Assembly (NCBI RefSeq): GCF_013626205.1
Contig: NZ_QHJE01000001.1
Coordinates: 3,018,501-3,082,500 of the forward strand
Origin: Hyphomicrobium methylovorum
GTDB taxonomy: Bacteria > Pseudomonadota > Alphaproteobacteria > Rhizobiales > Hyphomicrobiaceae
Direction: 5' to 3'
DNA length: 64,000 nt
How positions within the stretch are numbered: position 1 is the first letter of the stretch; every line of letters starts with the position of its first letter. Below are positions 1 to 64,000 of the stretch, piece by piece. The notes under the pieces were generated by a model. The model did not search any database, was not told the origin of the DNA, and worked only from the letters and a program-made list of their open reading frames with translations. The position numbers and the translations under genes were made by a program.

Positions 1-1028
<1,028 letters not shown>

Positions 1029-1058
1029 AAAATTGATCACGACATTAGGAGCTAAGAC

Positions 1059-1484
1059 ATGCGCGTAACTCAAGGTGCATTCTCATTCTTGCCCGATCTT
1101 ACGGACGCTGAAATCCGCAGGCAGATTCAGTACTGCCTCGAGAACGGTTGGGCAGTGAACGTCGAATTTACGGATGATCCACATCCCCGCAACAGTTTCT
1201 GGGATATGTGGAACCTGCCCATGTTCGACATTCCCGATGCTGCAGGTGTGATGCAGGAAATCAATGCATGCCGAAAGGTACATGGCGGCAGAGCTTACAT
1301 CCGCGTGACGGCATTCGATAATACACACGGATGGGAGTCCGTGAAGTTGTCCTTCATCATTGATCGCCCGAGAGACGAAGCGGGTTACGCTTTGGTTCGT
1401 CAGGAAGGTGCCGGCAGATCGATCGCATACACCACGCGGGCATATGCGACTGACAAGCCGGAAGGGGAGCGATATCGCGACTGA
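1059..1484 (+). CDS. cbbS: RuBisCO small subunit, red-type
   Basis: Small subunit of form I RuBisCO, which caps the L8 core to make L8S8. The 141 residues begin MRVTQGAFSFLPDLTD, and the core contains ENGWAVNVEF and NSFWDMWNLPMFD, typical of the family. The C-terminal tail (about residues 110-141) is the extension found in red-type small subunits, which forms a beta-hairpin in the holoenzyme channel. The start is supported by AGGAG about 7 bases upstream. It lies 30 bp after cbbL and is followed by a strong hairpin, so cbbLS can be expressed at a higher level than cbbX. Confidence 0.96.
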   Translation: MRVTQGAFSFLPDLTDAEIRRQIQYCLENGWAVNVEFTDDPHPRNSFWDMWNLPMFDIPDAAGVMQEINACRKVHGGRAYIRVTAFDNTHGWESVKLSFIIDRPRDEAGYALVRQEGAGRSIAYTTRAYATDKPEGERYRD

Positions 1485-1490
1485 TGCGAG

Positions 1491-1531
1491 AGCGGCGGCG
1501 GTTCTCACTTGCCGCCGCTTTGCTTTCTTTT
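1491..1531 (+). terminator. Hairpin terminator/attenuator between cbbS and cbbX
   Basis: AGCGGCGGC (1491-1499) pairs perfectly with GCCGCCGCT (1511-1519) around an 11-base loop. A T-rich run (ttgctttctttt, 1520-1531) follows. It lies just after the cbbS stop and only 21 bases before the cbbX start, so it probably ends most cbbLS transcripts while letting some continue into cbbX. Confidence 0.65.
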
Positions 1532-1551
1532 CCTAGATATAGGATCGAAAA

Positions 1552-2520
1552 ATGTCTGAAGATTTGGCGCGTGTTGAGATCGCGGGACAGGCAGCAGCTA
1601 ACTCTGATGCAGTCATTGATCTACAAGCTGAGTTTGCTGAGACCGGTCTCAGCGAAACCGTAGCCAGCCTCGATCGCGAACTGATCGGGCTCGCGCCGGT
1701 CAAGCAGCGCGTCAAAGAGATTGCGGCATTGCTGCTGGTGAATAGAGCGCGCAAGCGTTTCGGGCTCGAGAGCGAAGTTCCAACGCTTCACATGAGCTTC
1801 ACCGGCAATCCGGGGACGGGCAAGACCACGGTCGCCTTGAAGATGGCCGAGATCCTTCATCGGTTGGGCTACGTGCGTAAAGCTCATGTTGTTTCGGTGA
1901 CGCGCGACGACCTCGTCGGACAATACATCGGTCACACGGCGCCGAAGACCAAGGAGATCCTGAAGAAAGCGATGGGCGGCGTGCTGTTCATCGATGAAGC
2001 TTACTATCTGCATCGTCCGCAGAACGAACGCGACTACGGGCAGGAAGCAATCGAAATCCTGCTGCAGGTCATGGAAAATCAGCGTGACGATCTCGTCGTC
2101 ATTCTTGCGGGTTATGGCGCCCGGATGGAAACGTTCTTCGGCTCAAATCCAGGCTTCAGGTCGCGCGTCGCTCATCACATCGAATTCCCCGACTACGGCG
2201 ATGACGAGTTGCTTGAGATCGCAGATCTGGTGATGACCCGTCAGAGCTATCGTATCGATCCGGCGGCGCGCGAAGCGTTGCGCGATTACATTGCGCTCCG
2301 CCGCCAGCAACCGCTTTTCGCGAATGCGCGCTCGATCCGGAACGCACTCGATAGAGCGAAACTTCGTCATTCCAGACGGCTGTTCGAAAGCAGTGCCGGG
2401 GGCATACCGGTCTCCGAACTGTCGATGATCCGCGCGCCGGACATTCTCGCAAGCCGGGTTTTTAGCGGTGGTTTTGACGGCGGATCCGCTCCGGCGCGGT
2501 CACCGAGAGATCCATCCTGA
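1552..2520 (+). CDS. cbbX: Red-type RuBisCO activase CbbX (AAA+ ATPase)
   Basis: CbbX hexamers use ATP to pull on the RuBisCO large-subunit C-terminus and release inhibitory sugar phosphates. The 322-residue protein has Walker [10 protein letters not shown] (about residue 86), Walker [11 protein letters not shown] (about residue 144), and the helical C-terminal AAA+ lid. Length and motifs fit the family well. Its place after cbbLS is the standard red-type arrangement and confirms the RuBisCO type. The ATG at 1552 has only a weak upstream AGGA-like signal. The next gene, a phosphoglycolate phosphatase, starts 54 bp downstream. Confidence 0.95.
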
Positions 2521-2574
2521 TCGTATTGAAGTTGTTCGTGCGTCAGCTTTCAAAAGCACAAATGAAAGAGAGTT

Positions 2575-3291
2575 ATGCAGAACCCTGTTTCGCAGACGGT
2601 TGTCTTCGATCTTGATGGCACGCTTGTCGACACGGTGGCGGACATTGCTGCCGCGTTTGATGAGGCGATTTCGCCATATAGCTCCGGAACGACATGCCCA
2701 AAAAACGCTGTTTCCATGATGGGCGATGGACTCGGTACGTTTTTCTGGCGTGCTGTTGTCGATCGGAGGCTCGATCTGCCGGCCGACGAAGCCGCAGCGG
2801 CGTTTAACAAATTCATCGCTCTGTACCGGCGCACGCCAGTTCTGCGTTCGCACACTTATCCGGGAATACGCGAACTTCTTCAGGAGCTGAAAGACCGCGA
2901 CGTTCGGATGGCGGTTTGCACGAACAAGGTGGAGTCAATTGCGCTGACGATCCTTGATCAACTCGGCATTCGCGACATGTTCGATGCGGTCGTTGGGCAT
3001 AAAGATGATCGTGCAAAGAAGCCCGATCCTGCGCCGCTGCTCGAGGCGATTGCTCTTGCTGGAGGACGGCCCGATGATGCGCTGATGATTGGCGATACCG
3101 ACGCTGATTGCGGTGCTGCGATTGCGGCGCGAGTTCCGGTTATTCTTGTTGCTTACGGATATAGCTCGGTATCAGTTCGTGAGTTCTGTGCGTGTCGACA
3201 TGCGGAGACCGTCCAGGACCTCCGGCACAACGTGATGGAGTTTGTTACCACGCGCACGCGCGTCTATCACAAGGCGTCGTTGACGTTTTGA
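2575..3291 (+). CDS. cbbZ: Phosphoglycolate phosphatase (HAD superfamily)
   Basis: Dephosphorylates 2-phosphoglycolate, the waste product of the RuBisCO oxygenase reaction. The 238-residue protein carries HAD motif I DLDGTLVDT near the N-terminus, with the nucleophile and acid aspartates in DxD. Motif II lies in VCTNK, the motif III lysine in AKKPDP, and motif IV is GDTDAD. The cap insertion after motif I fits the Gph/CbbZ group. Its position after cbbX supports a photorespiratory salvage role. The start ATG at 2575 has AAAGAGAG upstream. HAD phosphatases are hard to assign by sequence alone, so specificity rests mainly on context. Confidence 0.88.
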   Translation: MQNPVSQTVVFDLDGTLVDTVADIAAAFDEAISPYSSGTTCPKNAVSMMGDGLGTFFWRAVVDRRLDLPADEAAAAFNKFIALYRRTPVLRSHTYPGIRELLQELKDRDVRMAVCTNKVESIALTILDQLGIRDMFDAVVGHKDDRAKKPDPAPLLEAIALAGGRPDDALMIGDTDADCGAAIAARVPVILVAYGYSSVSVREFCACRHAETVQDLRHNVMEFVTTRTRVYHKASLTF

Positions 3292-3489
3292 GCATCTGCG
3301 AAACAGTCAGCACGACTCTTCCCCACTTGGTCGTGCAATATGTCGCGCGACATTCTCGAGATTGCATCAGCGTACGTTGAAATGGCCCAATGTCCGTTCG
3401 CCAAGTGTCCAAAAATGCTTTGCGACAGTCTCCTTTAAACGCGTGCTCGCGCTGCGGCATCGCAACATAAACGGAAAGGGACAAGCGCC

Positions 3490-3924
3490 ATGAGGGTTGC
3501 GGATCTACTGGATGGAAAAGAGCAACAGCTTCTGACCATCAAGCCAAACGAGACCGTTGGCCTCTTGGCCCGCAAGCTTCAGCGCTACCGTGTCGGCGTC
3601 ATGGTTGTCAGCCGCGATGGACAAACAATCGACGGCATCGTTTCCGAGCGCGATATTGCCTATAGCCTGGCCGAACGTCGTGGCGAGCTGCACCTGTGCC
3701 CGGTCTCAGCGATCATGACTCGCAAAGTGGTTACGTGTACGCCCTCGACCAAATTGGACGAGGTGATGCATCTTATGCAGCAGTATCACATTCGTCATAT
3801 TCCGGTGTCGGACAACGGCCGATTAAGTGGGATTATCGGCATGCGGGATATGATGGAGTTCCGCCTGCAAGAGGTCGAAAAGCGGTGCAAGGCCGTTGGA
3901 CACTGGGCTGCATTGACCGAGTAG
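3490..3924 (+). CDS. Two-CBS-domain protein
   Basis: A stand-alone pair of CBS domains (144 residues), likely folding as a Bateman module that binds adenine nucleotides. The first CBS motif runs about residues 10-60 (GVMVVSRDGQTIDGIVSERD) and the second about 72-130 (IMTRKVVTCTPSTKLDEVM, then HIRHIPVSDNGRLSGIIGMRD). It has no effector domain, transmembrane segment or signal peptide, so it would act as a cytoplasmic sensor or modulate a partner. The ATG at 3490 follows AAAGGGA. It lies 198 bp after cbbZ and before the mto region; the function is unknown and a link to carbon fixation is only positional. Confidence 0.85.
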   Translation: MRVADLLDGKEQQLLTIKPNETVGLLARKLQRYRVGVMVVSRDGQTIDGIVSERDIAYSLAERRGELHLCPVSAIMTRKVVTCTPSTKLDEVMHLMQQYHIRHIPVSDNGRLSGIIGMRDMMEFRLQEVEKRCKAVGHWAALTE

Positions 3925-3948
3925 CGGGCACCTCCAAGTTGAGACTTT

Positions 3949-3974
3949 AAGCCGTTTCGTACGGCTTTCTGCTG
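3949..3974 (+). terminator. Hairpin after the CBS-domain gene
   Basis: AAGCCGT (3949-3955) and ACGGCTT (3961-3967) form a 7-bp stem around TTCGT, followed by a short T/C stretch. It begins 25 bases after the CBS gene stop. The T tract is short, so this is a modest terminator candidate. Confidence 0.4.
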
Positions 3975-4197
3975 CCGAAGATAGCTTCGACAAAATGAAT
4001 ATCGGGACGCCGACGTAGAGTTCGATACGACGGCGTTAAGCTTCGTGCGGCCGCGCTCTGTGTTGCCAGCGCTCGTATTGCCGACAGCATAATTCCAGTC
4101 CATGTTCCGATCCAAGAGTGGAAATACGCACACGCAGCGTTGTTTCGTGGTTCGGGTTTTCGGCCGCGCACAACAACAGAACTTATTTGGAGGAACT

Positions 4198-5142
4198 ATG
4201 CGTTACGCTTTGGCGATGCTGCTGTTGTCGGCATTTTCGGCCGCTGCGTCAGAGGATATTCCGGATCAGTATCCGCAATCCGTACTGTACTCAAAGCCTG
4301 TCGAGTTCATTCCTCACGTATTCACAGCTATCGGGGCAACTGCGCCGCCAACGTATGAGAATGCAGGCCACAACAACAATCTTTCCTTCATCGTCACTGG
4401 CGATGGCGTTGTCGTTGTAAATTCGGGTGCTTCATGGCGCCTGGCAAAGGCGCTGCACGACGAGATAAAACTCGTCACCGATCAGCCTGTGAAGCTAGTA
4501 ATAAATGAGAATGGTCAAGGCCATGCCATGCTCGGAAATAACTATTGGATCGAGCAAAAAGTACCGGTTTTAGCGCATGCCGATGCTGCTGCGGATTTTG
4601 CCGATCGTAGTCCGCAACACTTGGAGTCGCTGAAGAAGTACGCGCGCGAAAATGCTGAAGGAACAGTCCCGATGGGGCCGACGGAGACCTTCACCGACAG
4701 TCGCGTTATTACGATGGGGGATTTCCGTATCGAAATTCTTCATCTCGGGCCAGCGCACAGTCCCGGCGATGCACAGGTATGGCTGCCCAATCAATCTTTG
4801 ATAATTACGGGAGACCTCGCTTTTCACGAAAGGCTGCCGCCAATTTTTGAAGGAACCTGCACCTCGTGCTGGATCGATACTTGGGAAAATAAGCTTGTTC
4901 CGCTCGCGCCGACATACGTCATTCCGGGGCATGGACATCCAACAAATCTCGCGCAGGTGACGCGCTATACGCACGATTATCTCGTTGATCTTCGCGCCAA
5001 AGTGAAAGCTCTGATAGACGAGGGCGGAGATCTGAAAGCGGCGTATTACGTCGATCAGTCGAAGTGGTCTCACCTCGATACGTTTGAGGAACTGGCGACC
5101 AAGAATGCCGGCGTGGTCTATGCCGAAATGGAGTTTGAATAG
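4198..5142 (+). CDS. Exported metallo-beta-lactamase-fold protein with altered metal motif
   Basis: Start chosen at 4198, where TTGGAGGA precedes ATG by about 5 bases and the protein opens with a signal peptide (MRYALAMLLLSAFSAAASA-like, ending near residue 18). This gives 314 residues. The fold is metallo-beta-lactamase: LSFIVTGDGVVVVNSGAS, the later histidine/aspartate motifs GPAHSPGD and ITGDLAFHE, and the final histidine in VIPGHGHPT. The canonical HxHxDH site is replaced by NENGQGH at residues 103-109, so the usual first metal site is not intact. It resembles SoxH-like hydrolases often found near sulfur-oxidation or quinoprotein genes. The gene sits alone between the cbb genes and the mtoX operon. 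Substrate unknown; catalytic activity uncertain. Confidence 0.82.
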   Translation: MRYALAMLLLSAFSAAASEDIPDQYPQSVLYSKPVEFIPHVFTAIGATAPPTYENAGHNNNLSFIVTGDGVVVVNSGASWRLAKALHDEIKLVTDQPVKLVINENGQGHAMLGNNYWIEQKVPVLAHADAAADFADRSPQHLESLKKYARENAEGTVPMGPTETFTDSRVITMGDFRIEILHLGPAHSPGDAQVWLPNQSLIITGDLAFHERLPPIFEGTCTSCWIDTWENKLVPLAPTYVIPGHGHPTNLAQVTRYTHDYLVDLRAKVKALIDEGGDLKAAYYVDQSKWSHLDTFEELATKNAGVVYAEMEFE

Positions 5143-5639
5143 CGGTCTTTTACGCTGTCAGCTTCATGCTTGGTCATGACCCTCGGGTATTGCGGACGGC
5201 AGCGTATTTTACCGATCTTGTATGTCGCGCAACTACGCCTAAGGCGTCTCCAACGCGGACTTCTCATCCCGTGATTTTGCGTATCACGAACGATCTCGAC
5301 CGCACCTGCAGATTTAGAAAAAACTTGTGGGTGCGGCGGAACCTCTCGTGGGGTGGTCGTTAGGCTTGCGGATCGAATCCAGAATTCCAAAATGTCAGTT
5401 CAGTGACGAAACGGGCGAGCGACGTGTTTTTCTTCTTCGCGTCTCTCGAGCACTTTGGCGGAAAATTGCGAGCAAAATTTCGGGTTTGGTCGAGGAGTGT
5501 TGTTTTGCTTTTATTTTGTGTTCAGTGCCTATTCGCTGTCCCGTTTTCCGTGTTTTCGGAACAAAATATTAAAATTTTGACGAACTGTGGAAAATTATTG
5601 CGTTCCACCGCTTGATAGATCAAGCCTTTAGATACAAAC
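5143..5639 (+). other. Intergenic region with no convincing gene
   Basis: About 500 bases between the metallo-beta-lactamase-fold gene and the mtoX operon promoter region. The last 200 bases are visibly more AT-rich than the coding DNA around them. Short open frames exist (for example 5327-5572), but none has a ribosome binding site or a recognisable protein. It marks the boundary between the carbon-fixation side and the mto/sox side. Confidence 0.5.
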
Positions 5640-5655
5640 ATATAAATTATTGCAT
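5640..5655 (+). promoter_or_regulatory. Candidate SoxR-type operator before the redoxin-mtoX operon
   Basis: ATAT-AAATTATT-GCAT, 130 bases upstream of the redoxin start. It shares the layout ATAK-N8-GMAT with sites upstream of soxX (reverse strand), soxC and the porin gene (reverse strand). It is the weakest of the four because it has GCAT instead of GAAT. The assignment is inference from pattern sharing. Confidence 0.3.
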
Positions 5656-5784
5656 GAGTATCTTGCGTTGCCCCCCAAAGCAGCTACTGTTTGGCCTGCG
5701 AGATGCGATCGCACTCGAAGTGCAAACAGGACAAAGAGCGAAAAATGCGCAATCGCCCAGTGTCCCAGCAAGAGAGGATTTCCT

Positions 5785-6390
5785 GTGAACACGTACTTCC
5801 GATGTGCACCGACGCTCAAACTGATCTGCGCCATGGCGGCGTTGTCAGTTGCGGGCAGCCTTTCGGTGAAGGCTTATGAAGAAGGTACCTTCCCAACCGC
5901 TGATCTGGTCGGCGGCGAGGTCTTTCCTAAGGGCCTGCAACCTGGCGATGCCTTCCCGATGGACGTCAAACTTTTTGACGAAAGCGGGGCGGAAAAGAAC
6001 CTAGGAGACATCACTTCCGGCAAGCGGACTCTGTTGGTGTTCTTCATTTCAGCGGCGCCTGTGTCTGTCGCTGAGCTCTCGAAAATCGATAAGTTTGTCG
6101 CTGCCGACAAGAGCGACACGCAGGTCATTTTCGCGAATGCGGATACGGTTGGTGTTGCTCTCATGGGAGCAAAGCCGATCGCAGAAACCGTTCGGACCAT
6201 CAATCTCGTCAAGAAGGAAAACAATCTGACGTCACCGATCTTCGTGGCGCCGAATAACGTTCTAGACCCGGGCGGAATTTCCAACAGGCTTGGTTTCCGT
6301 GGTCTCCCGACGAGCTATCTGATTAGCAAGGACGGGAAGGTGGAGAAACAGTTCGTCGGTTCCCGCGAGTGGAAAACAGGCGATCTATAA
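5785..6390 (+). CDS. Exported thioredoxin-fold (redoxin) protein lacking active-site cysteines
   Basis: GTG start at 5785, preceded by AGAGAGGA, gives 201 residues with a signal peptide (about residues 1-30). The mature part is laid out like TlpA/AhpC-TSA redoxins: LQPGDAFPMDVKLFDESG, a core strand LLVFFISAAPVSVAEL, and RLGFRGLPTSYLISKDGKV, which includes the cis-proline-like GLPTSYLI segment. In TlpA-type proteins the stretch after the core strand holds WCxxC; here residues 88-97 read ISAAPVSVAE with no cysteine. The only cysteines are in the signal peptide, so classical thiol-disulfide exchange is excluded. The gene ends 23 bases before mtoX and is surely in its operon. It may be a chaperone or metal-delivery partner of MtoX; that role is inference. 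Confidence 0.8.
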   Translation: MNTYFRCAPTLKLICAMAALSVAGSLSVKAYEEGTFPTADLVGGEVFPKGLQPGDAFPMDVKLFDESGAEKNLGDITSGKRTLLVFFISAAPVSVAELSKIDKFVAADKSDTQVIFANADTVGVALMGAKPIAETVRTINLVKKENNLTSPIFVAPNNVLDPGGISNRLGFRGLPTSYLISKDGKVEKQFVGSREWKTGDL

Positions 6391-6413
6391 GAAACATAGT
6401 TGGGAGATGGTCC

Positions 6414-7886
6414 ATGGAAATTTCTAGAAGGCGTTGGCTCGCCAGCGCCGCTGGTGTTGGAGTTGGCGCAGGTCTCGCGCTACAGAAGCCGTTGTCGGGT
6501 GCAGCATTTGCTGCAACGCATGACGCCAGCAAAGAAGCTCAGCACTCGCTTTTCAGCAAGTTTAAGAACCAGGTTGTGCTTATCCCTGGCAAGTACAATG
6601 GCAACGTTTCGGCGCTCGATCTGAGCGTGCCGGAAACGCTGGCTTGGTACACATTCGGACGCCAAGGCATCGACATGCCTATTCCGCATCATATCGCGGC
6701 GATGCCGTCGAGCGATCCGTACAAGTCGTTTGATTTCTATCAGACGATGCAGCCGCCTGGCGCGCCGTACGTCAACGAGAACTCTCCGGAGTGGCGCAAC
6801 CGCGGCGACTTCAAGATGTTCAAGATGCGTTATGATGGAAGTGGAGCGCAGAACTCCATTTCTGTCGTCAACGATATCTCGGCAACGACCGGCATGGCGC
6901 TCGGCGTTCACGTGTCCATCGGTGTTGGCGTCAACGCGAACAAGTACGTCGCGTTCGCTGATGGCCAGAAGGACATGGTGCTGATCACGACGGTCGATGA
7001 CGATCCGAAGATCGTGAAGGCGTTCCGTTGCGACTACGATCCCAACTCGCGCGAACTTCATATTTCTCACATGTTCCCTGAGGGCTCTACGGGCAAGTTC
7101 GACTTGCAGGGCCGTAAGGGTATGAAGACGTCTCACGAAGCTATGCTTGGTGAAGAGTTGATGCCTGCGGATCCCACAGCGGTATTCGTCGACGCATTCA
7201 CTTGGCATCCGACGTTGCCTCTCGGAGCCATCCTCATTCGTCGTCATGGCTGCTGCTGCATCGTGAACACGGATACGTGGGAACCGGTGGCGCTGTTGTC
7301 GACTGCCAAGGGTGCGCCGGACTCGTTCCCGCTCATCAAGCAGACCGGCTACACGTGGACGTTCTCGATCCCGTCGGTTCTTTCGCCGTTGCATGAAGCT
7401 GGCTTCATCACCAGCGGTCAGTACTTCCTCGCTTGCAACAACGTTCTGCAGAACAACGTTGCTGTCTACCGTTCCGAAGATCCCGATCCGAGGAAGTGGA
7501 AGAAAGAGAACTTTGTTGAAGGCTTCGGCAACAAGTATCTGCCTCTGCACATGGGCAACGTGCCGGATTCCCGTTGGGTCTTCTTCACGATCTGGGCTCG
7601 CAAGCCGAACAACGGCTTCATCTGTAAGGTGGATCCCAAGACGTGGAAGATTGCGGCCAAGTGGGATACGGGTCCCGATCCGCACACGTGCGATTGCACG
7701 ACCGATGGCAAGTACATCACGACGGTGTACAGCGGCCATCAGGCCGGTCAGTCGGGCCTCGTTGTGATCGACGCAGACTCCGATGAGATCGTTGCACGCT
7801 TGCCGACGGCAGCGGGTAGCCACGATCACGTCGTTGTTCCTGAGTCCTGGGAAGGCCTCAAGGCATCACGCAGTACTTCCGTTTAA
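6414..7886 (+). CDS. mtoX: Methanethiol oxidase, selenium-binding protein 56 family (Tat-exported)
   Basis: SBP56-family methanethiol oxidase. The bacterial enzyme is copper dependent and converts methanethiol and O2 to formaldehyde, H2S and H2O2 in the periplasm. The ATG at 6414 is preceded by GGGAG; the 490-residue product opens with a twin-arginine signal (SRRRWLASAAG). Family hallmarks include the cysteine cluster HGCCCIVNT near residue 280, HTCDCTTDGKY near residue 425, and the GSHDHVV histidines close to the C-terminus, all within a beta-propeller-like sequence. It lies directly after the cysteine-less redoxin and before other exported proteins and a metal-type RND pump. In studied Hyphomicrobium loci mtoX neighbours SCO1/SenC and MauG-like genes; that arrangement is not seen here. 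Confidence 0.93.
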   Translation: MEISRRRWLASAAGVGVGAGLALQKPLSGAAFAATHDASKEAQHSLFSKFKNQVVLIPGKYNGNVSALDLSVPETLAWYTFGRQGIDMPIPHHIAAMPSSDPYKSFDFYQTMQPPGAPYVNENSPEWRNRGDFKMFKMRYDGSGAQNSISVVNDISATTGMALGVHVSIGVGVNANKYVAFADGQKDMVLITTVDDDPKIVKAFRCDYDPNSRELHISHMFPEGSTGKFDLQGRKGMKTSHEAMLGEELMPADPTAVFVDAFTWHPTLPLGAILIRRHGCCCIVNTDTWEPVALLSTAKGAPDSFPLIKQTGYTWTFSIPSVLSPLHEAGFITSGQYFLACNNVLQNNVAVYRSEDPDPRKWKKENFVEGFGNKYLPLHMGNVPDSRWVFFTIWARKPNNGFICKVDPKTWKIAAKWDTGPDPHTCDCTTDGKYITTVYSGHQAGQSGLVVIDADSDEIVARLPTAAGSHDHVVVPESWEGLKASRSTSV

Positions 7887-7900
7887 TACGGTGTTCGTAT

Positions 7901-7929
7901 CGCGCCACAGTCTTCGTGACTGTGGCGCG
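7901..7929 (+). terminator. Strong hairpin after mtoX
   Basis: CGCGCCACAGTC (7901-7912) and GACTGTGGCGCG (7918-7929) form a perfect 12-bp stem around TTCGT, 15 bases after the mtoX stop. No clear T run follows, so it may stabilise the mtoX mRNA 3' end or act as a partial terminator within the cluster. Confidence 0.55.
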
Positions 7930-7976
7930 TACGTGTTTCGATTAAACCGGGTGGCTTCGGGAGTAGGGAAATTCCG

Positions 7977-8399
7977 ATGTTCAAGAGAATTTGGGTCAAC
8001 TCTCTTTTTGCGCTGTTTGCACTTGTTATGGGAGCAGCAGTGTCAATGCACTCGGCTGGTGCTCACGATAACGCCGACCTTGCGGCTCATCCTGGACCGA
8101 ATGGCGGCATGGTTCAGATGTCCGGTGATTACCACATTGAATTGCTGCTCAAGCCAGACGCAGTGAATGCCTGGCTCACCGATCATGGTGACGTGCCTCA
8201 AAGTACAGAAGGGGCTGCTGCCCGGGTGACGATCTTCGGTAGCAATGGAGCGCGAACGTCTTTAGATCTCCAGCCTGCCGACAAGAATGCCTTCCGCGCC
8301 AGCGCCAAGCTTGACGAGACAAAGGGCGTTCGTGTTGTGGTGGATTTGACGATGCCTGGAGAAAGTCCAGTGCAGATCCGCTTCGACATTCCTCGTTGA
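7977..8399 (+). CDS. Exported protein of unknown function, possibly metal-related
   Basis: A 140-residue protein with a clear signal peptide (about residues 1-30, ending in SAGA). The mature start is histidine-bearing (HDNADLAAHPGPNGGMVQMSGDYHIELLL), followed by an all-beta-looking domain with no cysteines. The HPGPNGG...YHIELLL layout resembles small periplasmic proteins often encoded beside heavy-metal RND efflux systems, which suits the pump genes 2 kb downstream. No enzyme motif is visible. The start ATG at 7977 has GGGAGTAGGGAA upstream. Function not assigned. Confidence 0.75.
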   Translation: MFKRIWVNSLFALFALVMGAAVSMHSAGAHDNADLAAHPGPNGGMVQMSGDYHIELLLKPDAVNAWLTDHGDVPQSTEGAAARVTIFGSNGARTSLDLQPADKNAFRASAKLDETKGVRVVVDLTMPGESPVQIRFDIPR

Positions 8400-8440
8400 C
8401 GGAGCCTATTCTCCCTTTTTCGTAGCTATCGAGGGATATC

Positions 8441-9055
8441 ATGCGGCGTGTGTTGTTCTTGCTTGTCTTCAGCCTCGCTGCGTCTTCAGCTTTCGCTGAA
8501 GAGTCCAATAGAGACCGCCTTATAAAGACGAACGCTTGCTCCGGTTGTGACTTGGCGGGCGTCGATCTTTCGGGCGTTGGACTGATACACGCGGACTTGC
8601 GCGGAGCCGATCTATCTGGCGCGAAGCTTCAGAGCGTCAATTTGAATGCGTCGCAGCTGGACGGTGCCAAATTTGAGAATGCCGATCTTCGCTCCGCATT
8701 GCTTGGCGGGGCGCATATGGAAGGGGCGATTTTCAAGGGCGCGACGATGGACGGGGCGACGCTGACGCTCGCGAAGCTTGTGAATGCCAACTTTGAGGCT
8801 GCTTCGCTCGTAGGCGTAAGGTTCGACAATGCGAACCTTGAAAGCGCAAATTTCGAGCGCGCCAAGCTGGTTGATGCCGATCTTTACAATGCGAGACTGT
8901 TCTTTGCGAACTTCTCTGAAGCCGACCTGTCCGGTGCGGATCTGAGTGCGGCGGATATCGGTGAAGCGGACTTTACAGATGCCGTTTCAAACGAAAAAAC
9001 GACATGCCCCAAATTTGGCAGCGGTCCATGTTGGGGCGAAGACAGCACCAAGTAG
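8441..9055 (+). CDS. Exported pentapeptide-repeat protein
   Basis: A 204-residue protein with a signal peptide (MRRVLFLLVFSLAASSAFA) and a long run of A(D/N)LXX pentapeptides from about residue 38 to 180 (for example ADLRGADLSGAKL). Such repeats fold as a right-handed quadrilateral beta-helix. The repeat block is preceded by NACSGCDL, a two-cysteine cap common in this subgroup, and followed by a short tail with two cysteines (TTCPKFGSGPCWG). It starts 41 bp after the preceding exported protein, so probably the same transcript. Its role in the mto cluster is unknown; a scaffold role is only speculation. Confidence 0.88.
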   Translation: MRRVLFLLVFSLAASSAFAEESNRDRLIKTNACSGCDLAGVDLSGVGLIHADLRGADLSGAKLQSVNLNASQLDGAKFENADLRSALLGGAHMEGAIFKGATMDGATLTLAKLVNANFEAASLVGVRFDNANLESANFERAKLVDADLYNARLFFANFSEADLSGADLSAADIGEADFTDAVSNEKTTCPKFGSGPCWGEDSTK

Positions 9056-9080
9056 GTCTCTATCGTGGAGCACGATTAAA

Positions 9081-10034
9081 GTGGTCACCAAGGTTGACGA
9101 CGTGAAGTCGATTTCGAGACGTGGAGCCCTGCAACTTGCGGCCGGTGCCGGAGTGGCGGTTGCGTCTCTGTACAACTCGTCGATGGCGCAGGCGCTCAAG
9201 CGCTTTTCGATTGGCGCTTCGGAGATCGTCATTATCAGTGACGGAAATCTCGTTCTTCCTGCTTCTTTTGTGTTTCCAGAAGTCGCCGATGCCGAGCGTG
9301 CCGGTGCTTTAGCGGAAAGCGGCTTGCCAACGGATACTGTGAAGCCGGACTGCAACGTGGTGCTGTTGCGTCTCGGAGAGCGGTCAGTGTTGTTCGATGT
9401 CGGTTCGGGCGGGAACTTCATGCCCACGGCCGGCAAGCTTCTGGAGAATCTCGGGGAGGCTGGGGTTTCGCCCGATAGCATCACAGACGTCGTGTTTACA
9501 CATGCGCATCCCGATCATCTTTGGGGACTGACGGATGAATTCGACGAGCTGGTGTTTGCGAATGCAACTTACAGAATGATGCAGGCTGAATGGGATTATT
9601 GGTCTGATCCATCGACATTGGACAAGACGCCCGAGGATCGGAAAACCTTTGTCGTTGGCGCGCAGAGACGCCTGCCTTTGATCAAAGAGAAGCTGGAGCT
9701 GTTTTCACCCGGCGCTGAAGTCATACCGGGTGTTGAAGCTATCGGTACGCCGGGTCATACGCCTGGGCATGCTTCCTTCATGATTCACGGAGAGGGCAAC
9801 TCTCCGCTGCTGATTACGGGCGACGTTCTTTCCAGCCCGGTGTCGTTTACACATCCGAACTGGCATTGGGGTACCGATCACGATCCGAAGGAAAGTGTCG
9901 TTACACGGAATAAACTTCTGGATCGTGCTACTCATGAAAAAGCGAGACTGATCGGCTATCATCTCCCGCATCCGGGAGAAGGCGTTGCAGTCGCTGACGG
10001 TACGGCCTATCGCTTCCGCTCTTCTGAGGGTTGA
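9081..10034 (+). CDS. Tat-exported metallo-beta-lactamase hydrolase, SoxH-like
   Basis: The start is uncertain; GTG at 9081 with GGAG upstream gives 317 residues and a compact twin-arginine signal (SRRGALQLAAGAG). GTG at 9102 is an alternative. Unlike the protein at 4198, this one has the full metal site: THAHPDH (HxHxDH), the histidine in GHTPGHASF, the aspartate in ITGDVLS, and a late histidine in IGYHLPHPG. It therefore should be an active periplasmic metallohydrolase. Members near sox or methylotrophy genes are often called SoxH, but the substrate is not established. It lies 25 bp after the pentapeptide gene and 19 bp before an RND adaptor, so the genes look co-transcribed. Confidence 0.85.
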   Translation: MVTKVDDVKSISRRGALQLAAGAGVAVASLYNSSMAQALKRFSIGASEIVIISDGNLVLPASFVFPEVADAERAGALAESGLPTDTVKPDCNVVLLRLGERSVLFDVGSGGNFMPTAGKLLENLGEAGVSPDSITDVVFTHAHPDHLWGLTDEFDELVFANATYRMMQAEWDYWSDPSTLDKTPEDRKTFVVGAQRRLPLIKEKLELFSPGAEVIPGVEAIGTPGHTPGHASFMIHGEGNSPLLITGDVLSSPVSFTHPNWHWGTDHDPKESVVTRNKLLDRATHEKARLIGYHLPHPGEGVAVADGTAYRFRSSEG

Positions 10035-10053
10035 CCGCTTAAGGAGGTTTGCG

Positions 10054-10929
10054 GTGCGCTATCTGGGTTTGGTTTCGCTTTTCTTGTTGTGTGCGGTTGT
10101 TCTGCCCCGACACGTCCACGCGCATTCCGACGCTTCGAGCTTCGCAAGTGACGATCACGGCGCTGTGCATTCGCATCATGAGAGGGAAGAGCGTACCTTC
10201 TATCCGGCGACAGTCGTTATCGATCCGCAGAAGAGCAAGAACGTCGTCCTCAAGGTCAACGCGCGCATAACGCGACTGCTTACGGGCTTTATCGGAGAGA
10301 AAGTCTCTCAGGGACAGGTTCTCGCCGAGTTTGAAAGCGCCGAGCTCGCGACGCTGCAGCAGACGTTTATTGAAACGATCATCAATCGCGAGGCGATGAC
10401 GGCGTTCAGCACGACCGGCGAAGAAAAAATTCTCGAAGGCCGCATGAATTTGCGGTGGCGGGGCCTTTCGAACTCCGAGATCGATCGTATCGAAAAAGAT
10501 CGCCGTCCGATGCAGACGGTCGAGATCGTGTCGCCGCTCGATGGGATGCTTATAGGCGTCAACGTCGCGACATCGCAGATCGTTTCTGCCGGATCGCGCG
10601 GAGGCCTGTTTAGCACTGCGGGGACGACGTTGTTCCGCGTGGCGACCGCTGATGCGCTTCTGGTTGAAGCGCAGATGCCACATCACATCGCTGCGGAGTT
10701 GAAGCCGGGTGAGGTCGTCGAACTTCATATTCCGGGTACGACTTCATCCGAGGCGATCAAGGGAACCGTGGAGACTGCGGTTACCCAGATCAATCCTGTA
10801 AACAGGACGGTGACGGTCCGGGTTCGGCCGGATGCGCAAAGCGCTGGTGCGCTTCTTTCAGGAACGACCCTTCTCGTCGCCCTGCAAAACAAAGATCGTG
10901 AGGACGACCACCATCATGGCAAGCATTAG
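10054..10929 (+). CDS. RND efflux periplasmic adaptor subunit (short, His-rich ends)
   Basis: GTG start at 10054 with a strong AAGGAGG gives 291 residues with a signal peptide. The body is a membrane-fusion (HlyD/CusB-like) adaptor: a barrel-sandwich half starting VLKVNARITRLLTGFIGEKVSQGQVLAEFES, a short helical hairpin, the second lipoyl half (VEIVSPLDGMLIGVNVA) and a beta-barrel (ALLVEAQMPHHIAAELKPGEVVELHIPG). Both ends of the mature protein are histidine-rich (HSDAS...HSHHERE at the N-terminus, DDHHHGKH at the C-terminus), which suggests metal binding. It overlaps the next adaptor gene by 14 bases, so translation is coupled. Two adaptors for one pump is unusual. Confidence 0.87.
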   Translation: MRYLGLVSLFLLCAVVLPRHVHAHSDASSFASDDHGAVHSHHEREERTFYPATVVIDPQKSKNVVLKVNARITRLLTGFIGEKVSQGQVLAEFESAELATLQQTFIETIINREAMTAFSTTGEEKILEGRMNLRWRGLSNSEIDRIEKDRRPMQTVEIVSPLDGMLIGVNVATSQIVSAGSRGGLFSTAGTTLFRVATADALLVEAQMPHHIAAELKPGEVVELHIPGTTSSEAIKGTVETAVTQINPVNRTVTVRVRPDAQSAGALLSGTTLLVALQNKDREDDHHHGKH

Positions 10930-12097
10930 AGACAGCATCCTGCGGTGCGGGTTGTTCACGGCTTTGGTGTTGCTCTCGCTTTCTGCAATCGTGCCAACTC
11001 AATCCGCTGCCAATGATGAGCACGCGTCCGGCACAGGGTCGTCGCAGGAAAAGCACGACGATAATCCGTCGGTTGTTATCGCCGACAAGACCTTGGTGAC
11101 TTTAGCTTCCGCGCAAGCGAAACCTGCAGCGGATGCTTACAACACCTTCGGCCGCGTCATCGCTCATCCGGCTGCGGTGCGGGACATCAACGCCAATATT
11201 AGCGGCCAGATCGAAAGCGTGCTCGTGCGCACGGGCTCCGTCGTTAAGCAGGGCGACGCTATCGCTACGGTTACGAGTCCGGATTTCGTCTTTACACAGC
11301 GGTCGTATCTAATCTTGCTCAGCAATGAGGAGCGGCTTGCCATTCTGCGAGAGGAAGGCAACCTCCCCAACTTTCTAAAGAGTGCCCGTGAGAACCTTAA
11401 GTGGTGGGGCATGACCGAGAAGCAGATTGATGAGCTCGCGAGCAGCAAGACGATTGTCGAGCAAATTACAATTCCTGCTCCAGTCGACGGCGTTATCACG
11501 GAGATCTCGGTACAGCCCGGGGACGTCATCGATGCGGGCGATAAAACGATGCAGAATTTCATCGTTCTCGGCCGGGTGATTGCGCGGATGCTCGAAACCG
11601 AACGCGCGCCGCTGCTCGAGGTTTACGCGTATGCCAATACCATGTCGTCGCTTCGGCCCGGCACTACGCACGTGAGGTTTGCAGCAAAGCAGGGCGGCGC
11701 ATCGGTTGATGTTCCGATCACGTATGTTGCGCCTCAGGTCGATGGCACAGCCCAGATGGTGCGCTCGATCGTGGACCTGAAGGATGTTTCGCATGAGTTT
11801 TCGATTGGCGACACGCTGCCGGTTGCGGTGCTGAAGGAGTCTGCGGAGGGTGTGTGGGTTCCTCGCGCCGCCATTCTACGGCAGGAGCTGCAACCCGTAG
11901 CTTTTGTGCTGAAGGCGGACGGTTCTTTTGAGCGGCGATCGCTTGAGACATTCGAGAGCGCGGGCCAATGGGTGCGCGTCGGCAATGTTGCGCTTACGGA
12001 AAAGCTTGTGACGAGCGGCAAGACCGTTCTGGAGGGCGCATATCGTCATCAGGTTGGTGGCGTTGAGCCCGATCACCACCACGATCACAGTCATTGA
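10916..12097 (+). CDS. RND efflux periplasmic adaptor subunit, CusB/CzcB-like
   Basis: Start chosen at ATG 10916, inside the end of the previous adaptor gene; this gives 393 residues with a signal peptide (about 1-35). Adaptor architecture is clear: lipoyl halves around NISGQIESVLVRTGSVVKQGDAIATVTS and ITIPAPVDGVITEISVQPGDVIDAG, an intervening helical hairpin, then beta-barrel and membrane-proximal domains. The C-terminus is a histidine/aspartate tail (EPDHHHDHSH). It is the full-length adaptor expected for a heavy-metal RND pump and is followed 10 bp later by that pump. The metal is unknown. Confidence 0.9.
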   Translation: MASIRDSILRCGLFTALVLLSLSAIVPTQSAANDEHASGTGSSQEKHDDNPSVVIADKTLVTLASAQAKPAADAYNTFGRVIAHPAAVRDINANISGQIESVLVRTGSVVKQGDAIATVTSPDFVFTQRSYLILLSNEERLAILREEGNLPNFLKSARENLKWWGMTEKQIDELASSKTIVEQITIPAPVDGVITEISVQPGDVIDAGDKTMQNFIVLGRVIARMLETERAPLLEVYAYANTMSSLRPGTTHVRFAAKQGGASVDVPITYVAPQVDGTAQMVRSIVDLKDVSHEFSIGDTLPVAVLKESAEGVWVPRAAILRQELQPVAFVLKADGSFERRSLETFESAGQWVRVGNVALTEKLVTSGKTVLEGAYRHQVGGVEPDHHHDHSH

Positions 12098-12107
12098 GGC
12101 CATCGGT

Positions 12108-15100
12108 ATGTTCAATTGGATAATCGACTGGTCGCTTCGCAACAGACTCGTTGTTTTGATACTCTACGTTCTGCTGGCGATGGCGGCTGTAGCTGTCGTT
12201 CCCAAAATGACTGTGGATGTCTTTCCGGAATTTGCGCCGCCGCAGGTGCAGGTTCAGACGGAGGCTCCGGGCTTCTCCGCGAAGGATGTCGAGCTGTTGG
12301 TGACGAGACCGCTTGAGGCTGTTCTTCAGGGCATGCCGGAGGTCGATCAGATTCGTTCGAATTCTTCGGTTGGTCTGTCTCGCGTCATCGTTGTCTTCAA
12401 GAATAGCATCGACGTTTATCGCGCGCGGGCGATCGCTCAAGAGCGATTGCAGATGGTGCGCGGACAGATGCCGACGGGCGTGAACCCGTCGCAGATGATG
12501 CCGATGACGTCAGCCATCAGCTGGCTCGTGAAGTTTGCGCTGGTCGACTGGTCGCCGAATCCAAATCCGATGGCGCTGAGGAGTCTCGTCGATTGGGAGT
12601 ATCGCAACCGGCTGTTGGCGCAGCCCGGCGTTGCGGAGGTCGTTGCGGTTGGAGGCAAGGTCAAGCAATTCCAAGTGCAGGTCGACCCGATCAAGCTCAA
12701 ATCCTACGGTATCCCGTTCTCGGATGTGATCGCGGCTGCTGAGCAAGCGAACGTCGTTGCGCCTGGTGCATTTATCTATCCGAGCCCGGATGAGGAATAC
12801 ACCATTCGCGTCAACGGGCTTGCGCAGAGCCTCACGGATATCGGGCGGACGCCGGTGGCGACACGCGATGGCGTGCCCGTACTGCTGAGTGACGTTGCGG
12901 AAGTGAAGCTCGGCGAGGAAATCAAGCGCGGCGATGCGATGATGCTCGGCGGCGAAGCGATCGTCGCCACGATATCGAAGCAGTGGGGCGCAAATACCAT
13001 TGAGACGACGAACCATATCGATGCGGTTCTAGCTGACCTTGCGAAGAACCTTCCGCCGGGCGTCGAGATGCATTCTCACGTTTTCCGCCAGGCGACATCG
13101 ATCGAACGCTCCATGAGCAACCTCACCGAGGCGCTCTTGGAGTCCGCGATCATCGTGGGGTTCGTTCTGCTACTTCTGCTGGGCCGGTGGAGACCGACTT
13201 TTATCAGTCTTGTCGCCATACCCGCTTCGTTGACGGTGGGCGTGCTTTTCCTTTGGTTCGGGGGCATAGGGCTGAACGCCTTGACGCTCGGAGGCTTGAT
13301 CTTCGCGATAGGCGAGGTCGTCGACGATGCGATCATCGACGTCGAAAATATTCTCAGGCGATTGCGTGAAAACGACAAAGAGAAATCGCCTGCGAGCGCG
13401 ATGCATATCGTCTATGAGGGCTCGCGAGAGATCCGCAACTCGGTGGTCTATGCTACACTCATCGTAGCCGCGGCTTTCCTGCCGATCTTTTTCTTGTCCG
13501 ACATCGAGGGTCGCATCTTTGCGCCGATGGCGATCGCCTATCTTGCGGCTGTTGTTGGTTCCTTGTTTGTCGCGTTGTCGCTTGTGCCGGTGCTCTCGTA
13601 CTACGGGATGGCACGCTCGGCGAACGCCACGCAGAACGCGATGAGCCCGGTTGCGAGTTGGCTTAAGCGCCATTACGGCAACTTCTTGAAACGGACTATC
13701 GGTAGTGGCCGGATCATTCTGGCGACGTACGTTTCCTGTCTTGTTCTGTTTGCGGTTCTTCTGTTTTCGCTCGGCCGCTCGTTCATGCCGACATTGGCGG
13801 AAGGGAACATTGTCATTGCGACAACGATGATGCCCGGCACATCGTTGGAGGAAAATCTTCGCATGGGCCGCAAGATCGAAGCGCGGCTTGGTGCTATTCC
13901 GGAAATCGCCAGCGTTGCTCAGCGGGCAGGTCGGTCGCGGCTGGACGAGGATGCGCAGCCCGTCAATTTCAGCGAGTTCGACGTAACCCTGAAGCCGGAC
14001 GTCGGTGATCCCCATGCGGTTCTGAAGACCATTCGGGAGAGCTTGGGCGAATTCCCCGGCATCAACATCAACGTCTCGCAGTTCATCACGCACCGGATGC
14101 AAGAAATTCTGTCCGGGGTAAAAGCGCAGGTCGTTCTGAAGATCTTCGGACCTGACCTTGACGTACTCACTGCGAAGCAGGCCGAGATCCTCGAGGCCGT
14201 AAAGCCGGTCATCGGTGTTACGGATCTGCAGGCGGAGCCAATGATCCGTGTTCCCGGAATCGATATTCGTGTCGATCGGCAGGCGGCGGCGAGCTTCGGA
14301 TTTACGCCAGGTGAGATTGTTCGTCAGGTCGGTCAGGCGTTGAACGGAACGGCCGTATCGCGCGTTCTCGAGGATGATCGCACTTATGATCTTTTCGTGC
14401 GTCTCGATGAGCCTAGTCGCGCTGCTCTTTCAGATATTCGCGATATGCCTTTGCAATCGAAGCAGGGGCCTGTGGTACCGCTTCGTCAGGTCGCGACGCT
14501 GGAAGCTAATCTTGAGCCCTATCAGATCAATCGCGATTCAGGCACGCGACGCTCTGTTGTGCAGTGGAACGTGACGGGTACCGATCTGAACAAGAGTATT
14601 GTTGCTGCTCGCGAGGCTATCGCCAGCCAAGTCAAACTTGATGCCGGTTACTCGATCGAGTTCGGCGGCGACTATGTCGGGCAAGAGCGTGCGACCCACA
14701 ACCTGCTTCTTGCGGGAACCGCAACGCTTGCAATCGTCTTTATGCTGTTGCTGCTCGCGTTCCGGTCTTTCTGGTTTGCGACACTCGTGATGGTGAGTAT
14801 TCCGTTTGCGCTCATCGGAGGTGTGTTCGCGTTATGGATCTCTGGCGAAACACTCAACGTGGCCTCGATCATCGGACTGATCGCACTTACCGGGATTGCT
14901 GCGCGGAATAGCATATTGCTGCTCTCGCGATATCAGGCGCTCGGTGAGAGCCATGAGCTCAGCGACGAGGACGTTGCGATCCACGGTGCTACCGATCGCA
15001 TGTTGCCTATTCTGATGACGGCGTTGGCGACGATCTTGGCGGTCATTCCGCTTATGATTGGAGATCCGGTCGGGAAGGAATTCCAGGGCGCGGTGGCATT

Positions 15101-15236
15101 GACTTTGGTTGGTGGGATGTTGAGTTCAACTCTGTTGAATCTGCTGATCTTGCCGACGGCGTACGTCTATTTTTCACCGAGCCGTGAAAAGGCGCGTGAT
15201 GGACGGGACGAACGCCAGGCAACGGTGGTCAGCTAA
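12108..15236 (+). CDS. Heavy-metal-type RND efflux pump (CusA/CzcA family)
   Basis: Inner-membrane RND permease of 1042 residues from ATG 12108, opening MFNWIIDWSLRN. It has the two-fold RND repeat with large periplasmic loops after TM1 and TM7. TM4 carries the acidic heavy-metal signature GEVVDDAIIDVEN (about residue 405), with the D/D/E pattern used for proton coupling in CzcA/CusA. Heavy-metal-type landmarks also include SFMPTLAEGNI and SEFDVTLKPD. It follows two His-tailed adaptors. No outer-membrane factor gene is present in the cluster. The cargo could be copper, which MtoX needs, or another metal; sequence alone does not decide. Confidence 0.92.
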   Translation: MFNWIIDWSLRNRLVVLILYVLLAMAAVAVVPKMTVDVFPEFAPPQVQVQTEAPGFSAKDVELLVTRPLEAVLQGMPEVDQIRSNSSVGLSRVIVVFKNSIDVYRARAIAQERLQMVRGQMPTGVNPSQMMPMTSAISWLVKFALVDWSPNPNPMALRSLVDWEYRNRLLAQPGVAEVVAVGGKVKQFQVQVDPIKLKSYGIPFSDVIAAAEQANVVAPGAFIYPSPDEEYTIRVNGLAQSLTDIGRTPVATRDGVPVLLSDVAEVKLGEEIKRGDAMMLGGEAIVATISKQWGANTIETTNHIDAVLADLAKNLPPGVEMHSHVFRQATSIERSMSNLTEALLESAIIVGFVLLLLLGRWRPTFISLVAIPASLTVGVLFLWFGGIGLNALTLGGLIFAIGEVVDDAIIDVENILRRLRENDKEKSPASAMHIVYEGSREIRNSVVYATLIVAAAFLPIFFLSDIEGRIFAPMAIAYLAAVVGSLFVALSLVPVLSYYGMARSANATQNAMSPVASWLKRHYGNFLKRTIGSGRIILATYVSCLVLFAVLLFSLGRSFMPTLAEGNIVIATTMMPGTSLEENLRMGRKIEARLGAIPEIASVAQRAGRSRLDEDAQPVNFSEFDVTLKPDVGDPHAVLKTIRESLGEFPGININVSQFITHRMQEILSGVKAQVVLKIFGPDLDVLTAKQAEILEAVKPVIGVTDLQAEPMIRVPGIDIRVDRQAAASFGFTPGEIVRQVGQALNGTAVSRVLEDDRTYDLFVRLDEPSRAALSDIRDMPLQSKQGPVVPLRQVATLEANLEPYQINRDSGTRRSVVQWNVTGTDLNKSIVAAREAIASQVKLDAGYSIEFGGDYVGQERATHNLLLAGTATLAIVFMLLLLAFRSFWFATLVMVSIPFALIGGVFALWISGETLNVASIIGLIALTGIAARNSILLLSRYQALGESHELSDEDVAIHGATDRMLPILMTALATILAVIPLMIGDPVGKEFQGAVALTLVGGMLSSTLLNLLILPTAYVYFSPSREKARDGRDERQATVVS

Positions 15237-15251
15237 CGGAGTTTTCTCAGC

Positions 15252-15704
15252 GTGCGCTGTTATCTGAAAGCCGTGCTTTTGGCGGCCCTGATTCCGGTGA
15301 CGGTTGCCCGCGCCGAAGATGACCTTGTAGTGCTTTCCGTCAACGCGTCGTATGCGGGCGTCGTACTCGATGTCGAGGATGCGATCGTTAATCGTGGGTA
15401 TGTCGTCGATCATCGCGGCCACGTCGGTACTATGTTGAAGCGCACGCAAGATGAGGTCGGAGCGACCGGCAGCGTCTACAAGAATGCTGAATACCTGCAG
15501 TTCTGTTCTGTATTGCTTGCGCGGAAAGCCTTCGAGAAAAATCCCAACAACATTGCGTACTGCCCCTATACCGTTTTTGTTTATGAGACGGAGGCGAACC
15601 CGGGCGTCGTTGAGGTTGGATATCGCAAGCTTCCAGCCGGCGAGGAGCGTGATGCGATTAACACGCTTCTCAGCCAGATCGTCCAGGAAGCTGCCAAGCC
15701 CTGA
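15252..15704 (+). CDS. Exported DUF302-family protein
   Basis: GTG start at 15252 with CGGAG about 9 bases upstream gives 150 residues with a signal peptide ending near ARA (about residue 21). The body follows the DUF302 layout: a repeated alpha/beta domain with VEDAIVNRGYVVDHRGHVGTM, a central EYLQFCSVLLARK and CPYTVFVYETEANPGVVEVGYRKLP. It contains two cysteines. DUF302 proteins are found in sulfur- and metal-related loci but have no established reaction. It is the last gene of the plus-strand cluster and converges on soxT, with only 12 bp between their ends. Confidence 0.82.
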   Translation: MRCYLKAVLLAALIPVTVARAEDDLVVLSVNASYAGVVLDVEDAIVNRGYVVDHRGHVGTMLKRTQDEVGATGSVYKNAEYLQFCSVLLARKAFEKNPNNIAYCPYTVFVYETEANPGVVEVGYRKLPAGEERDAINTLLSQIVQEAAKP

Positions 15705-15716
15705 TCGGTTGTGAGG

Positions 15717-16811
15717 CTACTTCACCATTTCTCGCGGTAACGAGCGGAAACCTGCGAGGACCGATCCTTCGATCAGATATCCGAGGCCAAGTTTGGCGCC
15801 GATGGCGATGGATATGAAGACGACCGGCGCTGAAACGGCGAGCGTGGAAAATCCCGTAACGCCCTGACCGATTGTGCAGCCCGCGGCGAACACGCCGCCT
15901 GTTCCCATCAGGAAACTGCCGAAAACGTGCCGTCCAAGTTCGCTCGCGCTGTCGCAAGCTTCCCAGCGAACGTCCTTATATCTCCATGCGCAGAGCGCCG
16001 AGCCCATGATCACGCCGAGAACGAGACCGACCCCATAGTCAGGCATCGTGCCGGTGTTTGTCGCGAATTGCAGAATGGTGTCACCCAACGGGACGACGAA
16101 CGAACCAGCCTCGATCTGCACGACCTCAAGCGAGTGCCGCAGGTGATACGTCGTAGCAAGCCAGCCAAAGGAGATCGCTGCTCCGAGCACCACGCCGGTC
16201 GCGATGCTTCCGCGCTCTCTTCGGAAGCTCGGTTCGCTAAAGACCCATGCAAGCAACGCGACGGTGATTACGATCGCCGTTGGAATGGCGAGGTCCAAGC
16301 CTGTGGCCCAAGTCAGCAGGCTGCCAATGGATTGATCGCCTGCGTCCGATACGTCGATGGCGAGATTGTCGACGGTGGCGACTCGCAGTTGAGCCACCAA
16401 TCCGCGTTGTGCCCCGAGAGCTGAGAGGCCGAGCACAATCAGCACCACCGCGGAATTTAGGCTTCCACCTCCCGTTCGAACGAGCGCGCCGAAACTACAC
16501 GTTCCGACAAGGGCCATACCCACGCCGAATGCGAGGCCGCCGATAACTGCTCCGGTCAAGCCCAGCAGTGGAGACAGATAGAAAGAGGCGCGAAGGTCTG
16601 CGTAGCCTGCGAAATAGAAGGTCTGCGACAGCGCAATAGCTATGGCCGCAGCAAGAATCCAAGTTCTAAGTCCACGGCTATCGCCGGCGTACCAATAGCG
16701 TTCGAGGGCAGCCATTGTGCAGAAATGGTGGCGCCGAGCTACGAAGCCCATGGCGATTCCAGCTAGGACACCAGCCAAAGGCAATGTCCAAGGAGACTCG
16801 AGAACACTCAT
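15717..16811 (-). CDS. soxT: YeeE/YedE-type sulfur-compound transporter, SoxT-like
   Basis: Integral membrane protein of 364 residues with roughly ten hydrophobic segments in two related halves. It has the conserved cysteine motifs of YeeE/YedE (TsuA) transporters: RRHHFCTM near residue 30, VGTCSFGALVR near 105, and AAGCTIGQGVTGFS near 320. TsuA imports thiosulfate through such cysteines. In Hyphomicrobium denitrificans, related SoxT proteins accompany sulfur oxidation and feed signals to SoxR/sHdrR. The start has a strong GGGAGGA site. It is encoded 41 bp downstream of soxR on the same strand, and the pair diverges from soxX. Confidence 0.9.
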   Translation of the reverse strand: MSVLESPWTLPLAGVLAGIAMGFVARRHHFCTMAALERYWYAGDSRGLRTWILAAAIAIALSQTFYFAGYADLRASFYLSPLLGLTGAVIGGLAFGVGMALVGTCSFGALVRTGGGSLNSAVVLIVLGLSALGAQRGLVAQLRVATVDNLAIDVSDAGDQSIGSLLTWATGLDLAIPTAIVITVALLAWVFSEPSFRRERGSIATGVVLGAAISFGWLATTYHLRHSLEVVQIEAGSFVVPLGDTILQFATNTGTMPDYGVGLVLGVIMGSALCAWRYKDVRWEACDSASELGRHVFGSFLMGTGGVFAAGCTIGQGVTGFSTLAVSAPVVFISIAIGAKLGLGYLIEGSVLAGFRSLPREMVK

Positions 16812-16852
16812 GGATTCCTCCCTGATCTTTGCAGATCTAGCGCCTACAGCCC

Positions 16853-17212
16853 TTATTTTTGTTTGCTCTTTTTAGGGCTGATAATGGGCTCGCAGAAGAG
16901 AGTATACAGAGTTTCTATAACTTTGCGTATCTCGGGATCAGAGATGGAATAATAAATTACGCGGCCATCGCGACGCGTATCAACGAGTCGATCGAAACGA
17001 AGACGTGCCAATTGTTGGGAGACGGCTGCCTGTGGCAGCGTCATGATCTCTTCGAGTTCCGATACCGACTTTTCTCCGTCTGTCAGCAGACACATGATGA
17101 GCAGGCGACTTTCATGAGAAAGCGCCTTCAGTAGCTCGCTGGCCTTCCGCGCTCTGTCCAATAGCGCGTCATAGTCAACCGCTATGTCTTTTGACCTAAC
17201 CGGAGCAGTCAT
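16853..17212 (-). CDS. soxR: ArsR-family persulfide-sensing repressor, SoxR/SqrR/BigR type
   Basis: A 119-residue winged-helix repressor: helix-turn-helix LPQAAVSQQLARLRFDRLV (about residues 59-77) and wing DTRRDGRVIYYSIS. Two cysteines, C41 (LLIMCLLTDGE) and C107 (LYTLFCEP), stand at the same residue numbers as the pair reported for SqrR, which forms a tetrasulfide bridge with sulfane sulfur and releases DNA. It is divergent from soxX and upstream of soxT, the place occupied by SoxR in Hyphomicrobium. It should repress sox genes until persulfide accumulates. The upstream ribosome site is weak (AAAGG very near the ATG). Confidence 0.9.
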   Translation of the reverse strand: MTAPVRSKDIAVDYDALLDRARKASELLKALSHESRLLIMCLLTDGEKSVSELEEIMTLPQAAVSQQLARLRFDRLVDTRRDGRVIYYSISDPEIRKVIETLYTLFCEPIISPKKSKQK

Positions 17213-17623
17213 GCCTTTGCTTCTGTTCGGTGTAGCATCTTTGTCACCACGAACAACTCTCGCACCCTAAGCGCATTCTTGTTGCGGAGCACAACGGTGC
17301 CCGACCATCTCGAAGTGCAGTCTAATACGTAACCGATATTTCCGTAAGACTATTTCGAGCCCATTCGGATCAGAATTTTTCCGGGCTGCGATGCAACTTG
17401 AAATCGAATTACCACACGTTCGGATGAGCGTGTGCGCTGCGAAATCTACGAATTGTCGGTAGCATTGTTCGAATGTCAGGGGAAGTGGTTGGGTTCGGTT
17501 GCCCTCTGTTGATCCTGGAGGGCGCGGGGGGCCGAAGGCTCCGTGTCAATCGGATAGCAAAAAGAGCTATTTTACAGGTGCGCAACGCATAAGCCTTGCG
17601 ACCGGCAATCTTCGGTGCTAAGT
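17213..17623. other. Divergent soxR/soxX control region
   Basis: About 410 bases between the soxR start and the candidate operator before soxX. No gene is evident. It contains ATTCGGATCAGAAT (17354-17367), an ATTC/GAAT inverted pair with six bases between, which may be an additional SoxR contact. The SqrR spacing is eight, so this is only a note. Confidence 0.4.
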
Positions 17624-17639
17624 ATTCATAAAATCATAT
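17624..17639 (-). promoter_or_regulatory. Candidate SoxR operator before soxX
   Basis: ATTC-ATAAAATC-ATAT on the plus strand, reading ATAT-GATTTTAT-GAAT on the minus strand. One half matches the ATTC-N8-GAAT pattern described for SqrR exactly and the other is degenerate. It lies 92 bases upstream of the chosen soxX start in an AT-rich patch likely to hold the promoter. Confidence 0.4.
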
Positions 17640-17730
17640 GTATGCATTGATCCCGAAGTCGATGCAGGCCTTCTGTATCGGATTTTGCCGGCAGTTGATT
17701 CGATTGGTTCGGAAAGAGGGGCTGCTCTCT

Positions 17731-18189
17731 ATGGGTTGGAAATGTGCTGTAGTCGGCGTTTTGGGGGCATTGCTCTCGGTCTCGTCGGTATCGGCTGACG
17801 ATGTCAGCCCCGCCGATGTCAAATTCGAAGACGGCGCGGTCGCTTCTTCGATTTCAGGGCAGCCAGGTGATCCCGTGAAAGGCGCTGCGACCTTTCTGGA
17901 TCGCAGCTTGGGTAATTGCCTAGCATGTCACGCGAACAAGGCCATGGAAAAGGAATTGTTTCATGGCGATGTTGGCCCGACGATGGATGGCGTAGCCGAG
18001 CGTTATACGCCTGAACAATTACGAGCGATCGTTGCCAACGCCAAGAAGGTGTTTGGCCCTGATACGATTATGCCCGGCTTCTACACACTGGAAGTCGGCA
18101 AGTATGTTCGAGACGATCTCGTGGGAAAGACGGTTCTCTCTCCACAGCAAGTGGAAGACGTTGTCGCTTACCTCGTGACGCTCAAATAA
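17731..18189 (+). CDS. soxX: Sulfur oxidation cytochrome c SoxX
   Basis: Mono-haem partner of SoxA; SoxAX attaches thiosulfate to the SoxY cysteine. The ATG at 17731 is chosen because AAAGAGGGG precedes it and it begins a proper signal peptide (MGWKCAVVGVLGALLS...), giving 152 residues. The longer frame from 17638 starts inside the candidate operator and adds 31 residues unlike a signal. The haem site is CLACH at residues 63-67, and the distal methionine is in TIMPGFY. First gene of soxXYZAB. Confidence 0.93.
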   Translation: MGWKCAVVGVLGALLSVSSVSADDVSPADVKFEDGAVASSISGQPGDPVKGAATFLDRSLGNCLACHANKAMEKELFHGDVGPTMDGVAERYTPEQLRAIVANAKKVFGPDTIMPGFYTLEVGKYVRDDLVGKTVLSPQQVEDVVAYLVTLK

Positions 18190-18220
18190 CAACAAGAATG
18201 GCTTCAAGAAGGAGGACATA

Positions 18221-18676
18221 ATGAATCTCAGTCGACGGCAAGCTCTTATGTATTGCACCGCCGGCGCGACCGTCGTCGCGTTGGGAGGGCTCGGTGCGAT
18301 TTCCCCATCCATGGCCGATGACCTATTGGATAAGGAAATTAACACGTTTACCGGGGGCAAAACTCCGGCGGCCGGTAAAGTTACGCTCACTGTTCCCGAA
18401 ATTGCGGAGAACGGAAACACCGTTCCTGTGTCGGTCTCTGTAGATAGCAAGATGACCGACGGCGATTTGGTTCAATCCGTGATGCTTGTCGCGGACGCGA
18501 ATCCGTTCCCGAGCGTTGCCACGTTCAATTTTACTGCGCTGGGTACTGCTGCTGCAACGACGCGCATACGCCTCGCGAAAACACAGAACGTCATCGCTAT
18601 CGCCAAAATGGCAGACGGCTCCGTGTACATGGACAAAAAGCTTGTCAAGGTCACCATCGGCGGCTGCGGCGGCTAA
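18221..18676 (+). CDS. soxY: Sulfur carrier protein SoxY
   Basis: Carrier subunit of SoxYZ. The 151-residue protein starts after a strong AAGGAGG and carries a twin-arginine signal (LSRRQALMYCTAG). It ends in the swinging arm GGCGG (residues 147-151) whose cysteine C149 holds the sulfur intermediates passed between SoxXA, SoxB and SoxCD. SoxZ has no export signal, and the complex is presumably exported together through the SoxY Tat signal. It lies 31 bp after soxX. Confidence 0.96.
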   Translation: MNLSRRQALMYCTAGATVVALGGLGAISPSMADDLLDKEINTFTGGKTPAAGKVTLTVPEIAENGNTVPVSVSVDSKMTDGDLVQSVMLVADANPFPSVATFNFTALGTAAATTRIRLAKTQNVIAIAKMADGSVYMDKKLVKVTIGGCGG

Positions 18677-18700
18677 TTAAAATTCCAGGGAGAAAATGCA

Positions 18701-19027
18701 ATGGCAACGCCAAAGCCGCGCGTAAAAGTTCAAAAAACTGCAACGGCCGGGGAAGTGGTTATCGTCAAGACGCTAATCAGCCACGATATGGAATCCGGTC
18801 AGCGGAAAGACAAAGATGGGAAGCTGATCCCTCGGCATATCATCAATAAATTCATCGCGGAATTTAATGGGCAGCAGGTCTTTTCCTGCGACGTTCATCC
18901 CGCTGTTTCGTCGAATCCGTATTTCGAATTTGGCGTCAAGGTTTCCCAAAGCGGAACCTTCAAATTCATCTGGATGGACGACGACGGCTCCTCCTATTCG
19001 GATGAACAAAAAATCGAAGTTAAGTGA
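18701..19027 (+). CDS. soxZ: Sulfur oxidation protein SoxZ
   Basis: Partner of SoxY, 108 residues with an immunoglobulin-like all-beta fold: opening PKPRVKVQKTATAGEVVIVKTLISHDMESGQRKD (typical SoxZ, shown here as consecutive blocks PKPRVKVQK and VIVKTLISHDMESG), then FNGQQVFSCDVHPAVSSNPY and FKFIWMDDDG. No signal peptide is present, as expected for piggy-back export with SoxY. The ATG follows AGGGAG, 24 bp after soxY. Confidence 0.95.
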   Translation: MATPKPRVKVQKTATAGEVVIVKTLISHDMESGQRKDKDGKLIPRHIINKFIAEFNGQQVFSCDVHPAVSSNPYFEFGVKVSQSGTFKFIWMDDDGSSYSDEQKIEVK

Positions 19028-19084
19028 CCTCTTGCATGCACCGCCGACATCTGTGTCGCCGCTAGATAGAACGGGGAGATCCGT

Positions 19085-19936
19085 GTGCGGAAAATTTTCA
19101 CGATTGGAGCCACGGCTTTCGCCTGTCTGATTGGCGCAGTCTCGGCATCAGGTGATCCTGCTGATGAGAAACTCGAAATAGACGGCGTCGAGATCATCAC
19201 GCGCGCGAAGGCGATTGATGGTCTTCCGTTCGATGAGGTCGTTTCGGGTTGGCTTTATCGCGAGCCGGAAACTCGGAAGATGCAGGCGGATGCATTCCAG
19301 AATCCAGGCATGCTTGCCGTGGAAGAGGGCGAATCTCTTTGGGGCAAAGTGGAGGGCACGGCTGGGAAGTCGTGTGCGTCCTGTCACAATGACGCTCCGG
19401 AAAGCATGAAGAATGTTGGTGCGCATTATCCTAAGTGGGACAAGAAAACCAACAAACCCATAAACGTCGAAGGGCAGATCAATGCTTGCCGCGTCGACAA
19501 TATGGGAGCCGAGCCCTACGCGTATAATGCGCCCCAGCAGATCGCTCTTACCGCTTTCATCAAACATCAAGCCATGGGTCAGCCGATTTCGCTGAACCTT
19601 GATGATGGAGAAATGAAGACTTGGTGGGAGAAGGGCAAAGATCGCTTTTACCTGCGCACCGGTCAGCTCAATTTTAATTGCGCCTCTTGCCACGAAGTCG
19701 GCTTCGGGAAGCATATCCGCGCTGACTACCTCAGCCAGGGTCAGATCAACGGGTTTCCGACGTATCGCTTTCAACCGGGCTCAATGGTTTCGGCGCACGA
19801 ACGGTTTCGCGGATGCATCCGTGACTCTCGGGCAAACATGCCTGACGGGATGTCCGACGAGTTGTTGGCGCTCGAGGTCTACGTGACGTCTCGAGGCACC
19901 GGTCTATCGGTAGAGACGCCGGCCGTTCGCCACTAG
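19085..19936 (+). CDS. soxA: Diheme cytochrome c SoxA
   Basis: Catalytic subunit of SoxAX, which couples thiosulfate to SoxY C149 with release of electrons to cytochrome c. The GTG at 19085 has GGGGAG upstream; 283 residues with a signal peptide ending around residue 22. Two haem sites, CASCH near residue 96 and CASCH near residue 199, make it the diheme form. The active-site cysteine lies in FRGCIRDSR near residue 244, where the persulfide haem ligand is expected. It follows soxZ by 57 bp. Confidence 0.95.
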   Translation: MRKIFTIGATAFACLIGAVSASGDPADEKLEIDGVEIITRAKAIDGLPFDEVVSGWLYREPETRKMQADAFQNPGMLAVEEGESLWGKVEGTAGKSCASCHNDAPESMKNVGAHYPKWDKKTNKPINVEGQINACRVDNMGAEPYAYNAPQQIALTAFIKHQAMGQPISLNLDDGEMKTWWEKGKDRFYLRTGQLNFNCASCHEVGFGKHIRADYLSQGQINGFPTYRFQPGSMVSAHERFRGCIRDSRANMPDGMSDELLALEVYVTSRGTGLSVETPAVRH

Positions 19937-20018
19937 GCAACGCTTGGCATCGGTATCTTAGTTTTCGGTTTGTCGGTTTGCTCCGGCAACGAGATGTCTT
20001 GAGCTGAAAGCAGAATTT

Positions 20019-21710
20019 ATGATCTCTCGACGTGAGTTTCTTGCAGCAACGACTGCGCTATCGGCGCTTGCCGGAACCGGGCTCTCGAGTAATTGGGCGC
20101 GTGCCGCTAGTCGGCAGGCGCTGAGCCAGAGTGACCTTCTGGACTTCCAGTCGTTCGGCAACGTAACGCTCGTGCATATCACCGATATCCACGGGCAGTT
20201 GATGCCGATGCACTTCCGGGAGCCATCGGTGAATCTCGGTGTTGGAAGCGTGGCGGGGCTGCCGCCGCACGTCAGCGGCGCGGACTTCCTCAAGCTGTAC
20301 AATATCGAGCCGGGGACGCCGCAAGCTTACGCTTTGACATCTGACGATTTTACCTCGCTCGCAAGTGCGTATGGGCGCATGGGCGGCATGGACCGCATTG
20401 CAACGATCGTCAATTCGATCCGTTCAGCACGCGGCGATAACATGCTGCTGCTGGATGGTGGCGATACGTGGCAAGGCAGCTACACGTCACTGAAGACCAA
20501 AGGGCAGGACATGGTGGATGCCATGAACGCGCTCAAACCCGATGCCATGACGGGGCATTGGGAATTCACCTATGGCACCGCCCGAGTTAAGGAAATCGTC
20601 GACTCGCTGCCGTTTCCATTTCTCGGTGGAAACATCTACGACGCCGAGTGGAACGAGCCGGCGTTCAAGGCCTACAAGATGTTCGAGAAGGGTGGCGTGC
20701 GGATTGCCGTCATCGGTCAGGCGTTTCCCTATACCCCGGTTGCGAACCCGCGTTGGATGTTCCCGGATTGGTCGTTCGGGATTCGTGAAGAAGAAATCGT
20801 TGCCAACGTTAAAGCCGCCCGGGCCGAAGGCGCTTCGCTCGTTGTCTTGCTGTCGCATAACGGATTCGATGTCGATCGCGCCGTCGCGTCCCGCGTCCCG
20901 GGTATCGACGTCATTCTAACCGGCCATACGCATGATGCGTTGCCGGAGCCGGTCAAAGTCGGAAAGACACTGCTGATCGCATCGGGGTCTCACGGGAAGT
21001 TCGTTAGCCGGTTGGATCTCGATGTCGGAAAAGATGGCGTTGCCGGTTTTCGATACAGATTGATTCCCGTTTTTTCTGACGTCATCGCGCAAGATGCCGC
21101 CATGACGAAACTGGTCGCGGATTTGCGCGCTCCCTACGAATCTGAACTCAAACGCGAGCTGGCGACAGCCGATACGCTTCTTTATCGCCGCGGCAACTTC
21201 AACGGTACGATCGACGATTTGATCTGCCAGGCTTTGCTTGACGTTCGGGAAGCGGATATTGCGCTTTCTCCTGGCTTCCGTTGGGGCACCTCGGTTCTCC
21301 CAGGTGCAAAGATAACGGTCGAGGATTTGCACAACTCCTGCGCAATGACTTACCCCTCCGCTTATCGCTCCACGATGAGTGGTCAACAGCTCCGGGATAT
21401 TCTGGAGGATGTGGCCGACAATCTCTTCCATAAGGACCCCTACTATCAGCAGGGCGGCGACATGGTTCGCGTCGGTGGGATGGGCTACTCGATTGTCCCC
21501 GAGGGCGAAATGGGAAGCCGTATATCCGATATGGTCTTGTTGAAAACGGGCGAGGCAATTGAACCGACAAAGAATTATGTCGTTGCCGGGTGGGCTTCCG
21601 TCAATCAGGCGACTGAGGGTCCGCCGATTTGGGATGTCGTAGAGGAGCACCTCAAGAGAAATCCAACGGTGCAGCTCGCGGAGAACCGGAGCGTGAAAAT
21701 TAAACACTGA
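20019..21710 (+). CDS. soxB: Thiosulfohydrolase SoxB
   Basis: Dimanganese enzyme that hydrolyses sulfate from SoxY-bound S-sulfonate. The 563-residue protein has a twin-arginine signal (SRREFLAATTA) and calcineurin-like motifs: ITDIHGQ (residues 54-60), DGGDTWQGS near 146, GHWEFTYG (the SoxB form of the GNHE block), LSHNGFD and GHTHDA. The C-terminal 5'-nucleotidase-like domain contains the substrate-binding segment. The gene starts 82 bp after soxA. A 91-bp gap with its own palindrome separates it from soxC. Confidence 0.96.
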   Translation: MISRREFLAATTALSALAGTGLSSNWARAASRQALSQSDLLDFQSFGNVTLVHITDIHGQLMPMHFREPSVNLGVGSVAGLPPHVSGADFLKLYNIEPGTPQAYALTSDDFTSLASAYGRMGGMDRIATIVNSIRSARGDNMLLLDGGDTWQGSYTSLKTKGQDMVDAMNALKPDAMTGHWEFTYGTARVKEIVDSLPFPFLGGNIYDAEWNEPAFKAYKMFEKGGVRIAVIGQAFPYTPVANPRWMFPDWSFGIREEEIVANVKAARAEGASLVVLLSHNGFDVDRAVASRVPGIDVILTGHTHDALPEPVKVGKTLLIASGSHGKFVSRLDLDVGKDGVAGFRYRLIPVFSDVIAQDAAMTKLVADLRAPYESELKRELATADTLLYRRGNFNGTIDDLICQALLDVREADIALSPGFRWGTSVLPGAKITVEDLHNSCAMTYPSAYRSTMSGQQLRDILEDVADNLFHKDPYYQQGGDMVRVGGMGYSIVPEGEMGSRISDMVLLKTGEAIEPTKNYVVAGWASVNQATEGPPIWDVVEEHLKRNPTVQLAENRSVKIKH

Positions 21711-21749
21711 AATTGACGATAATTTAGTGTTGGCGTTACGAGTTTGGCT

Positions 21750-21779
21750 TGATATATAGAAAAATATGAATATATATCA
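21750..21779 (+). promoter_or_regulatory. Palindromic AT-rich site before soxC
   Basis: TGATATATA (21750-21758) and TATATATCA (21771-21779) form a perfect 9-bp inverted repeat with a 12-base centre. Within it, 21756-21771 reads ATAG-AAAAATAT-GAAT, the same layout as the sites before soxX and the porin gene. It sits 22 bases before the soxC ATG, where a repressor or a separate soxCD promoter could act. Confidence 0.45.
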
Positions 21780-21801
21780 CTCTCGCAATTAGGGGAGTCC
21801 C

Positions 21802-23100
21802 ATGCCTGAGGAAAAGAATACAGACCCTGTTTCCAAGCCAGCTAGCCGGCGACGTTTCCTCCTTGGCGCCGGCGCGGGCAGCATGGCGGCGGCAGCAGCA
21901 GCAACTGCTGCTGCCGCCGGCGGCGCGCGAGCTGCAGGTGATCCGCTTATAACCGAGATCCAGGACTGGAATAGTGCCCTCGGCGAGGGTGTAGACGCCT
22001 ATCCGTATGGCAAGCCATCCGAGTTCGAAAAGGGCGTTGTTCGCAAGAGCGTGCCTTGGCTTACGGCGGATCCGATTTCGTCGATCAACTTTACGCCGCT
22101 GCACGAATTGGACGGCATCATCACGCCGAATGGATTGTGCTTCGAGCGTCACCACGGCGGTATCGCCAAGATCCCGCGTGAGAGCCACCGCTTGATGATC
22201 CATGGGCTGGTTGAGAAGCCGCTCGTATTCACAATGGCGGATCTTATGCGCTTCCCGCGCGAGAATAAGGTCTACTTCCTGGAATGTGCCGCGAACTCCG
22301 GAATGGAGTGGCGAGGTTCACAGCTCAATGGATGTCAGTTTACGCACGGCATGATCCACTGTGTCATGTACACGGGCGTTCCATTGAAGCACATCCTCGC
22401 TGCTGCGGGAGTCAAGACCAACGCAAAATGGCTTTTGGCTGAAGGTGCTGACGCGTCGGCTATGACGCGATCCATTCCTATGGAAAAAGCACTCGACGAT
22501 TGTCTCGTGGCATTCGCAATGAACGGCGAAGCGCTGCGCCCCGAGCAAGGCTATCCGCTCCGTCTCTGTGTTCCTGGTTGGGAAGGGAACATGTGGGTCA
22601 AGTGGCTGCGCAGGCTCGAGCTCGGTGATGAGCCGTGGCACCATCGCGAAGAAACATCGAAGTACACGGATCTTTTGCCGAACGGAAAGGCGCGTCGTTT
22701 CACTTGGGGGATGGATGTCAAATCCGTCATCACCAATCCCAGCCCGCAAGCTCCGATCAAGCACGGCAAGGGTCCTCTTGTCCTAACGGGGCTCGCGTGG
22801 TCGGGTAACGGAACGATCAAGCGGGTGGACGTGTCGATCGATGGCGGTCGCAACTGGAACACGGCGCGGATCGACGGTCCAAGTTTGAGCATGGCGCTGC
22901 ATCGCTTCTACTACGAGTTCGATTGGGACGGATCGGAACTGTTCCTGCAGTCGCGCGCAATTGACGAGGCTGGATATGTTCAGCCTACGAAGGAAGCGCT
23001 GCGGGCAGTGCGCGGTGCAAACTCTATTTATCACAATAACGGCATTCAGACGTGGCACGTCGGGCCTGACGGAGTGATCGAAAATGTCGAAGTCACTTAA
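21802..23100 (+). CDS. soxC: Sulfane dehydrogenase molybdenum subunit SoxC
   Basis: Mo-cofactor subunit of Sox(CD)2, which oxidises the SoxY-bound sulfane sulfur with release of six electrons. The 432-residue protein follows AGGGGAG and has a twin-arginine signal (SRRRFLLGAGAG) followed by an alanine-rich stretch. The sulfite-oxidase fold is seen in FLECAANSGMEWRG, with the molybdenum-ligand cysteine C162, and in the CVPGWEGNMWVKWLRR region. The C-terminal dimerisation domain holds the VDVSIDGGRNW motif. soxD overlaps it by 17 bases. Confidence 0.96.
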   Translation: MPEEKNTDPVSKPASRRRFLLGAGAGSMAAAAAATAAAAGGARAAGDPLITEIQDWNSALGEGVDAYPYGKPSEFEKGVVRKSVPWLTADPISSINFTPLHELDGIITPNGLCFERHHGGIAKIPRESHRLMIHGLVEKPLVFTMADLMRFPRENKVYFLECAANSGMEWRGSQLNGCQFTHGMIHCVMYTGVPLKHILAAAGVKTNAKWLLAEGADASAMTRSIPMEKALDDCLVAFAMNGEALRPEQGYPLRLCVPGWEGNMWVKWLRRLELGDEPWHHREETSKYTDLLPNGKARRFTWGMDVKSVITNPSPQAPIKHGKGPLVLTGLAWSGNGTIKRVDVSIDGGRNWNTARIDGPSLSMALHRFYYEFDWDGSELFLQSRAIDEAGYVQPTKEALRAVRGANSIYHNNGIQTWHVGPDGVIENVEVT

Positions 23101-23842
23101 GGTTCTATTTGCCGTCACTGCTCTTGCTGCATTTGGCGTTGTGTCTGGCGTAAACGCGGCAGATACGAAGAAGGTCGCTGCGACGTCGAAGAAGGATGCG
23201 TCCTCTACGACGGAACAAGTGACCAAGGTGTCGACGCACCAGCTTGGCCGGCTCGCGACTGAGGATGAGATCGCTGCTTGGGACATTGACATACGTCCCG
23301 ATGGAGTCGGTCTGCCAAAGGGCAAGGGAACGGCGGCACAAGGCGAGCAGATTTACGGCGACCATTGTGCCGTGTGTCATGGCGATTTCGGTGAGGCGAC
23401 CGGGCGTTGGCCACCTCTCGCGGGCGGCGCCGGAACGCTCACGGCCGAGCGGCCGTTGAAAACGATAGGTTCGTATTGGCCGTATCTCTCGACCGTTTAT
23501 GACTACGTGCGTCGGGCTATGCCGTTCGGGAACGCGCGGTCGCTTTCGAATGACGATGTCTATGCGTTGACGGCTTTCCTGCTGCAACTCAATGACGTCA
23601 TTCAAGACGAAAACTTCGAGCTGTCAGACAAAAACTTCACGTCGATCCATCTGCCGAATGAAAAGAATTTCATCGACGATGATCGCTTGTCCGAGCCGAA
23701 CTACGTGAAGAACGAAGAGCCGTGCATGTCGAATTGCAAGCCGGATAAGGCAAAGATCTCGGCGCATGCCGCGGTTTTGGACGTGACGCCGGAGAATAGC
23801 GACGACAAAGAAGATGGCGCCAATAAGGGCGGCGTAGAGTAG
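23084..23842 (+). CDS. soxD: Sulfane dehydrogenase cytochrome c subunit SoxD (mono-haem form)
   Basis: Cytochrome subunit that takes electrons from SoxC. The ATG at 23084 lies inside the soxC end, so translation is coupled; 252 residues with a signal peptide (about 1-22). One haem site, CAVCH at residues 95-99, with a distal methionine candidate in RRAMPFGNA. The Paracoccus SoxD is a longer diheme protein. Here the second site is absent; instead the C-terminal part has CMSNCK (C214, C218), a two-cysteine motif without the haem histidine. It ends in a charged tail. A hairpin terminator follows 38 bases after the stop. Confidence 0.92.
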   Translation: MSKSLKVLFAVTALAAFGVVSGVNAADTKKVAATSKKDASSTTEQVTKVSTHQLGRLATEDEIAAWDIDIRPDGVGLPKGKGTAAQGEQIYGDHCAVCHGDFGEATGRWPPLAGGAGTLTAERPLKTIGSYWPYLSTVYDYVRRAMPFGNARSLSNDDVYALTAFLLQLNDVIQDENFELSDKNFTSIHLPNEKNFIDDDRLSEPNYVKNEEPCMSNCKPDKAKISAHAAVLDVTPENSDDKEDGANKGGVE

Positions 23843-23880
23843 GAGAGCCTACTTTACGACATCAAGCGGACTGGTTTTTG

Positions 23881-23914
23881 GATGCGCTGACGGGTTCAGC
23901 GCATCCGCCGTTTT
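23881..23914 (+). terminator. Terminator of the soxCD operon
   Basis: GATGCGCTGA (23881-23890) and TCAGCGCATC (23896-23905) form a perfect 10-bp stem around CGGGT, followed by cgccgtttt. It begins 38 bases after the soxD stop. Confidence 0.7.
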
Positions 23915-24273
23915 CGGCCCGTTCGTACGAATCACATCCCGATGCTGCGCCGGACCAGTTCCGGCCAATTTCATTTATTGATTGCGCGGCATATGCCGTT
24001 GAGCGGGTAAGTGGCTGAAGCCCATCTCGCGTGCTGCAAATAGGCGGTGGGCTGAGTGAATTCAGCGTACTTGCGGCGTTGCCGTTTACGTTTTCTTTCG
24101 AAAATTGTCACGAAGAGCACGGCGGCGGCGGAACCTTGAGGCTCCCGTGCAACAGTCCCTCAATAAATATTCAAATTCATCTATATAATAATTGTAGCGT
24201 CGGGCGACTGCCCCTCAGTGTATCTGCGTCGAAATAAGAACGACTCAAAAAGAATGCTTGGGGGACGGGTTCC
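23915..24273 (+). other. Leader region before the porin gene
   Basis: About 360 bases without a convincing gene. The part from about 24150 to 24200 is AT-rich and contains the candidate operator; the rest looks like untranslated leader. The GTG of the porin is preceded by a GGGGGA ribosome site at 24260-24265. Confidence 0.5.
24168..24183 (-). promoter_or_regulatory. Candidate SoxR-type operator before the porin gene
   Basis: ATTC-AAATTCAT-CTAT on the plus strand, reading ATAG-ATGAATTT-GAAT on the minus strand, the same ATAK-N8-GAAT layout as the sites before soxX and soxC. It lies 91 bases upstream of the porin start in an AT-rich patch. Assignment rests on pattern sharing alone. Confidence 0.35.
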
Positions 24274-25587
24274 GTGGCAACAGATAAACTCTATTGGAAG
24301 GTGGCGCTCGCTGCGGTTTTCGCAGTCGCCGCTACAAGCTTTGACGCTCCAGCACGGGCCGCAGATCTCGGTGGCAACTGCTGCGCCGACCTGGAGGAAC
24401 GCATAGCCGAGCTCGAGGCGACGACGGCTCGAAAAGGTAACCGCAAAGTTTCGCTGACGATCTCGGGATACATCGCCCAAGAAATCACATTCTGGGATGA
24501 TGGCCGCGAGACAAATACCTATATCCACGGACTTGGTCCGACGCAGGCGTCGCATTTCAAGCTCAACGGGCAAGCCGTCATCGCTCCGGGCTGGACTGCG
24601 GGTTACATGATGCGCATCCAGGATCTTGGTGGTAATGCGTTCGGCGCGGGCCCCGGTGGCGCTGCGATCAATCAGAATAGCTCGAACTACGACGCTGGAT
24701 TGAACGTCCAGATGTCGTTCTGGTATTTGCAGAGCAAGGACCTTGGCAAACTTAGCGTTGGCCGCCTTGCGCACGCCGCGAAAAGTGCGGCGATGGGTAC
24801 GGACCAATCCGGTACCGCCATCATCGACAACTACACGTTCTTGGCCGGGTTTCCGCAGTTTTACCTTCGGAGCGGCGATAACCTGACGCCTCCGGTAACG
24901 TGGGGCAACCTTGGCTTCTGTTACTATCAGAACTTGCCATTCGGCGGCGACTGCACCGGCATCGTTATGAATGGCGTGCGCTACGATTTGCCGGCGTTCG
25001 GCGGATTTACGGCAGCTGTGAGTTGGGGCGAGGATGATATTTGGGAAGTTGCTGCTCGCTATGCCGGAGTACATAACGGTTTCAAGCTATCTCTTGGGGT
25101 CGGCTATTCTCATTCTAGCGATGCGAAAGTAACCGGGCCGCGTGTTCTGACTCAGAAAGACACCTCATACTTCCAGGCAGGTGCTTACGTAGAGCACGTC
25201 GCCACCGGCCTCTTCCTCCATGGTGCCTATGGATATGAGGACAATAACAGCAAGCAATTGCTTCTGAACGGCATGCAAGTCTCTGACGGCAAGCATTGGT
25301 ACATCAAGAGCGGTATCCGGCAGAAGTGGAACTCGCTCGGCGCGACCATCATCTATGGTGACTACGCGGAATATCTGGATCAGATGGGGCCTGCTGCTCT
25401 CGCGCGCGGTGCGACCTCAAGCAAGTTGACCCGTTATGGCGGTGGTATTGCGCAAGAGATCGACGCTGCTGCGATGACAACGTATCTCAAGTATCAGCGT
25501 TATGAAGGTGACGTGACAGGCGCTCCGTCTTTGACCGATCTGCAGGATCTCAGTCTCTTCACTGTGGGTGCCTTGATCAACTTCTAA
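24274..25587 (+). CDS. Alphaproteobacterial outer-membrane porin (porin_2 type)
   Basis: A 437-residue outer-membrane beta-barrel. GTG start with GGGGGA 8 bases upstream; signal peptide to about residue 30 (APARA-ADLGG). The mature N-terminus has CCADLEERIAELEA, a short coiled segment usual in this family, followed by VSLTISGYIAQEITFWDDG, the first strand. Aromatic/glycine alternation continues to a C-terminal LFTVGALINF, ending in phenylalanine as barrel proteins do. It stands directly after the sox genes and shares a candidate SoxR site, so it may admit thiosulfate or other sulfur anions; that is inference. Confidence 0.9.
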   Translation: MATDKLYWKVALAAVFAVAATSFDAPARAADLGGNCCADLEERIAELEATTARKGNRKVSLTISGYIAQEITFWDDGRETNTYIHGLGPTQASHFKLNGQAVIAPGWTAGYMMRIQDLGGNAFGAGPGGAAINQNSSNYDAGLNVQMSFWYLQSKDLGKLSVGRLAHAAKSAAMGTDQSGTAIIDNYTFLAGFPQFYLRSGDNLTPPVTWGNLGFCYYQNLPFGGDCTGIVMNGVRYDLPAFGGFTAAVSWGEDDIWEVAARYAGVHNGFKLSLGVGYSHSSDAKVTGPRVLTQKDTSYFQAGAYVEHVATGLFLHGAYGYEDNNSKQLLLNGMQVSDGKHWYIKSGIRQKWNSLGATIIYGDYAEYLDQMGPAALARGATSSKLTRYGGGIAQEIDAAAMTTYLKYQRYEGDVTGAPSLTDLQDLSLFTVGALINF

Positions 25588-25618
25588 CGGTGACCGTTTC
25601 TGTCACGTAAGCCGTCGT

Positions 25619-25648
25619 CCGCCATTTGAGTGTGCTGTGGCGGGCTTT
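25619..25648 (+). terminator. Weak hairpin after the porin gene
   Basis: CCGCCA (25619-25624) and TGGCGG (25638-25643) around a 13-base loop, followed by gcttt, 31 bases after the porin stop. Weak T tract and short stem. Confidence 0.3.
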
Positions 25649-25713
25649 AGGAACGAGGTGTTACGCGCCGCTTTGCCAGGAGCAGAGTGGCGCGTGATCG
25701 TTTTGGGCTGAGA

Positions 25714-26514
25714 TTAAACGGATTTCGCTCCCGGCAAGTGAAGTGTCCCCTCGAGGGAAATCGTTGCCTTTCCACCCAGCACAACGCGCTGGCCGCGGTC
25801 CTCGCATACGACGATGCCGCCACGTGTTGAAAGCTGTCGTCCAATAAGGCGGCTGCGTCCTAAACGCTTTGCCCAATACGGCGCCAAGCAGCAATGAGAG
25901 ACGCCGGAGACCGAATCCTCCGGAACGCCATTGGCCGGGGCAAAAAAGCGGGACACGAAATCTGATCCTTCGCCGCCCGGTGCAGTCACGATAACAGCAG
26001 GAAGGTCGAGTTTTGCGATCGCAGCCATGTCGGGATTGAGCGCGGCAATATCCTGTGGGTGGTCGAAGACAAACAGATGATGTTTGGCGGCCAAAGCCTT
26101 CTTGGGTGTTGCCCCCAAAGCCGCAACAATTGCTTCTGTGACGATCGACGGAACCGGAGGCAAGGCCGCCATATCCAATGTCACGCCATCGCCATCCCGC
26201 AACACAAGCATGTAGTCGTCGCCCGTGCGAAAGCGGACGGCATCGAGCATTGTATTCAAGCGTGAGAGAATCAGATGTCCGGCGGCTAGCGTTGCGTGAC
26301 CGATATGATCGACCTCACGGGTTGGCGTGAACCACCGGATACGAAAGCCGTCGTCTTCCGGAACGAAGAAGACCGTTTCGGATTGATTGAGCTCGGCTGC
26401 AATGGCCTGCATCGTTTCTGGTGGCAGCCACGAAGTCAGCGGGCAGACAGCGGCTGGATTTCCTGAAAGAGGTTTGTCCGCAAATGCGTCCACGATAAAA
26501 ACATCGATATTCAT
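25714..26514 (-). CDS. PhzF-family isomerase
   Basis: PhzF/YddE-like protein of 266 residues from the ATG at 26514, opening MNIDVFIVDAFADKPLSGNPAAVC, which is the family N-terminus. The general acid/base glutamate expected in this fold is E46 in NQSETVFF. WFTPTREVDHIGHATLA is the second hallmark, and the C-terminal half has the repeat DSVSGVSHCCLAPYWA. PhzF relatives catalyse isomerisation of small metabolites, but the reaction of most members is unknown. An alternative longer frame to 26595 adds 27 residues without family similarity. It converges with the porin gene; no operon partner. Confidence 0.9.
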   Translation of the reverse strand: MNIDVFIVDAFADKPLSGNPAAVCPLTSWLPPETMQAIAAELNQSETVFFVPEDDGFRIRWFTPTREVDHIGHATLAAGHLILSRLNTMLDAVRFRTGDDYMLVLRDGDGVTLDMAALPPVPSIVTEAIVAALGATPKKALAAKHHLFVFDHPQDIAALNPDMAAIAKLDLPAVIVTAPGGEGSDFVSRFFAPANGVPEDSVSGVSHCCLAPYWAKRLGRSRLIGRQLSTRGGIVVCEDRGQRVVLGGKATISLEGTLHLPGAKSV

Positions 26515-26868
26515 TCCGCAGTGTATCCGTGCTTCCAAGTCGATCGGCCAATCCGTTTCGACATTATAGCAGCGCCTTAGGCGTTGCTGCAGCAAGAGCT
26601 TGTACCTCGACGATTGCCGAGTTCGGGATCGCTTGTAGGTCTCCCGATGTGCTCACCGGGAGATCGGCAGTGCGCTTCCCGCGCCACGCTTGAACATGAA
26701 AGTGGGAGACGGGGCTTCGGCCGTCTGAAAAAGTTCGAGGCACGTGTGTATGGTCCGTCGTCTTGGTCGGGAACCCAGAACGCGATGGCGGACCTTCGTC
26801 CATCGCAGAGCCACGACTTGGCTGCACGCCTCTGGGATAGGCCCGACGCAATGAATGGAGTTGGGACG
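26515..26868. other. Intergenic region, nothing recognised
   Basis: About 350 bases between the divergent phzF-like gene and a small secreted-protein gene. Open frames on both strands span it, but none has a family match I can recognise or a ribosome site. I see no terminator or repeat. Confidence 0.4.
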
Positions 26869-27174
26869 ATGCGGACGATGACACGCGTTTCGATGGCTCT
26901 GATGGCCGCCGCTGCGGTTTCGCTCGCCGGGGCGCCGGCTGAAGCGAAGTCGTGCTTCAAAAAAGCGGCTGTCGGCAATGCGCTGACGGAAGACTTGGCG
27001 AAGTTCCAGGTCGATGCTGCGCTTTTGCAGGCGACGGACTGGAACATCTATTTCACGTATGTCTCGAGTGGGACGACGCCCGGCTACTCGTTCGGGAAGC
27101 GCGCCTATCGTTGCGGCCCCGGGGATGTGATCGGCTGGCAATGCCGCGGTTCTGCGACGCTCTGCAAACTCTGA
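26869..27174 (+). CDS. Small exported protein of unknown function
   Basis: ATG at 26869 with GGAG 8 bases upstream gives 101 residues with a signal peptide (about 1-26, ending APAEA). The mature part of about 75 residues has four cysteines (KSCFKKA, YRCGPG, WQCRG, TLCKL), so it is probably disulfide-bonded in the periplasm. It contains several aromatic residues (DWNIYFTYV). No family recognised. It ends 37 bp from the 3' end of the convergent RND gene. Confidence 0.65.
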   Translation: MRTMTRVSMALMAAAAVSLAGAPAEAKSCFKKAAVGNALTEDLAKFQVDAALLQATDWNIYFTYVSSGTTPGYSFGKRAYRCGPGDVIGWQCRGSATLCKL

Positions 27175-27211
27175 GCTTCGCTCGTCATCGCGGGCACTGC
27201 ACTTTTTTATC

Positions 27212-30200
27212 TCAGGCAGATACGGCCGGCGGAGTGTCTTCGCCGCGCCGGCGGGCAAAGCGTGCCTTGAGTTTTTCCAGCAGCAGATAGATCACCGGCG
27301 TCGTATAAAGCGTCAAGATTTGCGAGACGACGAGGCCGCCGATGATCGTAATGCCCAGTGGCCTGCGGATTTCCGATCCTGGACCGATCGCGAAGGCGAG
27401 CGGAACGGCGCCGAGAAGCGCGGCGAGCGTTGTCATCAGGATCGGACGGAAGCGCTGCAGGCAGGCTTCGTAGATCGAGTCCCTTGGCGAAAGTCCGCGT
27501 TCTCGCTCCGCAGCGAGCGCGAAATCGACCATCATGATGCCGTTCTTCTTAACGATGCCGATCAGCAGGATGACGCCGATCAGAGCAATCACAGAGAGAT
27601 CCATATTCGCGGATTGGAGCGCGAGAAGAGCGCCCAGTCCCGCTGATGGAAGCGTCGAGATGATCGTGAGCGGATGCGCCAGGCTTTCGTAGAGAACGCC
27701 GAGGACAATGTAGATTGCGATCAGCGCCGATATGATGAGCAGACCTTGCATGCGTGCCTGCTCTGCAAATGCCTTCACGTCGCCAGCCGGTTCACTGCGG
27801 ATCGATTCAGGCATGTGGAGTTCGGCAAGAGCTTGCTCAATGCCTTGCAGCGTCTCGTCGATGTTCGCGCCAGGTTTCAGGCTGTAATTGATCGTGACTG
27901 CCGGGAATGGGCCTTGGTGATTGACCACCAGCGGCGCCACACCTTCGTTGAGGGTAACGAGGCTTGAAAGCGGAACGAGCCCGCCATTTCCGTTCGGCAC
28001 GTAAATCTTTCCGAGATCCTTCGGTTCACGCTGCAGTTTTGGATCGATCTCGATGATGACCTTGTACTGGTTGCGGTCGCCATAGATCGTTGAGAACTGA
28101 CGTTGGGAGAATGCGTTATCGAGGGCGTTGTCGATATCGCTGATCGACACTTTGAGACGCGAAGCGGTGTCTCGATCGATCGTCACATTTAGCTGCAGGC
28201 CGCCTTGCTCGCGGTCAGACGATACGTCGACCACGCCCGGCACAGTCTTAACTGCGGCGAGTGCTTTCGGAACCCAGTCGTAGAGTTTGTCGTCGTATGA
28301 CCAAAGCGTGTACTGGTAATCCGCTTTGCCTTGGCGCGCGCCAGAGCGAATATCGCGCGCAGGGAAGAGGCGTGTCGACAGGCCGACAACCTCTCCAAGC
28401 GGCTTGCGCAGCCGGTCGATGATCTGGGCCGTCGGAAGATTGTTGCGCTCAGCGAGCGGCTTCAACGCGATGAACACGCGACCCTGATTGAGCGTACTGT
28501 TTTGGCCGCCGCTTCCGAAGAACGAGCCGACGTTCTCAACGGCTGGATCGGCGAGAATGATTTCGATCGCACGCCGCTGCAACTCGTCCATTTTGGCGAA
28601 CGAGACATCGGCGCTGGCTTCTGTTCCGCCCAGGATCAGGCCGGTGTCATCGTCTGGCAGATAACCTTTTGGCGTCACGTTATAGAAGTGAACAGTCAGC
28701 GCGATGGTGGCGACGAAGATGGCCAGCATAATAGCGAAGTGGCGCAGCGCGATCCGAAGTGTGAATGCATAAGCGGCGACGATCTTCGCGAGGGCGCCTT
28801 CGAAGAGACGATCGATCAGATACTTTTGTTCGCCCGTGCCCGCTTTCATGAAGTGGGCGCAGATCATCGGCGTGACGGTCAGTGAAACGATCGCGGATAT
28901 CACGATGGCGAATGTCAGCGTCATCGCGAATTCATGCAGCAGCCGACCGGCGATGCCGGTCATGAACAACACCGGGATGAATGCAGCGATCAAGGAAACG
29001 GAAATCGATATGACGGTGAAGCCGATCTGCCGCGAGCCTTCGAGCGCGGCCGCCATCGGCTTCATGCCGCGTTCCATGTTGCGGTATACGTTCTCGATCA
29101 TGACGATCGCGTCATCGACGACGAAGCCGACCGCAACGGCGAAGGCCATCAACGTCAGATTGTTGATCGAATAGCCCGCCGCCCACATCGCGGCGCATGT
29201 TCCAGCGAGGGATAGCGGCACGGTAATTCCTGCGGCAATCATCGGTGTGGAGCGGCGGAGGAAGACGAAGATCACCGTCATGACGAGGATGATCGTCAGG
29301 CCAAGCGTCCATTGCATGTCGTGGACGGAGGCGCGAATGGTGCCGGTCCGGTCCGAGAGAACGGAAATGTCGATCCCGGCTGGAATCCATTCCTTGAGCA
29401 GCGGGAGCATGGCCTTCACGCGATCGACTGTTTCGATCACGTTGGCTTCCGGCTTCTTCGTGATGATCAGCAGGATTGCCGGTTTGCCGTTGAAGCTGGC
29501 TGAGGAAAGACGATTGCGGGTGGCCAGCACGACCTTCGCGACATCTCCGACGCGCACGATGTCGCCATTCGGTGTGTTCTTGACGATGATGTCCTTGTAG
29601 TCCTCGGGCTTACTCATCTGAGCGTTGCTTTCGAGGACGATCGTCTGGCGGTCGCTGTCGACGGAACCGATCGGCGATAGATTGTTCGCGGCATCAACGG
29701 CTACGCGCACATCTTCCAGGCTGACGCCCATTTGCGCGGTCAGCGAGGGGTCGACCTCGATGCGGGTTGCGGGTTGATCGGCGCCGCTGACGTTCACGTC
29801 TGCTACGCCTTCGACTTGCGAAATGCGCTGGCCGATTACGGTGTCGGCCGTGTCATACATGTCGCTCGTCGTCATCGTTTTCGAAGTCAATGCGAGGATG
29901 AGAACGGGCGATGCGGACGGATTGTATTTTCGAAATGTCGGAACCTGCGGTAGGTCGCCAGGAAGATCAGCGGTTGCAGCGTTCAGCGCCGCCTGCACGT
30001 CGCGGCCGGCGCCATCAACACTGCGGTTGAGATCGAACTGGATCGTGATGCCGGCTGAGCCGAGAGAACTTTGCGACGTCATCTCGGTCACGCCCGCGAT
30101 TTCGCCTAGGCGGCGTTCGAGTGGGGCGACAACGCTGGCGGCCATTGTTGCGGGGTCGGCGCCTGGCCGTGAGACGTTCACGCGAATGGTTGGGAACTCG

Positions 30201-30319
30201 ATCGCGGGCATACTCGCGGTCGGCAGGAAAATGTACGCAACTGCGCCCGCAAGAAAAAGCCCGACCGCTAATAGCGCAGTTCCAATCGGCCGTTCGATGA
30301 AGATGCGCGAGACGTTCAT
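27212..30319 (-). CDS. RND multidrug efflux permease, MdtC-like
   Basis: Inner-membrane proton/drug antiporter of 1035 residues, opening MNVSRIFIERPIGTALLAVG. RND hallmarks: TM4 signature FAVGFVVDDAIVMIENVYRNME with the DD proton-relay pair, repeated periplasmic domains, and a TM10-12 block with GIVKKNGIMMVDFALAAERERG. It is the hydrophobe/amphiphile type, unlike the metal pump at 12108. It starts 4 bp after the stop of a second RND gene, and together with an adaptor they form an mdtABC-like operon. MdtBC pumps work as hetero-trimers. Substrate unknown. Confidence 0.92.
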   Translation of the reverse strand: MNVSRIFIERPIGTALLAVGLFLAGAVAYIFLPTASMPAIEFPTIRVNVSRPGADPATMAASVVAPLERRLGEIAGVTEMTSQSSLGSAGITIQFDLNRSVDGAGRDVQAALNAATADLPGDLPQVPTFRKYNPSASPVLILALTSKTMTTSDMYDTADTVIGQRISQVEGVADVNVSGADQPATRIEVDPSLTAQMGVSLEDVRVAVDAANNLSPIGSVDSDRQTIVLESNAQMSKPEDYKDIIVKNTPNGDIVRVGDVAKVVLATRNRLSSASFNGKPAILLIITKKPEANVIETVDRVKAMLPLLKEWIPAGIDISVLSDRTGTIRASVHDMQWTLGLTIILVMTVIFVFLRRSTPMIAAGITVPLSLAGTCAAMWAAGYSINNLTLMAFAVAVGFVVDDAIVMIENVYRNMERGMKPMAAALEGSRQIGFTVISISVSLIAAFIPVLFMTGIAGRLLHEFAMTLTFAIVISAIVSLTVTPMICAHFMKAGTGEQKYLIDRLFEGALAKIVAAYAFTLRIALRHFAIMLAIFVATIALTVHFYNVTPKGYLPDDDTGLILGGTEASADVSFAKMDELQRRAIEIILADPAVENVGSFFGSGGQNSTLNQGRVFIALKPLAERNNLPTAQIIDRLRKPLGEVVGLSTRLFPARDIRSGARQGKADYQYTLWSYDDKLYDWVPKALAAVKTVPGVVDVSSDREQGGLQLNVTIDRDTASRLKVSISDIDNALDNAFSQRQFSTIYGDRNQYKVIIEIDPKLQREPKDLGKIYVPNGNGGLVPLSSLVTLNEGVAPLVVNHQGPFPAVTINYSLKPGANIDETLQGIEQALAELHMPESIRSEPAGDVKAFAEQARMQGLLIISALIAIYIVLGVLYESLAHPLTIISTLPSAGLGALLALQSANMDLSVIALIGVILLIGIVKKNGIMMVDFALAAERERGLSPRDSIYEACLQRFRPILMTTLAALLGAVPLAFAIGPGSEIRRPLGITIIGGLVVSQILTLYTTPVIYLLLEKLKARFARRRGEDTPPAVSA

Positions 30320-30323
30320 GGCG

Positions 30324-33300
30324 CTACTCGGCGGCCTCTTCGAAATTGCTCTGGCGGCTGACGCGCGACTGATCCGGCGTTGTTCCAGCCGGTGGGCGGT
30401 TGCCGGTGATGCGGTCGCGGAGGCGTTCCATGGCCAGGTAGATGACGGGCGTCGTGTAGAGTGTCAGCAATTGGCTCAGCAGCAATCCGCCGACGATGGT
30501 GATGCCGAGAGGATTGCGAAGCTCCGAGCCGGTGCCGCTTTCGATTGCCAGCGGCAGTGCGCCGAGAAGCGCGGCGAGCGTCGTCATCATGATCGGTCGA
30601 AAGCGCAGCATCGCCGCTTCAAAGATGGACTCGCGAGGTGACAATCCGCGCGTGCGTTCGGCGTCGAGTGCGAAGTCGATCATCATGATCGCGTTCTTTT
30701 TGACGATGCCCATGAGCAAAATAATGCCGATGAGTGCCACGAACGACAAATCCTGGCCCGTGAGTTCGAGTGCGATCGCTGCGCCGATGCCAGCCGACGG
30801 GAGCGTCGAGAGAATTGTGAATGGGTGGATCAAGCTCTCGTATAGAACGCCAAGGACGATATAGATCGTGATGATGGCGGCGAGGATCAGCCATGGCTGC
30901 CCTTGCAGCGATTTCGAAAACTCCGCCGCATCGCCGTAGAACGTGCCGGTGACCGTTGCGGGCAGCTCGATTTCCTTTTTGGCCGCATCAATTGCCGTGA
31001 GCGCATCGCTCAGCGATGAATTCGGAGCGAGATCGAAGCTGAGGGTGATTGCCGGGAACTGGTCCTGGTGGCTGATGGCAAGGGGCGCTGTTTCGTACGT
31101 CATGGTCGCGACCGACATCAGCAGGACTTGCGTTCCAGTCGTGCTGGAGGGGACGTAAAGGCGGTTCAGACGCGAGGGATCGCTGCGATATTCGGCGGCC
31201 GCTTCAAGAACGACGCGATACTGGTTTGACTGTTCGTAGATGGTAGAGACTTGGCGCTGGCCGAATGCGTTGTTCAGCGCATCGTTGACGGCCTCCATGG
31301 TGACGCCGAGACGCCCGGCGAGAACGCGATCAACGGAGATGCGGGCGATCAATCCGCCTTCCACTTCCTCTGACGACACGTTGCGCAGATGGGGCGAAGT
31401 TTTAAGCGCTTCGACCAAGCGCTTCGCCCATTCCGAGACCTCCGCGTCGTCGGTGCTGACGAGCGTATATTGATAGCGGGCTCGGCTCGCTTGCGTCGAA
31501 ATCTGTACGTCTTGTACGGGCTGGAAGTGAACGATCGTTCCGGCAACCGACGTGACGTTGTTCTTCAACCGGTCGATGACTTCGGTAACGTTTGCCTTGC
31601 GATCGGCGCGCGGACGAAGCTGAATTTTGAGATTGCCGACGTTTTGAGTTGCGTTGAGCTGGCCGATGCCGACGATGGACGCGACACTCGTCACATCAGG
31701 GTCGGCCGAGACGATCGCCGCCACTTCGCGCTGCAGGCGGGACATTTCCGTGAAGGAAATCTGCGGCTCGCCTTCGACGACGGCCGTGATGGCGCCAGTG
31801 TCCTGATCGGGCAGAAAGCCTTTCGGCATGATGACGTAAAGCCAGACGGTGATCACCACCGTCAGAAAAGCGACGGCCAACGTTGCGGGCTGGTGGCGCA
31901 GAACGAATTCGAGCGAGCGTCCGTAGCCGCGGATGACCCAATCCATGAAGCGGCCAAATTCACGGCCAATCCGTCCGCCGCCGTCATGGCCGCCCGCGCG
32001 CAGAAGCTTCGAACACATCATCGGAGTCAGCGTGAGCGACACGATGGCTGAGACGACGACAGCGATTGTCAGCGTCAACGCGAACTCGTGGAACATTCGT
32101 CCGACGAGTCCGGTCATGAAAAGAAGCGGGATGAAGACGGCGACGAGCGAAGCCGTGAGCGAAATGACGGTGAAGCCGATTTCGCGTGCGCCCTCGAGCG
32201 CGGCTTTGAGCGGCTTCTCGCCTTTCTCCATATGCCGCACGATATTTTCGATCATGACGATCGCGTCATCGACGACGAAGCCGGTGCCAATGGTCAGTGC
32301 CATCAGCGAGAGGTTGTCGACGCTGAAACCGCAGAAATACATCACGCCGAAGGTGGCGATGAGCGATACGGGAAGGGCGACGCCAGCGATGATCGTGGCC
32401 CGGATCGAGCGGAGAAAGAGTAGGACCACCATCACGACGAGGGCGACGCTGAGGACCAGCGTAAATTGCACGTCATGCACGGAGGCGCGGATTGTGCCCG
32501 TACGATCGCTGACAACCTGCAGATTGACGCCGGACGGCATGCTGCGCTCGACGCGTGGCAGTTCGGCCTTGATCCGCGCGACGGTGTCGATCACGTTCGC
32601 GCCGGGCTGGCGCTGAATGTTGACGATTACGGCTTCCTTGCCGTTGTACCATCCGCCGACGCGTGCGTTCTCAAGGCCGTCGGTGACTTGGGCCACATCT
32701 TTCAGACGGACCGGCGCGTTGTTGCGATAGGCGATGATGACGTCTTCGTACGCATGCGCGTTGTTGATCTGGTCGTTGGCTGCAATCGTGAAGGATTGTT
32801 TCGCGCCGTCGAGCGAGCCTTTTGGACCGGCGACGTTCGCGGCGCTGATTGCGGTGCTGAGATCGGCCATGCTCAGGCCGTAGCTCGCCAAGCGGCGGAC
32901 ATCGGCTTGAATGCGGATGGCGGGCTTCAGGCCGCCCTCGATCGATACGTGGCCGACGCCCGATACCGAACTCATGCGCTGGGTCAGGATCGTATCGGCG
33001 AGGTCAGACAGTGTTCGCAGCGATACGGTGTCGGACGTCATTGCGAGCGTCAGGATCGGCGTATCGGCGGGGTTCACCTTTGAATACGTCGGCGGATAGG
33101 GGAGGTTCTTCGGCAGCGTCGATCCGGCCGCGTTGATGGCGGCCTGCACGTCCTGCGCGGCGGCATCGATATCGCGGTCAAGCGCGAACTGCAGCGTAAT
33201 GGAGCTGAGACCGAACGAACTCGTCGAGTTCATCGTCTGGAGCGACTGGATCTGCCCGAACTGGCGTTCGAGAGACGCAGTCACGAGCTTCGCCATTGTA

Positions 33301-33470
33301 TCGGGGCTGGCGCCTGGAAGCTCGGTCGTTACCTCAACCGTTGGGAAATCGACCTGAGGCAGCGACGAGATCGGCAACGAGAAATAGCCAAGAATGCCGC
33401 CGAGCAGCGTCGCAACGGCCAGGAGCGAAGTCGCTATTGGCCGCTTGATAAACGGTGTGGAGACGCTCAT
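30324..33470 (-). CDS. RND multidrug efflux permease, MdtB-like
   Basis: A second RND permease of 1048 residues, opening MSVSTPFIKRPIATSLLAVATLLGG. It has TM4 GTGFVVDDAIVMIENIVRHMEKG and the GIVKKNAIMMIDFALDAERTRG block. It is similar to the next gene along its length, as expected for an MdtB/MdtC pair that arose by duplication. Its start overlaps the adaptor stop (ATGA), so the three genes are translationally linked. Confidence 0.92.
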   Translation of the reverse strand: MSVSTPFIKRPIATSLLAVATLLGGILGYFSLPISSLPQVDFPTVEVTTELPGASPDTMAKLVTASLERQFGQIQSLQTMNSTSSFGLSSITLQFALDRDIDAAAQDVQAAINAAGSTLPKNLPYPPTYSKVNPADTPILTLAMTSDTVSLRTLSDLADTILTQRMSSVSGVGHVSIEGGLKPAIRIQADVRRLASYGLSMADLSTAISAANVAGPKGSLDGAKQSFTIAANDQINNAHAYEDVIIAYRNNAPVRLKDVAQVTDGLENARVGGWYNGKEAVIVNIQRQPGANVIDTVARIKAELPRVERSMPSGVNLQVVSDRTGTIRASVHDVQFTLVLSVALVVMVVLLFLRSIRATIIAGVALPVSLIATFGVMYFCGFSVDNLSLMALTIGTGFVVDDAIVMIENIVRHMEKGEKPLKAALEGAREIGFTVISLTASLVAVFIPLLFMTGLVGRMFHEFALTLTIAVVVSAIVSLTLTPMMCSKLLRAGGHDGGGRIGREFGRFMDWVIRGYGRSLEFVLRHQPATLAVAFLTVVITVWLYVIMPKGFLPDQDTGAITAVVEGEPQISFTEMSRLQREVAAIVSADPDVTSVASIVGIGQLNATQNVGNLKIQLRPRADRKANVTEVIDRLKNNVTSVAGTIVHFQPVQDVQISTQASRARYQYTLVSTDDAEVSEWAKRLVEALKTSPHLRNVSSEEVEGGLIARISVDRVLAGRLGVTMEAVNDALNNAFGQRQVSTIYEQSNQYRVVLEAAAEYRSDPSRLNRLYVPSSTTGTQVLLMSVATMTYETAPLAISHQDQFPAITLSFDLAPNSSLSDALTAIDAAKKEIELPATVTGTFYGDAAEFSKSLQGQPWLILAAIITIYIVLGVLYESLIHPFTILSTLPSAGIGAAIALELTGQDLSFVALIGIILLMGIVKKNAIMMIDFALDAERTRGLSPRESIFEAAMLRFRPIMMTTLAALLGALPLAIESGTGSELRNPLGITIVGGLLLSQLLTLYTTPVIYLAMERLRDRITGNRPPAGTTPDQSRVSRQSNFEEAAE

Positions 33471-34828
33471 GGCGATGTGCCGTTGGCGGTATCGCGGTGA
33501 TTGCGCCGGCCGCGTTTCGCTTCGTCACTCGCGGCAGCATTCTTCGACGCCGCTGCGGCGTTCATTGCTGTTGAGCCGGTGACGAGGGAACTGTCCGCAG
33601 AGTCTTTGGCGGCGAGCGCGCTATTGCCGGGCGCGGTTTCGTTTTTCCCTGTCCGTGTCTGCGGCGCGGCCGAACTGCTGGCCGGGAGAGCGTCCGATCC
33701 ATCGCTGATCGACACGCGGGCGCCGTCCTTCAGTCGGCCAAAGCCGCTCGTCACGACGCGGTCGCCGGGTGAGACACCTTCGGCAACGACGGCGACCTTG
33801 TCATCCTGGCGTTCGATCTTGACCGGGCGGATCGCCACCTGGTTTTCCGCGGAGACGACGTAGACGTACGTTCCGTCCGGACCGCGCTGAACGGACTCGG
33901 TCGGCACGACGACGACGTTCTTGAGTGTATCGACGAGAAGGCGGACGTTGACGAATTGACCTGGCCAGAGCTGGCGCTGCGCGTTCGCGAATTCCGCTTT
34001 CAGGCGAATGGTGCCGGTCTGCGGGTCGACCTGGTTATCGATGACTTCGAGGAAGCCGGAGTCGAACTCGTTGCGGCCATCCGTCGAGAGGGCTTGCGCC
34101 GGGAGCTTGCCCGAGCCGACCGACTTGGTGAGCGTCGGCAAGTTCTGCTGGGGCAGGGTGAAGAGCACGTTGATTGGCTGCACCTGCGTGATGACAACGA
34201 TGCCACCCGCGTCTCCCGCGTGCACAAGATTGCCCTCGTCTACGATGCGGATGCCGGTGCGGCCGTCAAACGGCGCGACGATCGTGGTGTATCCGAGGAT
34301 GGCAGTCGCGTTCTCAACGGCAGCGATATCGGATTTGATCTGCGCTTCCTGCTGCTTGATGAGCGCCTTTTGCGTGTCGATCTGCTGCTGGGAGATTGCG
34401 AGCGTGCCGACTTTTTCAAAGCGCTGGAGATCGCGTTTGGTGTTGGCGAGCAAGGCTTCGTCGAGTGCCTGTTTGGCGACCGCCTGATCAAGTTGCGCCT
34501 GATAGGTTACGGGGTCGATCTTGGCGAGCACGTCGCCCTTCTTGACGTCCTGCCCTTCCTTGAAATTTACGGATACAAGCCGGCCGTCGACCTGGGCGCG
34601 GACGGTGGCGGTGTTCAACGCTTTCACCGAGCCGACGCCTTCGAGATAGACGGGCACGTTAGCGCGTTGCGCCTCTTTCACGATCACGGAAACAGGGCCG
34701 CCGGCCCCGGCGAACCCGCCCCGGGCCTTCTGAGCGGTATTGGGGCCGCTCTGTTGCATTACGTAGTAGGCGCCGCCGGCAATGGCCGCCACGACCAGTA
34801 ATGTCAGAACGGATTTCATCAGCTTCAT
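33467..34828 (-). CDS. RND efflux periplasmic adaptor, MdtA-like
   Basis: Membrane-fusion adaptor of 453 residues with an N-terminal signal anchor (about 5-25). It shows lipoyl halves (VRAQVDGRLVSVNFKEGQDVKKGDVLAKIDP and TTIVAPFDGRTGIRIVDEGNLV), a coiled hairpin between them rich in Gln/Lys, and a barrel domain. The tail after about residue 380 is low-complexity (Ala/Ser/Asn/Lys) and ends in basic residues, longer than in typical MdtA. It is the first gene of an mdtABC-like operon on the minus strand. ATG at 34828 or the ATG three codons in are both possible. Confidence 0.9.
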   Translation of the reverse strand: MKLMKSVLTLLVVAAIAGGAYYVMQQSGPNTAQKARGGFAGAGGPVSVIVKEAQRANVPVYLEGVGSVKALNTATVRAQVDGRLVSVNFKEGQDVKKGDVLAKIDPVTYQAQLDQAVAKQALDEALLANTKRDLQRFEKVGTLAISQQQIDTQKALIKQQEAQIKSDIAAVENATAILGYTTIVAPFDGRTGIRIVDEGNLVHAGDAGGIVVITQVQPINVLFTLPQQNLPTLTKSVGSGKLPAQALSTDGRNEFDSGFLEVIDNQVDPQTGTIRLKAEFANAQRQLWPGQFVNVRLLVDTLKNVVVVPTESVQRGPDGTYVYVVSAENQVAIRPVKIERQDDKVAVVAEGVSPGDRVVTSGFGRLKDGARVSISDGSDALPASSSAAPQTRTGKNETAPGNSALAAKDSADSSLVTGSTAMNAAAASKNAAASDEAKRGRRNHRDTANGTSP

Positions 34829-35212
34829 TATCCGTCAATCCATCAATTCTCAGTTGCCGCAGGTTGTCGCCGACGGGGGTCCCAAAGGCTCGGGGCTCGT
34901 ACCTTTTCCGGACCTGCATTGAAAACGTGCGCTGGGCCCAAATCCGTTGCGAGCGACATCCTTAACCGCTGAAACCCCATCTCGGTGTCGCTCTGTCGCG
35001 GGATGGGAGGCCTTTCGGAGGCATTTTCAGCTAAATGGTATTACCAACTCGGTTTTTGCCTCTGCCCGAGCGGGAAGGTGCCATCGAGGAGCTAATTGCC
35101 ACCTAAAGAAGGAGGCGTCTCACGCAAAATTCTTCAAATTGCGGCCGGGGTCATGGCCGATCGTTAAGCTATTCGCGGCTATTTTTTAGGGCTTCAGGGG
35201 TACTGAGGTCCT
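34829..35212. other. Divergent promoter region, efflux operon / GGDEF-EAL gene
   Basis: About 380 bases between the mdtA-like start and the cyclic-di-GMP gene. It must hold both promoters. I see no regulator gene (no TetR or MarR gene beside the efflux operon) and no clear operator palindrome. Confidence 0.4.
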
Positions 35213-37180
35213 ATGACGGAACTGTTGCGTTTCCGCCTTCGGGCGGCTTGGACACGCGTTCATCGCGACCAGCTTGAGAGTTTGGCACGCGCGACGCCCG
35301 TGGCCATGATCGGCTACGGCATAAACGTGGGTGTCGCCGTGTTCGCGTTTCGCGGGCACACATCGGATACGGGGCTTGCGCTCTGGGCCGTGACCGCGCT
35401 CGGCCTGTGCCTCTATATCGGCATCCGATCCTTCGAACGGTCGCGCGTGCCGTCCGCGCCGCTGAAAAAATCGGGAAAGACCGGGCGGAGCGCGATCAGC
35501 GCTTTGGTCTTCGCGGTTCTTCTCGCTCTCCCTTGGACCCTGCTTGCAGTTTATCTGGATCAAGTCTGGACCGGTGATCTCAAGTTTGTCCTTCTCGCTC
35601 TGGTCGTTGGCATGGCGGCGAGCGGTGCCACGCTCCTTTCACCCGTGCCGGCTGCGGCTCTGATCTACTCGGCAACCATCCTGCTGCCGACTGCGATCAA
35701 ATGCTTGTTCTTTCTCGGTGGGCACTACGTTCTGGTCGGTGCTCTTACGCTCAGTTTCCAATTCTTTCTGGCCGGTCTCATTGTCACGAAAGCCCGGATG
35801 TTCCGGGAACGCACCGCGGTCATCAACGAACTCAAGACGACAATCAGAGCCCTGAGCGAAGCGCGTGAAGAAACAGAACGCGTCGCGATGACCGATGGGC
35901 TCACGGGCATCGCCAATCGCCGGGCGTTCATGGCGCGTTTGGAGGCGCTCAGGTCGGATCGGCGTGCCGACCGGACCTACGGCGTTTTCTATATCGACCT
36001 CGATCGCTTCAAGGCGGTCAATGACGCGCTTGGCCATGGCGTCGGCGACAATCTTCTAAAGACAGCTGCGGTGCGCATTGAGGAGTCGATCCGGAAGGGC
36101 GATCTCGTTGCGCGGCTCGGTGGCGACGAATTTGCAGTCATCGCGCACGACATCGCGGACCGGGTGGCGGCTAGTGCATTGGCCGAACGGCTCGTTGCGT
36201 CGCTGAGTGAGCCTTACATGCTCGATGGGCAAAAGGTGCAGGTCGGCGCGTGCGTCGGCGTTTCGCTGGCATCGGAATGCCGCGCCGAAAGCGATGGTAT
36301 GCTGAAGCAGGCTGACCTTGCGATGTATGCGGCCAAGGGCTCGGGACGCGGCAGCTTCTGCATCTTCGAGGCGGATATGCAGCGCTCGGCGGATGAGCGT
36401 CGCTTGATCGAACTTGGGCTTCGTACTGCGCTCGTCAACGACGGTTTTGAACTCTACTATCAGCCCATCTGCCTGCTCGCGACCGGCGAGATCACGGGCT
36501 TTGAATGTCTGCTGCGGTGGCATCATCCGCTGCGTGGACTTCTTCCGCCGTCCCAGTTCATGAATATCGCGCAAGACATCGGTCTGGCCGAAAATATCGG
36601 TAATTGGGTGATTACGGAAACGTGCCGTCAGGCGTCTAAGTGGCCTGGTGATATTCGCGTCGGCATCAACCTTCCGTCGCTGCAAATCAGCTCGGGTACG
36701 ATTGCCGACCGGGTCGAAAAAGCGCTCAAGATGACCGGGCTTCCGGCACGTCGTCTCGAACTGGAGATCGAGGTTTCGGAATTGAGTCTGCTTCAAGACG
36801 ATCCGGAGTCGATCCAGTCGTTGAAACGGCTCAAGGCGATGGGCACCTCGGTTGCGCTGGACGATTTCGGTACGGGGTATTCCTCGCTCGCGTATCTCGT
36901 CAGCTTCCCGTTCAATCGCATCAAGATCGACCGGTTGTTCGTGAGCCAACTCGGGCAGTCGGCTCAGAGCAATCTTATCGTGCGGTCGTTGGCGCAATTG
37001 GCCCAGACGTTGAATTGCAGCGTGGTCGCCGAGGGCATCGAGACGGACGAGCAGCGCGAGCGGCTGCTCAATCTCAATGTGTCACACGGGCAAGGTGCGC
37101 TTCTCGGCAAACCTCTTTCCGGCGCGGAAACGACCGAGCTGCTTGAACTGAACCAAGGGCTACTGGAACAGGCGGGCTAG
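35213..37180 (+). CDS. Membrane-bound GGDEF-EAL cyclic-di-GMP enzyme
   Basis: A 655-residue protein with about five or six N-terminal membrane segments (about residues 25-195), then a GGDEF domain (about 215-375) and an EAL domain (about 390-645). The GGDEF active loop is intact (ARLGGDEFAVI near residue 304) and an inhibitory RxxD site (RKGD) precedes it by five residues. The EAL domain has ECL in place of EAL (GFECLLRWHHP), but keeps the glutamate and leucine, NLPSLQIS, DDFGTGYSSL, KIDRLFV and AEGIET, so both activities may be preserved. It would make and/or degrade c-di-GMP in response to a membrane signal. It converges with msrB. Confidence 0.92.
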   Translation: MTELLRFRLRAAWTRVHRDQLESLARATPVAMIGYGINVGVAVFAFRGHTSDTGLALWAVTALGLCLYIGIRSFERSRVPSAPLKKSGKTGRSAISALVFAVLLALPWTLLAVYLDQVWTGDLKFVLLALVVGMAASGATLLSPVPAAALIYSATILLPTAIKCLFFLGGHYVLVGALTLSFQFFLAGLIVTKARMFRERTAVINELKTTIRALSEAREETERVAMTDGLTGIANRRAFMARLEALRSDRRADRTYGVFYIDLDRFKAVNDALGHGVGDNLLKTAAVRIEESIRKGDLVARLGGDEFAVIAHDIADRVAASALAERLVASLSEPYMLDGQKVQVGACVGVSLASECRAESDGMLKQADLAMYAAKGSGRGSFCIFEADMQRSADERRLIELGLRTALVNDGFELYYQPICLLATGEITGFECLLRWHHPLRGLLPPSQFMNIAQDIGLAENIGNWVITETCRQASKWPGDIRVGINLPSLQISSGTIADRVEKALKMTGLPARRLELEIEVSELSLLQDDPESIQSLKRLKAMGTSVALDDFGTGYSSLAYLVSFPFNRIKIDRLFVSQLGQSAQSNLIVRSLAQLAQTLNCSVVAEGIETDEQRERLLNLNVSHGQGALLGKPLSGAETTELLELNQGLLEQAG

Positions 37181-37193
37181 ACCGGCGCCTGTT

Positions 37194-37709
37194 TCATGCG
37201 TTGGGTTTCGGCTCGAATTTCAGGGCCAAGCCATTCATGCAATAGCGAAGACCAGTCGGCTTGGGTCCGTCTTCGAATACGTGCCCCAGGTGTCCGCCGC
37301 AGCGCCGACAATGCACCTCGGTGCGCGTCATCATCATGCTTTTGTCGACGTTCGTCCCAACCGCGTTATCGAGCGGCTTCCAGAAGCTTGGCCAGCCGGT
37401 GCCGCTATGGAATTTGGTCTCCGACGAAAAGAGGGCGAGCGCGCAGCCCGCGCAGACATAGGTCCCGGGCTTGTCGTTGGCGTCGAGCGGGGAGGAGCCC
37501 GGCGGTTCGGTCCATTCGCGCCGCAAGACGCTGAACTGTCCCGGCGTCAAAATTCGCCGCCACTCGCTTTCTGTTTTCGTGATCTCAAACTTTTCGGCGG
37601 CGTTGGCCGCAATCGAGCCCTGACCGGTGCCGCCCGAAATCGCCTTGTAGGCGGCGGCGCCACCCGCAAGCGTTAGGCCAAGGATCGCAAAATCGCGCCG
37701 GGAGTACAT
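37194..37709 (-). CDS. msrB: Peptide-methionine (R)-S-oxide reductase MsrB, Tat-exported
   Basis: Reduces R-methionine sulfoxide in proteins. The ATG at 37709 has GAGG upstream and yields 171 residues; the GTG nine bases upstream is less likely. The N-terminus is a twin-arginine signal (YSRRDFAILGLTLAGGAAA), so this is a periplasmic form. The zinc cysteines are C86/C89 and C134/C137, and the catalytic cysteine is C157 in RYCMNG, where many family members have RYCINS. The HSGTGWPSFW and GGHLGHVF motifs are present. It converges with the GGDEF-EAL gene. Confidence 0.94.
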   Translation of the reverse strand: MYSRRDFAILGLTLAGGAAAYKAISGGTGQGSIAANAAEKFEITKTESEWRRILTPGQFSVLRREWTEPPGSSPLDANDKPGTYVCAGCALALFSSETKFHSGTGWPSFWKPLDNAVGTNVDKSMMMTRTEVHCRRCGGHLGHVFEDGPKPTGLRYCMNGLALKFEPKPNA

Positions 37710-37820
37710 GGCTTCCACCTCTTCGTCTCAGTCTCGGGCGCTCGGCATATGCGCCTTTGGGGAGAGTACGCCGGGATCTGCGGCAGCGTTTCAGCGGCGT
37801 GAGCGAAAAATCTATCCGCC

Positions 37821-38540
37821 TTAGCCGAGGCCGAGAATGGGCACTGCTTGATCGACGACAATTTCCGTTGGGCTCAGGCGGCAACGATAGCACAGCATTT
37901 CGACGCCGACACGGTGCGCTTCGGCGAAGGCTTCGGCATAGGCCGGGTCGATGTCACGGGCGATGTCGAAGCTCTCGGCGTCGCCGCGCTGCACCAGGAA
38001 CATCATCACGGCGCGATTTCCCTCGGCAACCATCTGGGACAGCTCGCGCAGGTGTTTGGCGCCGCGCTCTGTTTTGCTGTCCGGAAATTCGGCGCGTCCG
38101 GCGGTTCGCATCAGGTGGACGTTCTTGACCTCCACATAGCAGGGGCGGGGATCGCCGCCCGTCAGCAGAATGTCGATACGGCTCGCGAGGCCGTATCGGA
38201 CTTCGCGGCGCAGGGTCGCGTAGCCGGCGAGTTCGGGTATCACACCGTCCGTTATGGCTTCGGTGACGAGACCGTTCGGGCGGCTTGAATTGATGCCGAC
38301 GAGGTGAGGCCCGGCGCCCAGATCGTTTTCGATCAGCTCCCACGCGTGGCGATATTTGCGGGTGGGGCTATCGTTTTCGGAGAGCCACACAGTGGAGCCT
38401 GGTCCCGTCAGCCCGAGCATCGAGCCCGTGTTAGGACAGCTTGCCGTGACGGTAACGCCGCCCTCCAGCATGACATCGGCGAGAAAGCGTTTGTAACGCT
38501 GGATGAGTTTGCCCGGAACGAGCGGCGTTGGGAATTGCAT
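37821..38540 (-). CDS. sfsA: Sugar fermentation stimulation protein SfsA
   Basis: SfsA-family protein of 239 residues: MQFPTPLVPGKLIQRYKRFLADV at the start, SCPNTGSMLGL, YVEVKNVHL and FPDSKTERGAKHL in the middle, and DIDPAYAEAF near the end, all signature blocks. The family has an OB-like N-terminal domain and an endonuclease-like core; E. coli SfsA affects maltose metabolism, but the molecular role is unclear. It diverges from the CinA-like gene with 65 bp between the starts. Confidence 0.95.
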   Translation of the reverse strand: MQFPTPLVPGKLIQRYKRFLADVMLEGGVTVTASCPNTGSMLGLTGPGSTVWLSENDSPTRKYRHAWELIENDLGAGPHLVGINSSRPNGLVTEAITDGVIPELAGYATLRREVRYGLASRIDILLTGGDPRPCYVEVKNVHLMRTAGRAEFPDSKTERGAKHLRELSQMVAEGNRAVMMFLVQRGDAESFDIARDIDPAYAEAFAEAHRVGVEMLCYRCRLSPTEIVVDQAVPILGLG

Positions 38541-38605
38541 GGCACCTTATTGTCCGCTGGATGCGGCTGGGCAAGGGGTTGGTGGGGACGGTATAGATAG
38601 CGCGG

Positions 38606-39361
38606 ATGGATAAAGCGCACGGAGCCGACGTGGGAAGCGAAAAAATTGTAACTGCGGGTCTCCTGGTCATCGGCGACGAGATCCTTTCGGGGCGCACCAA
38701 GGATCGCAATATCGGGACGATTGCTGAGCACCTGACGGGCATTGGCATTCGGCTGCGCGAAGTGCGTGTGGTTGCGGACGATGAGCGCGAGATTGGCGAT
38801 GCGATCGGCGCGCTCCGATCACGCTACGATTACGTCTTCACGACCGGCGGCATCGGCCCGACCCACGACGACATCACGGCCGACAGCATCGCGAAGGCGC
38901 TGGGTGTTTCGATCGATGTCGATCCACGGGCGGAAGCCATGCTGAAGCAGCATTATGCGCATCGCGGTATGGCGTTGACGCCAGCGCGGCTGAGAATGGC
39001 GCGTATCCCTGCGGGCGCTTCGCTGATCGCCAATACGATTTCCGGAGCGCCGGGATTTCGCATCGAGAATGTGATTGTCATGGCGGGTGTTCCCGACATC
39101 ATGCGGGCGATGCTCGAAGCCGTCACGCCCGCCTTGGAGGCAGGTGATCGAGTGCTGTCGGTGACGATTGCTGTCAACAAACCCGAGAGCGAGATCGCGG
39201 ACGTCTTCCTGGCGCATCAGTTGCGCTATCCGGACGTTGCGATGGGAAGTTATCCGCGATTGTGCGACGGCCGACCCGTTGCGGATCTTGTGCTGCGCTC
39301 GACTGATGGCGCGAAGCTCGAAGAGGCGGCTGAAACGCTACGTGCTCTGCTCGCAGTCTAG
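38606..39361 (+). CDS. CinA-like molybdopterin-binding-fold protein
   Basis: A 251-residue protein with the MoaB/MogA/CinA N-terminal fold: GLLVIGDEILSGRTKDRN, VVADDEREIGDAI, FTTGGIGPTHDDITADSIA (the phosphate-binding GGxGPTxDD block), and APGFRIENVIVMAGVPDIMRAM. It lacks the C-terminal CinA amidohydrolase domain. Members with this single-domain build are common in Alphaproteobacteria and are annotated competence/damage-inducible protein A; the true reaction is unclear. A GTG at 38630 is an alternative start. Confidence 0.92.
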   Translation: MDKAHGADVGSEKIVTAGLLVIGDEILSGRTKDRNIGTIAEHLTGIGIRLREVRVVADDEREIGDAIGALRSRYDYVFTTGGIGPTHDDITADSIAKALGVSIDVDPRAEAMLKQHYAHRGMALTPARLRMARIPAGASLIANTISGAPGFRIENVIVMAGVPDIMRAMLEAVTPALEAGDRVLSVTIAVNKPESEIADVFLAHQLRYPDVAMGSYPRLCDGRPVADLVLRSTDGAKLEEAAETLRALLAV

Positions 39362-39412
39362 CGGCAGCTATGCTGTGCAATGGATACGTAATGAGCGTCG
39401 TTGGCGTAGCTC

Positions 39413-40030
39413 TCAGTTGAGCGGCGCGCGATCGATATCGTCTGGCTCAATGCGGAGCTGACCAGCCTGCAGCGGATCGTCTTCGACGAAGAGCGTGTAT
39501 TGCACGTCGAGCGCGTCGAGAAATGCCGCTGCCATATCGAGAAGCGGTCCAAGTGCAACACGCTTCGCGATGAGGAAGCTATCGTCGATGGTCAACTGTG
39601 CAGCTTCGCGAACGGCTGGCGCGTCCGGCGCGATCAGGCCGCGGCTGCGGACATAGGATACGATGTCGTCGCCCGTTTCGAAATCTTCGCTGCGCGCGTC
39701 GCCGCTTTCCTCTACCGCGTCAAGCAACAGTGCCGTGCCCGATGCGAACAGCGATCCGACCGGGCGAAAGCGGTCGTCGATTTCAGCCAGCGAGCGGGCA
39801 TGATCCCGTGCCTTCAGCACGCGCGCGACGAGTACGAGTTCGAGGCCCCGTACCTCTTCAGCAATGGCGCGTTGGCGAACGACGAAGTCTGCCGGGTCGC
39901 TTTTCTTTTCTGCGAGTGCACGCCAGTCGTGTCCGCGCGCAACAATGTCCTCTCCTGCTGCAAGGATGGCGTCGAGGTGATCGGCCAATAGATAGACCGA
40001 TAGAGGGGCGCGCATCGCAACGTGAGACAT
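39413..40030 (-). CDS. Protein of unknown function
   Basis: A 205-residue mostly helical protein from the ATG at 40030 (the longer frame begins at a TTG). It has no signal peptide or membrane segment; the only visible patterns are acidic/leucine-rich helices (AEEVRGLELVLVARVLKARDHAR) and two conserved-looking phenylalanines around FRPVGSLFASGTALLLDAV. No family recognised. It converges with the CinA-like gene and is otherwise isolated. Coding potential is supported by length, codon use like its neighbours and consistent frame. Confidence 0.7.
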   Translation of the reverse strand: MSHVAMRAPLSVYLLADHLDAILAAGEDIVARGHDWRALAEKKSDPADFVVRQRAIAEEVRGLELVLVARVLKARDHARSLAEIDDRFRPVGSLFASGTALLLDAVEESGDARSEDFETGDDIVSYVRSRGLIAPDAPAVREAAQLTIDDSFLIAKRVALGPLLDMAAAFLDALDVQYTLFVEDDPLQAGQLRIEPDDIDRAPLN

Positions 40031-40468
40031 GATCAACCTAATTCGAGAGCAATTTCACTCCGAAAGTGACCTGATTCGCATGTCCGCAACTAGGGTTAGC
40101 GGTGTCTGGACGATCGTATGTGGACGAATGAGGATAACGCGTTCAGCACGCTGTTTCCGGGCTAAATGGCTCGTTTTTGGCGTTTTCGCTCCGTGGCAAA
40201 AATAGCGCTGACGCAGAGAAGTGTGCGTGAATAGCGCCGCTGTCATCGCGCGTTCGAATGGTCGGCGCATCTCGGCTAACGCGACGGAAGAGTTCGCTCG
40301 CTCTTGCGGCAGGCTCTACGCGTAGGGGAGGTGGGGAGCAGAGGATTGCAATGCAATCTGAGTTCAGAGCATTTGAATTTATCTTCTTTCTCTTTTTGCT
40401 CGTCACTGCCTAGCGTCTTGCAATGCAGCGGACATGCGCTGCGGGTCATGCTTGGGGATTTTGCAATT
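40031..40468. other. Intergenic region, nothing recognised
   Basis: About 440 bases between a minus-strand unknown gene and the small basic secreted-protein gene. Open frames in it do not resemble proteins. The 3' end is the untranslated leader of the downstream gene, with GGGG before its ATG. Confidence 0.4.
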
Positions 40469-40711
40469 ATGAAAATCGTTCTTAGTGCCTTGGTCGCGGC
40501 TGTCATTGCCACGGCAGGTTTTGCGGGTTCAGCGTCTGCTCTTTCGGTTCCGGCGAAACCGGGTGTTGCCGCAGCTGGGCCGACGCAGGTGACGTTCTGG
40601 AAGGACGGCAAGAAGCGGGACGCGCGCCGGGCGCATAAGCGCAAGCACGCGCATGCGCACAAATCGCACAAGCATTCGAAGGCGCATAGGTCGTCGAAGA
40701 AGACGCACTAG
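40469..40711 (+). CDS. Small secreted His/Lys-rich peptide
   Basis: ATG at 40469 with GGGG upstream gives 80 residues: a clean signal peptide (MKIVLSALVAAVIATAGFAGSASA) and a mature 55-residue peptide that becomes strongly basic, with histidine/lysine/arginine-rich repeats (KRKHAHAHKSHKHSKAH). Composition suggests binding to polyanions or metals. No cysteine or enzyme motif. A strong terminator follows. Similar short His/Lys-tailed secreted proteins occur in Rhizobiales without a known function. Confidence 0.7.
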   Translation: MKIVLSALVAAVIATAGFAGSASALSVPAKPGVAAAGPTQVTFWKDGKKRDARRAHKRKHAHAHKSHKHSKAHRSSKKTH

Positions 40712-40761
40712 CGAGGCCCCGCCTGGGCGGGGGCACCGCCCGGGCTGTTGAGCCTGCTACC

Positions 40762-40813
40762 AACCGAGAACGTGTTCGGGTGTCTCCGCGCCGGACTGCG
40801 TTCTCGGTTTTTT
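40762..40813 (+). terminator. Long-loop intrinsic terminator
   Basis: AACCGAGAACG (40762-40772) pairs perfectly with CGTTCTCGGTT (40799-40809) over 11 bp, and T residues run to 40813. The 26-base loop is longer than usual. It follows the small basic peptide gene by 50 bases and lies before the convergent GIY-YIG gene. Confidence 0.7.
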
Positions 40814-40834
40814 GTGCTGGTGCGGTGGGGGAAT

Positions 40835-41143
40835 TTATTCTTCGCGCCAGGCGCAAATCTCGGAGGTGAGATCGCGCCACTCCGGGTTGGCTGTTTCGAT
40901 CAGACCGAGCTTTTCGGCGCGAGAGATTTTCTTCAGCTTCTTTTCGCGGGCGATCGCATTCAACATCGTTTCGAAATGTTCATAGTGGACGAGCCGGTGC
41001 ACGCCGTACCGCTGCGTGAAGCCTTCAGCGATGTCCTGCTGGTGAATTGAAACTCGCGCCGCGAGATCTCCGGTGACGCCGATGTAGAGCGTTCCATTGC
41101 GCTTGCTCGCCAGGATGTAGACAGCGGGGCGAACGACGCGCAT
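40835..41143 (-). CDS. GIY-YIG domain protein (UvrC-Slx1 nuclease fold)
   Basis: A 102-residue single-domain GIY-YIG protein: VYILASKRNGTLYIGVTGDLAARVSIH covers the GIY-YIG core and the catalytic arginine region, and the C-terminal RLVHYEHFETMLNAIAREKKLK supplies the conserved glutamate helix. Stand-alone versions are widespread and often multi-copy in Alphaproteobacteria; a nuclease role is assumed from the fold only. It is flanked by the terminator at 40762-40813 and an inverted repeat. Confidence 0.9.
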   Translation of the reverse strand: MRVVRPAVYILASKRNGTLYIGVTGDLAARVSIHQQDIAEGFTQRYGVHRLVHYEHFETMLNAIAREKKLKKISRAEKLGLIETANPEWRDLTSEICAWREE

Positions 41144-41210
41144 CAGGAAATGTTTCCTTTGCCAGCCTCAACACCGGTCGCACGCTTCATCTGTTTTAGC
41201 ACCCCGACCG

Positions 41211-41410
41211 TCATCCTCAGCCGAGCGCGAGACGAAGTTTCGCGTCGAAGGCTGGGGATCCAGCACAAGAATTGCCGAAGGCTCTAAAACAAACAAGGCG
41301 CTCCATTCGAAGCGCCTTGTTGAATTGCGGTTTGGTTTCGACGGCTGCGCCGAGACTTACGCTGGATCCCCGGCCGTCATTCGCTTCGCTCATTCGGCCG
41401 AGGATGACGA
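41211..41410. repeat. Inverted intergenic repeat pair
   Basis: A block near 41211-41273, read on the minus strand, begins TGGATCCCCAGCC and ends CGGCTGAGGATGACGG. A second block on the plus strand near 41362-41412 begins TGGATCCCCGGCC and ends CGGCCGAGGATGACGA. The ends match while the middles differ, so the two blocks form an inverted pair around a hairpin (AACAAGGCGCT / AGCGCCTTGTT, 41292-41321). The TGGATCCCC...GAGGATGACG type is familiar from dispersed intergenic repeats of alphaproteobacteria. The second block runs into the end of the next gene. Confidence 0.6.
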
Positions 41411-41941
41411 GATAGTAAACCCGTCTTGGAATATTTCGCTTCGACTGCCGCGAAGATGGCTCATTGCCATAGGGATTTCGTTGATCGCTATAGCCAAAAC
41501 ATTGTGAGCAACTATACGAATAGCGTCGAACTCTGGGACCTGAATTATCCCTCTCCCAAAATACTCAAACCCTTTGTTCGAGTATTGTTGGTTGAGAAGT
41601 TCTAGGAGAAGCCTATCCCCATCGCTCATGCCTTTGAACACGGCTGGACATCTCTTCTCAGCGTGGTGAAAGCAACTACATAAATCATGTCCGATATGTC
41701 GTTTTCGGTATTCGTTCGGGTGCATTCCGCTTTGGCGCAACAATGCCTTCAGTGACAGTTCAATCGAGTGTCCGAGTAAATAATAGACAGGCGATATGGC
41801 TAGGTTGCTGTGAGCCAGCCTTAGACGCTCTTCGGCAGCAATAGCCGAGCAATAATATTCCAATGCTTCGCGCACCTGACCGAGCGGAGTGACGCGCTCG
41901 GCAATCTCGTGATTAAAATTCTGGCGGCAATTTTGTTGCAT
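41390..41941 (-). CDS. HEPN-like protein of unknown function
   Basis: A 183-residue protein, helical throughout, with YLLGHSIELSLKALLRQSG followed by GHDLCSCFHHAEK, a layout like HEPN domains (S/IELxLKxLL then HxL). The RX4-6H catalytic motif of HEPN RNases is not obvious, so it may be a non-nucleolytic HEPN. The last codons (ISSSSAE and the stop) lie in the inverted repeat, so the C-terminus was probably set by repeat insertion. No nucleotidyltransferase partner lies next to it. Function unknown. Confidence 0.72.
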   Translation of the reverse strand: MQQNCRQNFNHEIAERVTPLGQVREALEYYCSAIAAEERLRLAHSNLAISPVYYLLGHSIELSLKALLRQSGMHPNEYRKRHIGHDLCSCFHHAEKRCPAVFKGMSDGDRLLLELLNQQYSNKGFEYFGRGIIQVPEFDAIRIVAHNVLAIAINEIPMAMSHLRGSRSEIFQDGFTISSSSAE

Positions 41942-41996
41942 TGAAATCTAGCTCGCGGGGTGGGAACGATCCGACCCCGCGATGCCTCCGTGGTAC

Positions 41997-44900
41997 CTAG
42001 CTGCACCCGCTGGTGCTGCCGCAGGTGTCGCACTTCAGGCAGGTGCCGTTGCGGACCATTGTGAAGTTTTGGCACTCGGTGCAGGCGACGCCGACGTAGC
42101 CGCGGAGTTTGGCTTCGGACGAACGCTGTTTGTAGAGGTCGGACGCGCTCATCGGTGCGGCGGCCGACGCGGATGCTGCCGCCGTTGGCGAGCGCATTTC
42201 GATCGGTTGCGTGTCGAGCGCCAGAGCGTTTGCGCCGTGCGTTAGCGTCTGATCGATGTAGGGCGCCGCCTGGTTATAGGCCGTTGCGCTTTCCGAGGTG
42301 CTTTGCGAGACGGTTGTCCGGCTGGCGAGACGCACGACCGACGCGCCGCGTACAAGACCCTTGGAAACAACTTTCGAGACGGTCGGCAGGTCGAGCGCGA
42401 GCTGCTCGTCCGTTGCGTCGTCGCTCGAGCCGAGGCCCGTTTCACCGACGATTTCGCGCGGATCGACGTGTGCGAGATCGTGACGGCCGAGGTAGGAGAC
42501 GCCAAGTTCGCGGAAGATATAGTCGAGGATCGACGTTGCGTTCTTGATCGTTTCGTTGCCCTGCACGAGACCAGCCGGTTCGAAGCGCGTGAACGTGAAG
42601 GCTTCGACGAACTCTTCCAGCGGCACGCCGTATTGCAGACCGAGCGACACGCCAATCGCGAAGTTGTTCATCAAGCTGCGGAAAGCGGCGCCTTCCTTAT
42701 GCATGTCGATGAAGACTTCACCGAGACGGCCGTCGTCGTATTCGCCGGTGTGCAGGTAGACCTTGTGGCCGCCAACCGTCGCCTTCTGCGTGTAGCTCTT
42801 GCGGCGGTTGGGAAGCTTCTCGCGTTCGGACTTGCGGTCTTCCTTCACGTAGACGATTTTTTCGACGATCTTCTCTACGATTTTTTCCGTGACGACCGCG
42901 GTGCGCGCTGCGAGCGGTTGCGTCATCAGGTTTTCGAGCGCGTCGGCTGCCTCGTCCTCATCATCGCCGAGGATCTGGCTGTTCAGCGGCTGCGAGAGCT
43001 TCGAGCCGTCGCGATAGAGCGCGTTGGCCTTCAGCGCCAGTTTCCACGACATCATGTAGGACTGCTTGCAGTCTTCCACCGTCGCATCGTTCGGCATGTT
43101 GATCGTCTTCGAGATGGCACCCGAAATGAACGGCTGTGATGCCGCCATCATGCGGATGTGGCTCTCGACCGAGAGGTAGCGCTTGCCCTTGCGGCCGCAA
43201 GGGTTGGCGCAATCGAACACCGCAAGATGCTCGGCCTTGAGGTGCGGCGCGCCTTCCAGCGTCATCGCTCCGCAGACGTGCTCGTTCGCGGCCTCAACGT
43301 CTTTTTTCGAGAAGCCGAGGTGGGCGAAGAGATCGAACGTCTGATCGGCCAGCTTGTCGGCGGGGACGCCGAGCGTTCCGGTCAGGAAGTCGTCACCCAG
43401 CGTCCAGCGATTGAAGACGAACTTGATGTCGAACGCCGTCGCCAGGCCCTTTTCGATCTTGGCGAGTGCGTCATCGGTGAAGCCTTTCGCCTTGAGCGTT
43501 GCCGAATTGATCGCGGGAGCCTGCGCGAGCGATCCATGGCCAACTGCGTAGACTTCAATTTCCGCGATTTCGGACGGGCGGTAACCGAGCGTCTTCAGAG
43601 CTTCGGGCACGGACTGGTTGATGATCTTGAAGTAGCCGCCACCCGCGAGCTTCTTGAATTTGACGAGGGCGAAGTCCGGTTCGATGCCGGTCGTGTCGCA
43701 ATCCATGACGAGACCGATCGTGCCGGTCGGCGCGACGACGGTCGATTGGGCGTTGCGGTATCCGTACTTCTCGCCGAGTTCGAGTGCGCGATCCCACGCA
43801 AGCTTGGCGGCGGTCGAGAGCCGCGCGTCTTTGAGCGATGCATGATCGAGCGGCACGGGCGAGATGGACAGCTTCTCATAGCCGCCGACGTCACCGTGCG
43901 CGGCACGGCGATGATTGCGGATGACGCGCAGCATGTCCGACGAGTTCGGCTGGAAGCCAGGGAAGGGCCCCAGCTCGGCTGACATTTCCGCGCTCGTCGC
44001 GTAGGAGACGCCGGTCATGATAGCCGAGATGGCGCCGCAGATCGCGCGGCCTTCGGCTGAGTCATATGGCGTTCCGGCGGACATCAACAGGCCGCCGATG
44101 TTGGCGAAGCCGAGGCCGAGCGTGCGGTAGCGGTAGGAGAGTTCCGCAATGCGGCGCGACGGGAACTGCGCCATCAGCACCGAGATTTCCAGAACGATCG
44201 TCCACAGACGGCAGCCGTGCTCGTAGGCTTCGACGTCGAAGGAGGCGTCGTCGCGGCGGAAGCGCAGCAGGTTGAGCGACGCGAGGTTGCACGCCGTGTC
44301 GTCGAGGAACATGTATTCCGAGCACGGATTCGACGCGCGGATCGGGCCGGACTGCGGGCATGTGTGCCAGTCGTTGATCGTGGTGTGGAACTGGATGCCG
44401 GGGTCGGCCGAGGCCCATGCGGCGAAGCCGATGTCTTCCCAGAGGTCCTTGGCGCGGATCGTCTTCGTTACGCGGTCGCCGAGGCGGGCGCGCAGATTCC
44501 ACTCTTCGTCGGCGACGACGGCATTCAAGAACTCATCCGTGACGCGCACGGAGTTGTTCGAGTTCTGTCCGGCGACCGTCAGATAGGCTTCGCTATCCCA
44601 ATCGGTGTCGTAGGTGTCGAACGAGATTTCCTTGTAGCCCTGGCGCGCAAACTGGATGACTCGCAGGACGTAATTCTGCGGGACGGAATCGCGCTTGGCT
44701 TCGCGGATGGCCTGCTTGAGCTTCGGGTTTTTCAGCGGATCGAAGCAGGCTTCACCCTCGGCTTCGCAATTCACGCACGCCTTCAGCACGGCTTTGAGCC
44801 GCTTCTGGCAGATCTTCGAGCCGGTGACGAGAGCGGCGACTTTCTGCTCTTCCTTCACCTTCCACGAGATGTATTCCTCGATATCTGGATGATCGACGTC

Positions 44901-45749
44901 GACGACGACCATCTTCGCGGCGCGGCGCGTGGTGCCGCCCGATTTGATGGCGCCCGCCGCGCGGTCACCAATCTTGAGGAAGCTCATCAGGCCGGACGAG
45001 CGTCCGCCGCCGGAAAGCTTTTCGTTCACGCCGCGGAGAGACGAGAAGTTCGAGCCCGTGCCTGAGCCGTATTTGAAGAGGCGCGCTTCACGCACCCAGA
45101 GGTCCATGATGCCGCCGTCGCCGACGAGATCGTCGGCAACCGACTGAATGAAGCAGGCATGGGGCTGCGGGTGTTCGTAGGCGGAGGTCGATTCCGTCAG
45201 GCGGCCGGTTTCGAAATCGACGTACATATGACCCTGGCCGGGACCGTCGATGCCATAGGCCCAGTGCAGACCCGTGTTGAACCACTGCGGCGAGTTCGGC
45301 GCGGCCATCTGCATCGCGAGCATGTAGCGGAGCTCGTCGAAGAAGGCTTGGGCGTCTTCTTCCGAGGAGAAGTAGCGGCCCTTCCAACCCCAATACGTCC
45401 AGGTTCCTGCGAGGCGGTCGAACACCTGGCGGGCGTCCGTTTCGCCACCCGTGCGATCTTCAGCGGCCAGTTCGGAGAGGGCTGCCTCATCCGGGATCGA
45501 GCGCCAGAGCCACGACGGCACCTGCGTTTCTTCGAATTTCTTCAGGCGCGTGGCGACGCCCGCCTTGCGGAAATACTTCTGCGCCAGGATGTCGGCTGCG
45601 ACCTGGCTGAAATGTTCGGGAACGTCGAAGCCCTTGAGGCTGAAGACGATGGAGCCGTCGGGATTTTTGATCTCGGAGGTCGCACGGCGGAACGGAATGG
45701 TGGAATAGGGAGAGCGTCCGGCTTCAGTGAAACGCCGCGTGATCTTCAT
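41997..45749 (-). CDS. nrdJ: Adenosylcobalamin-dependent (class II) ribonucleotide reductase
   Basis: Makes deoxyribonucleotides using B12 as radical source, independent of oxygen. The ATG at 45749 is chosen for its AGGGGAA ribosome site; 1250 residues. Motifs include [13 protein letters not shown], the [16 protein letters not shown] block, [20 protein letters not shown] (active-site cysteine region), [21 protein letters not shown], and a C-terminal zinc-ribbon-like tail of CxxC pairs ([20 protein letters not shown]) with the redox cysteines. This long form is usual in Alphaproteobacteria. nrdR, its usual repressor, lies 11 kb away. The leader upstream is highly structured. Confidence 0.96.
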
Positions 45750-45823
45750 TGATAGATTCCCCTGGCATGCGGGACGCAAAGCAAATCGATGCCGTGCGCC
45801 GTAATGGTTGTTCTGGTTTGCTG

Positions 45824-45965
45824 TCCGGCCCAAAAACAGGCCGGAGCAGCGCTTCGGATAGACTTTGAAGCGGCATCGCTTCTGGCATTCAAAGCGCAGG
45901 TCTCCGTGCCTGCGGAGCGCGGCAAGCAGCCGTATCCCGCCGGCTTTGGGCCGACCCAAACTTGC
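45824..45965 (-). promoter_or_regulatory. Structured leader upstream of nrdJ with a B12-box-like core
   Basis: On the minus strand the RNA would fold, from 5' to 3', as a three-way junction (GCAAG/CTTGC closing 45922-45965, with stems TTTGGG/CCCAAA and GCCG/CGGC). Two overlapping, mutually exclusive hairpins follow (CTCCG/CGGAG and CGCAGG/CCTGCG, 45895-45917), then a nested pair (45863-45894) and a 7-bp hairpin (TCCGGCC/GGCCGGA, 45824-45845). The segment CCGCAGGCACGGAGACCTGC resembles the B12 box, but the rest of the cobalamin riboswitch core is not recognisable. It lies 75-215 bases before the nrdJ start. Confidence 0.4.
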
Positions 45966-46453
45966 AAATTGGATGTGCGCTTACGCTACGTGCACGCGGA
46001 CGAACCCCTCTTCTCATCCGCGAATGCAACAGACGATGCGTGAACCGTGATCGTGTCCCTCAACATGAATTTCTGGTCTCAACGGCGGCGGTTCACAGTC
46101 CCGTCGTCATTGGTCCGATGGAGAGAAAGTTAGGACGATTCGTGGGGAGGCGTCATTGGGTTTGAGGTATATATTGCGGTGGCAGACGCAACCGACACAA
46201 CATGTAGTGGTGTGGACAACTTTTGTGGTTTGCCGCGAAATCCGCGGAATAGGGCGCATTTTCGGAGTTTGACGCGGGTCCGGTGGTGTGGACGAGGTGG
46301 GATGACACGCAAATGGACCCCTCTAACGGCTTGAGGCTACCCTGATTCCGAGACAGGGCTGTTGCATGGCTGCACCGATGCCGCGTTGCTGGACATCCGG
46401 GGTAGTGTGAAGCTAAGTCGAAGTGCCGGGCGCATGAAGGAATCGATAGCGAT
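45966..46453. other. Intergenic region before the Complex I accessory gene
   Basis: About 490 bases. It should contain the nrdJ promoter (minus strand) and the promoter of the NDUFA12-like gene (plus strand). I see an 11-base direct repeat GTGGTGTGGAC at about 46207 and 46282, and nothing else. Confidence 0.4.
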
Positions 46454-46852
46454 ATGAGCTTGTTCAGCGAAATTTTCAGCTGGTGGGGTGGCAACACTTG
46501 GGGAACGCGGCTGTTCACCTGGCGAAAAGGCAAACTTGTCGGGAGCGATGAGTTCGGCAACAGATATTATGTGCAGGTTCGCGGGGTCGGTCCGCTGGGC
46601 GTACCAGCGCGCTGGGTCACTTATCCTACTCTTTCCGAACCGAGCCAGGTTCCGCCGGATTGGCATGGCTGGCTTCACTACACTGTCGATGTGCCGCCGA
46701 CCGAGGAGCGCTATCAGCCGAAACCCTGGCAGAAGCGCCATCAGCGCAATCTGACCGGAACGGCGGGTGCTTATCGGCCCCAGGGGTCGATCCTTGGCAC
46801 CGGTGAACGCGCCAAAGCCACCACCGACTATAAGGCATGGCGGCCGCGATAA
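46454..46852 (+). CDS. NDUFA12-like accessory subunit of NADH:ubiquinone oxidoreductase
   Basis: A 132-residue homologue of the mitochondrial Complex I subunit NDUFA12 (B17.2), which alphaproteobacterial Complex I also carries at the junction of the matrix and membrane arms. Diagnostic stretches are TWGTRLFTWRKGKLVGSDEFGNRYY and VPPDWHGWLHYTVDVPP. The usual YRPQGSI...KATTDYKAWRP tail is present. The gene is separate from the main nuo cluster, as is normal for this subunit, and is followed by a DUF2155 gene. Confidence 0.94.
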   Translation: MSLFSEIFSWWGGNTWGTRLFTWRKGKLVGSDEFGNRYYVQVRGVGPLGVPARWVTYPTLSEPSQVPPDWHGWLHYTVDVPPTEERYQPKPWQKRHQRNLTGTAGAYRPQGSILGTGERAKATTDYKAWRPR

Positions 46853-46919
46853 GGGGCCGTTCGAAAAATTGCCTGCTTTTGCCGTCAGATGACGACTCAA
46901 CCACGGGCACTCCCACGCG

Positions 46920-47501
46920 GTGGAATTTCAGTTGTTACGATCATCACCTTTAAAGACGCGGCTGGTGAGTAGCTGGCGGATTCTCGGCGCGGCCGTTTTT
47001 CTAAGTGCCGGTATCGCAGGACCGGCGCAGGCAGATCGCATCGAAAACAAGGTTGCGGTGTTTTCTGCGCTCGACAAGGTGACGGCGCGGATTTCGAAGC
47101 TGGAAGTCGAGATTGGAAAGACCATTACCTTCGGAGCGCTGCGGGTAACGCCGCGGGCATGCTATTCGCGCCCACCGACGGAAGAACCGAAGACCACGAC
47201 ATTTGTCGAAGTTGATGAAACGCAGCTCGACGGATCGGAAAAGCGAATCTTTACGGGCTGGATGTTTGCCGAGAGCCCCGGCATCTACGGTCTCGAGCAT
47301 CCGACGTATGATGTCTGGCTGGCGGAATGCGACAAGCCGAAAACGACCACGGCGTCCCGGCCTCCGCCGCCTCCTGCGCCAGTGGCGACCGGCGAACAAC
47401 CGAACGACGCCTATGTGCCGCCGAGCGCACAATCGCCTGATGCCGGGCCGCAGGATGATGGCGATATCCCGCCGGAATTCCGTCGGCGCCTTCGGCGCTA
47501 G
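46920..47501 (+). CDS. Exported DUF2155-family protein
   Basis: A 193-residue protein with a signal peptide and the DUF2155 core: VFSALDKVTARISKLEVEIGKTITFGALRVTPRACYSRPP, then FTGWMFAESPGIYGLEHPTYDVWLAEC, with the two conserved cysteines that probably form a disulfide. A proline-rich tail follows. Such genes sit next to the NDUFA12 gene in many Rhizobiales, as here. Function unknown. The start is uncertain: GTG at 46920 and GTG at 46965 are both in frame, neither with a strong ribosome site. Confidence 0.88.
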   Translation: MEFQLLRSSPLKTRLVSSWRILGAAVFLSAGIAGPAQADRIENKVAVFSALDKVTARISKLEVEIGKTITFGALRVTPRACYSRPPTEEPKTTTFVEVDETQLDGSEKRIFTGWMFAESPGIYGLEHPTYDVWLAECDKPKTTTASRPPPPPAPVATGEQPNDAYVPPSAQSPDAGPQDDGDIPPEFRRRLRR

Positions 47502-47538
47502 CGATCGACGCGTAGCATCCTCGATTTAGGCATTTGAT

Positions 47539-48633
<1,095 letters not shown>

Positions 48634-48671
48634 TCAACGCAAGCCGTGGGCAGGGTCGTGCTGTCGCAGCG

Positions 48672-49895
48672 TTAATCGCAAATTTTCTTGTACTTCCGCT
48701 CCGCCATGTCGACGTGGAAATGGTTGAGGTGATCGCGGTTTGCTTCCGGCCCTAAGGTCGTGCCGAAGATGCGGCACGCGGCGTCGTGGGATGCTTTCAG
48801 GAAGGCCTGCATCTCTGGGCTTTGTGGGGGAGTGGCCTTGGGCGGGGTGAACGCGACCGGCCGCTTCTTTCCGGTCTTTTTGTCGGCGTCCGGACGTACC
48901 GCCGGTCCGCCGAGTTTATCCGCCTTCGCGTGCTTCCGCGCGGCGGGGTTCTTTGATTTGTCCTTCGGGGTATCGGCCTCCGACCCGATGCCTTCCGCAA
49001 TCGTCGCTCGGACGAGACCGGCCGCAGGGGCTGCAAGGGCCGATGCGGGCGCGACCGGCGTGGCGGCGGTTGAATTGGCGCTTGCGATATTGGCGTTCGC
49101 CGTCTTCTCGGCTGCTGCGACTTCGGCGGCGGCCTTTTCTTCTGCTGCAGCTTTCTCAGCGGCGAGCCTTGCGGTTTGCTCGCGCTCAGTTTCGCCCCAG
49201 GCGTCGAGAACGGATGCCGACTTCGACGAGGCCGTTACGAATTTTCCAATGTCGAGCGCGTTTGCAAGGCCGTGCTCGCTGAGACGCGTTGTCTTACGCC
49301 GGTAGGCGTTGCGGCAGGCATAAGAACTCATCGTTTCGATTTTGACGACTTCCGATTTGAGATGCTTGCGCGCGAGCGGCTGCACATCTTTCTCCAGCCA
49401 TGTGGCGAGCGCGTCGACGAGGTCGCAGCGCATGATAGCGGGCGGTGACAGGACGATTTCGGGGCTATGTCCGATGCTGAGCACTTCAACGGGCGCGGGG
49501 GCTCCGCATGCGCCGGCTCTGATCGGCTCCTTCGCAACGATGACCGCATCGACGCGTTTCAAGACTTCTGCGCACTTCGCCTTGGCTTCAGCGATCTCGC
49601 CCTCGGACCAGGCATCCGGCGCTTTCGCAGCGGCGTCAGCCTTCGCCTTTGGATCATCAGCGGGTTTGTCGGGGGCAGGTGCCGGGTCGGCAGATTTTGC
49701 CGTTGGTTTTTCGGATGGAGTGGGGTCCGCCTTCGCGGGACCTTGTGGCGCTGCCGATGTGCTCGCTTTGGACTTGTTGCCGTCCTTCTTGTGCGACGCA
49801 GCGATGCCCGGTGACGTGCTGCTGAGCATGAAACACGAGGCTGATGCCGCTACGAGAGCGAGGGAGAAGAGGCGGCGAGCGGCGGACACGGGCAT
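48672..49895 (-). CDS. Extensin-like family protein with low-complexity insert
   Basis: Extensin_like_C family (metallopeptidase-like LAS fold). ATG at 49895 gives 407 residues; the GTG at 49889 has better ribosome-site spacing (GGAAGGA) and is an alternative. After the signal peptide comes a Lys/Pro/Ala-rich stretch, then the core: CGAPAPVEVLSIG, MSSYACRNAYRR, SEHGLANALDIGKF (the histidine and aspartate expected as metal ligands), and the closing AACRIFGTTLGPEANRDHLNHFHVDMAER. Between these last two blocks lies an insertion of roughly 130 residues, Ala/Glu-rich then Lys/Pro-rich, which splits the catalytic domain. A peptidoglycan or cell-surface role is inferred from the fold. Confidence 0.85.
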   Translation of the reverse strand: MPVSAARRLFSLALVAASASCFMLSSTSPGIAASHKKDGNKSKASTSAAPQGPAKADPTPSEKPTAKSADPAPAPDKPADDPKAKADAAAKAPDAWSEGEIAEAKAKCAEVLKRVDAVIVAKEPIRAGACGAPAPVEVLSIGHSPEIVLSPPAIMRCDLVDALATWLEKDVQPLARKHLKSEVVKIETMSSYACRNAYRRKTTRLSEHGLANALDIGKFVTASSKSASVLDAWGETEREQTARLAAEKAAAEEKAAAEVAAAEKTANANIASANSTAATPVAPASALAAPAAGLVRATIAEGIGSEADTPKDKSKNPAARKHAKADKLGGPAVRPDADKKTGKKRPVAFTPPKATPPQSPEMQAFLKASHDAACRIFGTTLGPEANRDHLNHFHVDMAERKYKKICD

Positions 49896-50107
49896 TCCTT
49901 CCAGAATCAGCGTTGAGGCGGCCCTTTGAATCGCGACCAAAGAAAACATTGCTGAATCGCGAACGGCGGGACAAGTAACGCAATGCTCGAAGACGCGTTT
50001 CCGATGAAAGGCGTCGCGATTCAGTCATAGCGGCGAAAAGTGGCGATCTGAGCGAAAACCGGCCATATCTAGGCTCTTGTCGTAATTTCTTTGGTTTTAG
50101 GATCTCC

Positions 50108-51220
50108 GTGAACGAACACCTTTCCCATGCTGTAGACGCGGCGGCGTCAGAGCCGAAGCTCATCGCTGAGCGCTCCGGTGCTGTGCAGATTTTCCGACTG
50201 TCGCGGCCCAAGGCGCTTAACGCGCTCGATGCGGATATGTGCGCGGTGCTTGCGAAGGAGATTCCCGCCGTCGCGCGCAATCCGGATGTCTACATCTCGG
50301 CGTTGCTCTCCAACAGCGCGAAAGCATTCTGCGCAGGCGGCGACGTGGTGGTGCTGACGGATCTGGCGCGGCGCGATATCGACGGCGCGAAAGCGCACCA
50401 GCGCAATGAGTATTCGCTCAACTGGCTGCTTGAATGTTTTTCAAAGCCAACGGTCTCTTTCATTGACGGTATTTGCATGGGGTCGGGCGTTGGGCTGACG
50501 GCGTACAATACCCATCGAATTGCGGGCGAGAATTACAAGTGGGCGATGCCCGAGGTGAAAATCGGGTTGTTTCCCGATGTCGGCATATCGCATCTCCTAT
50601 CGCGGATGCCGTGGCCGATCGGACTTTATCTCGGATTAACTGGACGCTCCGTCTCGCGCGCCGATGCGCAATGGCTGCGTCTCGTGACGCATGTCATTTC
50701 GGCATCGCGTTTCGGAGAAATCGTCGAGAAATTGAGCGACGCGCAACCTGTCGATCCATTGCTTGATGGCCTGAATGAAATGCAAGCGCCCGGGCCTATT
50801 CAGGCTGAGCGCTCATTGATCGAAGAGCATTTCTCGTTGCCGTCGATCGTCGAGATTATGTCTTCGCTCGAGGCAGCGGCAGCAAAGGGATCTGACTGGG
50901 CAAGTAAGACGCTCGTGGGGCTTCGCGCTTCCTCTCCCGTTTCGCTTGCGATTACGGACAAGCACATTCGAAGTGTGCGTTCGCTCGATATTCGCGAGAC
51001 GTTGATGCAGGACTATCGATTGGTGGTCCGCTTTCTTGAGGCCTCCGATTTCGAAGAAGGCGTCAGAGCCGCACTGCGCGATAAGGATGGCGCGCCGAGG
51101 TGGAGCCACGCGCGCGTTGAAGATGTACCGTCTGAATTGATTGAAGGCTATTTTGCGCCGCTTGGGACGGATGAATTGGTTCTGCCGATCCGTTCGGACA
51201 TGCAGGCAGCGCGCGTCTGA
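50108..51220 (+). CDS. 3-hydroxyisobutyryl-CoA hydrolase / enoyl-CoA hydratase family
   Basis: A 370-residue crotonase-fold protein of the HIBCH type, which hydrolyses 3-hydroxyisobutyryl-CoA in valine breakdown. Key blocks: FRLSRPKALNALDADM, AKAFCAGGDVVVLTD, FIDGICMGSGVGLTAYNTHRIAGE (oxyanion hole), MPEVKIGLFPDVGISHLLSRMP (catalytic glutamate and aspartate), and the HIBCH-type C-terminal helical extension. GTG start at 50108. Isolated; it diverges from the extensin-like gene. Confidence 0.9.
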   Translation: MNEHLSHAVDAAASEPKLIAERSGAVQIFRLSRPKALNALDADMCAVLAKEIPAVARNPDVYISALLSNSAKAFCAGGDVVVLTDLARRDIDGAKAHQRNEYSLNWLLECFSKPTVSFIDGICMGSGVGLTAYNTHRIAGENYKWAMPEVKIGLFPDVGISHLLSRMPWPIGLYLGLTGRSVSRADAQWLRLVTHVISASRFGEIVEKLSDAQPVDPLLDGLNEMQAPGPIQAERSLIEEHFSLPSIVEIMSSLEAAAAKGSDWASKTLVGLRASSPVSLAITDKHIRSVRSLDIRETLMQDYRLVVRFLEASDFEEGVRAALRDKDGAPRWSHARVEDVPSELIEGYFAPLGTDELVLPIRSDMQAARV

Positions 51221-51442
51221 GGCTTTTCAGGCGCCGCTACCGCCCCATTCTTGTAATCGCGTTAGTGCAATATTGACCACGCAACGCATTTCTTTCCGCA
51301 TTAGTTAAAAATAGCTTCCAAATACCCCCCTGTACTATTCTTTTACTATATCTATTTAGCCGAAATTCAGCTGTTCGCGTTACACATTTATTCAAAATCC
51401 GGGACAAAACCGGATATGGCGTCAATGAGTGAGGCAAGAGTC

Positions 51443-51952
51443 ATGAGTTTAGCGTACGATATTGCGCGGCAACGCGCGCCGATCCAAGAAGACGGTTTTC
51501 GCGCCGACTATCTCCAGGCATTGCGGCTTATCGAAAGACTGCACCGGCTTCTTCTCGACGTCATCAAGGACGAGTTCGACCGTCAGGGTGGCGCCGACTT
51601 AAATAGCGTTCAGGCGCTGCTGCTTTATAACATCGGCGAAAGCGAGCTGACGGCAGGCGAGTTGAAAACGCGCGGCTATTATCTCGGCTCGAACGTGTCC
51701 TACAATCTCAAGAAGCTCGTGGACATGGGCTATATCCATTACAAGCGCTCCGATACGGACCGGCGGTCGGTTCGCGTCAGCCTGACCGAAAAAGGTCTCG
51801 AGGCTCGCGATATCGTCTGCAAGCTCTATCTGCGCCAGCTCAACTCGGTTCAATCGGTCGGAGAAGTGTCGGGCGATGATGTGAAGAGCCTCAACAAGGC
51901 GCTCGTGCGCCTGGAGCGCTTCTGGTCGGATCAGATCCGCTACCGTCTCTAG
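51443..51952 (+). CDS. ldtR: MarR-family regulator, LdtR-like
   Basis: A winged-helix regulator of about 169 residues (ATG at 51443 with GAGG upstream; ATGs at 51416 and 51425 are possible). The core has LNSVQALLLYNIGESELTAGELKTRGYYLGSNVSYNLKKLVDMGYIHYKRSDTDRRSVRVSLTEKG (given here as one region), which is typical of the LdtR group known from Liberibacter and rhizobia. LdtR controls an L,D-transpeptidase gene (ldtP) and stress genes, and the next gene is exactly such a transpeptidase. Two terminators separate them. Confidence 0.88.
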   Translation: MSLAYDIARQRAPIQEDGFRADYLQALRLIERLHRLLLDVIKDEFDRQGGADLNSVQALLLYNIGESELTAGELKTRGYYLGSNVSYNLKKLVDMGYIHYKRSDTDRRSVRVSLTEKGLEARDIVCKLYLRQLNSVQSVGEVSGDDVKSLNKALVRLERFWSDQIRYRL

Positions 51953-51957
51953 CGGCT

Positions 51958-51975
51958 GGGCGCGGCTTAGCGCCC
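51958..51975 (+). terminator. Small hairpin after ldtR
   Basis: GGGCGC (51958-51963) and GCGCCC (51970-51975) with loop ggctta, only six bases after the ldtR stop. Weak T tract. Confidence 0.3.
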
Positions 51976-52014
51976 GGTTTGCCTCCCTTCGGCAGCTTTG
52001 CCGCGATTTGCTCA

Positions 52015-52051
52015 GGCCGTTCCGCCCCCGCGGAGCGGCCTTTTCGTTTTT
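52015..52051 (+). terminator. Strong intrinsic terminator after ldtR
   Basis: GGCCGTTCCGC (52015-52025) pairs with GCGGAGCGGCC (52030-52040), one G-U pair, loop CCCC, followed by TTTTCGTTTTT. It isolates ldtR from the downstream transpeptidase gene. Confidence 0.8.
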
Positions 52052-52253
52052 CAGCGCCATGATGGGTGTTGCCCAGAGGGGAGTGGGGGTAGGGGCCGAG
52101 AAAAAAGGCTCGCCCGAGTCGGCTATCACTTTTAGAGTACAAGCCGGTTGGGGAATGCTTGAGCCCCGCCAGGGTGAGGTCGTGTCTGCAACTTATGGGG
52201 CGATCGCATTGTCCGGCGGGCGGCGATGATTGAAACGGGGCGAGGGGCGGATC

Positions 52254-53585
52254 GTGCACCGGAGAACCACCGATATCGAGGGTGCCTGTCGCCTCGTGCG
52301 CAGCTTCTGCGCGACGACGCTGGCGGCCGGTTTGCTCTTCGCTTTGGCCCTTGACGGACCAGGGGCAAGCCCTGCGATAGCGCAAGACTGGATCCAGTTT
52401 GGGCCGACTGGCGTGCCTCCCGGCGGCACGACGAACTCCTATGATCCCGATTTCATCCGCGAATGGGAAGCCAATCCGCCCAAGGGCTTCGCAACGCTGT
52501 CTAAGGCCAATGTCGAAGCCACGAAGCAGGCAATAAAGCGCTACGAGGCGATCGTTGCGGGTGGCGGGTGGCTGTTCGTGCCGGAGCCGGCGCGAAAGAC
52601 GCCGCGCGATCAGCTTCTGCAGTACGGCATCAATAGTCCCGAGGTCAGCGTGCTTCGAGCGCGGTTGATGGCGTCGGGAGAGCTGCCAGCTGGGGGAACG
52701 TCGACGAGCTTCGACGCCAGTGTCGATAAGGCGCTGAAGCGGTTTCAGGCGACCAACGGACTGACGCCAACCGGCATCGCCGACCTTCGCACGGTGCTTG
52801 CGCTCAACGTTCCAGCGGAAGCGCGGCTGAAGCAACTCAAGGTCAACCTGGCGCGCCTGCAGCAGGGCGTCGGAACGACGTCGAAGAAGTATGTTCTCGT
52901 TAATATTCCCGCGGCCCAGATCGAGACTGTCGAGAACGGCGCGATCGTCGGACGCTATGCGGGGGTCGTCGGCAAGCCGGACCGGCCAACGCCGATGCTC
53001 AACACGCCCATCACGGACTTAAACTTCAATCCGGTTTGGCGGCTGCCTCCGACCGTGGTTTCGGAAGACCTCATTCCCCGGGGACGCGAGATGCAGTCCA
53101 AGGGGCAGAACGTGCTCGAGAAGTTCAAGATCGACGCCTACGCTGGCGGTAAGAAAGTGGAGCCGTCGCAGATCGATTGGCAGAAGGTAACGCCGGGCAC
53201 CTACAGCTACAGCCAGCAGCCGGGAAAAGAGAATCCGCTCGGCTTTCTGAAGATCAATTTCAATAGTGCGCAATCGGTCTACATGCACGACACGCCGTCT
53301 GACCGAATTTTCGGGCGCAATTTTCGCTCGGCGAGTTCAGGCTGCATCCGGGTTCATAATATCGAGAATCTGGCCCAGTGGCTGCTGAAGGAGCAAAAGG
53401 GCTGGGATAGCGAGCGCATCACCTACATGAAGACGTCAGGCCGGCGCCTGGATCTCAGGCTTAAGAAGCCGGTGCCGCTGCTGTTCGTCTACATCAGCGC
53501 CTGGGCGACGCCGGACGGCGTCGTGCAGTTCCGCCGCGACATCTATCAGAAAGATGGAATCGGCGAAGTCGCCTCGAATTATTGA
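52254..53585 (+). CDS. L,D-transpeptidase with peptidoglycan-binding domain, LdtP-like
   Basis: Cross-links peptidoglycan stems by 3-3 bonds or related reactions. GTG at 52254 with GAGGGG upstream gives 443 residues with a signal peptide; the frame also begins upstream at a TTG. Domains: an N-terminal scaffold (RYEAIVAGGGW), a PG_binding_1 helical domain (SFDASVDKALKRFQATNGL) and the YkuD catalytic domain ending in the motif SASSGCIRVHN (catalytic cysteine near residue 364). Preceded by an LdtR-type regulator, which fits regulation of cell-wall remodelling. A paralogue is at 62.5 kb. Confidence 0.93.
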   Translation: MHRRTTDIEGACRLVRSFCATTLAAGLLFALALDGPGASPAIAQDWIQFGPTGVPPGGTTNSYDPDFIREWEANPPKGFATLSKANVEATKQAIKRYEAIVAGGGWLFVPEPARKTPRDQLLQYGINSPEVSVLRARLMASGELPAGGTSTSFDASVDKALKRFQATNGLTPTGIADLRTVLALNVPAEARLKQLKVNLARLQQGVGTTSKKYVLVNIPAAQIETVENGAIVGRYAGVVGKPDRPTPMLNTPITDLNFNPVWRLPPTVVSEDLIPRGREMQSKGQNVLEKFKIDAYAGGKKVEPSQIDWQKVTPGTYSYSQQPGKENPLGFLKINFNSAQSVYMHDTPSDRIFGRNFRSASSGCIRVHNIENLAQWLLKEQKGWDSERITYMKTSGRRLDLRLKKPVPLLFVYISAWATPDGVVQFRRDIYQKDGIGEVASNY

Positions 53586-53812
53586 AGGCGAGACACGGAA
53601 ATCGGTTTGGCGACAAAGGGAATTTACGACGTCTGGTGGCAGAACGCCGGGTTTGCATAATCTGAGGTAAAGCCTCAACAAAAAGCCACATCAAGACGTG
53701 ACAATTTCCTTTCGCCGCGCGACGAATGAGCACTGGCCCTCGGTGAGAAGTCGAGCCATAAAGACTATAACTAAAATAATTTTCGTCATGCCTTTGGGAG
53801 CGGAAATTCCTT

Positions 53813-55042
53813 ATGACCTATGAGCAGAAGCTCGTTGACGCCCTGGACTCGGTCAAACGTGAAGGCCGCTATCGGGTGTTCGCGGATGTAAAGCGTCGTC
53901 GCGGTGCATTCCCTAAGGCCGATGTCGTCAAAGGCGATGCCGCCAAGTCGATTACGGTCTGGTGCTCGAACGACTATCTCGGCATGGGTCAGCATCCCAA
54001 AGTTCTTGCTGCGATGCATGAAGCGATCGACATGGTCGGCGCTGGTTCCGGCGGGACGCGCAACATCGCAGGCACGACGCACTATCACGTCGAACTCGAA
54101 AACGAGCTTTCCGACCTTCATGGCAAGGAAGCTGCTCTCGTCTTCACGTCAGCATTCGTCGCGAACGAAGCCGCTCTTTCCACGCTCGCTCAGCTTCTGC
54201 CGGGCTGCATCATTTTCTCGGACGAGAAAAACCACGCATCGATGATCGCCGGGATTCGCAACGGCCGCGGCCCGAAGCAGATCTTCCTGCACAACGACCT
54301 GGCGGACCTCGAAGCCAAGCTGGCGCAGGTTCCGCGCGAAACGCCGAAGATCATCGCTTTCGAGAGCGTCTACTCGATGGACGGGCACATCGCTCCCATC
54401 GGTGCGATCTGCGATCTTGCGGCGAAGTACAACGCGCTGACCTATCTTGATGAAGTCCATGCGGTCGGTCTCTATGGACCGCGCGGCGGCGGCGTCGCGG
54501 AACGCGATGGCGTGATGCACCGGGTCGACGTCATCAACGGCACGCTCGCTAAGGGCTTCGGCGTCATGGGCGGTTACATCGCTGCCTCGCGGACGCTCTG
54601 TGACGCCATTCGCTCGTATGCCCCGGGCTTCATTTTCACGACGTCTCTCGCGCCTGCCATCGTGGCTGGAGCGGTTGCTTCGATCCGCCATCTCAAGTCC
54701 AGCTCGGTTGAGCGCGAACAGCACCAGGAACGGGCACGCACACTCAAACGCCGGTTGCTTGCTGCCGACATCCCTGTGATGTCCGGGCCAAGCCACATCG
54801 TGCCGGTGCTTGTTGCAGACCCTGTCCGCTGCAAGGCGCTGACGGACGTGCTTCTCGACCGGTTCGGTATCTACGTACAACCGATCAACTATCCGACGGT
54901 TCCGCGTGGTACGGAGCGGCTGCGTCTGACGCCCTCTCCGCAGCATACCGACGCCGATATGGATCATCTCGTCGAGGTTCTGGCGTCGCTTTGGCAGGAA
55001 TGCCCAATGGCGCTGATTGAGAGCCTCGCCGCTGCTGAATAG
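53813..55042 (+). CDS. hemA: 5-aminolevulinate synthase (ALAS)
   Basis: PLP enzyme that condenses glycine and succinyl-CoA to 5-aminolevulinate, the Shemin route of Alphaproteobacteria. The 409 residues contain [59 protein letters not shown], and the PLP lysine in [14 protein letters not shown]. It supplies tetrapyrroles for haem (cytochromes SoxX, SoxA, SoxD) and B12. Separated from glyA by 170 bp; both use glycine. Confidence 0.97.
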
Positions 55043-55210
55043 GCCTCCGGCCTAACCCGCCACGGCCGTTCCCGCGCCCTTGTTACACGGGGCTCGGGGT
55101 CGGTTGAGTGCTGGTGTCCAGCCTCGTACTATGGTTCAAAGCTCGTTGGCCGGACTTGACTCCGTGTCCTGAGCGCGCAGTTAAATCACTTTCATTTTGA
55201 AGGAAAACTC

Positions 55211-56515
55211 ATGTCGTCCGCACCGGCTGCAGGTACTGCTCCCACGTCCCGTTTTTTCAAGTCGCACGTGTCGGAGACGGATCCCGATATTTTCAGCGCC
55301 ATCCAAAAGGAATTTGGCCGCCAGCAGCACGAGATCGAGCTGATCGCGTCTGAGAACATCGTTTCGCAGGCCGTTCTCGATGCAGCAGGTTCGGTGCTGA
55401 CCAACAAGTATGCCGAGGGCTATCCGGGCAAGCGCTACTACGGCGGCTGCCAGTACGTCGATATCGTTGAAGACATCGCGATCGACCGCGCCAAGAAGCT
55501 CTTCAACTGCGAATTCGCGAACGTGCAGCCGAACTCCGGCAGCCAGGCGAACCAGGGCGTGTTCAACGCTCTCGCGCAGCCGGGCGACACCATCCTCGGT
55601 CTCTCGCTCGCAGCTGGCGGTCACTTGACCCACGGCGCGCCGGTGAACCAGTCCGGTAAGTGGTTCAAGGCCGTGCATTACATGGTCAAGCCCGACTCGC
55701 ACCTCATCGACATGGACGAAGTGCGCAAGCTGGCTCAGGAGCATAAGCCGCGCATCATCATCGCTGGTGGTTCGGCCTATCCGCGCAAGATCGATTTCGC
55801 TGCATTCCGCGCGATCGCGGATGAGGTTGGCGCTATCTTCCTCGTCGATATGGCGCACTTCGCCGGTCTTGTTGCGGCCGGTCTCATTCCGAGCCCGTTC
55901 CCGCATGCCCACGTCGTAACGACGACGACGCACAAGACGCTGCGCGGACCCCGCGGCGGCATGATTTTGACGAACGACGCGGACATCGCGAAGAAGATCA
56001 ACTCGGCGATCTTCCCTGGCATCCAGGGCGGCCCGCTCATGCACGTCATCGCCGGTAAGGCCGTCGCATTCGGCGAGGCTCTGCGTCCGGACTTCAAGGT
56101 CTACATCAAGCAGGTGATGGACAACGCCCGCGCGCTCGGCGAAGTGCTTGTGCAGAACGGCTTCGCGCTCGTTTCTGGCGGCACCGACACGCACCTGGTT
56201 CTCGTCGATCTGCGGCCGAAGAAGCTGACCGGTACGAAGGCTGAGAAGGCGCTTGGCCGTGCCAACATCACCTGCAACAAGAACGGCATTCCGTTCGACC
56301 CCGAGAAGCCGATGGTGACGTCGGGCATTCGTTTGGGTTCGCCTGCTGGAACGACGCGCGGCTTCGGCGTTGCTGAGTTCCAGGAAATCGGCCGCCTGAT
56401 CTCGGAAGTTCTGGATGGCGTTGCGAAGAACGGCGAAGATGGCAACGGTGCCGTCGAAGCGGCCGTCAAGGCAAAGGCTATCGCTCTTTGCGATCGCTTC
56501 CCGATTTACGCATAA
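55211..56515 (+). CDS. glyA: Serine hydroxymethyltransferase
   Basis: Interconverts serine/tetrahydrofolate and glycine/methylene-THF; in serine-cycle methylotrophs it is a C1 entry step. The 434-residue protein has [34 protein letters not shown], the PLP lysine in [16 protein letters not shown], and [19 protein letters not shown] canonical terminator follows. It leads the glyA-nrdR-ribD string found throughout Alphaproteobacteria. Confidence 0.97.
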
Positions 56516-56545
56516 CGCTGTTTACGCGTTTTGAAGATACGCTTG

Positions 56546-56571
56546 GGCGCCGGGTGATTCCGGCGCCTTTT
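56546..56571 (+). terminator. Intrinsic terminator after glyA
   Basis: GGCGCCGG (56546-56553), loop GTGATT, CCGGCGCC (56560-56567), TTTT (56568-56571). Perfect 8-bp GC stem, 30 bases after the glyA stop. About 230 bases with no gene follow before nrdR. Confidence 0.8.
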
Positions 56572-56798
56572 GCATCCCTGGACGTAACTGCGGATGCTAG
56601 AGGCTATTGCGGGCGTCACTCTTCTCGCGGTTTCAGCGGTTTGCATGCCTCTCGGGAGAGCGTTTGCGAAGACGCTGAAAAGACTTCCGGAACGACTGAC
56701 GAGCATCGTTCCCCCGGCGGCACTTTCAATTTATTGAAGTCCTGGCCGAATGGTGTTCGACTAGGGCCGCCGCGGCGGCTGATTACAAGGATTGCACT

Positions 56799-57323
56799 AT
56801 GCGCTGTCCGTTCTGCGGAAGCGAAGATAGCCAGGTGAAGGATAGCCGCCCGTCGGATGAGAATGCAGCCATTCGCCGACGGCGCGTCTGTGCCGATTGC
56901 GGTGGGCGCTTCACGACGTTCGAGCGCGTGCAGCTGCGCGAACTGACGGTTCTAAAGCGTTCCGGACGCAAGGTGCTGTTCGATCGTGAGAAGCTTTCGC
57001 GATCGATTTCGGTTGCGTTGCGCAAGCGGCCAATCGAGCCCGAACGCATTGACCGGTTGGTATCGGGACTGGTGCGCCAGCTTGAAAGCTCCGGCGAAAC
57101 CGAGATCACGTCGGCGGACATTGGCGAACTCGTGATGATCGCGCTTCGGGAACTGGATCCGGTTGCTTATGTCCGATTTGCATCCGTCTACCGGGATTTT
57201 CGCGATACTGCGGATTTTCATGCCGTGCTCCGCGAGCTTGCGGACGAGACGCGTGATCCTCTCGATACCGGCAATCGCTTTGGCGGTGATCGCGACGGTT
57301 TGTTCGAGCCGAAAAAGCTATGA
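56799..57323 (+). CDS. nrdR: Transcriptional repressor NrdR
   Basis: ATP/dATP-sensing repressor of ribonucleotide reductase genes. The 174-residue protein has a zinc ribbon ([17 protein letters not shown]...[13 protein letters not shown]) and an ATP-cone domain from about residue 50. nrdJ at 42-45.7 kb is its probable target, although no NrdR box was identified in the nrdJ leader. Its stop overlaps the ribD start (ATGA). Confidence 0.96.
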
Positions 57324-58453
57324 CCGCAATCGCAAAAACCGCGAACAGTACGTTCGATGCTGAGATGATGGGGATTGCGCTCGCGATGGCTGAGCGCGGT
57401 CTTGGTGCGACGTCGCCCAATCCATCCGTGGGCGCGGTGATTGCGGACGAAGCGACAGGCGAAGTTCTTGCGCGGGCGACGACGGCTCCGGGCGGGCGTC
57501 CACATGCTGAAACGACAGCGATCGCAGCCGCGGGTGAGCGTGCGCGCGGCGCTACGATCTACGTTACGCTGGAACCCTGTTCGCATCACGGACGAACGGG
57601 GCCATGTGCCGAAGCCATTGTTGCTGCCGGACTGCGTCGCGCTGTCGTTGCGATCGAGGATCCTGACCCGCGTGTATCGGGCCGCGGTCTTGACCGTCTG
57701 CGCGACGCCGGGCTCGACGTAACGCGTGGCGTCGGGGCCGCGCAGGCGCGTCACATAACACGTGGGCATATCGTTCGCATCACTGAGCGGCGGCCGTTTG
57801 TGACGCTAAAGCTTGCGCTCGACGAAACTGGCGAGATCGCACGTGGCAGCGGTGTCTCTCCCGTCTGGGTTACTGGCGAGATGTCACGCGCGCATGGAAT
57901 GCTGCTGCGAGCAAAGTCCGATGCGATCCTTGTCGGCGGGCAGACCGTCCTCGATGACGATCCCGAATTGACGTGCAGGCTGCCGGGGCTTTTCGACCGT
58001 TCTCCCGTTCGGATCGTGCTTTCGCGATCGCTCGATATTCCGATGGGCGCCAAGCTCGTTCGCTCGGCTGCGACTGTGCCGACCTGGGTCATGACAGGTG
58101 TCGGAAGCGACGCTACCAAGCGCTCCCAGTTCGAGGCGCACGGGGCCGAGGTTATCGACAGCACGCTGGTTCAGGGCACTTTGTGGTTACCGGCGATCAT
58201 GGAAACGCTGGTGGCGCGCGGGATCACCCGGCTTCTGGTCGAAGGTGGTCCGCGCATCTGGCGAGCATTTGCGGACGCCTCGCTCGTTGACGAGATTGTT
58301 CTCTATATGGCGGGTGATCCGTCGGACGAACAGGCGCTGGCCGCGGCAGCCCGTTGGCTTGGGCCGATGGCGTTGCATGCCGTTGAACGGCGGCGAATGG
58401 GTAGTGATATGATGTGGCAGCTCGTTCGCGAACCGTTGCAGAAAGGACGTTGA
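57320..58453 (+). CDS. ribD: Riboflavin biosynthesis deaminase/reductase RibD
   Basis: Bifunctional enzyme: N-terminal pyrimidine deaminase and C-terminal reductase. The 377-residue protein shows the deaminase zinc motifs HAETTAI and [16 protein letters not shown], then the reductase domain starting [15 protein letters not shown] with [15 protein letters not shown] and a nucleotide-binding segment [14 protein letters not shown]. Starts within the nrdR stop and ends 4 bp before ribE, in one operon. Confidence 0.96.
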
Positions 58454-58457
58454 GGTA

Positions 58458-59051
58458 ATGTTTACCGGTTTGATCACGGATGTGGGCGAGGTTACCGGGC
58501 AGTCCGGCGGGCGCTTCAGCTTGCGGACGGCATACGCGCTGACGCCGGAAGATGCCGGCGCTTCCATCTGCTGCGACGGGGTCTGTCTTACGGCGACCGA
58601 GATCAAGCCTCTTAAGTCGGGCGCGGAGTTCTTCGTCGACGTTTCAAACGAGACGCTCGCCAAGTCGACGCTTGGGCGCTGGAAAGAGGGGACGCGCGTC
58701 AATCTGGAGCGTTCGCTCAAGGCCGGGGGTGAACTCGGCGGCCACATCGTTTCGGGGCACGTGGACGGGATCGCCAGAATCCTAACGATCACGCAAGACG
58801 GCGCGAGCCAGCGCTTTCTATTCGAAGCGCCGGAGCATCTTTCGCGCTATATTGCGCCCAAGGGTTCGGTCGCGCTGGACGGAACGTCGCTTACGGTGAA
58901 CGAAGTCTCGGAGGCGCGGTTTGGTGTCAATCTCATCCCGCACAGCTTGACGGTAACGACGTGGGGCGCGAAAAGGCCCGGCGACGTGGTGAACCTCGAA
59001 GTCGATGTTTTTGCCCGATATGTTGCGCGTCTCATGGAGTTTCGCATTTGA
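58458..59051 (+). CDS. ribE: Riboflavin synthase alpha chain
   Basis: Dismutates two 6,7-dimethyl-8-ribityllumazine molecules to riboflavin. The 197-residue protein has two related lumazine-binding repeats, opening MFTGLITDVGEV and with GELGGHIVSGHVDGIA in the second. Its stop overlaps the next start by one base. Confidence 0.96.
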   Translation: MFTGLITDVGEVTGQSGGRFSLRTAYALTPEDAGASICCDGVCLTATEIKPLKSGAEFFVDVSNETLAKSTLGRWKEGTRVNLERSLKAGGELGGHIVSGHVDGIARILTITQDGASQRFLFEAPEHLSRYIAPKGSVALDGTSLTVNEVSEARFGVNLIPHSLTVTTWGAKRPGDVVNLEVDVFARYVARLMEFRI

Positions 59052-60205
59052 TGTCCGCCCCGACAAAGCTGCAGGCTGCGTCTTCAGACACGGTCGTTTC
59101 GCCGATCGAGGAGATCGTTGAGGACATGCAGAATGGCCGTATGGTCATTCTGGTCGATGCGGAAAATCGCGAGAACGAGGGCGACCTCGTTATCCCCGCA
59201 CAGATGGCGACGCCGGATGCAGTCAACTTCATGGCCAAGCATGGCCGCGGACTCATTTGCCTTGCGCTGACGCAAGCACGGGCGACTGAGCTGCAGTTGG
59301 ATTTCATGGTGCGCACGAATGGTTCGCGCAACCGCACCGCCTTCACGCAATCGATCGAAGCACGCGAAGGCATTTCAACCGGCATCTCGGCGTTCGATCG
59401 CGCACGCACAATTTCGACGGCGATCGACACCACGAAGGGTGCGAATGATATCGTTTCGCCCGGTCATGTGTTTCCTCTGATCGCGCGCGAGGGCGGAGTT
59501 CTCATTCGCGCTGGGCACACGGAAGCGTCAGTCGATCTTGCGAGGCTCGCAGGGCTCTATCCTGCTGCCGTCATCTGCGAAGTGATGAAGGACGACGGGA
59601 CGATGGCCCGTCTTCCGGATCTTGCTGAGTTCGCGAACTTGCACGGGTTGAAGATCGGCTCGATCGAAGACCTGATCGCGTATCGCCTCAAGAACGAGCG
59701 GATCGTCAAGCGCGTGGCGCAGACGCAGGTCGAGACGTCAAGCGCGGGGCGGTTCGAGCTCTTCGTATACGAGACGACACCGGAACCGGCAGAGCATCTT
59801 GCTCTCGTCAAAGGCAATCTCTCCAAGGGCGGGCCGGTGCTCGTTCGCGTGCATGCCGTGAATGTGCTGAGCGATTTGCTTTGCATTGGCGATCACTGCG
59901 GAGAGAACGGCACCGTCATCGAGCAATCGATGAAGGCCGTTGAAGCCGAAGGCCGCGGCGTCATCGTGCTCATTCGCGATCTTGGGCCGAAGTCGATGTC
60001 GAATTGGGTGGCAAGTGGTTCGCGCCCCGGATCCGATGGTAGCCCGGGGAATGAGCGGCGGCAGGTCGAAATCGGAATCGGATCGCAGATCCTCACCGAT
60101 CTTGGCGTGACGGACATGGTTCTGCTCACAACGTCACCGCAACATGTTTACGTCGGCCTCGAAGCCTTTGGGCTGCGGGTCACCGGCACACGGAAAATCG
60201 AGTAG
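59051..60205 (+). CDS. ribBX: 3,4-dihydroxy-2-butanone 4-phosphate synthase with degenerate GTP cyclohydrolase II domain
   Basis: ATG at 59051 overlaps the ribE stop by one base; 384 residues. N-terminal RibB domain (residues about 15-215): MVILVDAENRENEGDLVIPA with the acidic active-site residues, GHVFPLIAREGGVLIRAGHTEASVD, and the EVMKDDGTMA block. The C-terminal half looks like GTP cyclohydrolase II, but the zinc motif is gone: VRVHAVNVLSDLLC takes the place of the ECLTGD...RCDC region, and the zinc cysteines are not conserved. Such RibBX hybrids have active RibB and an inactive RibA-like domain. A separate ribA must exist elsewhere. Confidence 0.9.
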   Translation: MSAPTKLQAASSDTVVSPIEEIVEDMQNGRMVILVDAENRENEGDLVIPAQMATPDAVNFMAKHGRGLICLALTQARATELQLDFMVRTNGSRNRTAFTQSIEAREGISTGISAFDRARTISTAIDTTKGANDIVSPGHVFPLIAREGGVLIRAGHTEASVDLARLAGLYPAAVICEVMKDDGTMARLPDLAEFANLHGLKIGSIEDLIAYRLKNERIVKRVAQTQVETSSAGRFELFVYETTPEPAEHLALVKGNLSKGGPVLVRVHAVNVLSDLLCIGDHCGENGTVIEQSMKAVEAEGRGVIVLIRDLGPKSMSNWVASGSRPGSDGSPGNERRQVEIGIGSQILTDLGVTDMVLLTTSPQHVYVGLEAFGLRVTGTRKIE

Positions 60206-60211
60206 CTCCAT

Positions 60212-60718
60212 ATGATTCAGAAAATGCCAACGCGCTCTCAAGGTGACGACAAGAGCGCGCATCCATTTCGTGCGCACATCCTCATTATCGAAGCGCGTTA
60301 CTACAAAGGCATCGGCGATCTCCTTGCAGAGGGTGCCCTTGCTGAATGTGAGAAGCGAGGCGTTACGTACGAGCGCATCGTTGTGCCTGGAGCTTTGGAA
60401 ATTCCGCAAGTGCTCGGCGCTGCGGCGGCCGCGCGTGCTGCGGGCCGCACCACGTTCGATGGCGCGGTGGCGCTTGGCTGTGTCATTCGTGGAGAGACGG
60501 CGCATTACGACATCGTCTGCAACAACGCCAACCATTGGATGATGGAAATCGCGATGCAGCACGAGGTTCCGGTCGGCAACGCAATTTTGACCGTCGATAC
60601 CGAAGCGCAGGCGATTGCTCGCGCGGAAGGTGGCATCGACGGTAAGGGCGGTGATGCGGTGCGCGCGTGTTTGCGTCTGATCGAAGTCAAGCGTGCGTTC
60701 TGGGGAGCGCAGGCATGA
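60212..60718 (+). CDS. ribH: 6,7-dimethyl-8-ribityllumazine synthase
   Basis: Makes the riboflavin synthase substrate. The 168-residue protein has the lumazine synthase blocks VPGALEIPQVLGAAAA, GAVALGCVIRGETAHYDIVCN, and VGNAILTVDTEAQA. ATG at 60212, 6 bp after ribBX. Its stop overlaps the nusB ATG (ATGA). Confidence 0.96.
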   Translation: MIQKMPTRSQGDDKSAHPFRAHILIIEARYYKGIGDLLAEGALAECEKRGVTYERIVVPGALEIPQVLGAAAAARAAGRTTFDGAVALGCVIRGETAHYDIVCNNANHWMMEIAMQHEVPVGNAILTVDTEAQAIARAEGGIDGKGGDAVRACLRLIEVKRAFWGAQA

Positions 60719-61215
60719 CGGCGAGTGAAAGGTCGAGACCGTCTGAGATCACTGCGCGAACCGCGGCTCGCATCGGTGCCGTGCAGGCGCTCTATCAGAT
60801 GGATCTTTCCGGTATCGACGTTTCCGACGTCATAGCCGAGTTCATGCGCGAGCGATTTGCCGGTGACAATCGCGACGAGATGTTGGCGGGTGCCGATCAG
60901 GTTTTCTTTGCTGACGTGTTGCGCGCTGTCGTGCGCCGCCAGCGGGAGATCGATCCGCTGATCGACGAGCAGCTTGCTACGGGCTGGCGGCTTGTCAGAG
61001 TAGATTCCATTTTGCGGGCGATTTTACGCGGCGGCGTGACGGAACTTGTCGATCGGGACGACGTTCCGGCGCGCGTTGCCATCAACGAATACGTGAACGT
61101 TGCCCGAGTATTTTTCGATGAAGATGAACCAAGGGTCGTCAACGGCATTCTAGATAAGATCGCACGGCGCGTGCGGTCGCGGGAATTCGAGCGAAAGCCT
61201 GCCGCGCGGACCTGA
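60715..61215 (+). CDS. nusB: Transcription antitermination factor NusB
   Basis: Part of the rRNA antitermination complex with NusE. ATG at 60715 overlaps the ribH stop; 166 residues. Contains ARTAARIGAVQALYQMDLSG, the RNA-binding N-terminal helix, and LRAILRGGVTEL / VAINEYVNVARVFFDEDEPRVVNGILDKIAR near the C-terminus. ribH-nusB-thiL order is standard in Rhizobiales. Confidence 0.96.
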   Translation: MTASERSRPSEITARTAARIGAVQALYQMDLSGIDVSDVIAEFMRERFAGDNRDEMLAGADQVFFADVLRAVVRRQREIDPLIDEQLATGWRLVRVDSILRAILRGGVTELVDRDDVPARVAINEYVNVARVFFDEDEPRVVNGILDKIARRVRSREFERKPAART

Positions 61216-61245
61216 GCCGGTCGATCGCGCCGGGTCGGAGTCAGC

Positions 61246-62280
61246 ATGGCCGAAAATCGATCCAGCGTAGACGTCGAGCCGCTTCATGGGGATCGCGTCG
61301 AGAATGAAACCGATCTGATCCAGACGTATCTGGCGCCCCTTGCTCAGCCAATGCCGGGTGCTTTCGGTTTGCGCGACGACGCGGCATTGATCGCGAACGA
61401 ACCGGGCAGCGATCTCGTCGTCAGCACCGATCCAATCATCGCGGGCGTTCATTTTTTGCCGACAGACGCTCCGGCTGATGTCGCATGGAAGGCTCTGGCG
61501 GTGAACGTATCGGACGTTGTCGCAAAGGGTGCCGATCCAATCGCGTATCTGCTGACGCTGGCACTCCCGGACGCACCCGAGCGCGCGTGGATGGGCGACT
61601 TTGCGAAGGGACTTCGGGCGGCGCAGGACGCGTTCGGTTGCGGGCTGATCGGCGGCGATACCGACCGAACGCCTGGACCGCTTTCCATTGCCGTTACGAT
61701 TTTCGGCCATGTGCCGTCTGGCCGGTTCGTTCGTCGGCAAGGAGCGCAGGCGGGCGATCACGTTTTTATCAGCGGGACGATTGGCGACTCGGCGCTTGGC
61801 CTTTTGCTCCACCGTGATCCTGCTCTGTTTGCGACGGTGTTGACGGATGAAGGCCGTAGCGAACTCGTGATCCGTTACCTGCAGCCGCGGCCGCGGGTCG
61901 AGCTTGCCGAAACGGTGCGGACGCACGCGCGTGCAGCGCTCGATATTTCCGACGGACTTATGAAAGATCTTTCGCGTCTTACGGGCGATCTCGGGCTGAC
62001 ACTGAAGTTCGGCGACATTCCGCTTTCGCCGCCGTTGCGGGCGGCGCTCGAGGCGGACGAACGGGTTCGGGATGCCGTTCTCGGCGGCGGGGACGATTAC
62101 GAACTGCTGATTGCCGTTCCACCGGACGACGTTGCCGGATTTCGTGACGGCGCGGCGCAGGCGGGCGTCGGAATCATGGATGTCGGTGTGTTGGAGAAGA
62201 GCGGCGGCCTAAGGGTCGTTGATGCTGACGGTAGCCCGATCACGCCGCGACGCTTCGGGTATGACCATTTTAACGTGTGA
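61246..62280 (+). CDS. thiL: Thiamine-monophosphate kinase
   Basis: Phosphorylates thiamine monophosphate to thiamine pyrophosphate. The 344-residue protein has the PurM/AIRS-like fold: FGLRDDAALI, STDPIIAGVHFLP, KALAVNVSDVVAKGADPIAYLL, GLIGGDTDRTPGPLSIAVTIFG, and ALDISDGLMKDLSRL. Start ATG at 61246, 30 bp after nusB. Confidence 0.95.
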   Translation: MAENRSSVDVEPLHGDRVENETDLIQTYLAPLAQPMPGAFGLRDDAALIANEPGSDLVVSTDPIIAGVHFLPTDAPADVAWKALAVNVSDVVAKGADPIAYLLTLALPDAPERAWMGDFAKGLRAAQDAFGCGLIGGDTDRTPGPLSIAVTIFGHVPSGRFVRRQGAQAGDHVFISGTIGDSALGLLLHRDPALFATVLTDEGRSELVIRYLQPRPRVELAETVRTHARAALDISDGLMKDLSRLTGDLGLTLKFGDIPLSPPLRAALEADERVRDAVLGGGDDYELLIAVPPDDVAGFRDGAAQAGVGIMDVGVLEKSGGLRVVDADGSPITPRRFGYDHFNV

Positions 62281-62494
62281 GAGGCCCTGGCGATGCACGG
62301 AAGACGCGCTGGGTTGGCAAAACGCCCGCCGCGCCATTTTGCCTGCAGGAACGCAGGTCTGGTCTGCGTATAGCCCCGTATTCAGGCGTCCACCGGGCTG
62401 CTAATCGGTCACCGTTTGGCCATATGCCCCGGTACACCTTTAGGTGGCCGAAAGGGCACTCCTTCTCACTCATTCGCATACCAGGGAAGGATTG

Positions 62495-63910
62495 ATGCGT
62501 CTTGCGCGTTCAGGATGTTATGGCGGCGCGGATCTTAGGCTGGGGCAGGGAATGAGCGACGGACGATCCAAGATGCTTTCTTTGAGTTTTTGGGCACGTG
62601 CTGCGGCGCTGGGCGCGGCGGTGTTCGCGGTGCAAGTGCTGCCACAGAGTGTGCAGCCCGCGCAGGCGCAAATGAGTATCTGGGATCAGCTCACTGGACC
62701 GACCTTTGGGCGCGGTGCGGACGAGGCGCCGGTTCGCAAGATTGAGCCGCTGGATGATCTTCGTCCGGATTCGACGCCCTGGCGCAGCGATGCGTCGTTG
62801 AATGCGCTGGGTGGCGCGATCCAACGCTATGAGGCGATCGTCGCCGCTGGTGGTTGGCCGACAGTTCCTCCCGGCCGCATGATGCGCGTGGGCGAGGACG
62901 ATCCGCGCGTGCCCATTCTGCGCAAGCGGTTGCGCATCAGCGGGGACATGCCGGCGAAAGGCTCGTACTACGATTCCGAGACGTTCGATTCCGAGCTTGA
63001 GGAAGGCTTGAAGCGTTTTCAGCGCCGTCACGGCATCCGGCCGACAGGTCGTGTCGAGCGATCGGTCTATGCGGAGTTGAATGCGACGGCGGAAGAACGC
63101 CTGGCGCAACTCCGGCTCAATTTGGACCGGCTGCACAATCTGATGCACGGGATCGAGGATCGTTACATCCTGGTCAACGTGCCTGCGTTTCAGCTCGAGG
63201 CGGTTGATAAGTACGAGGTGCAGTTGCGCCATCGCGTGATCGTCGGGCGGCCGGGCCGGGATACGCCTGATCTTCGCGCGACGGTGAAAGCGCTGAACTT
63301 CTTTCCCTACTGGCGCGTGCCGGACAGCGTAGCAACGCTCGATCTCATTCCGCGCCTGAAGACCGAACCGCAGTATCTGACCGATGAAGGTATCCGCGTT
63401 TACAACGGCTACAACGGTCCGGAACTCGATCCGCATACCATCGATTGGTCGTCACCGCAGACCGCGACGTACAAATTCAAGCAGGACCCGGGCGAGAAGA
63501 ACGCGCTTGGACTTCTGCGTCTCGATATGTCGAACGAACACGGCGTTTACATGCACGATACGCCGATGAAAAACCTGTTTGACCAGCGCGGCCGGTCCTT
63601 CAGCGCAGGTTGCGTGCGCGTGCAGAATGTCTTCGATCTAGGCGATTGGATCGCTCACAACGAACCGGGCTGGGAACAGCCGGGCCGCGTGCGCCAGACG
63701 CTCGCCGGAGGGCAGCCGATGGAGCTGAAGCTGACGCGGCCGGTTCCGGTGTATTTCGCCTATCTTACGGCGTGGGCAGAGCCTTCGAATGGATTGATTG
63801 AGTTCCGTCCGGATATCTACGGCCGCGATGGCGCAGCGTTGCGCTCGTCGTATCAGCGTGATGGCGACGACGCTCCGCCGGCTGCTTCGGCTGCTGCACT
63901 CGCGCCCTGA
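62495..63910 (+). CDS. L,D-transpeptidase with peptidoglycan-binding domain (second copy)
   Basis: A paralogue of the transpeptidase at 52.3 kb. ATG at 62495 with GGAAGG upstream gives 471 residues; ATG at 62552 gives a shorter protein nearer the signal peptide (LSFWARAAALGAAVFA...AQA). Domains: RYEAIVAAGGWPTVPPGR, the PG-binding helices DSELEEGLKRFQRRHGIRPTG, and the YkuD domain with SFSAGCVRVQN (catalytic cysteine near residue 372). It is not next to a regulator. An intergenic stretch of about 200 bases precedes it without another gene. Confidence 0.93.
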   Translation: MRLARSGCYGGADLRLGQGMSDGRSKMLSLSFWARAAALGAAVFAVQVLPQSVQPAQAQMSIWDQLTGPTFGRGADEAPVRKIEPLDDLRPDSTPWRSDASLNALGGAIQRYEAIVAAGGWPTVPPGRMMRVGEDDPRVPILRKRLRISGDMPAKGSYYDSETFDSELEEGLKRFQRRHGIRPTGRVERSVYAELNATAEERLAQLRLNLDRLHNLMHGIEDRYILVNVPAFQLEAVDKYEVQLRHRVIVGRPGRDTPDLRATVKALNFFPYWRVPDSVATLDLIPRLKTEPQYLTDEGIRVYNGYNGPELDPHTIDWSSPQTATYKFKQDPGEKNALGLLRLDMSNEHGVYMHDTPMKNLFDQRGRSFSAGCVRVQNVFDLGDWIAHNEPGWEQPGRVRQTLAGGQPMELKLTRPVPVYFAYLTAWAEPSNGLIEFRPDIYGRDGAALRSSYQRDGDDAPPAASAAALAP

Positions 63911-64000
63911 GCCTGAAGCGTTCAGTGTTGGGCCTGCCGGTTTGTGGATGGCCCGCGACCGGTTCACGATACGCGCCGATGACGCTCGATTAGAGTGACG

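Follow-up and report, generated by a model that had tools for sequence, protein, structure and literature searches.

What is a thioredoxin fold good for once its thiols are gone? In the 64,000 nucleotides of Hyphomicrobium methylovorum DNA that we analysed (the window), the gene at 5785–6390 on the plus strand encodes an apparently exported pseudo-thioredoxin with no cysteine in its mature part, and the gene that follows encodes a predicted thiocyanate dehydrogenase (TcDH). Within one TcDH lineage this Cys-less redoxin is a constant companion, present at every locus that we examined, and not a peculiarity of two halophiles. We lean, by a modest degree, toward reading it as a dedicated non-redox docking and assembly partner of the enzyme.

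A Cys-less protein of the thioredoxin superfamily encoded before TcDH was already known in two species, where Tsallagov et al. 2019 proposed it as a sulfur acceptor (in the part of PMC6504805 drawn on here). Here we extend its known distribution, correct the identity of its neighbour and favour another role for it. The window holds a thiocyanate-oxidation operon rather than the mtoX locus that an earlier note on this DNA had described, and for copper supply, sulfur acceptance and protein partnership, three jobs that had previously been merged, we propose a separate gene each.

Results

The redoxin gene begins at a GTG, preceded by AGAGAGGA, and specifies 201 residues. Residues 88–97 read ISAAPVSVAE and residues 173–180 GLPTSYLI, and the only two cysteines, at residues 7 and 15, both fall within an apparent signal peptide that was called by eye, without a predictor, and from which we infer export. 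The Pfam Redoxin profile matches the product above its cut-off (E 4.2e-07), and all 24 of 24 family members match it at E 0.01 or better. An AlphaFold2 model has a mean pLDDT of 81, with the first 32 residues below 50 and residues from about 50 on mostly well modelled; in Foldseek it resembles thiol-disulfide oxidoreductases of the ResA type (E about 1e-08), and it superposes on 4nmu with Z 16.0 and rmsd 2.3 over 132 residues, and reaches Z 16.0 to 1st9 too. On predicted fold and profile together, the product belongs to the TlpA/ResA/redoxin branch of the thioredoxin superfamily. The CxxC cysteines of StoA and of 2l5o, a putative thioredoxin, align with residues 91 and 94, which places the CxxC-equivalent site at A-P-V-S (residues 91–94; 6055–6066, plus strand). 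The exported thioredoxin-fold protein without active-site cysteines that the earlier note described, with both of its sequence landmarks, is thus confirmed by sequence, Pfam and model.

How general is the loss? Our residue counts cover 29 complete copies (the window's, 23 from a scan of genome contigs and 5 from other stretches) and only alignment columns present in the window copy; the redoxins of L021, L024, L025 and L030 are cut by contig ends and were excluded. The thioredoxin domain contains a cysteine in 0 of the 29. At the first cysteine position there is Val in 18 copies, Ala in 9, Ser in 1 and Asn in 1; at the second, Ser in 28 and Ala in 1. In one copy, L129, a lone Cys stands at residue 30, close to where cleavage is presumed and before the conserved tail described below; relatives' start codons were picked by a script for length, so positions of signal-peptide cysteines are approximate. 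Since no domain cysteine occurs in any complete copy, the loss is old and maintained, and the possibility that it is confined to this one genome, which had been named as grounds for abandoning the idea, falls away. Because neither position, nor any other in the domain, has a Cys in these copies, we also rejected a CxxC thiol-disulfide oxidoreductase, in agreement with the earlier view that the protein is not a reductase. The wider redoxin family is not thiol-free, because CxxC is reported for some of the homologues aligned in the supplement of PMC6504805.

What the family has kept is as informative as what it has lost. Seventeen positions are invariant over the 29 copies, and eight of them (G34, F36, P37, A39, V42, G43, G44 and V46) lie in the segment GTFPTADLVGGEV, residues 34–46 (5884–5922, plus strand), which comes after the signal peptide and which we presume to be a docking tail; its pLDDT of about 59–67 denotes modest model confidence. 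The other invariant positions include F87, R172, P175, G184 and W196. R172 and P175 belong to R-G-L-P-T (residues 172–176; 6298–6312, plus strand), the presumed cis-proline loop, which is the partner-binding loop in thioredoxin folds. Purifying selection acts on the gene: dN/dS (Nei-Gojobori) lies between 0.06 and 0.24 for 12 of the 13 pairs chosen and is saturated for the remaining one (window versus L032), with L034 and L036 excluded from this and the distance tests. L034 (Paracoccus sp. S-4012) has a TcDH match spread across frames and a redoxin frame that extends about 50 residues further, which may be real or a sequencing error.

Ligands for a metal are hard to find in the redoxin. Past residue 35 the window copy contains no His, and past residue 15 no Cys; among the alignment columns present in it, neither His nor Cys reaches 30% of the 29 copies anywhere. 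Methionine does best at position 152 (18 of 29), followed by 139 (12 of 29) and 127 (11 of 29). Nor does the protein belong with SCO1/SenC: PF02630 gives no match at E up to 1, Cys and conserved His are missing, and the one SCO chain in the redoxin profile search appears only at E 0.09.

The redoxin stop codon ends at 6390 and the next ATG lies at 6414, with 23 bases between them, just as the earlier note had it. That next gene (6414–7886, plus strand; 490 aa; twin-arginine N terminus, SRRRW) is the one it called mtoX. Searched against all solved structures, its product matches thiocyanate dehydrogenase 5f75 at E 1.1e-73 and has its best match in 8q9x at E 2.5e-82, labelled in the structure search only as a twin-arginine protein and which we take to be a TcDH from Pelomicrobium. 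The legend to Figure 4 of PMC6504805 names 13 active-site residues of TcDH; the window copy has 13 of 13, the positions having been mapped by eye from alignments. By these matches and residues the product is a thiocyanate dehydrogenase, predicted to oxidise thiocyanate to cyanate and sulfur at a copper active site. A cyanase (PF02560) was searched for in the Hyphomicrobium genome and not found.

The mtoX identity had to be given up. Neither SBP56 (PF05694) nor any other Pfam family matches 6414–7883, and the genome's SBP56 gene is elsewhere: its only such match is at C1:2523962, about 500 kb from TcDH, and is followed by SCO1/SenC and MauG-like genes. This mtoX-SCO1-mauG operon occupies about 2523879–2527082 of G000:C1 (= L134:6879–10082). 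The redoxin gene is not in it, so the association with mtoX that the earlier note foresaw does not hold in the one genome whose operon we looked at.

Where, then, does the redoxin occur? TcDH itself is rare near home: it has a match in 1 of 103 genomes of the same family (the window genome), in 3 of 385 in a sample of the class and in 2 of 398 in a sample of the phylum, with the window genome counted in each. Because of this rarity, we suggest that the TcDH cluster was acquired horizontally. Among 150 relatives the redoxin search matched 2; the second match is to a TlpA-like protein that carries CVPC.

A scan of genome contigs with two peptide patterns, which by eye do not fit 5f75 (Thioalkalivibrio) or 8q9x and so leave that TcDH type unsampled, gave 80 TcDH loci (the best 80 of 145). 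A sharp gap separates two sets among these 80: 27 close loci (L010–L036) at 70–87% identity and 53 distant ones (L037–L089) at about 31–35%. The close set includes Paracoccus thiocyanatus, Guyparkeria SCN-R1, Thiohalobacter, Thiobacillus species and metagenome-assembled genomes with "SCN" in their titles. Directly upstream of TcDH the redoxin is found in 27 of 27 close loci (four of the redoxins are cut by contig ends), versus 0 of 57 distant TcDH-like loci (L006–L009 plus L037–L089), where the upstream sequence is short in some (under 500 bases in L064, L066 and L079, under 900 in L055, L063 and L086) and absence there is weak. A whole-genome search of 45 genomes with a family profile found the redoxin in 25 of 25 with a close TcDH versus 0 of 20 with a distant one only; one genome has two close TcDH loci and two redoxins. 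The tie to an adjoining copper enzyme that the earlier note proposed therefore stands, with the enzyme no longer MtoX.

The partnership extends beyond the scan. In the Thiobacillus family (117 genomes) 16 genomes match the redoxin, 14 strongly and 2 weakly (E about 6e-06); in 13 of the strong ones it lies beside TcDH, and in G1003 the sole copy is truncated where the contig stops, with TcDH not in view. One of the weak matches, L120, is a WCPPC protein; the other is L121. In the class of Thiohalobacter, with 369 genomes sampled, TcDH occurs in 6 and the redoxin adjoins it in 6 of 6, including two whose TcDHs share just 57% identity with the window's and whose redoxins share 29–30%. On plasmids the redoxin search found nothing; the two plasmid matches to TcDH are both distant homologues in Methylocella, and tblastn over 17 kb around one of them found no redoxin.

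Redoxin and TcDH distances correlate (r = 0.92, 22 loci; none of 5000 permutations reached that value), and distances between the redoxin and the small protein encoded at 7977–8399 correlate nearly alike (r = 0.88, 20 loci). Because of that second figure, the correlation shows co-inheritance, as in a co-inherited operon, rather than contact.

The close TcDHs have peculiarities of their own. Cysteines C280, C281, C341, C404, C426 and C428 (residues 280–428; window 7251–7697) are each present in 24 to 27 of 28 close copies, gaps being counted as absence. The last two stand two and four residues past active-site His482, in H424-T-C-D-C428 (7683–7697, plus strand), whose His aligns with the His482 position. 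Both of the intermediate TcDHs (57% identity) have C341 and one has C281. Among the 57 distant copies the six cysteines occur in 8, 1, 1, 9, 0 and 1, respectively, and in printed alignments the 5f75-type chains have Cys only at the equivalent of C281 (five of six are not Cys) and 8q9x has none of the six. dN/dS for TcDH is 0.012–0.127 in the 12 pairs in which the redoxin is not saturated (Nei-Gojobori). In the 57 distant TcDH-like proteins almost all of the active-site residues are retained, but 53 of 57 have Gln where His482 would be; among their record titles are Planctomycetota, Melainabacteria, Verrucomicrobia and methanotrophs.

Downstream of TcDH, the gene at 7977–8399 (plus strand) encodes a small, apparently exported protein of 140 aa that is our candidate for the operon's copper chaperone. 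Of the 25 close loci with sufficient contig, 24 have a homologue; L031 lacks it, and L029 and L036 are too short to tell. In an alignment of 24 of 25 copies, the window's included (L024 was excluded as apparently the same as L023), His30, which directly follows an A-x-A site, His53, Glu55 and Asp69 are invariant in 24 of 24, and His70 is present in at least 90%. The model (pLDDT 88.5) finds its closest fold in our structural listing in CrdA (9ll4; Z 11.8, rmsd 2.4 over 94 residues), followed by FetP at Z 11.2, a DUF4426 protein at Z 10.6, and P19, HftA and FtrA at Z about 10. Foldseek gives two matches below 0.001, both CBM56 domains (7.0e-04), and CrdA 9ll4 comes next at 1.7e-03. The likeness of the model to the CrdA/FetP/P19 fold is a moderate one. 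There is no Pfam match at the cut-off and no NCBIfam match, CopC does not appear in the fold listings, though a likeness to it is still conceivable, and the methionine-rich motif of CrdA, as given in the part of PMC9182242 drawn on, was not seen by eye in the protein or its family consensus. dN/dS is 0.20–0.66 in the 11 pairs, of 12, that have the gene, so that, being less constrained than the redoxin, it makes a weaker case for being essential. Even so, this protein is more likely than the redoxin to be the copper chaperone, and it may be the functional counterpart of the CopC of Thioalkalivibrio, because copC and copD are described near TcDH there, in the portion of the published account at hand.

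Further along the plus strand come a pentapeptide-repeat protein with an apparent signal peptide (8441–9055; Pfam), found by tblastn downstream of TcDH in 22 of 25 testable close loci; a metallo-beta-lactamase-fold hydrolase (8991–10034), AidB-like in a profile match below cut-off; two CusB/HlyD-type periplasmic adaptors (9985–10929 and 10832–12097); and a CusA-type RND transporter (ACR_tran; 12054–15236), the starts of these last four being uncertain. L031, on a contig titled as a Nitrospira defluvii metagenome-assembled genome, has the redoxin and a TcDH (70% identity) but lacks homologues of both 7977–8399 and the pentapeptide protein; the contig may reflect transfer or mis-binning. Upstream of the redoxin, 4102–5142 encodes a metallo-beta-lactamase-fold protein like the SoxH-related quinoprotein relay hydrolases, below cut-off. 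The thiocyanate-oxidation operon lies near sox and RuBisCO genes. The sox genes fill 17638–23842 on the plus strand, with SoxX, SoxY, SoxA, SoxB and SoxC above NCBIfam cut-offs within 17638–23097 and no NCBIfam match at 23084–23842, the soxD position. The soxY gene is about 10 kb from TcDH, and the SoxY thiol is a plausible acceptor for the sulfur.

Discussion

Why would an operon hold on to a thioredoxin that can do no thiol chemistry? The answer that we find somewhat more likely than not is that the redoxin serves TcDH as a partner. It is apparently exported, retains its predicted thioredoxin fold and presumed cis-proline binding face, and has its catalytic pair changed to Ala or Val and to Ser; it would dock on the beta-propeller of TcDH through the FPTAxxVGGxV tail and the cis-proline face; and it would aid folding, assembly or upkeep of the copper site in the periplasm while itself carrying neither copper nor sulfur. 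Of this, the predicted fold, the lack of thiols, the strict pairing of the two genes in the loci covered and the purifying selection are observed; the contact, the docking surface and the help in assembly are proposed, as are the roles that we give to 7977–8399 and SoxY. Other carriers for both are available, because there is a copper-protein-like fold next door and SoxY nearby: copper would be delivered by the His-bearing product of 7977–8399 rather than by the redoxin, and zero-valent sulfur would pass to thiol carriers such as SoxY. Such a partner would not be required for the chemistry itself, because the active TcDH of Thioalkalivibrio has other neighbours in the part of its description drawn on. 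Those neighbourhoods, as described there, contain genes of unknown function, one of which immediately precedes TcDH in a single strain.

The published proposal is that the redoxin accepts zero-valent sulfur from TcDH and ferries it to oxidising enzymes, perhaps by way of bound glutathione (Tsallagov et al. 2019). The gene position matches, the chemistry needs an acceptor (both points from the part of PMC6504805 drawn on), and the window's cluster is near sox genes. However, without a single domain cysteine in the family a persulfide is impossible there, the case for glutathione in the same part of that paper is argued from a glutaredoxin-like protein, and a thiol carrier, SoxY, is encoded close by; we think the proposal quite improbable for this family. 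We would give a similarly slim chance to the copper chaperone, or copper-insertion factor, that the earlier note suggested, by which the redoxin would bind copper and pass it to the enzyme. It does adjoin a copper enzyme and Cus-type genes, and its fold is common to SCO proteins, one chain of which came up at E 0.09 in the profile search, but the sequence lends the idea no support, with no conserved His or Cys to hold the metal, and 7977–8399 is the better candidate. The note's other suggestion, a maturation chaperone, may hold.

Could the redoxin instead never leave? A permanent structural subunit of mature TcDH, shaping access for the electron acceptor or aiding removal of product sulfur, would fit the one redoxin per close TcDH locus, including the genome with two of each, as well as the purifying selection, and a thioredoxin-fold protein sitting on a 7-bladed propeller exists in PDB 2TRC (cited in the part of PMC6504805 drawn on). 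Against this, the Thioalkalivibrio TcDH is described, in the portion at hand, as a single-subunit periplasmic protein, and we regard a permanent subunit as unlikely. The loss of active-site cysteines might also invite the thought of a gene decaying without function. That is hardly credible: the low dN/dS, the 17 invariant positions over 29 copies and the fixed place before TcDH in every close locus all speak against it, and a pseudogene is contradicted by the selection results.

Returning to the redoxin as docking and assembly partner, we may venture further, to a picture that is possible and a good deal more doubtful. The redoxin may have become an assembly factor of the periplasm that has no thiols and serves one client only, a multi-copper enzyme, its tail and its old cis-proline face docking on the propeller, its cysteines purged since thiols would trap zero-valent sulfur or strip copper. 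The conserved cysteines gained by the clade's own TcDH, two of them just after His482, may then be what holds the sulfur.

How does all of this compare with systems already known? Closest are Thiohalobacter thiocyanaticus HRh1 (L016) and Guyparkeria sp. SCN-R1 (L015), the two species of Tsallagov et al. 2019 and both among our 27 close loci, which have the same gene in the same position. CusA and CusB genes are nearby in these two and in the window alike, downstream of TcDH in the window whereas they are upstream in L015 and L016. In the literature searched, by title or abstract start and with subscription papers outside its scope, we found no later study of a TcDH-linked Cys-less redoxin.

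The thiol-active relatives ResA, StoA, TlpA and DsbE share with the redoxin the predicted fold (Z 15–16 to ResA chains) and the Gly-x-Pro-Thr segment; they differ from it in that its CxxC has become A/V-P-x-S in most copies and an extra conserved tail precedes its domain. SCO1/SenC chaperones are, like the redoxin, thioredoxin-like folds next to a copper enzyme, but SCO proteins bind copper through a Cys pair and His, and the redoxin has neither conserved. CrdA, FetP, P19 and FtrA resemble the 7977–8399 product in predicted fold, in an apparent signal peptide and in an invariant His where the mature N terminus presumably lies, at 9–11% identity to CrdA and FetP in structural alignments. For the role that we prefer, the parallels are phosducin (PDB 2TRC) and ERp29, eukaryotic proteins that we liken to the redoxin by fold alone and in which a thioredoxin fold without the catalytic pair serves protein binding, as we propose that it does here.
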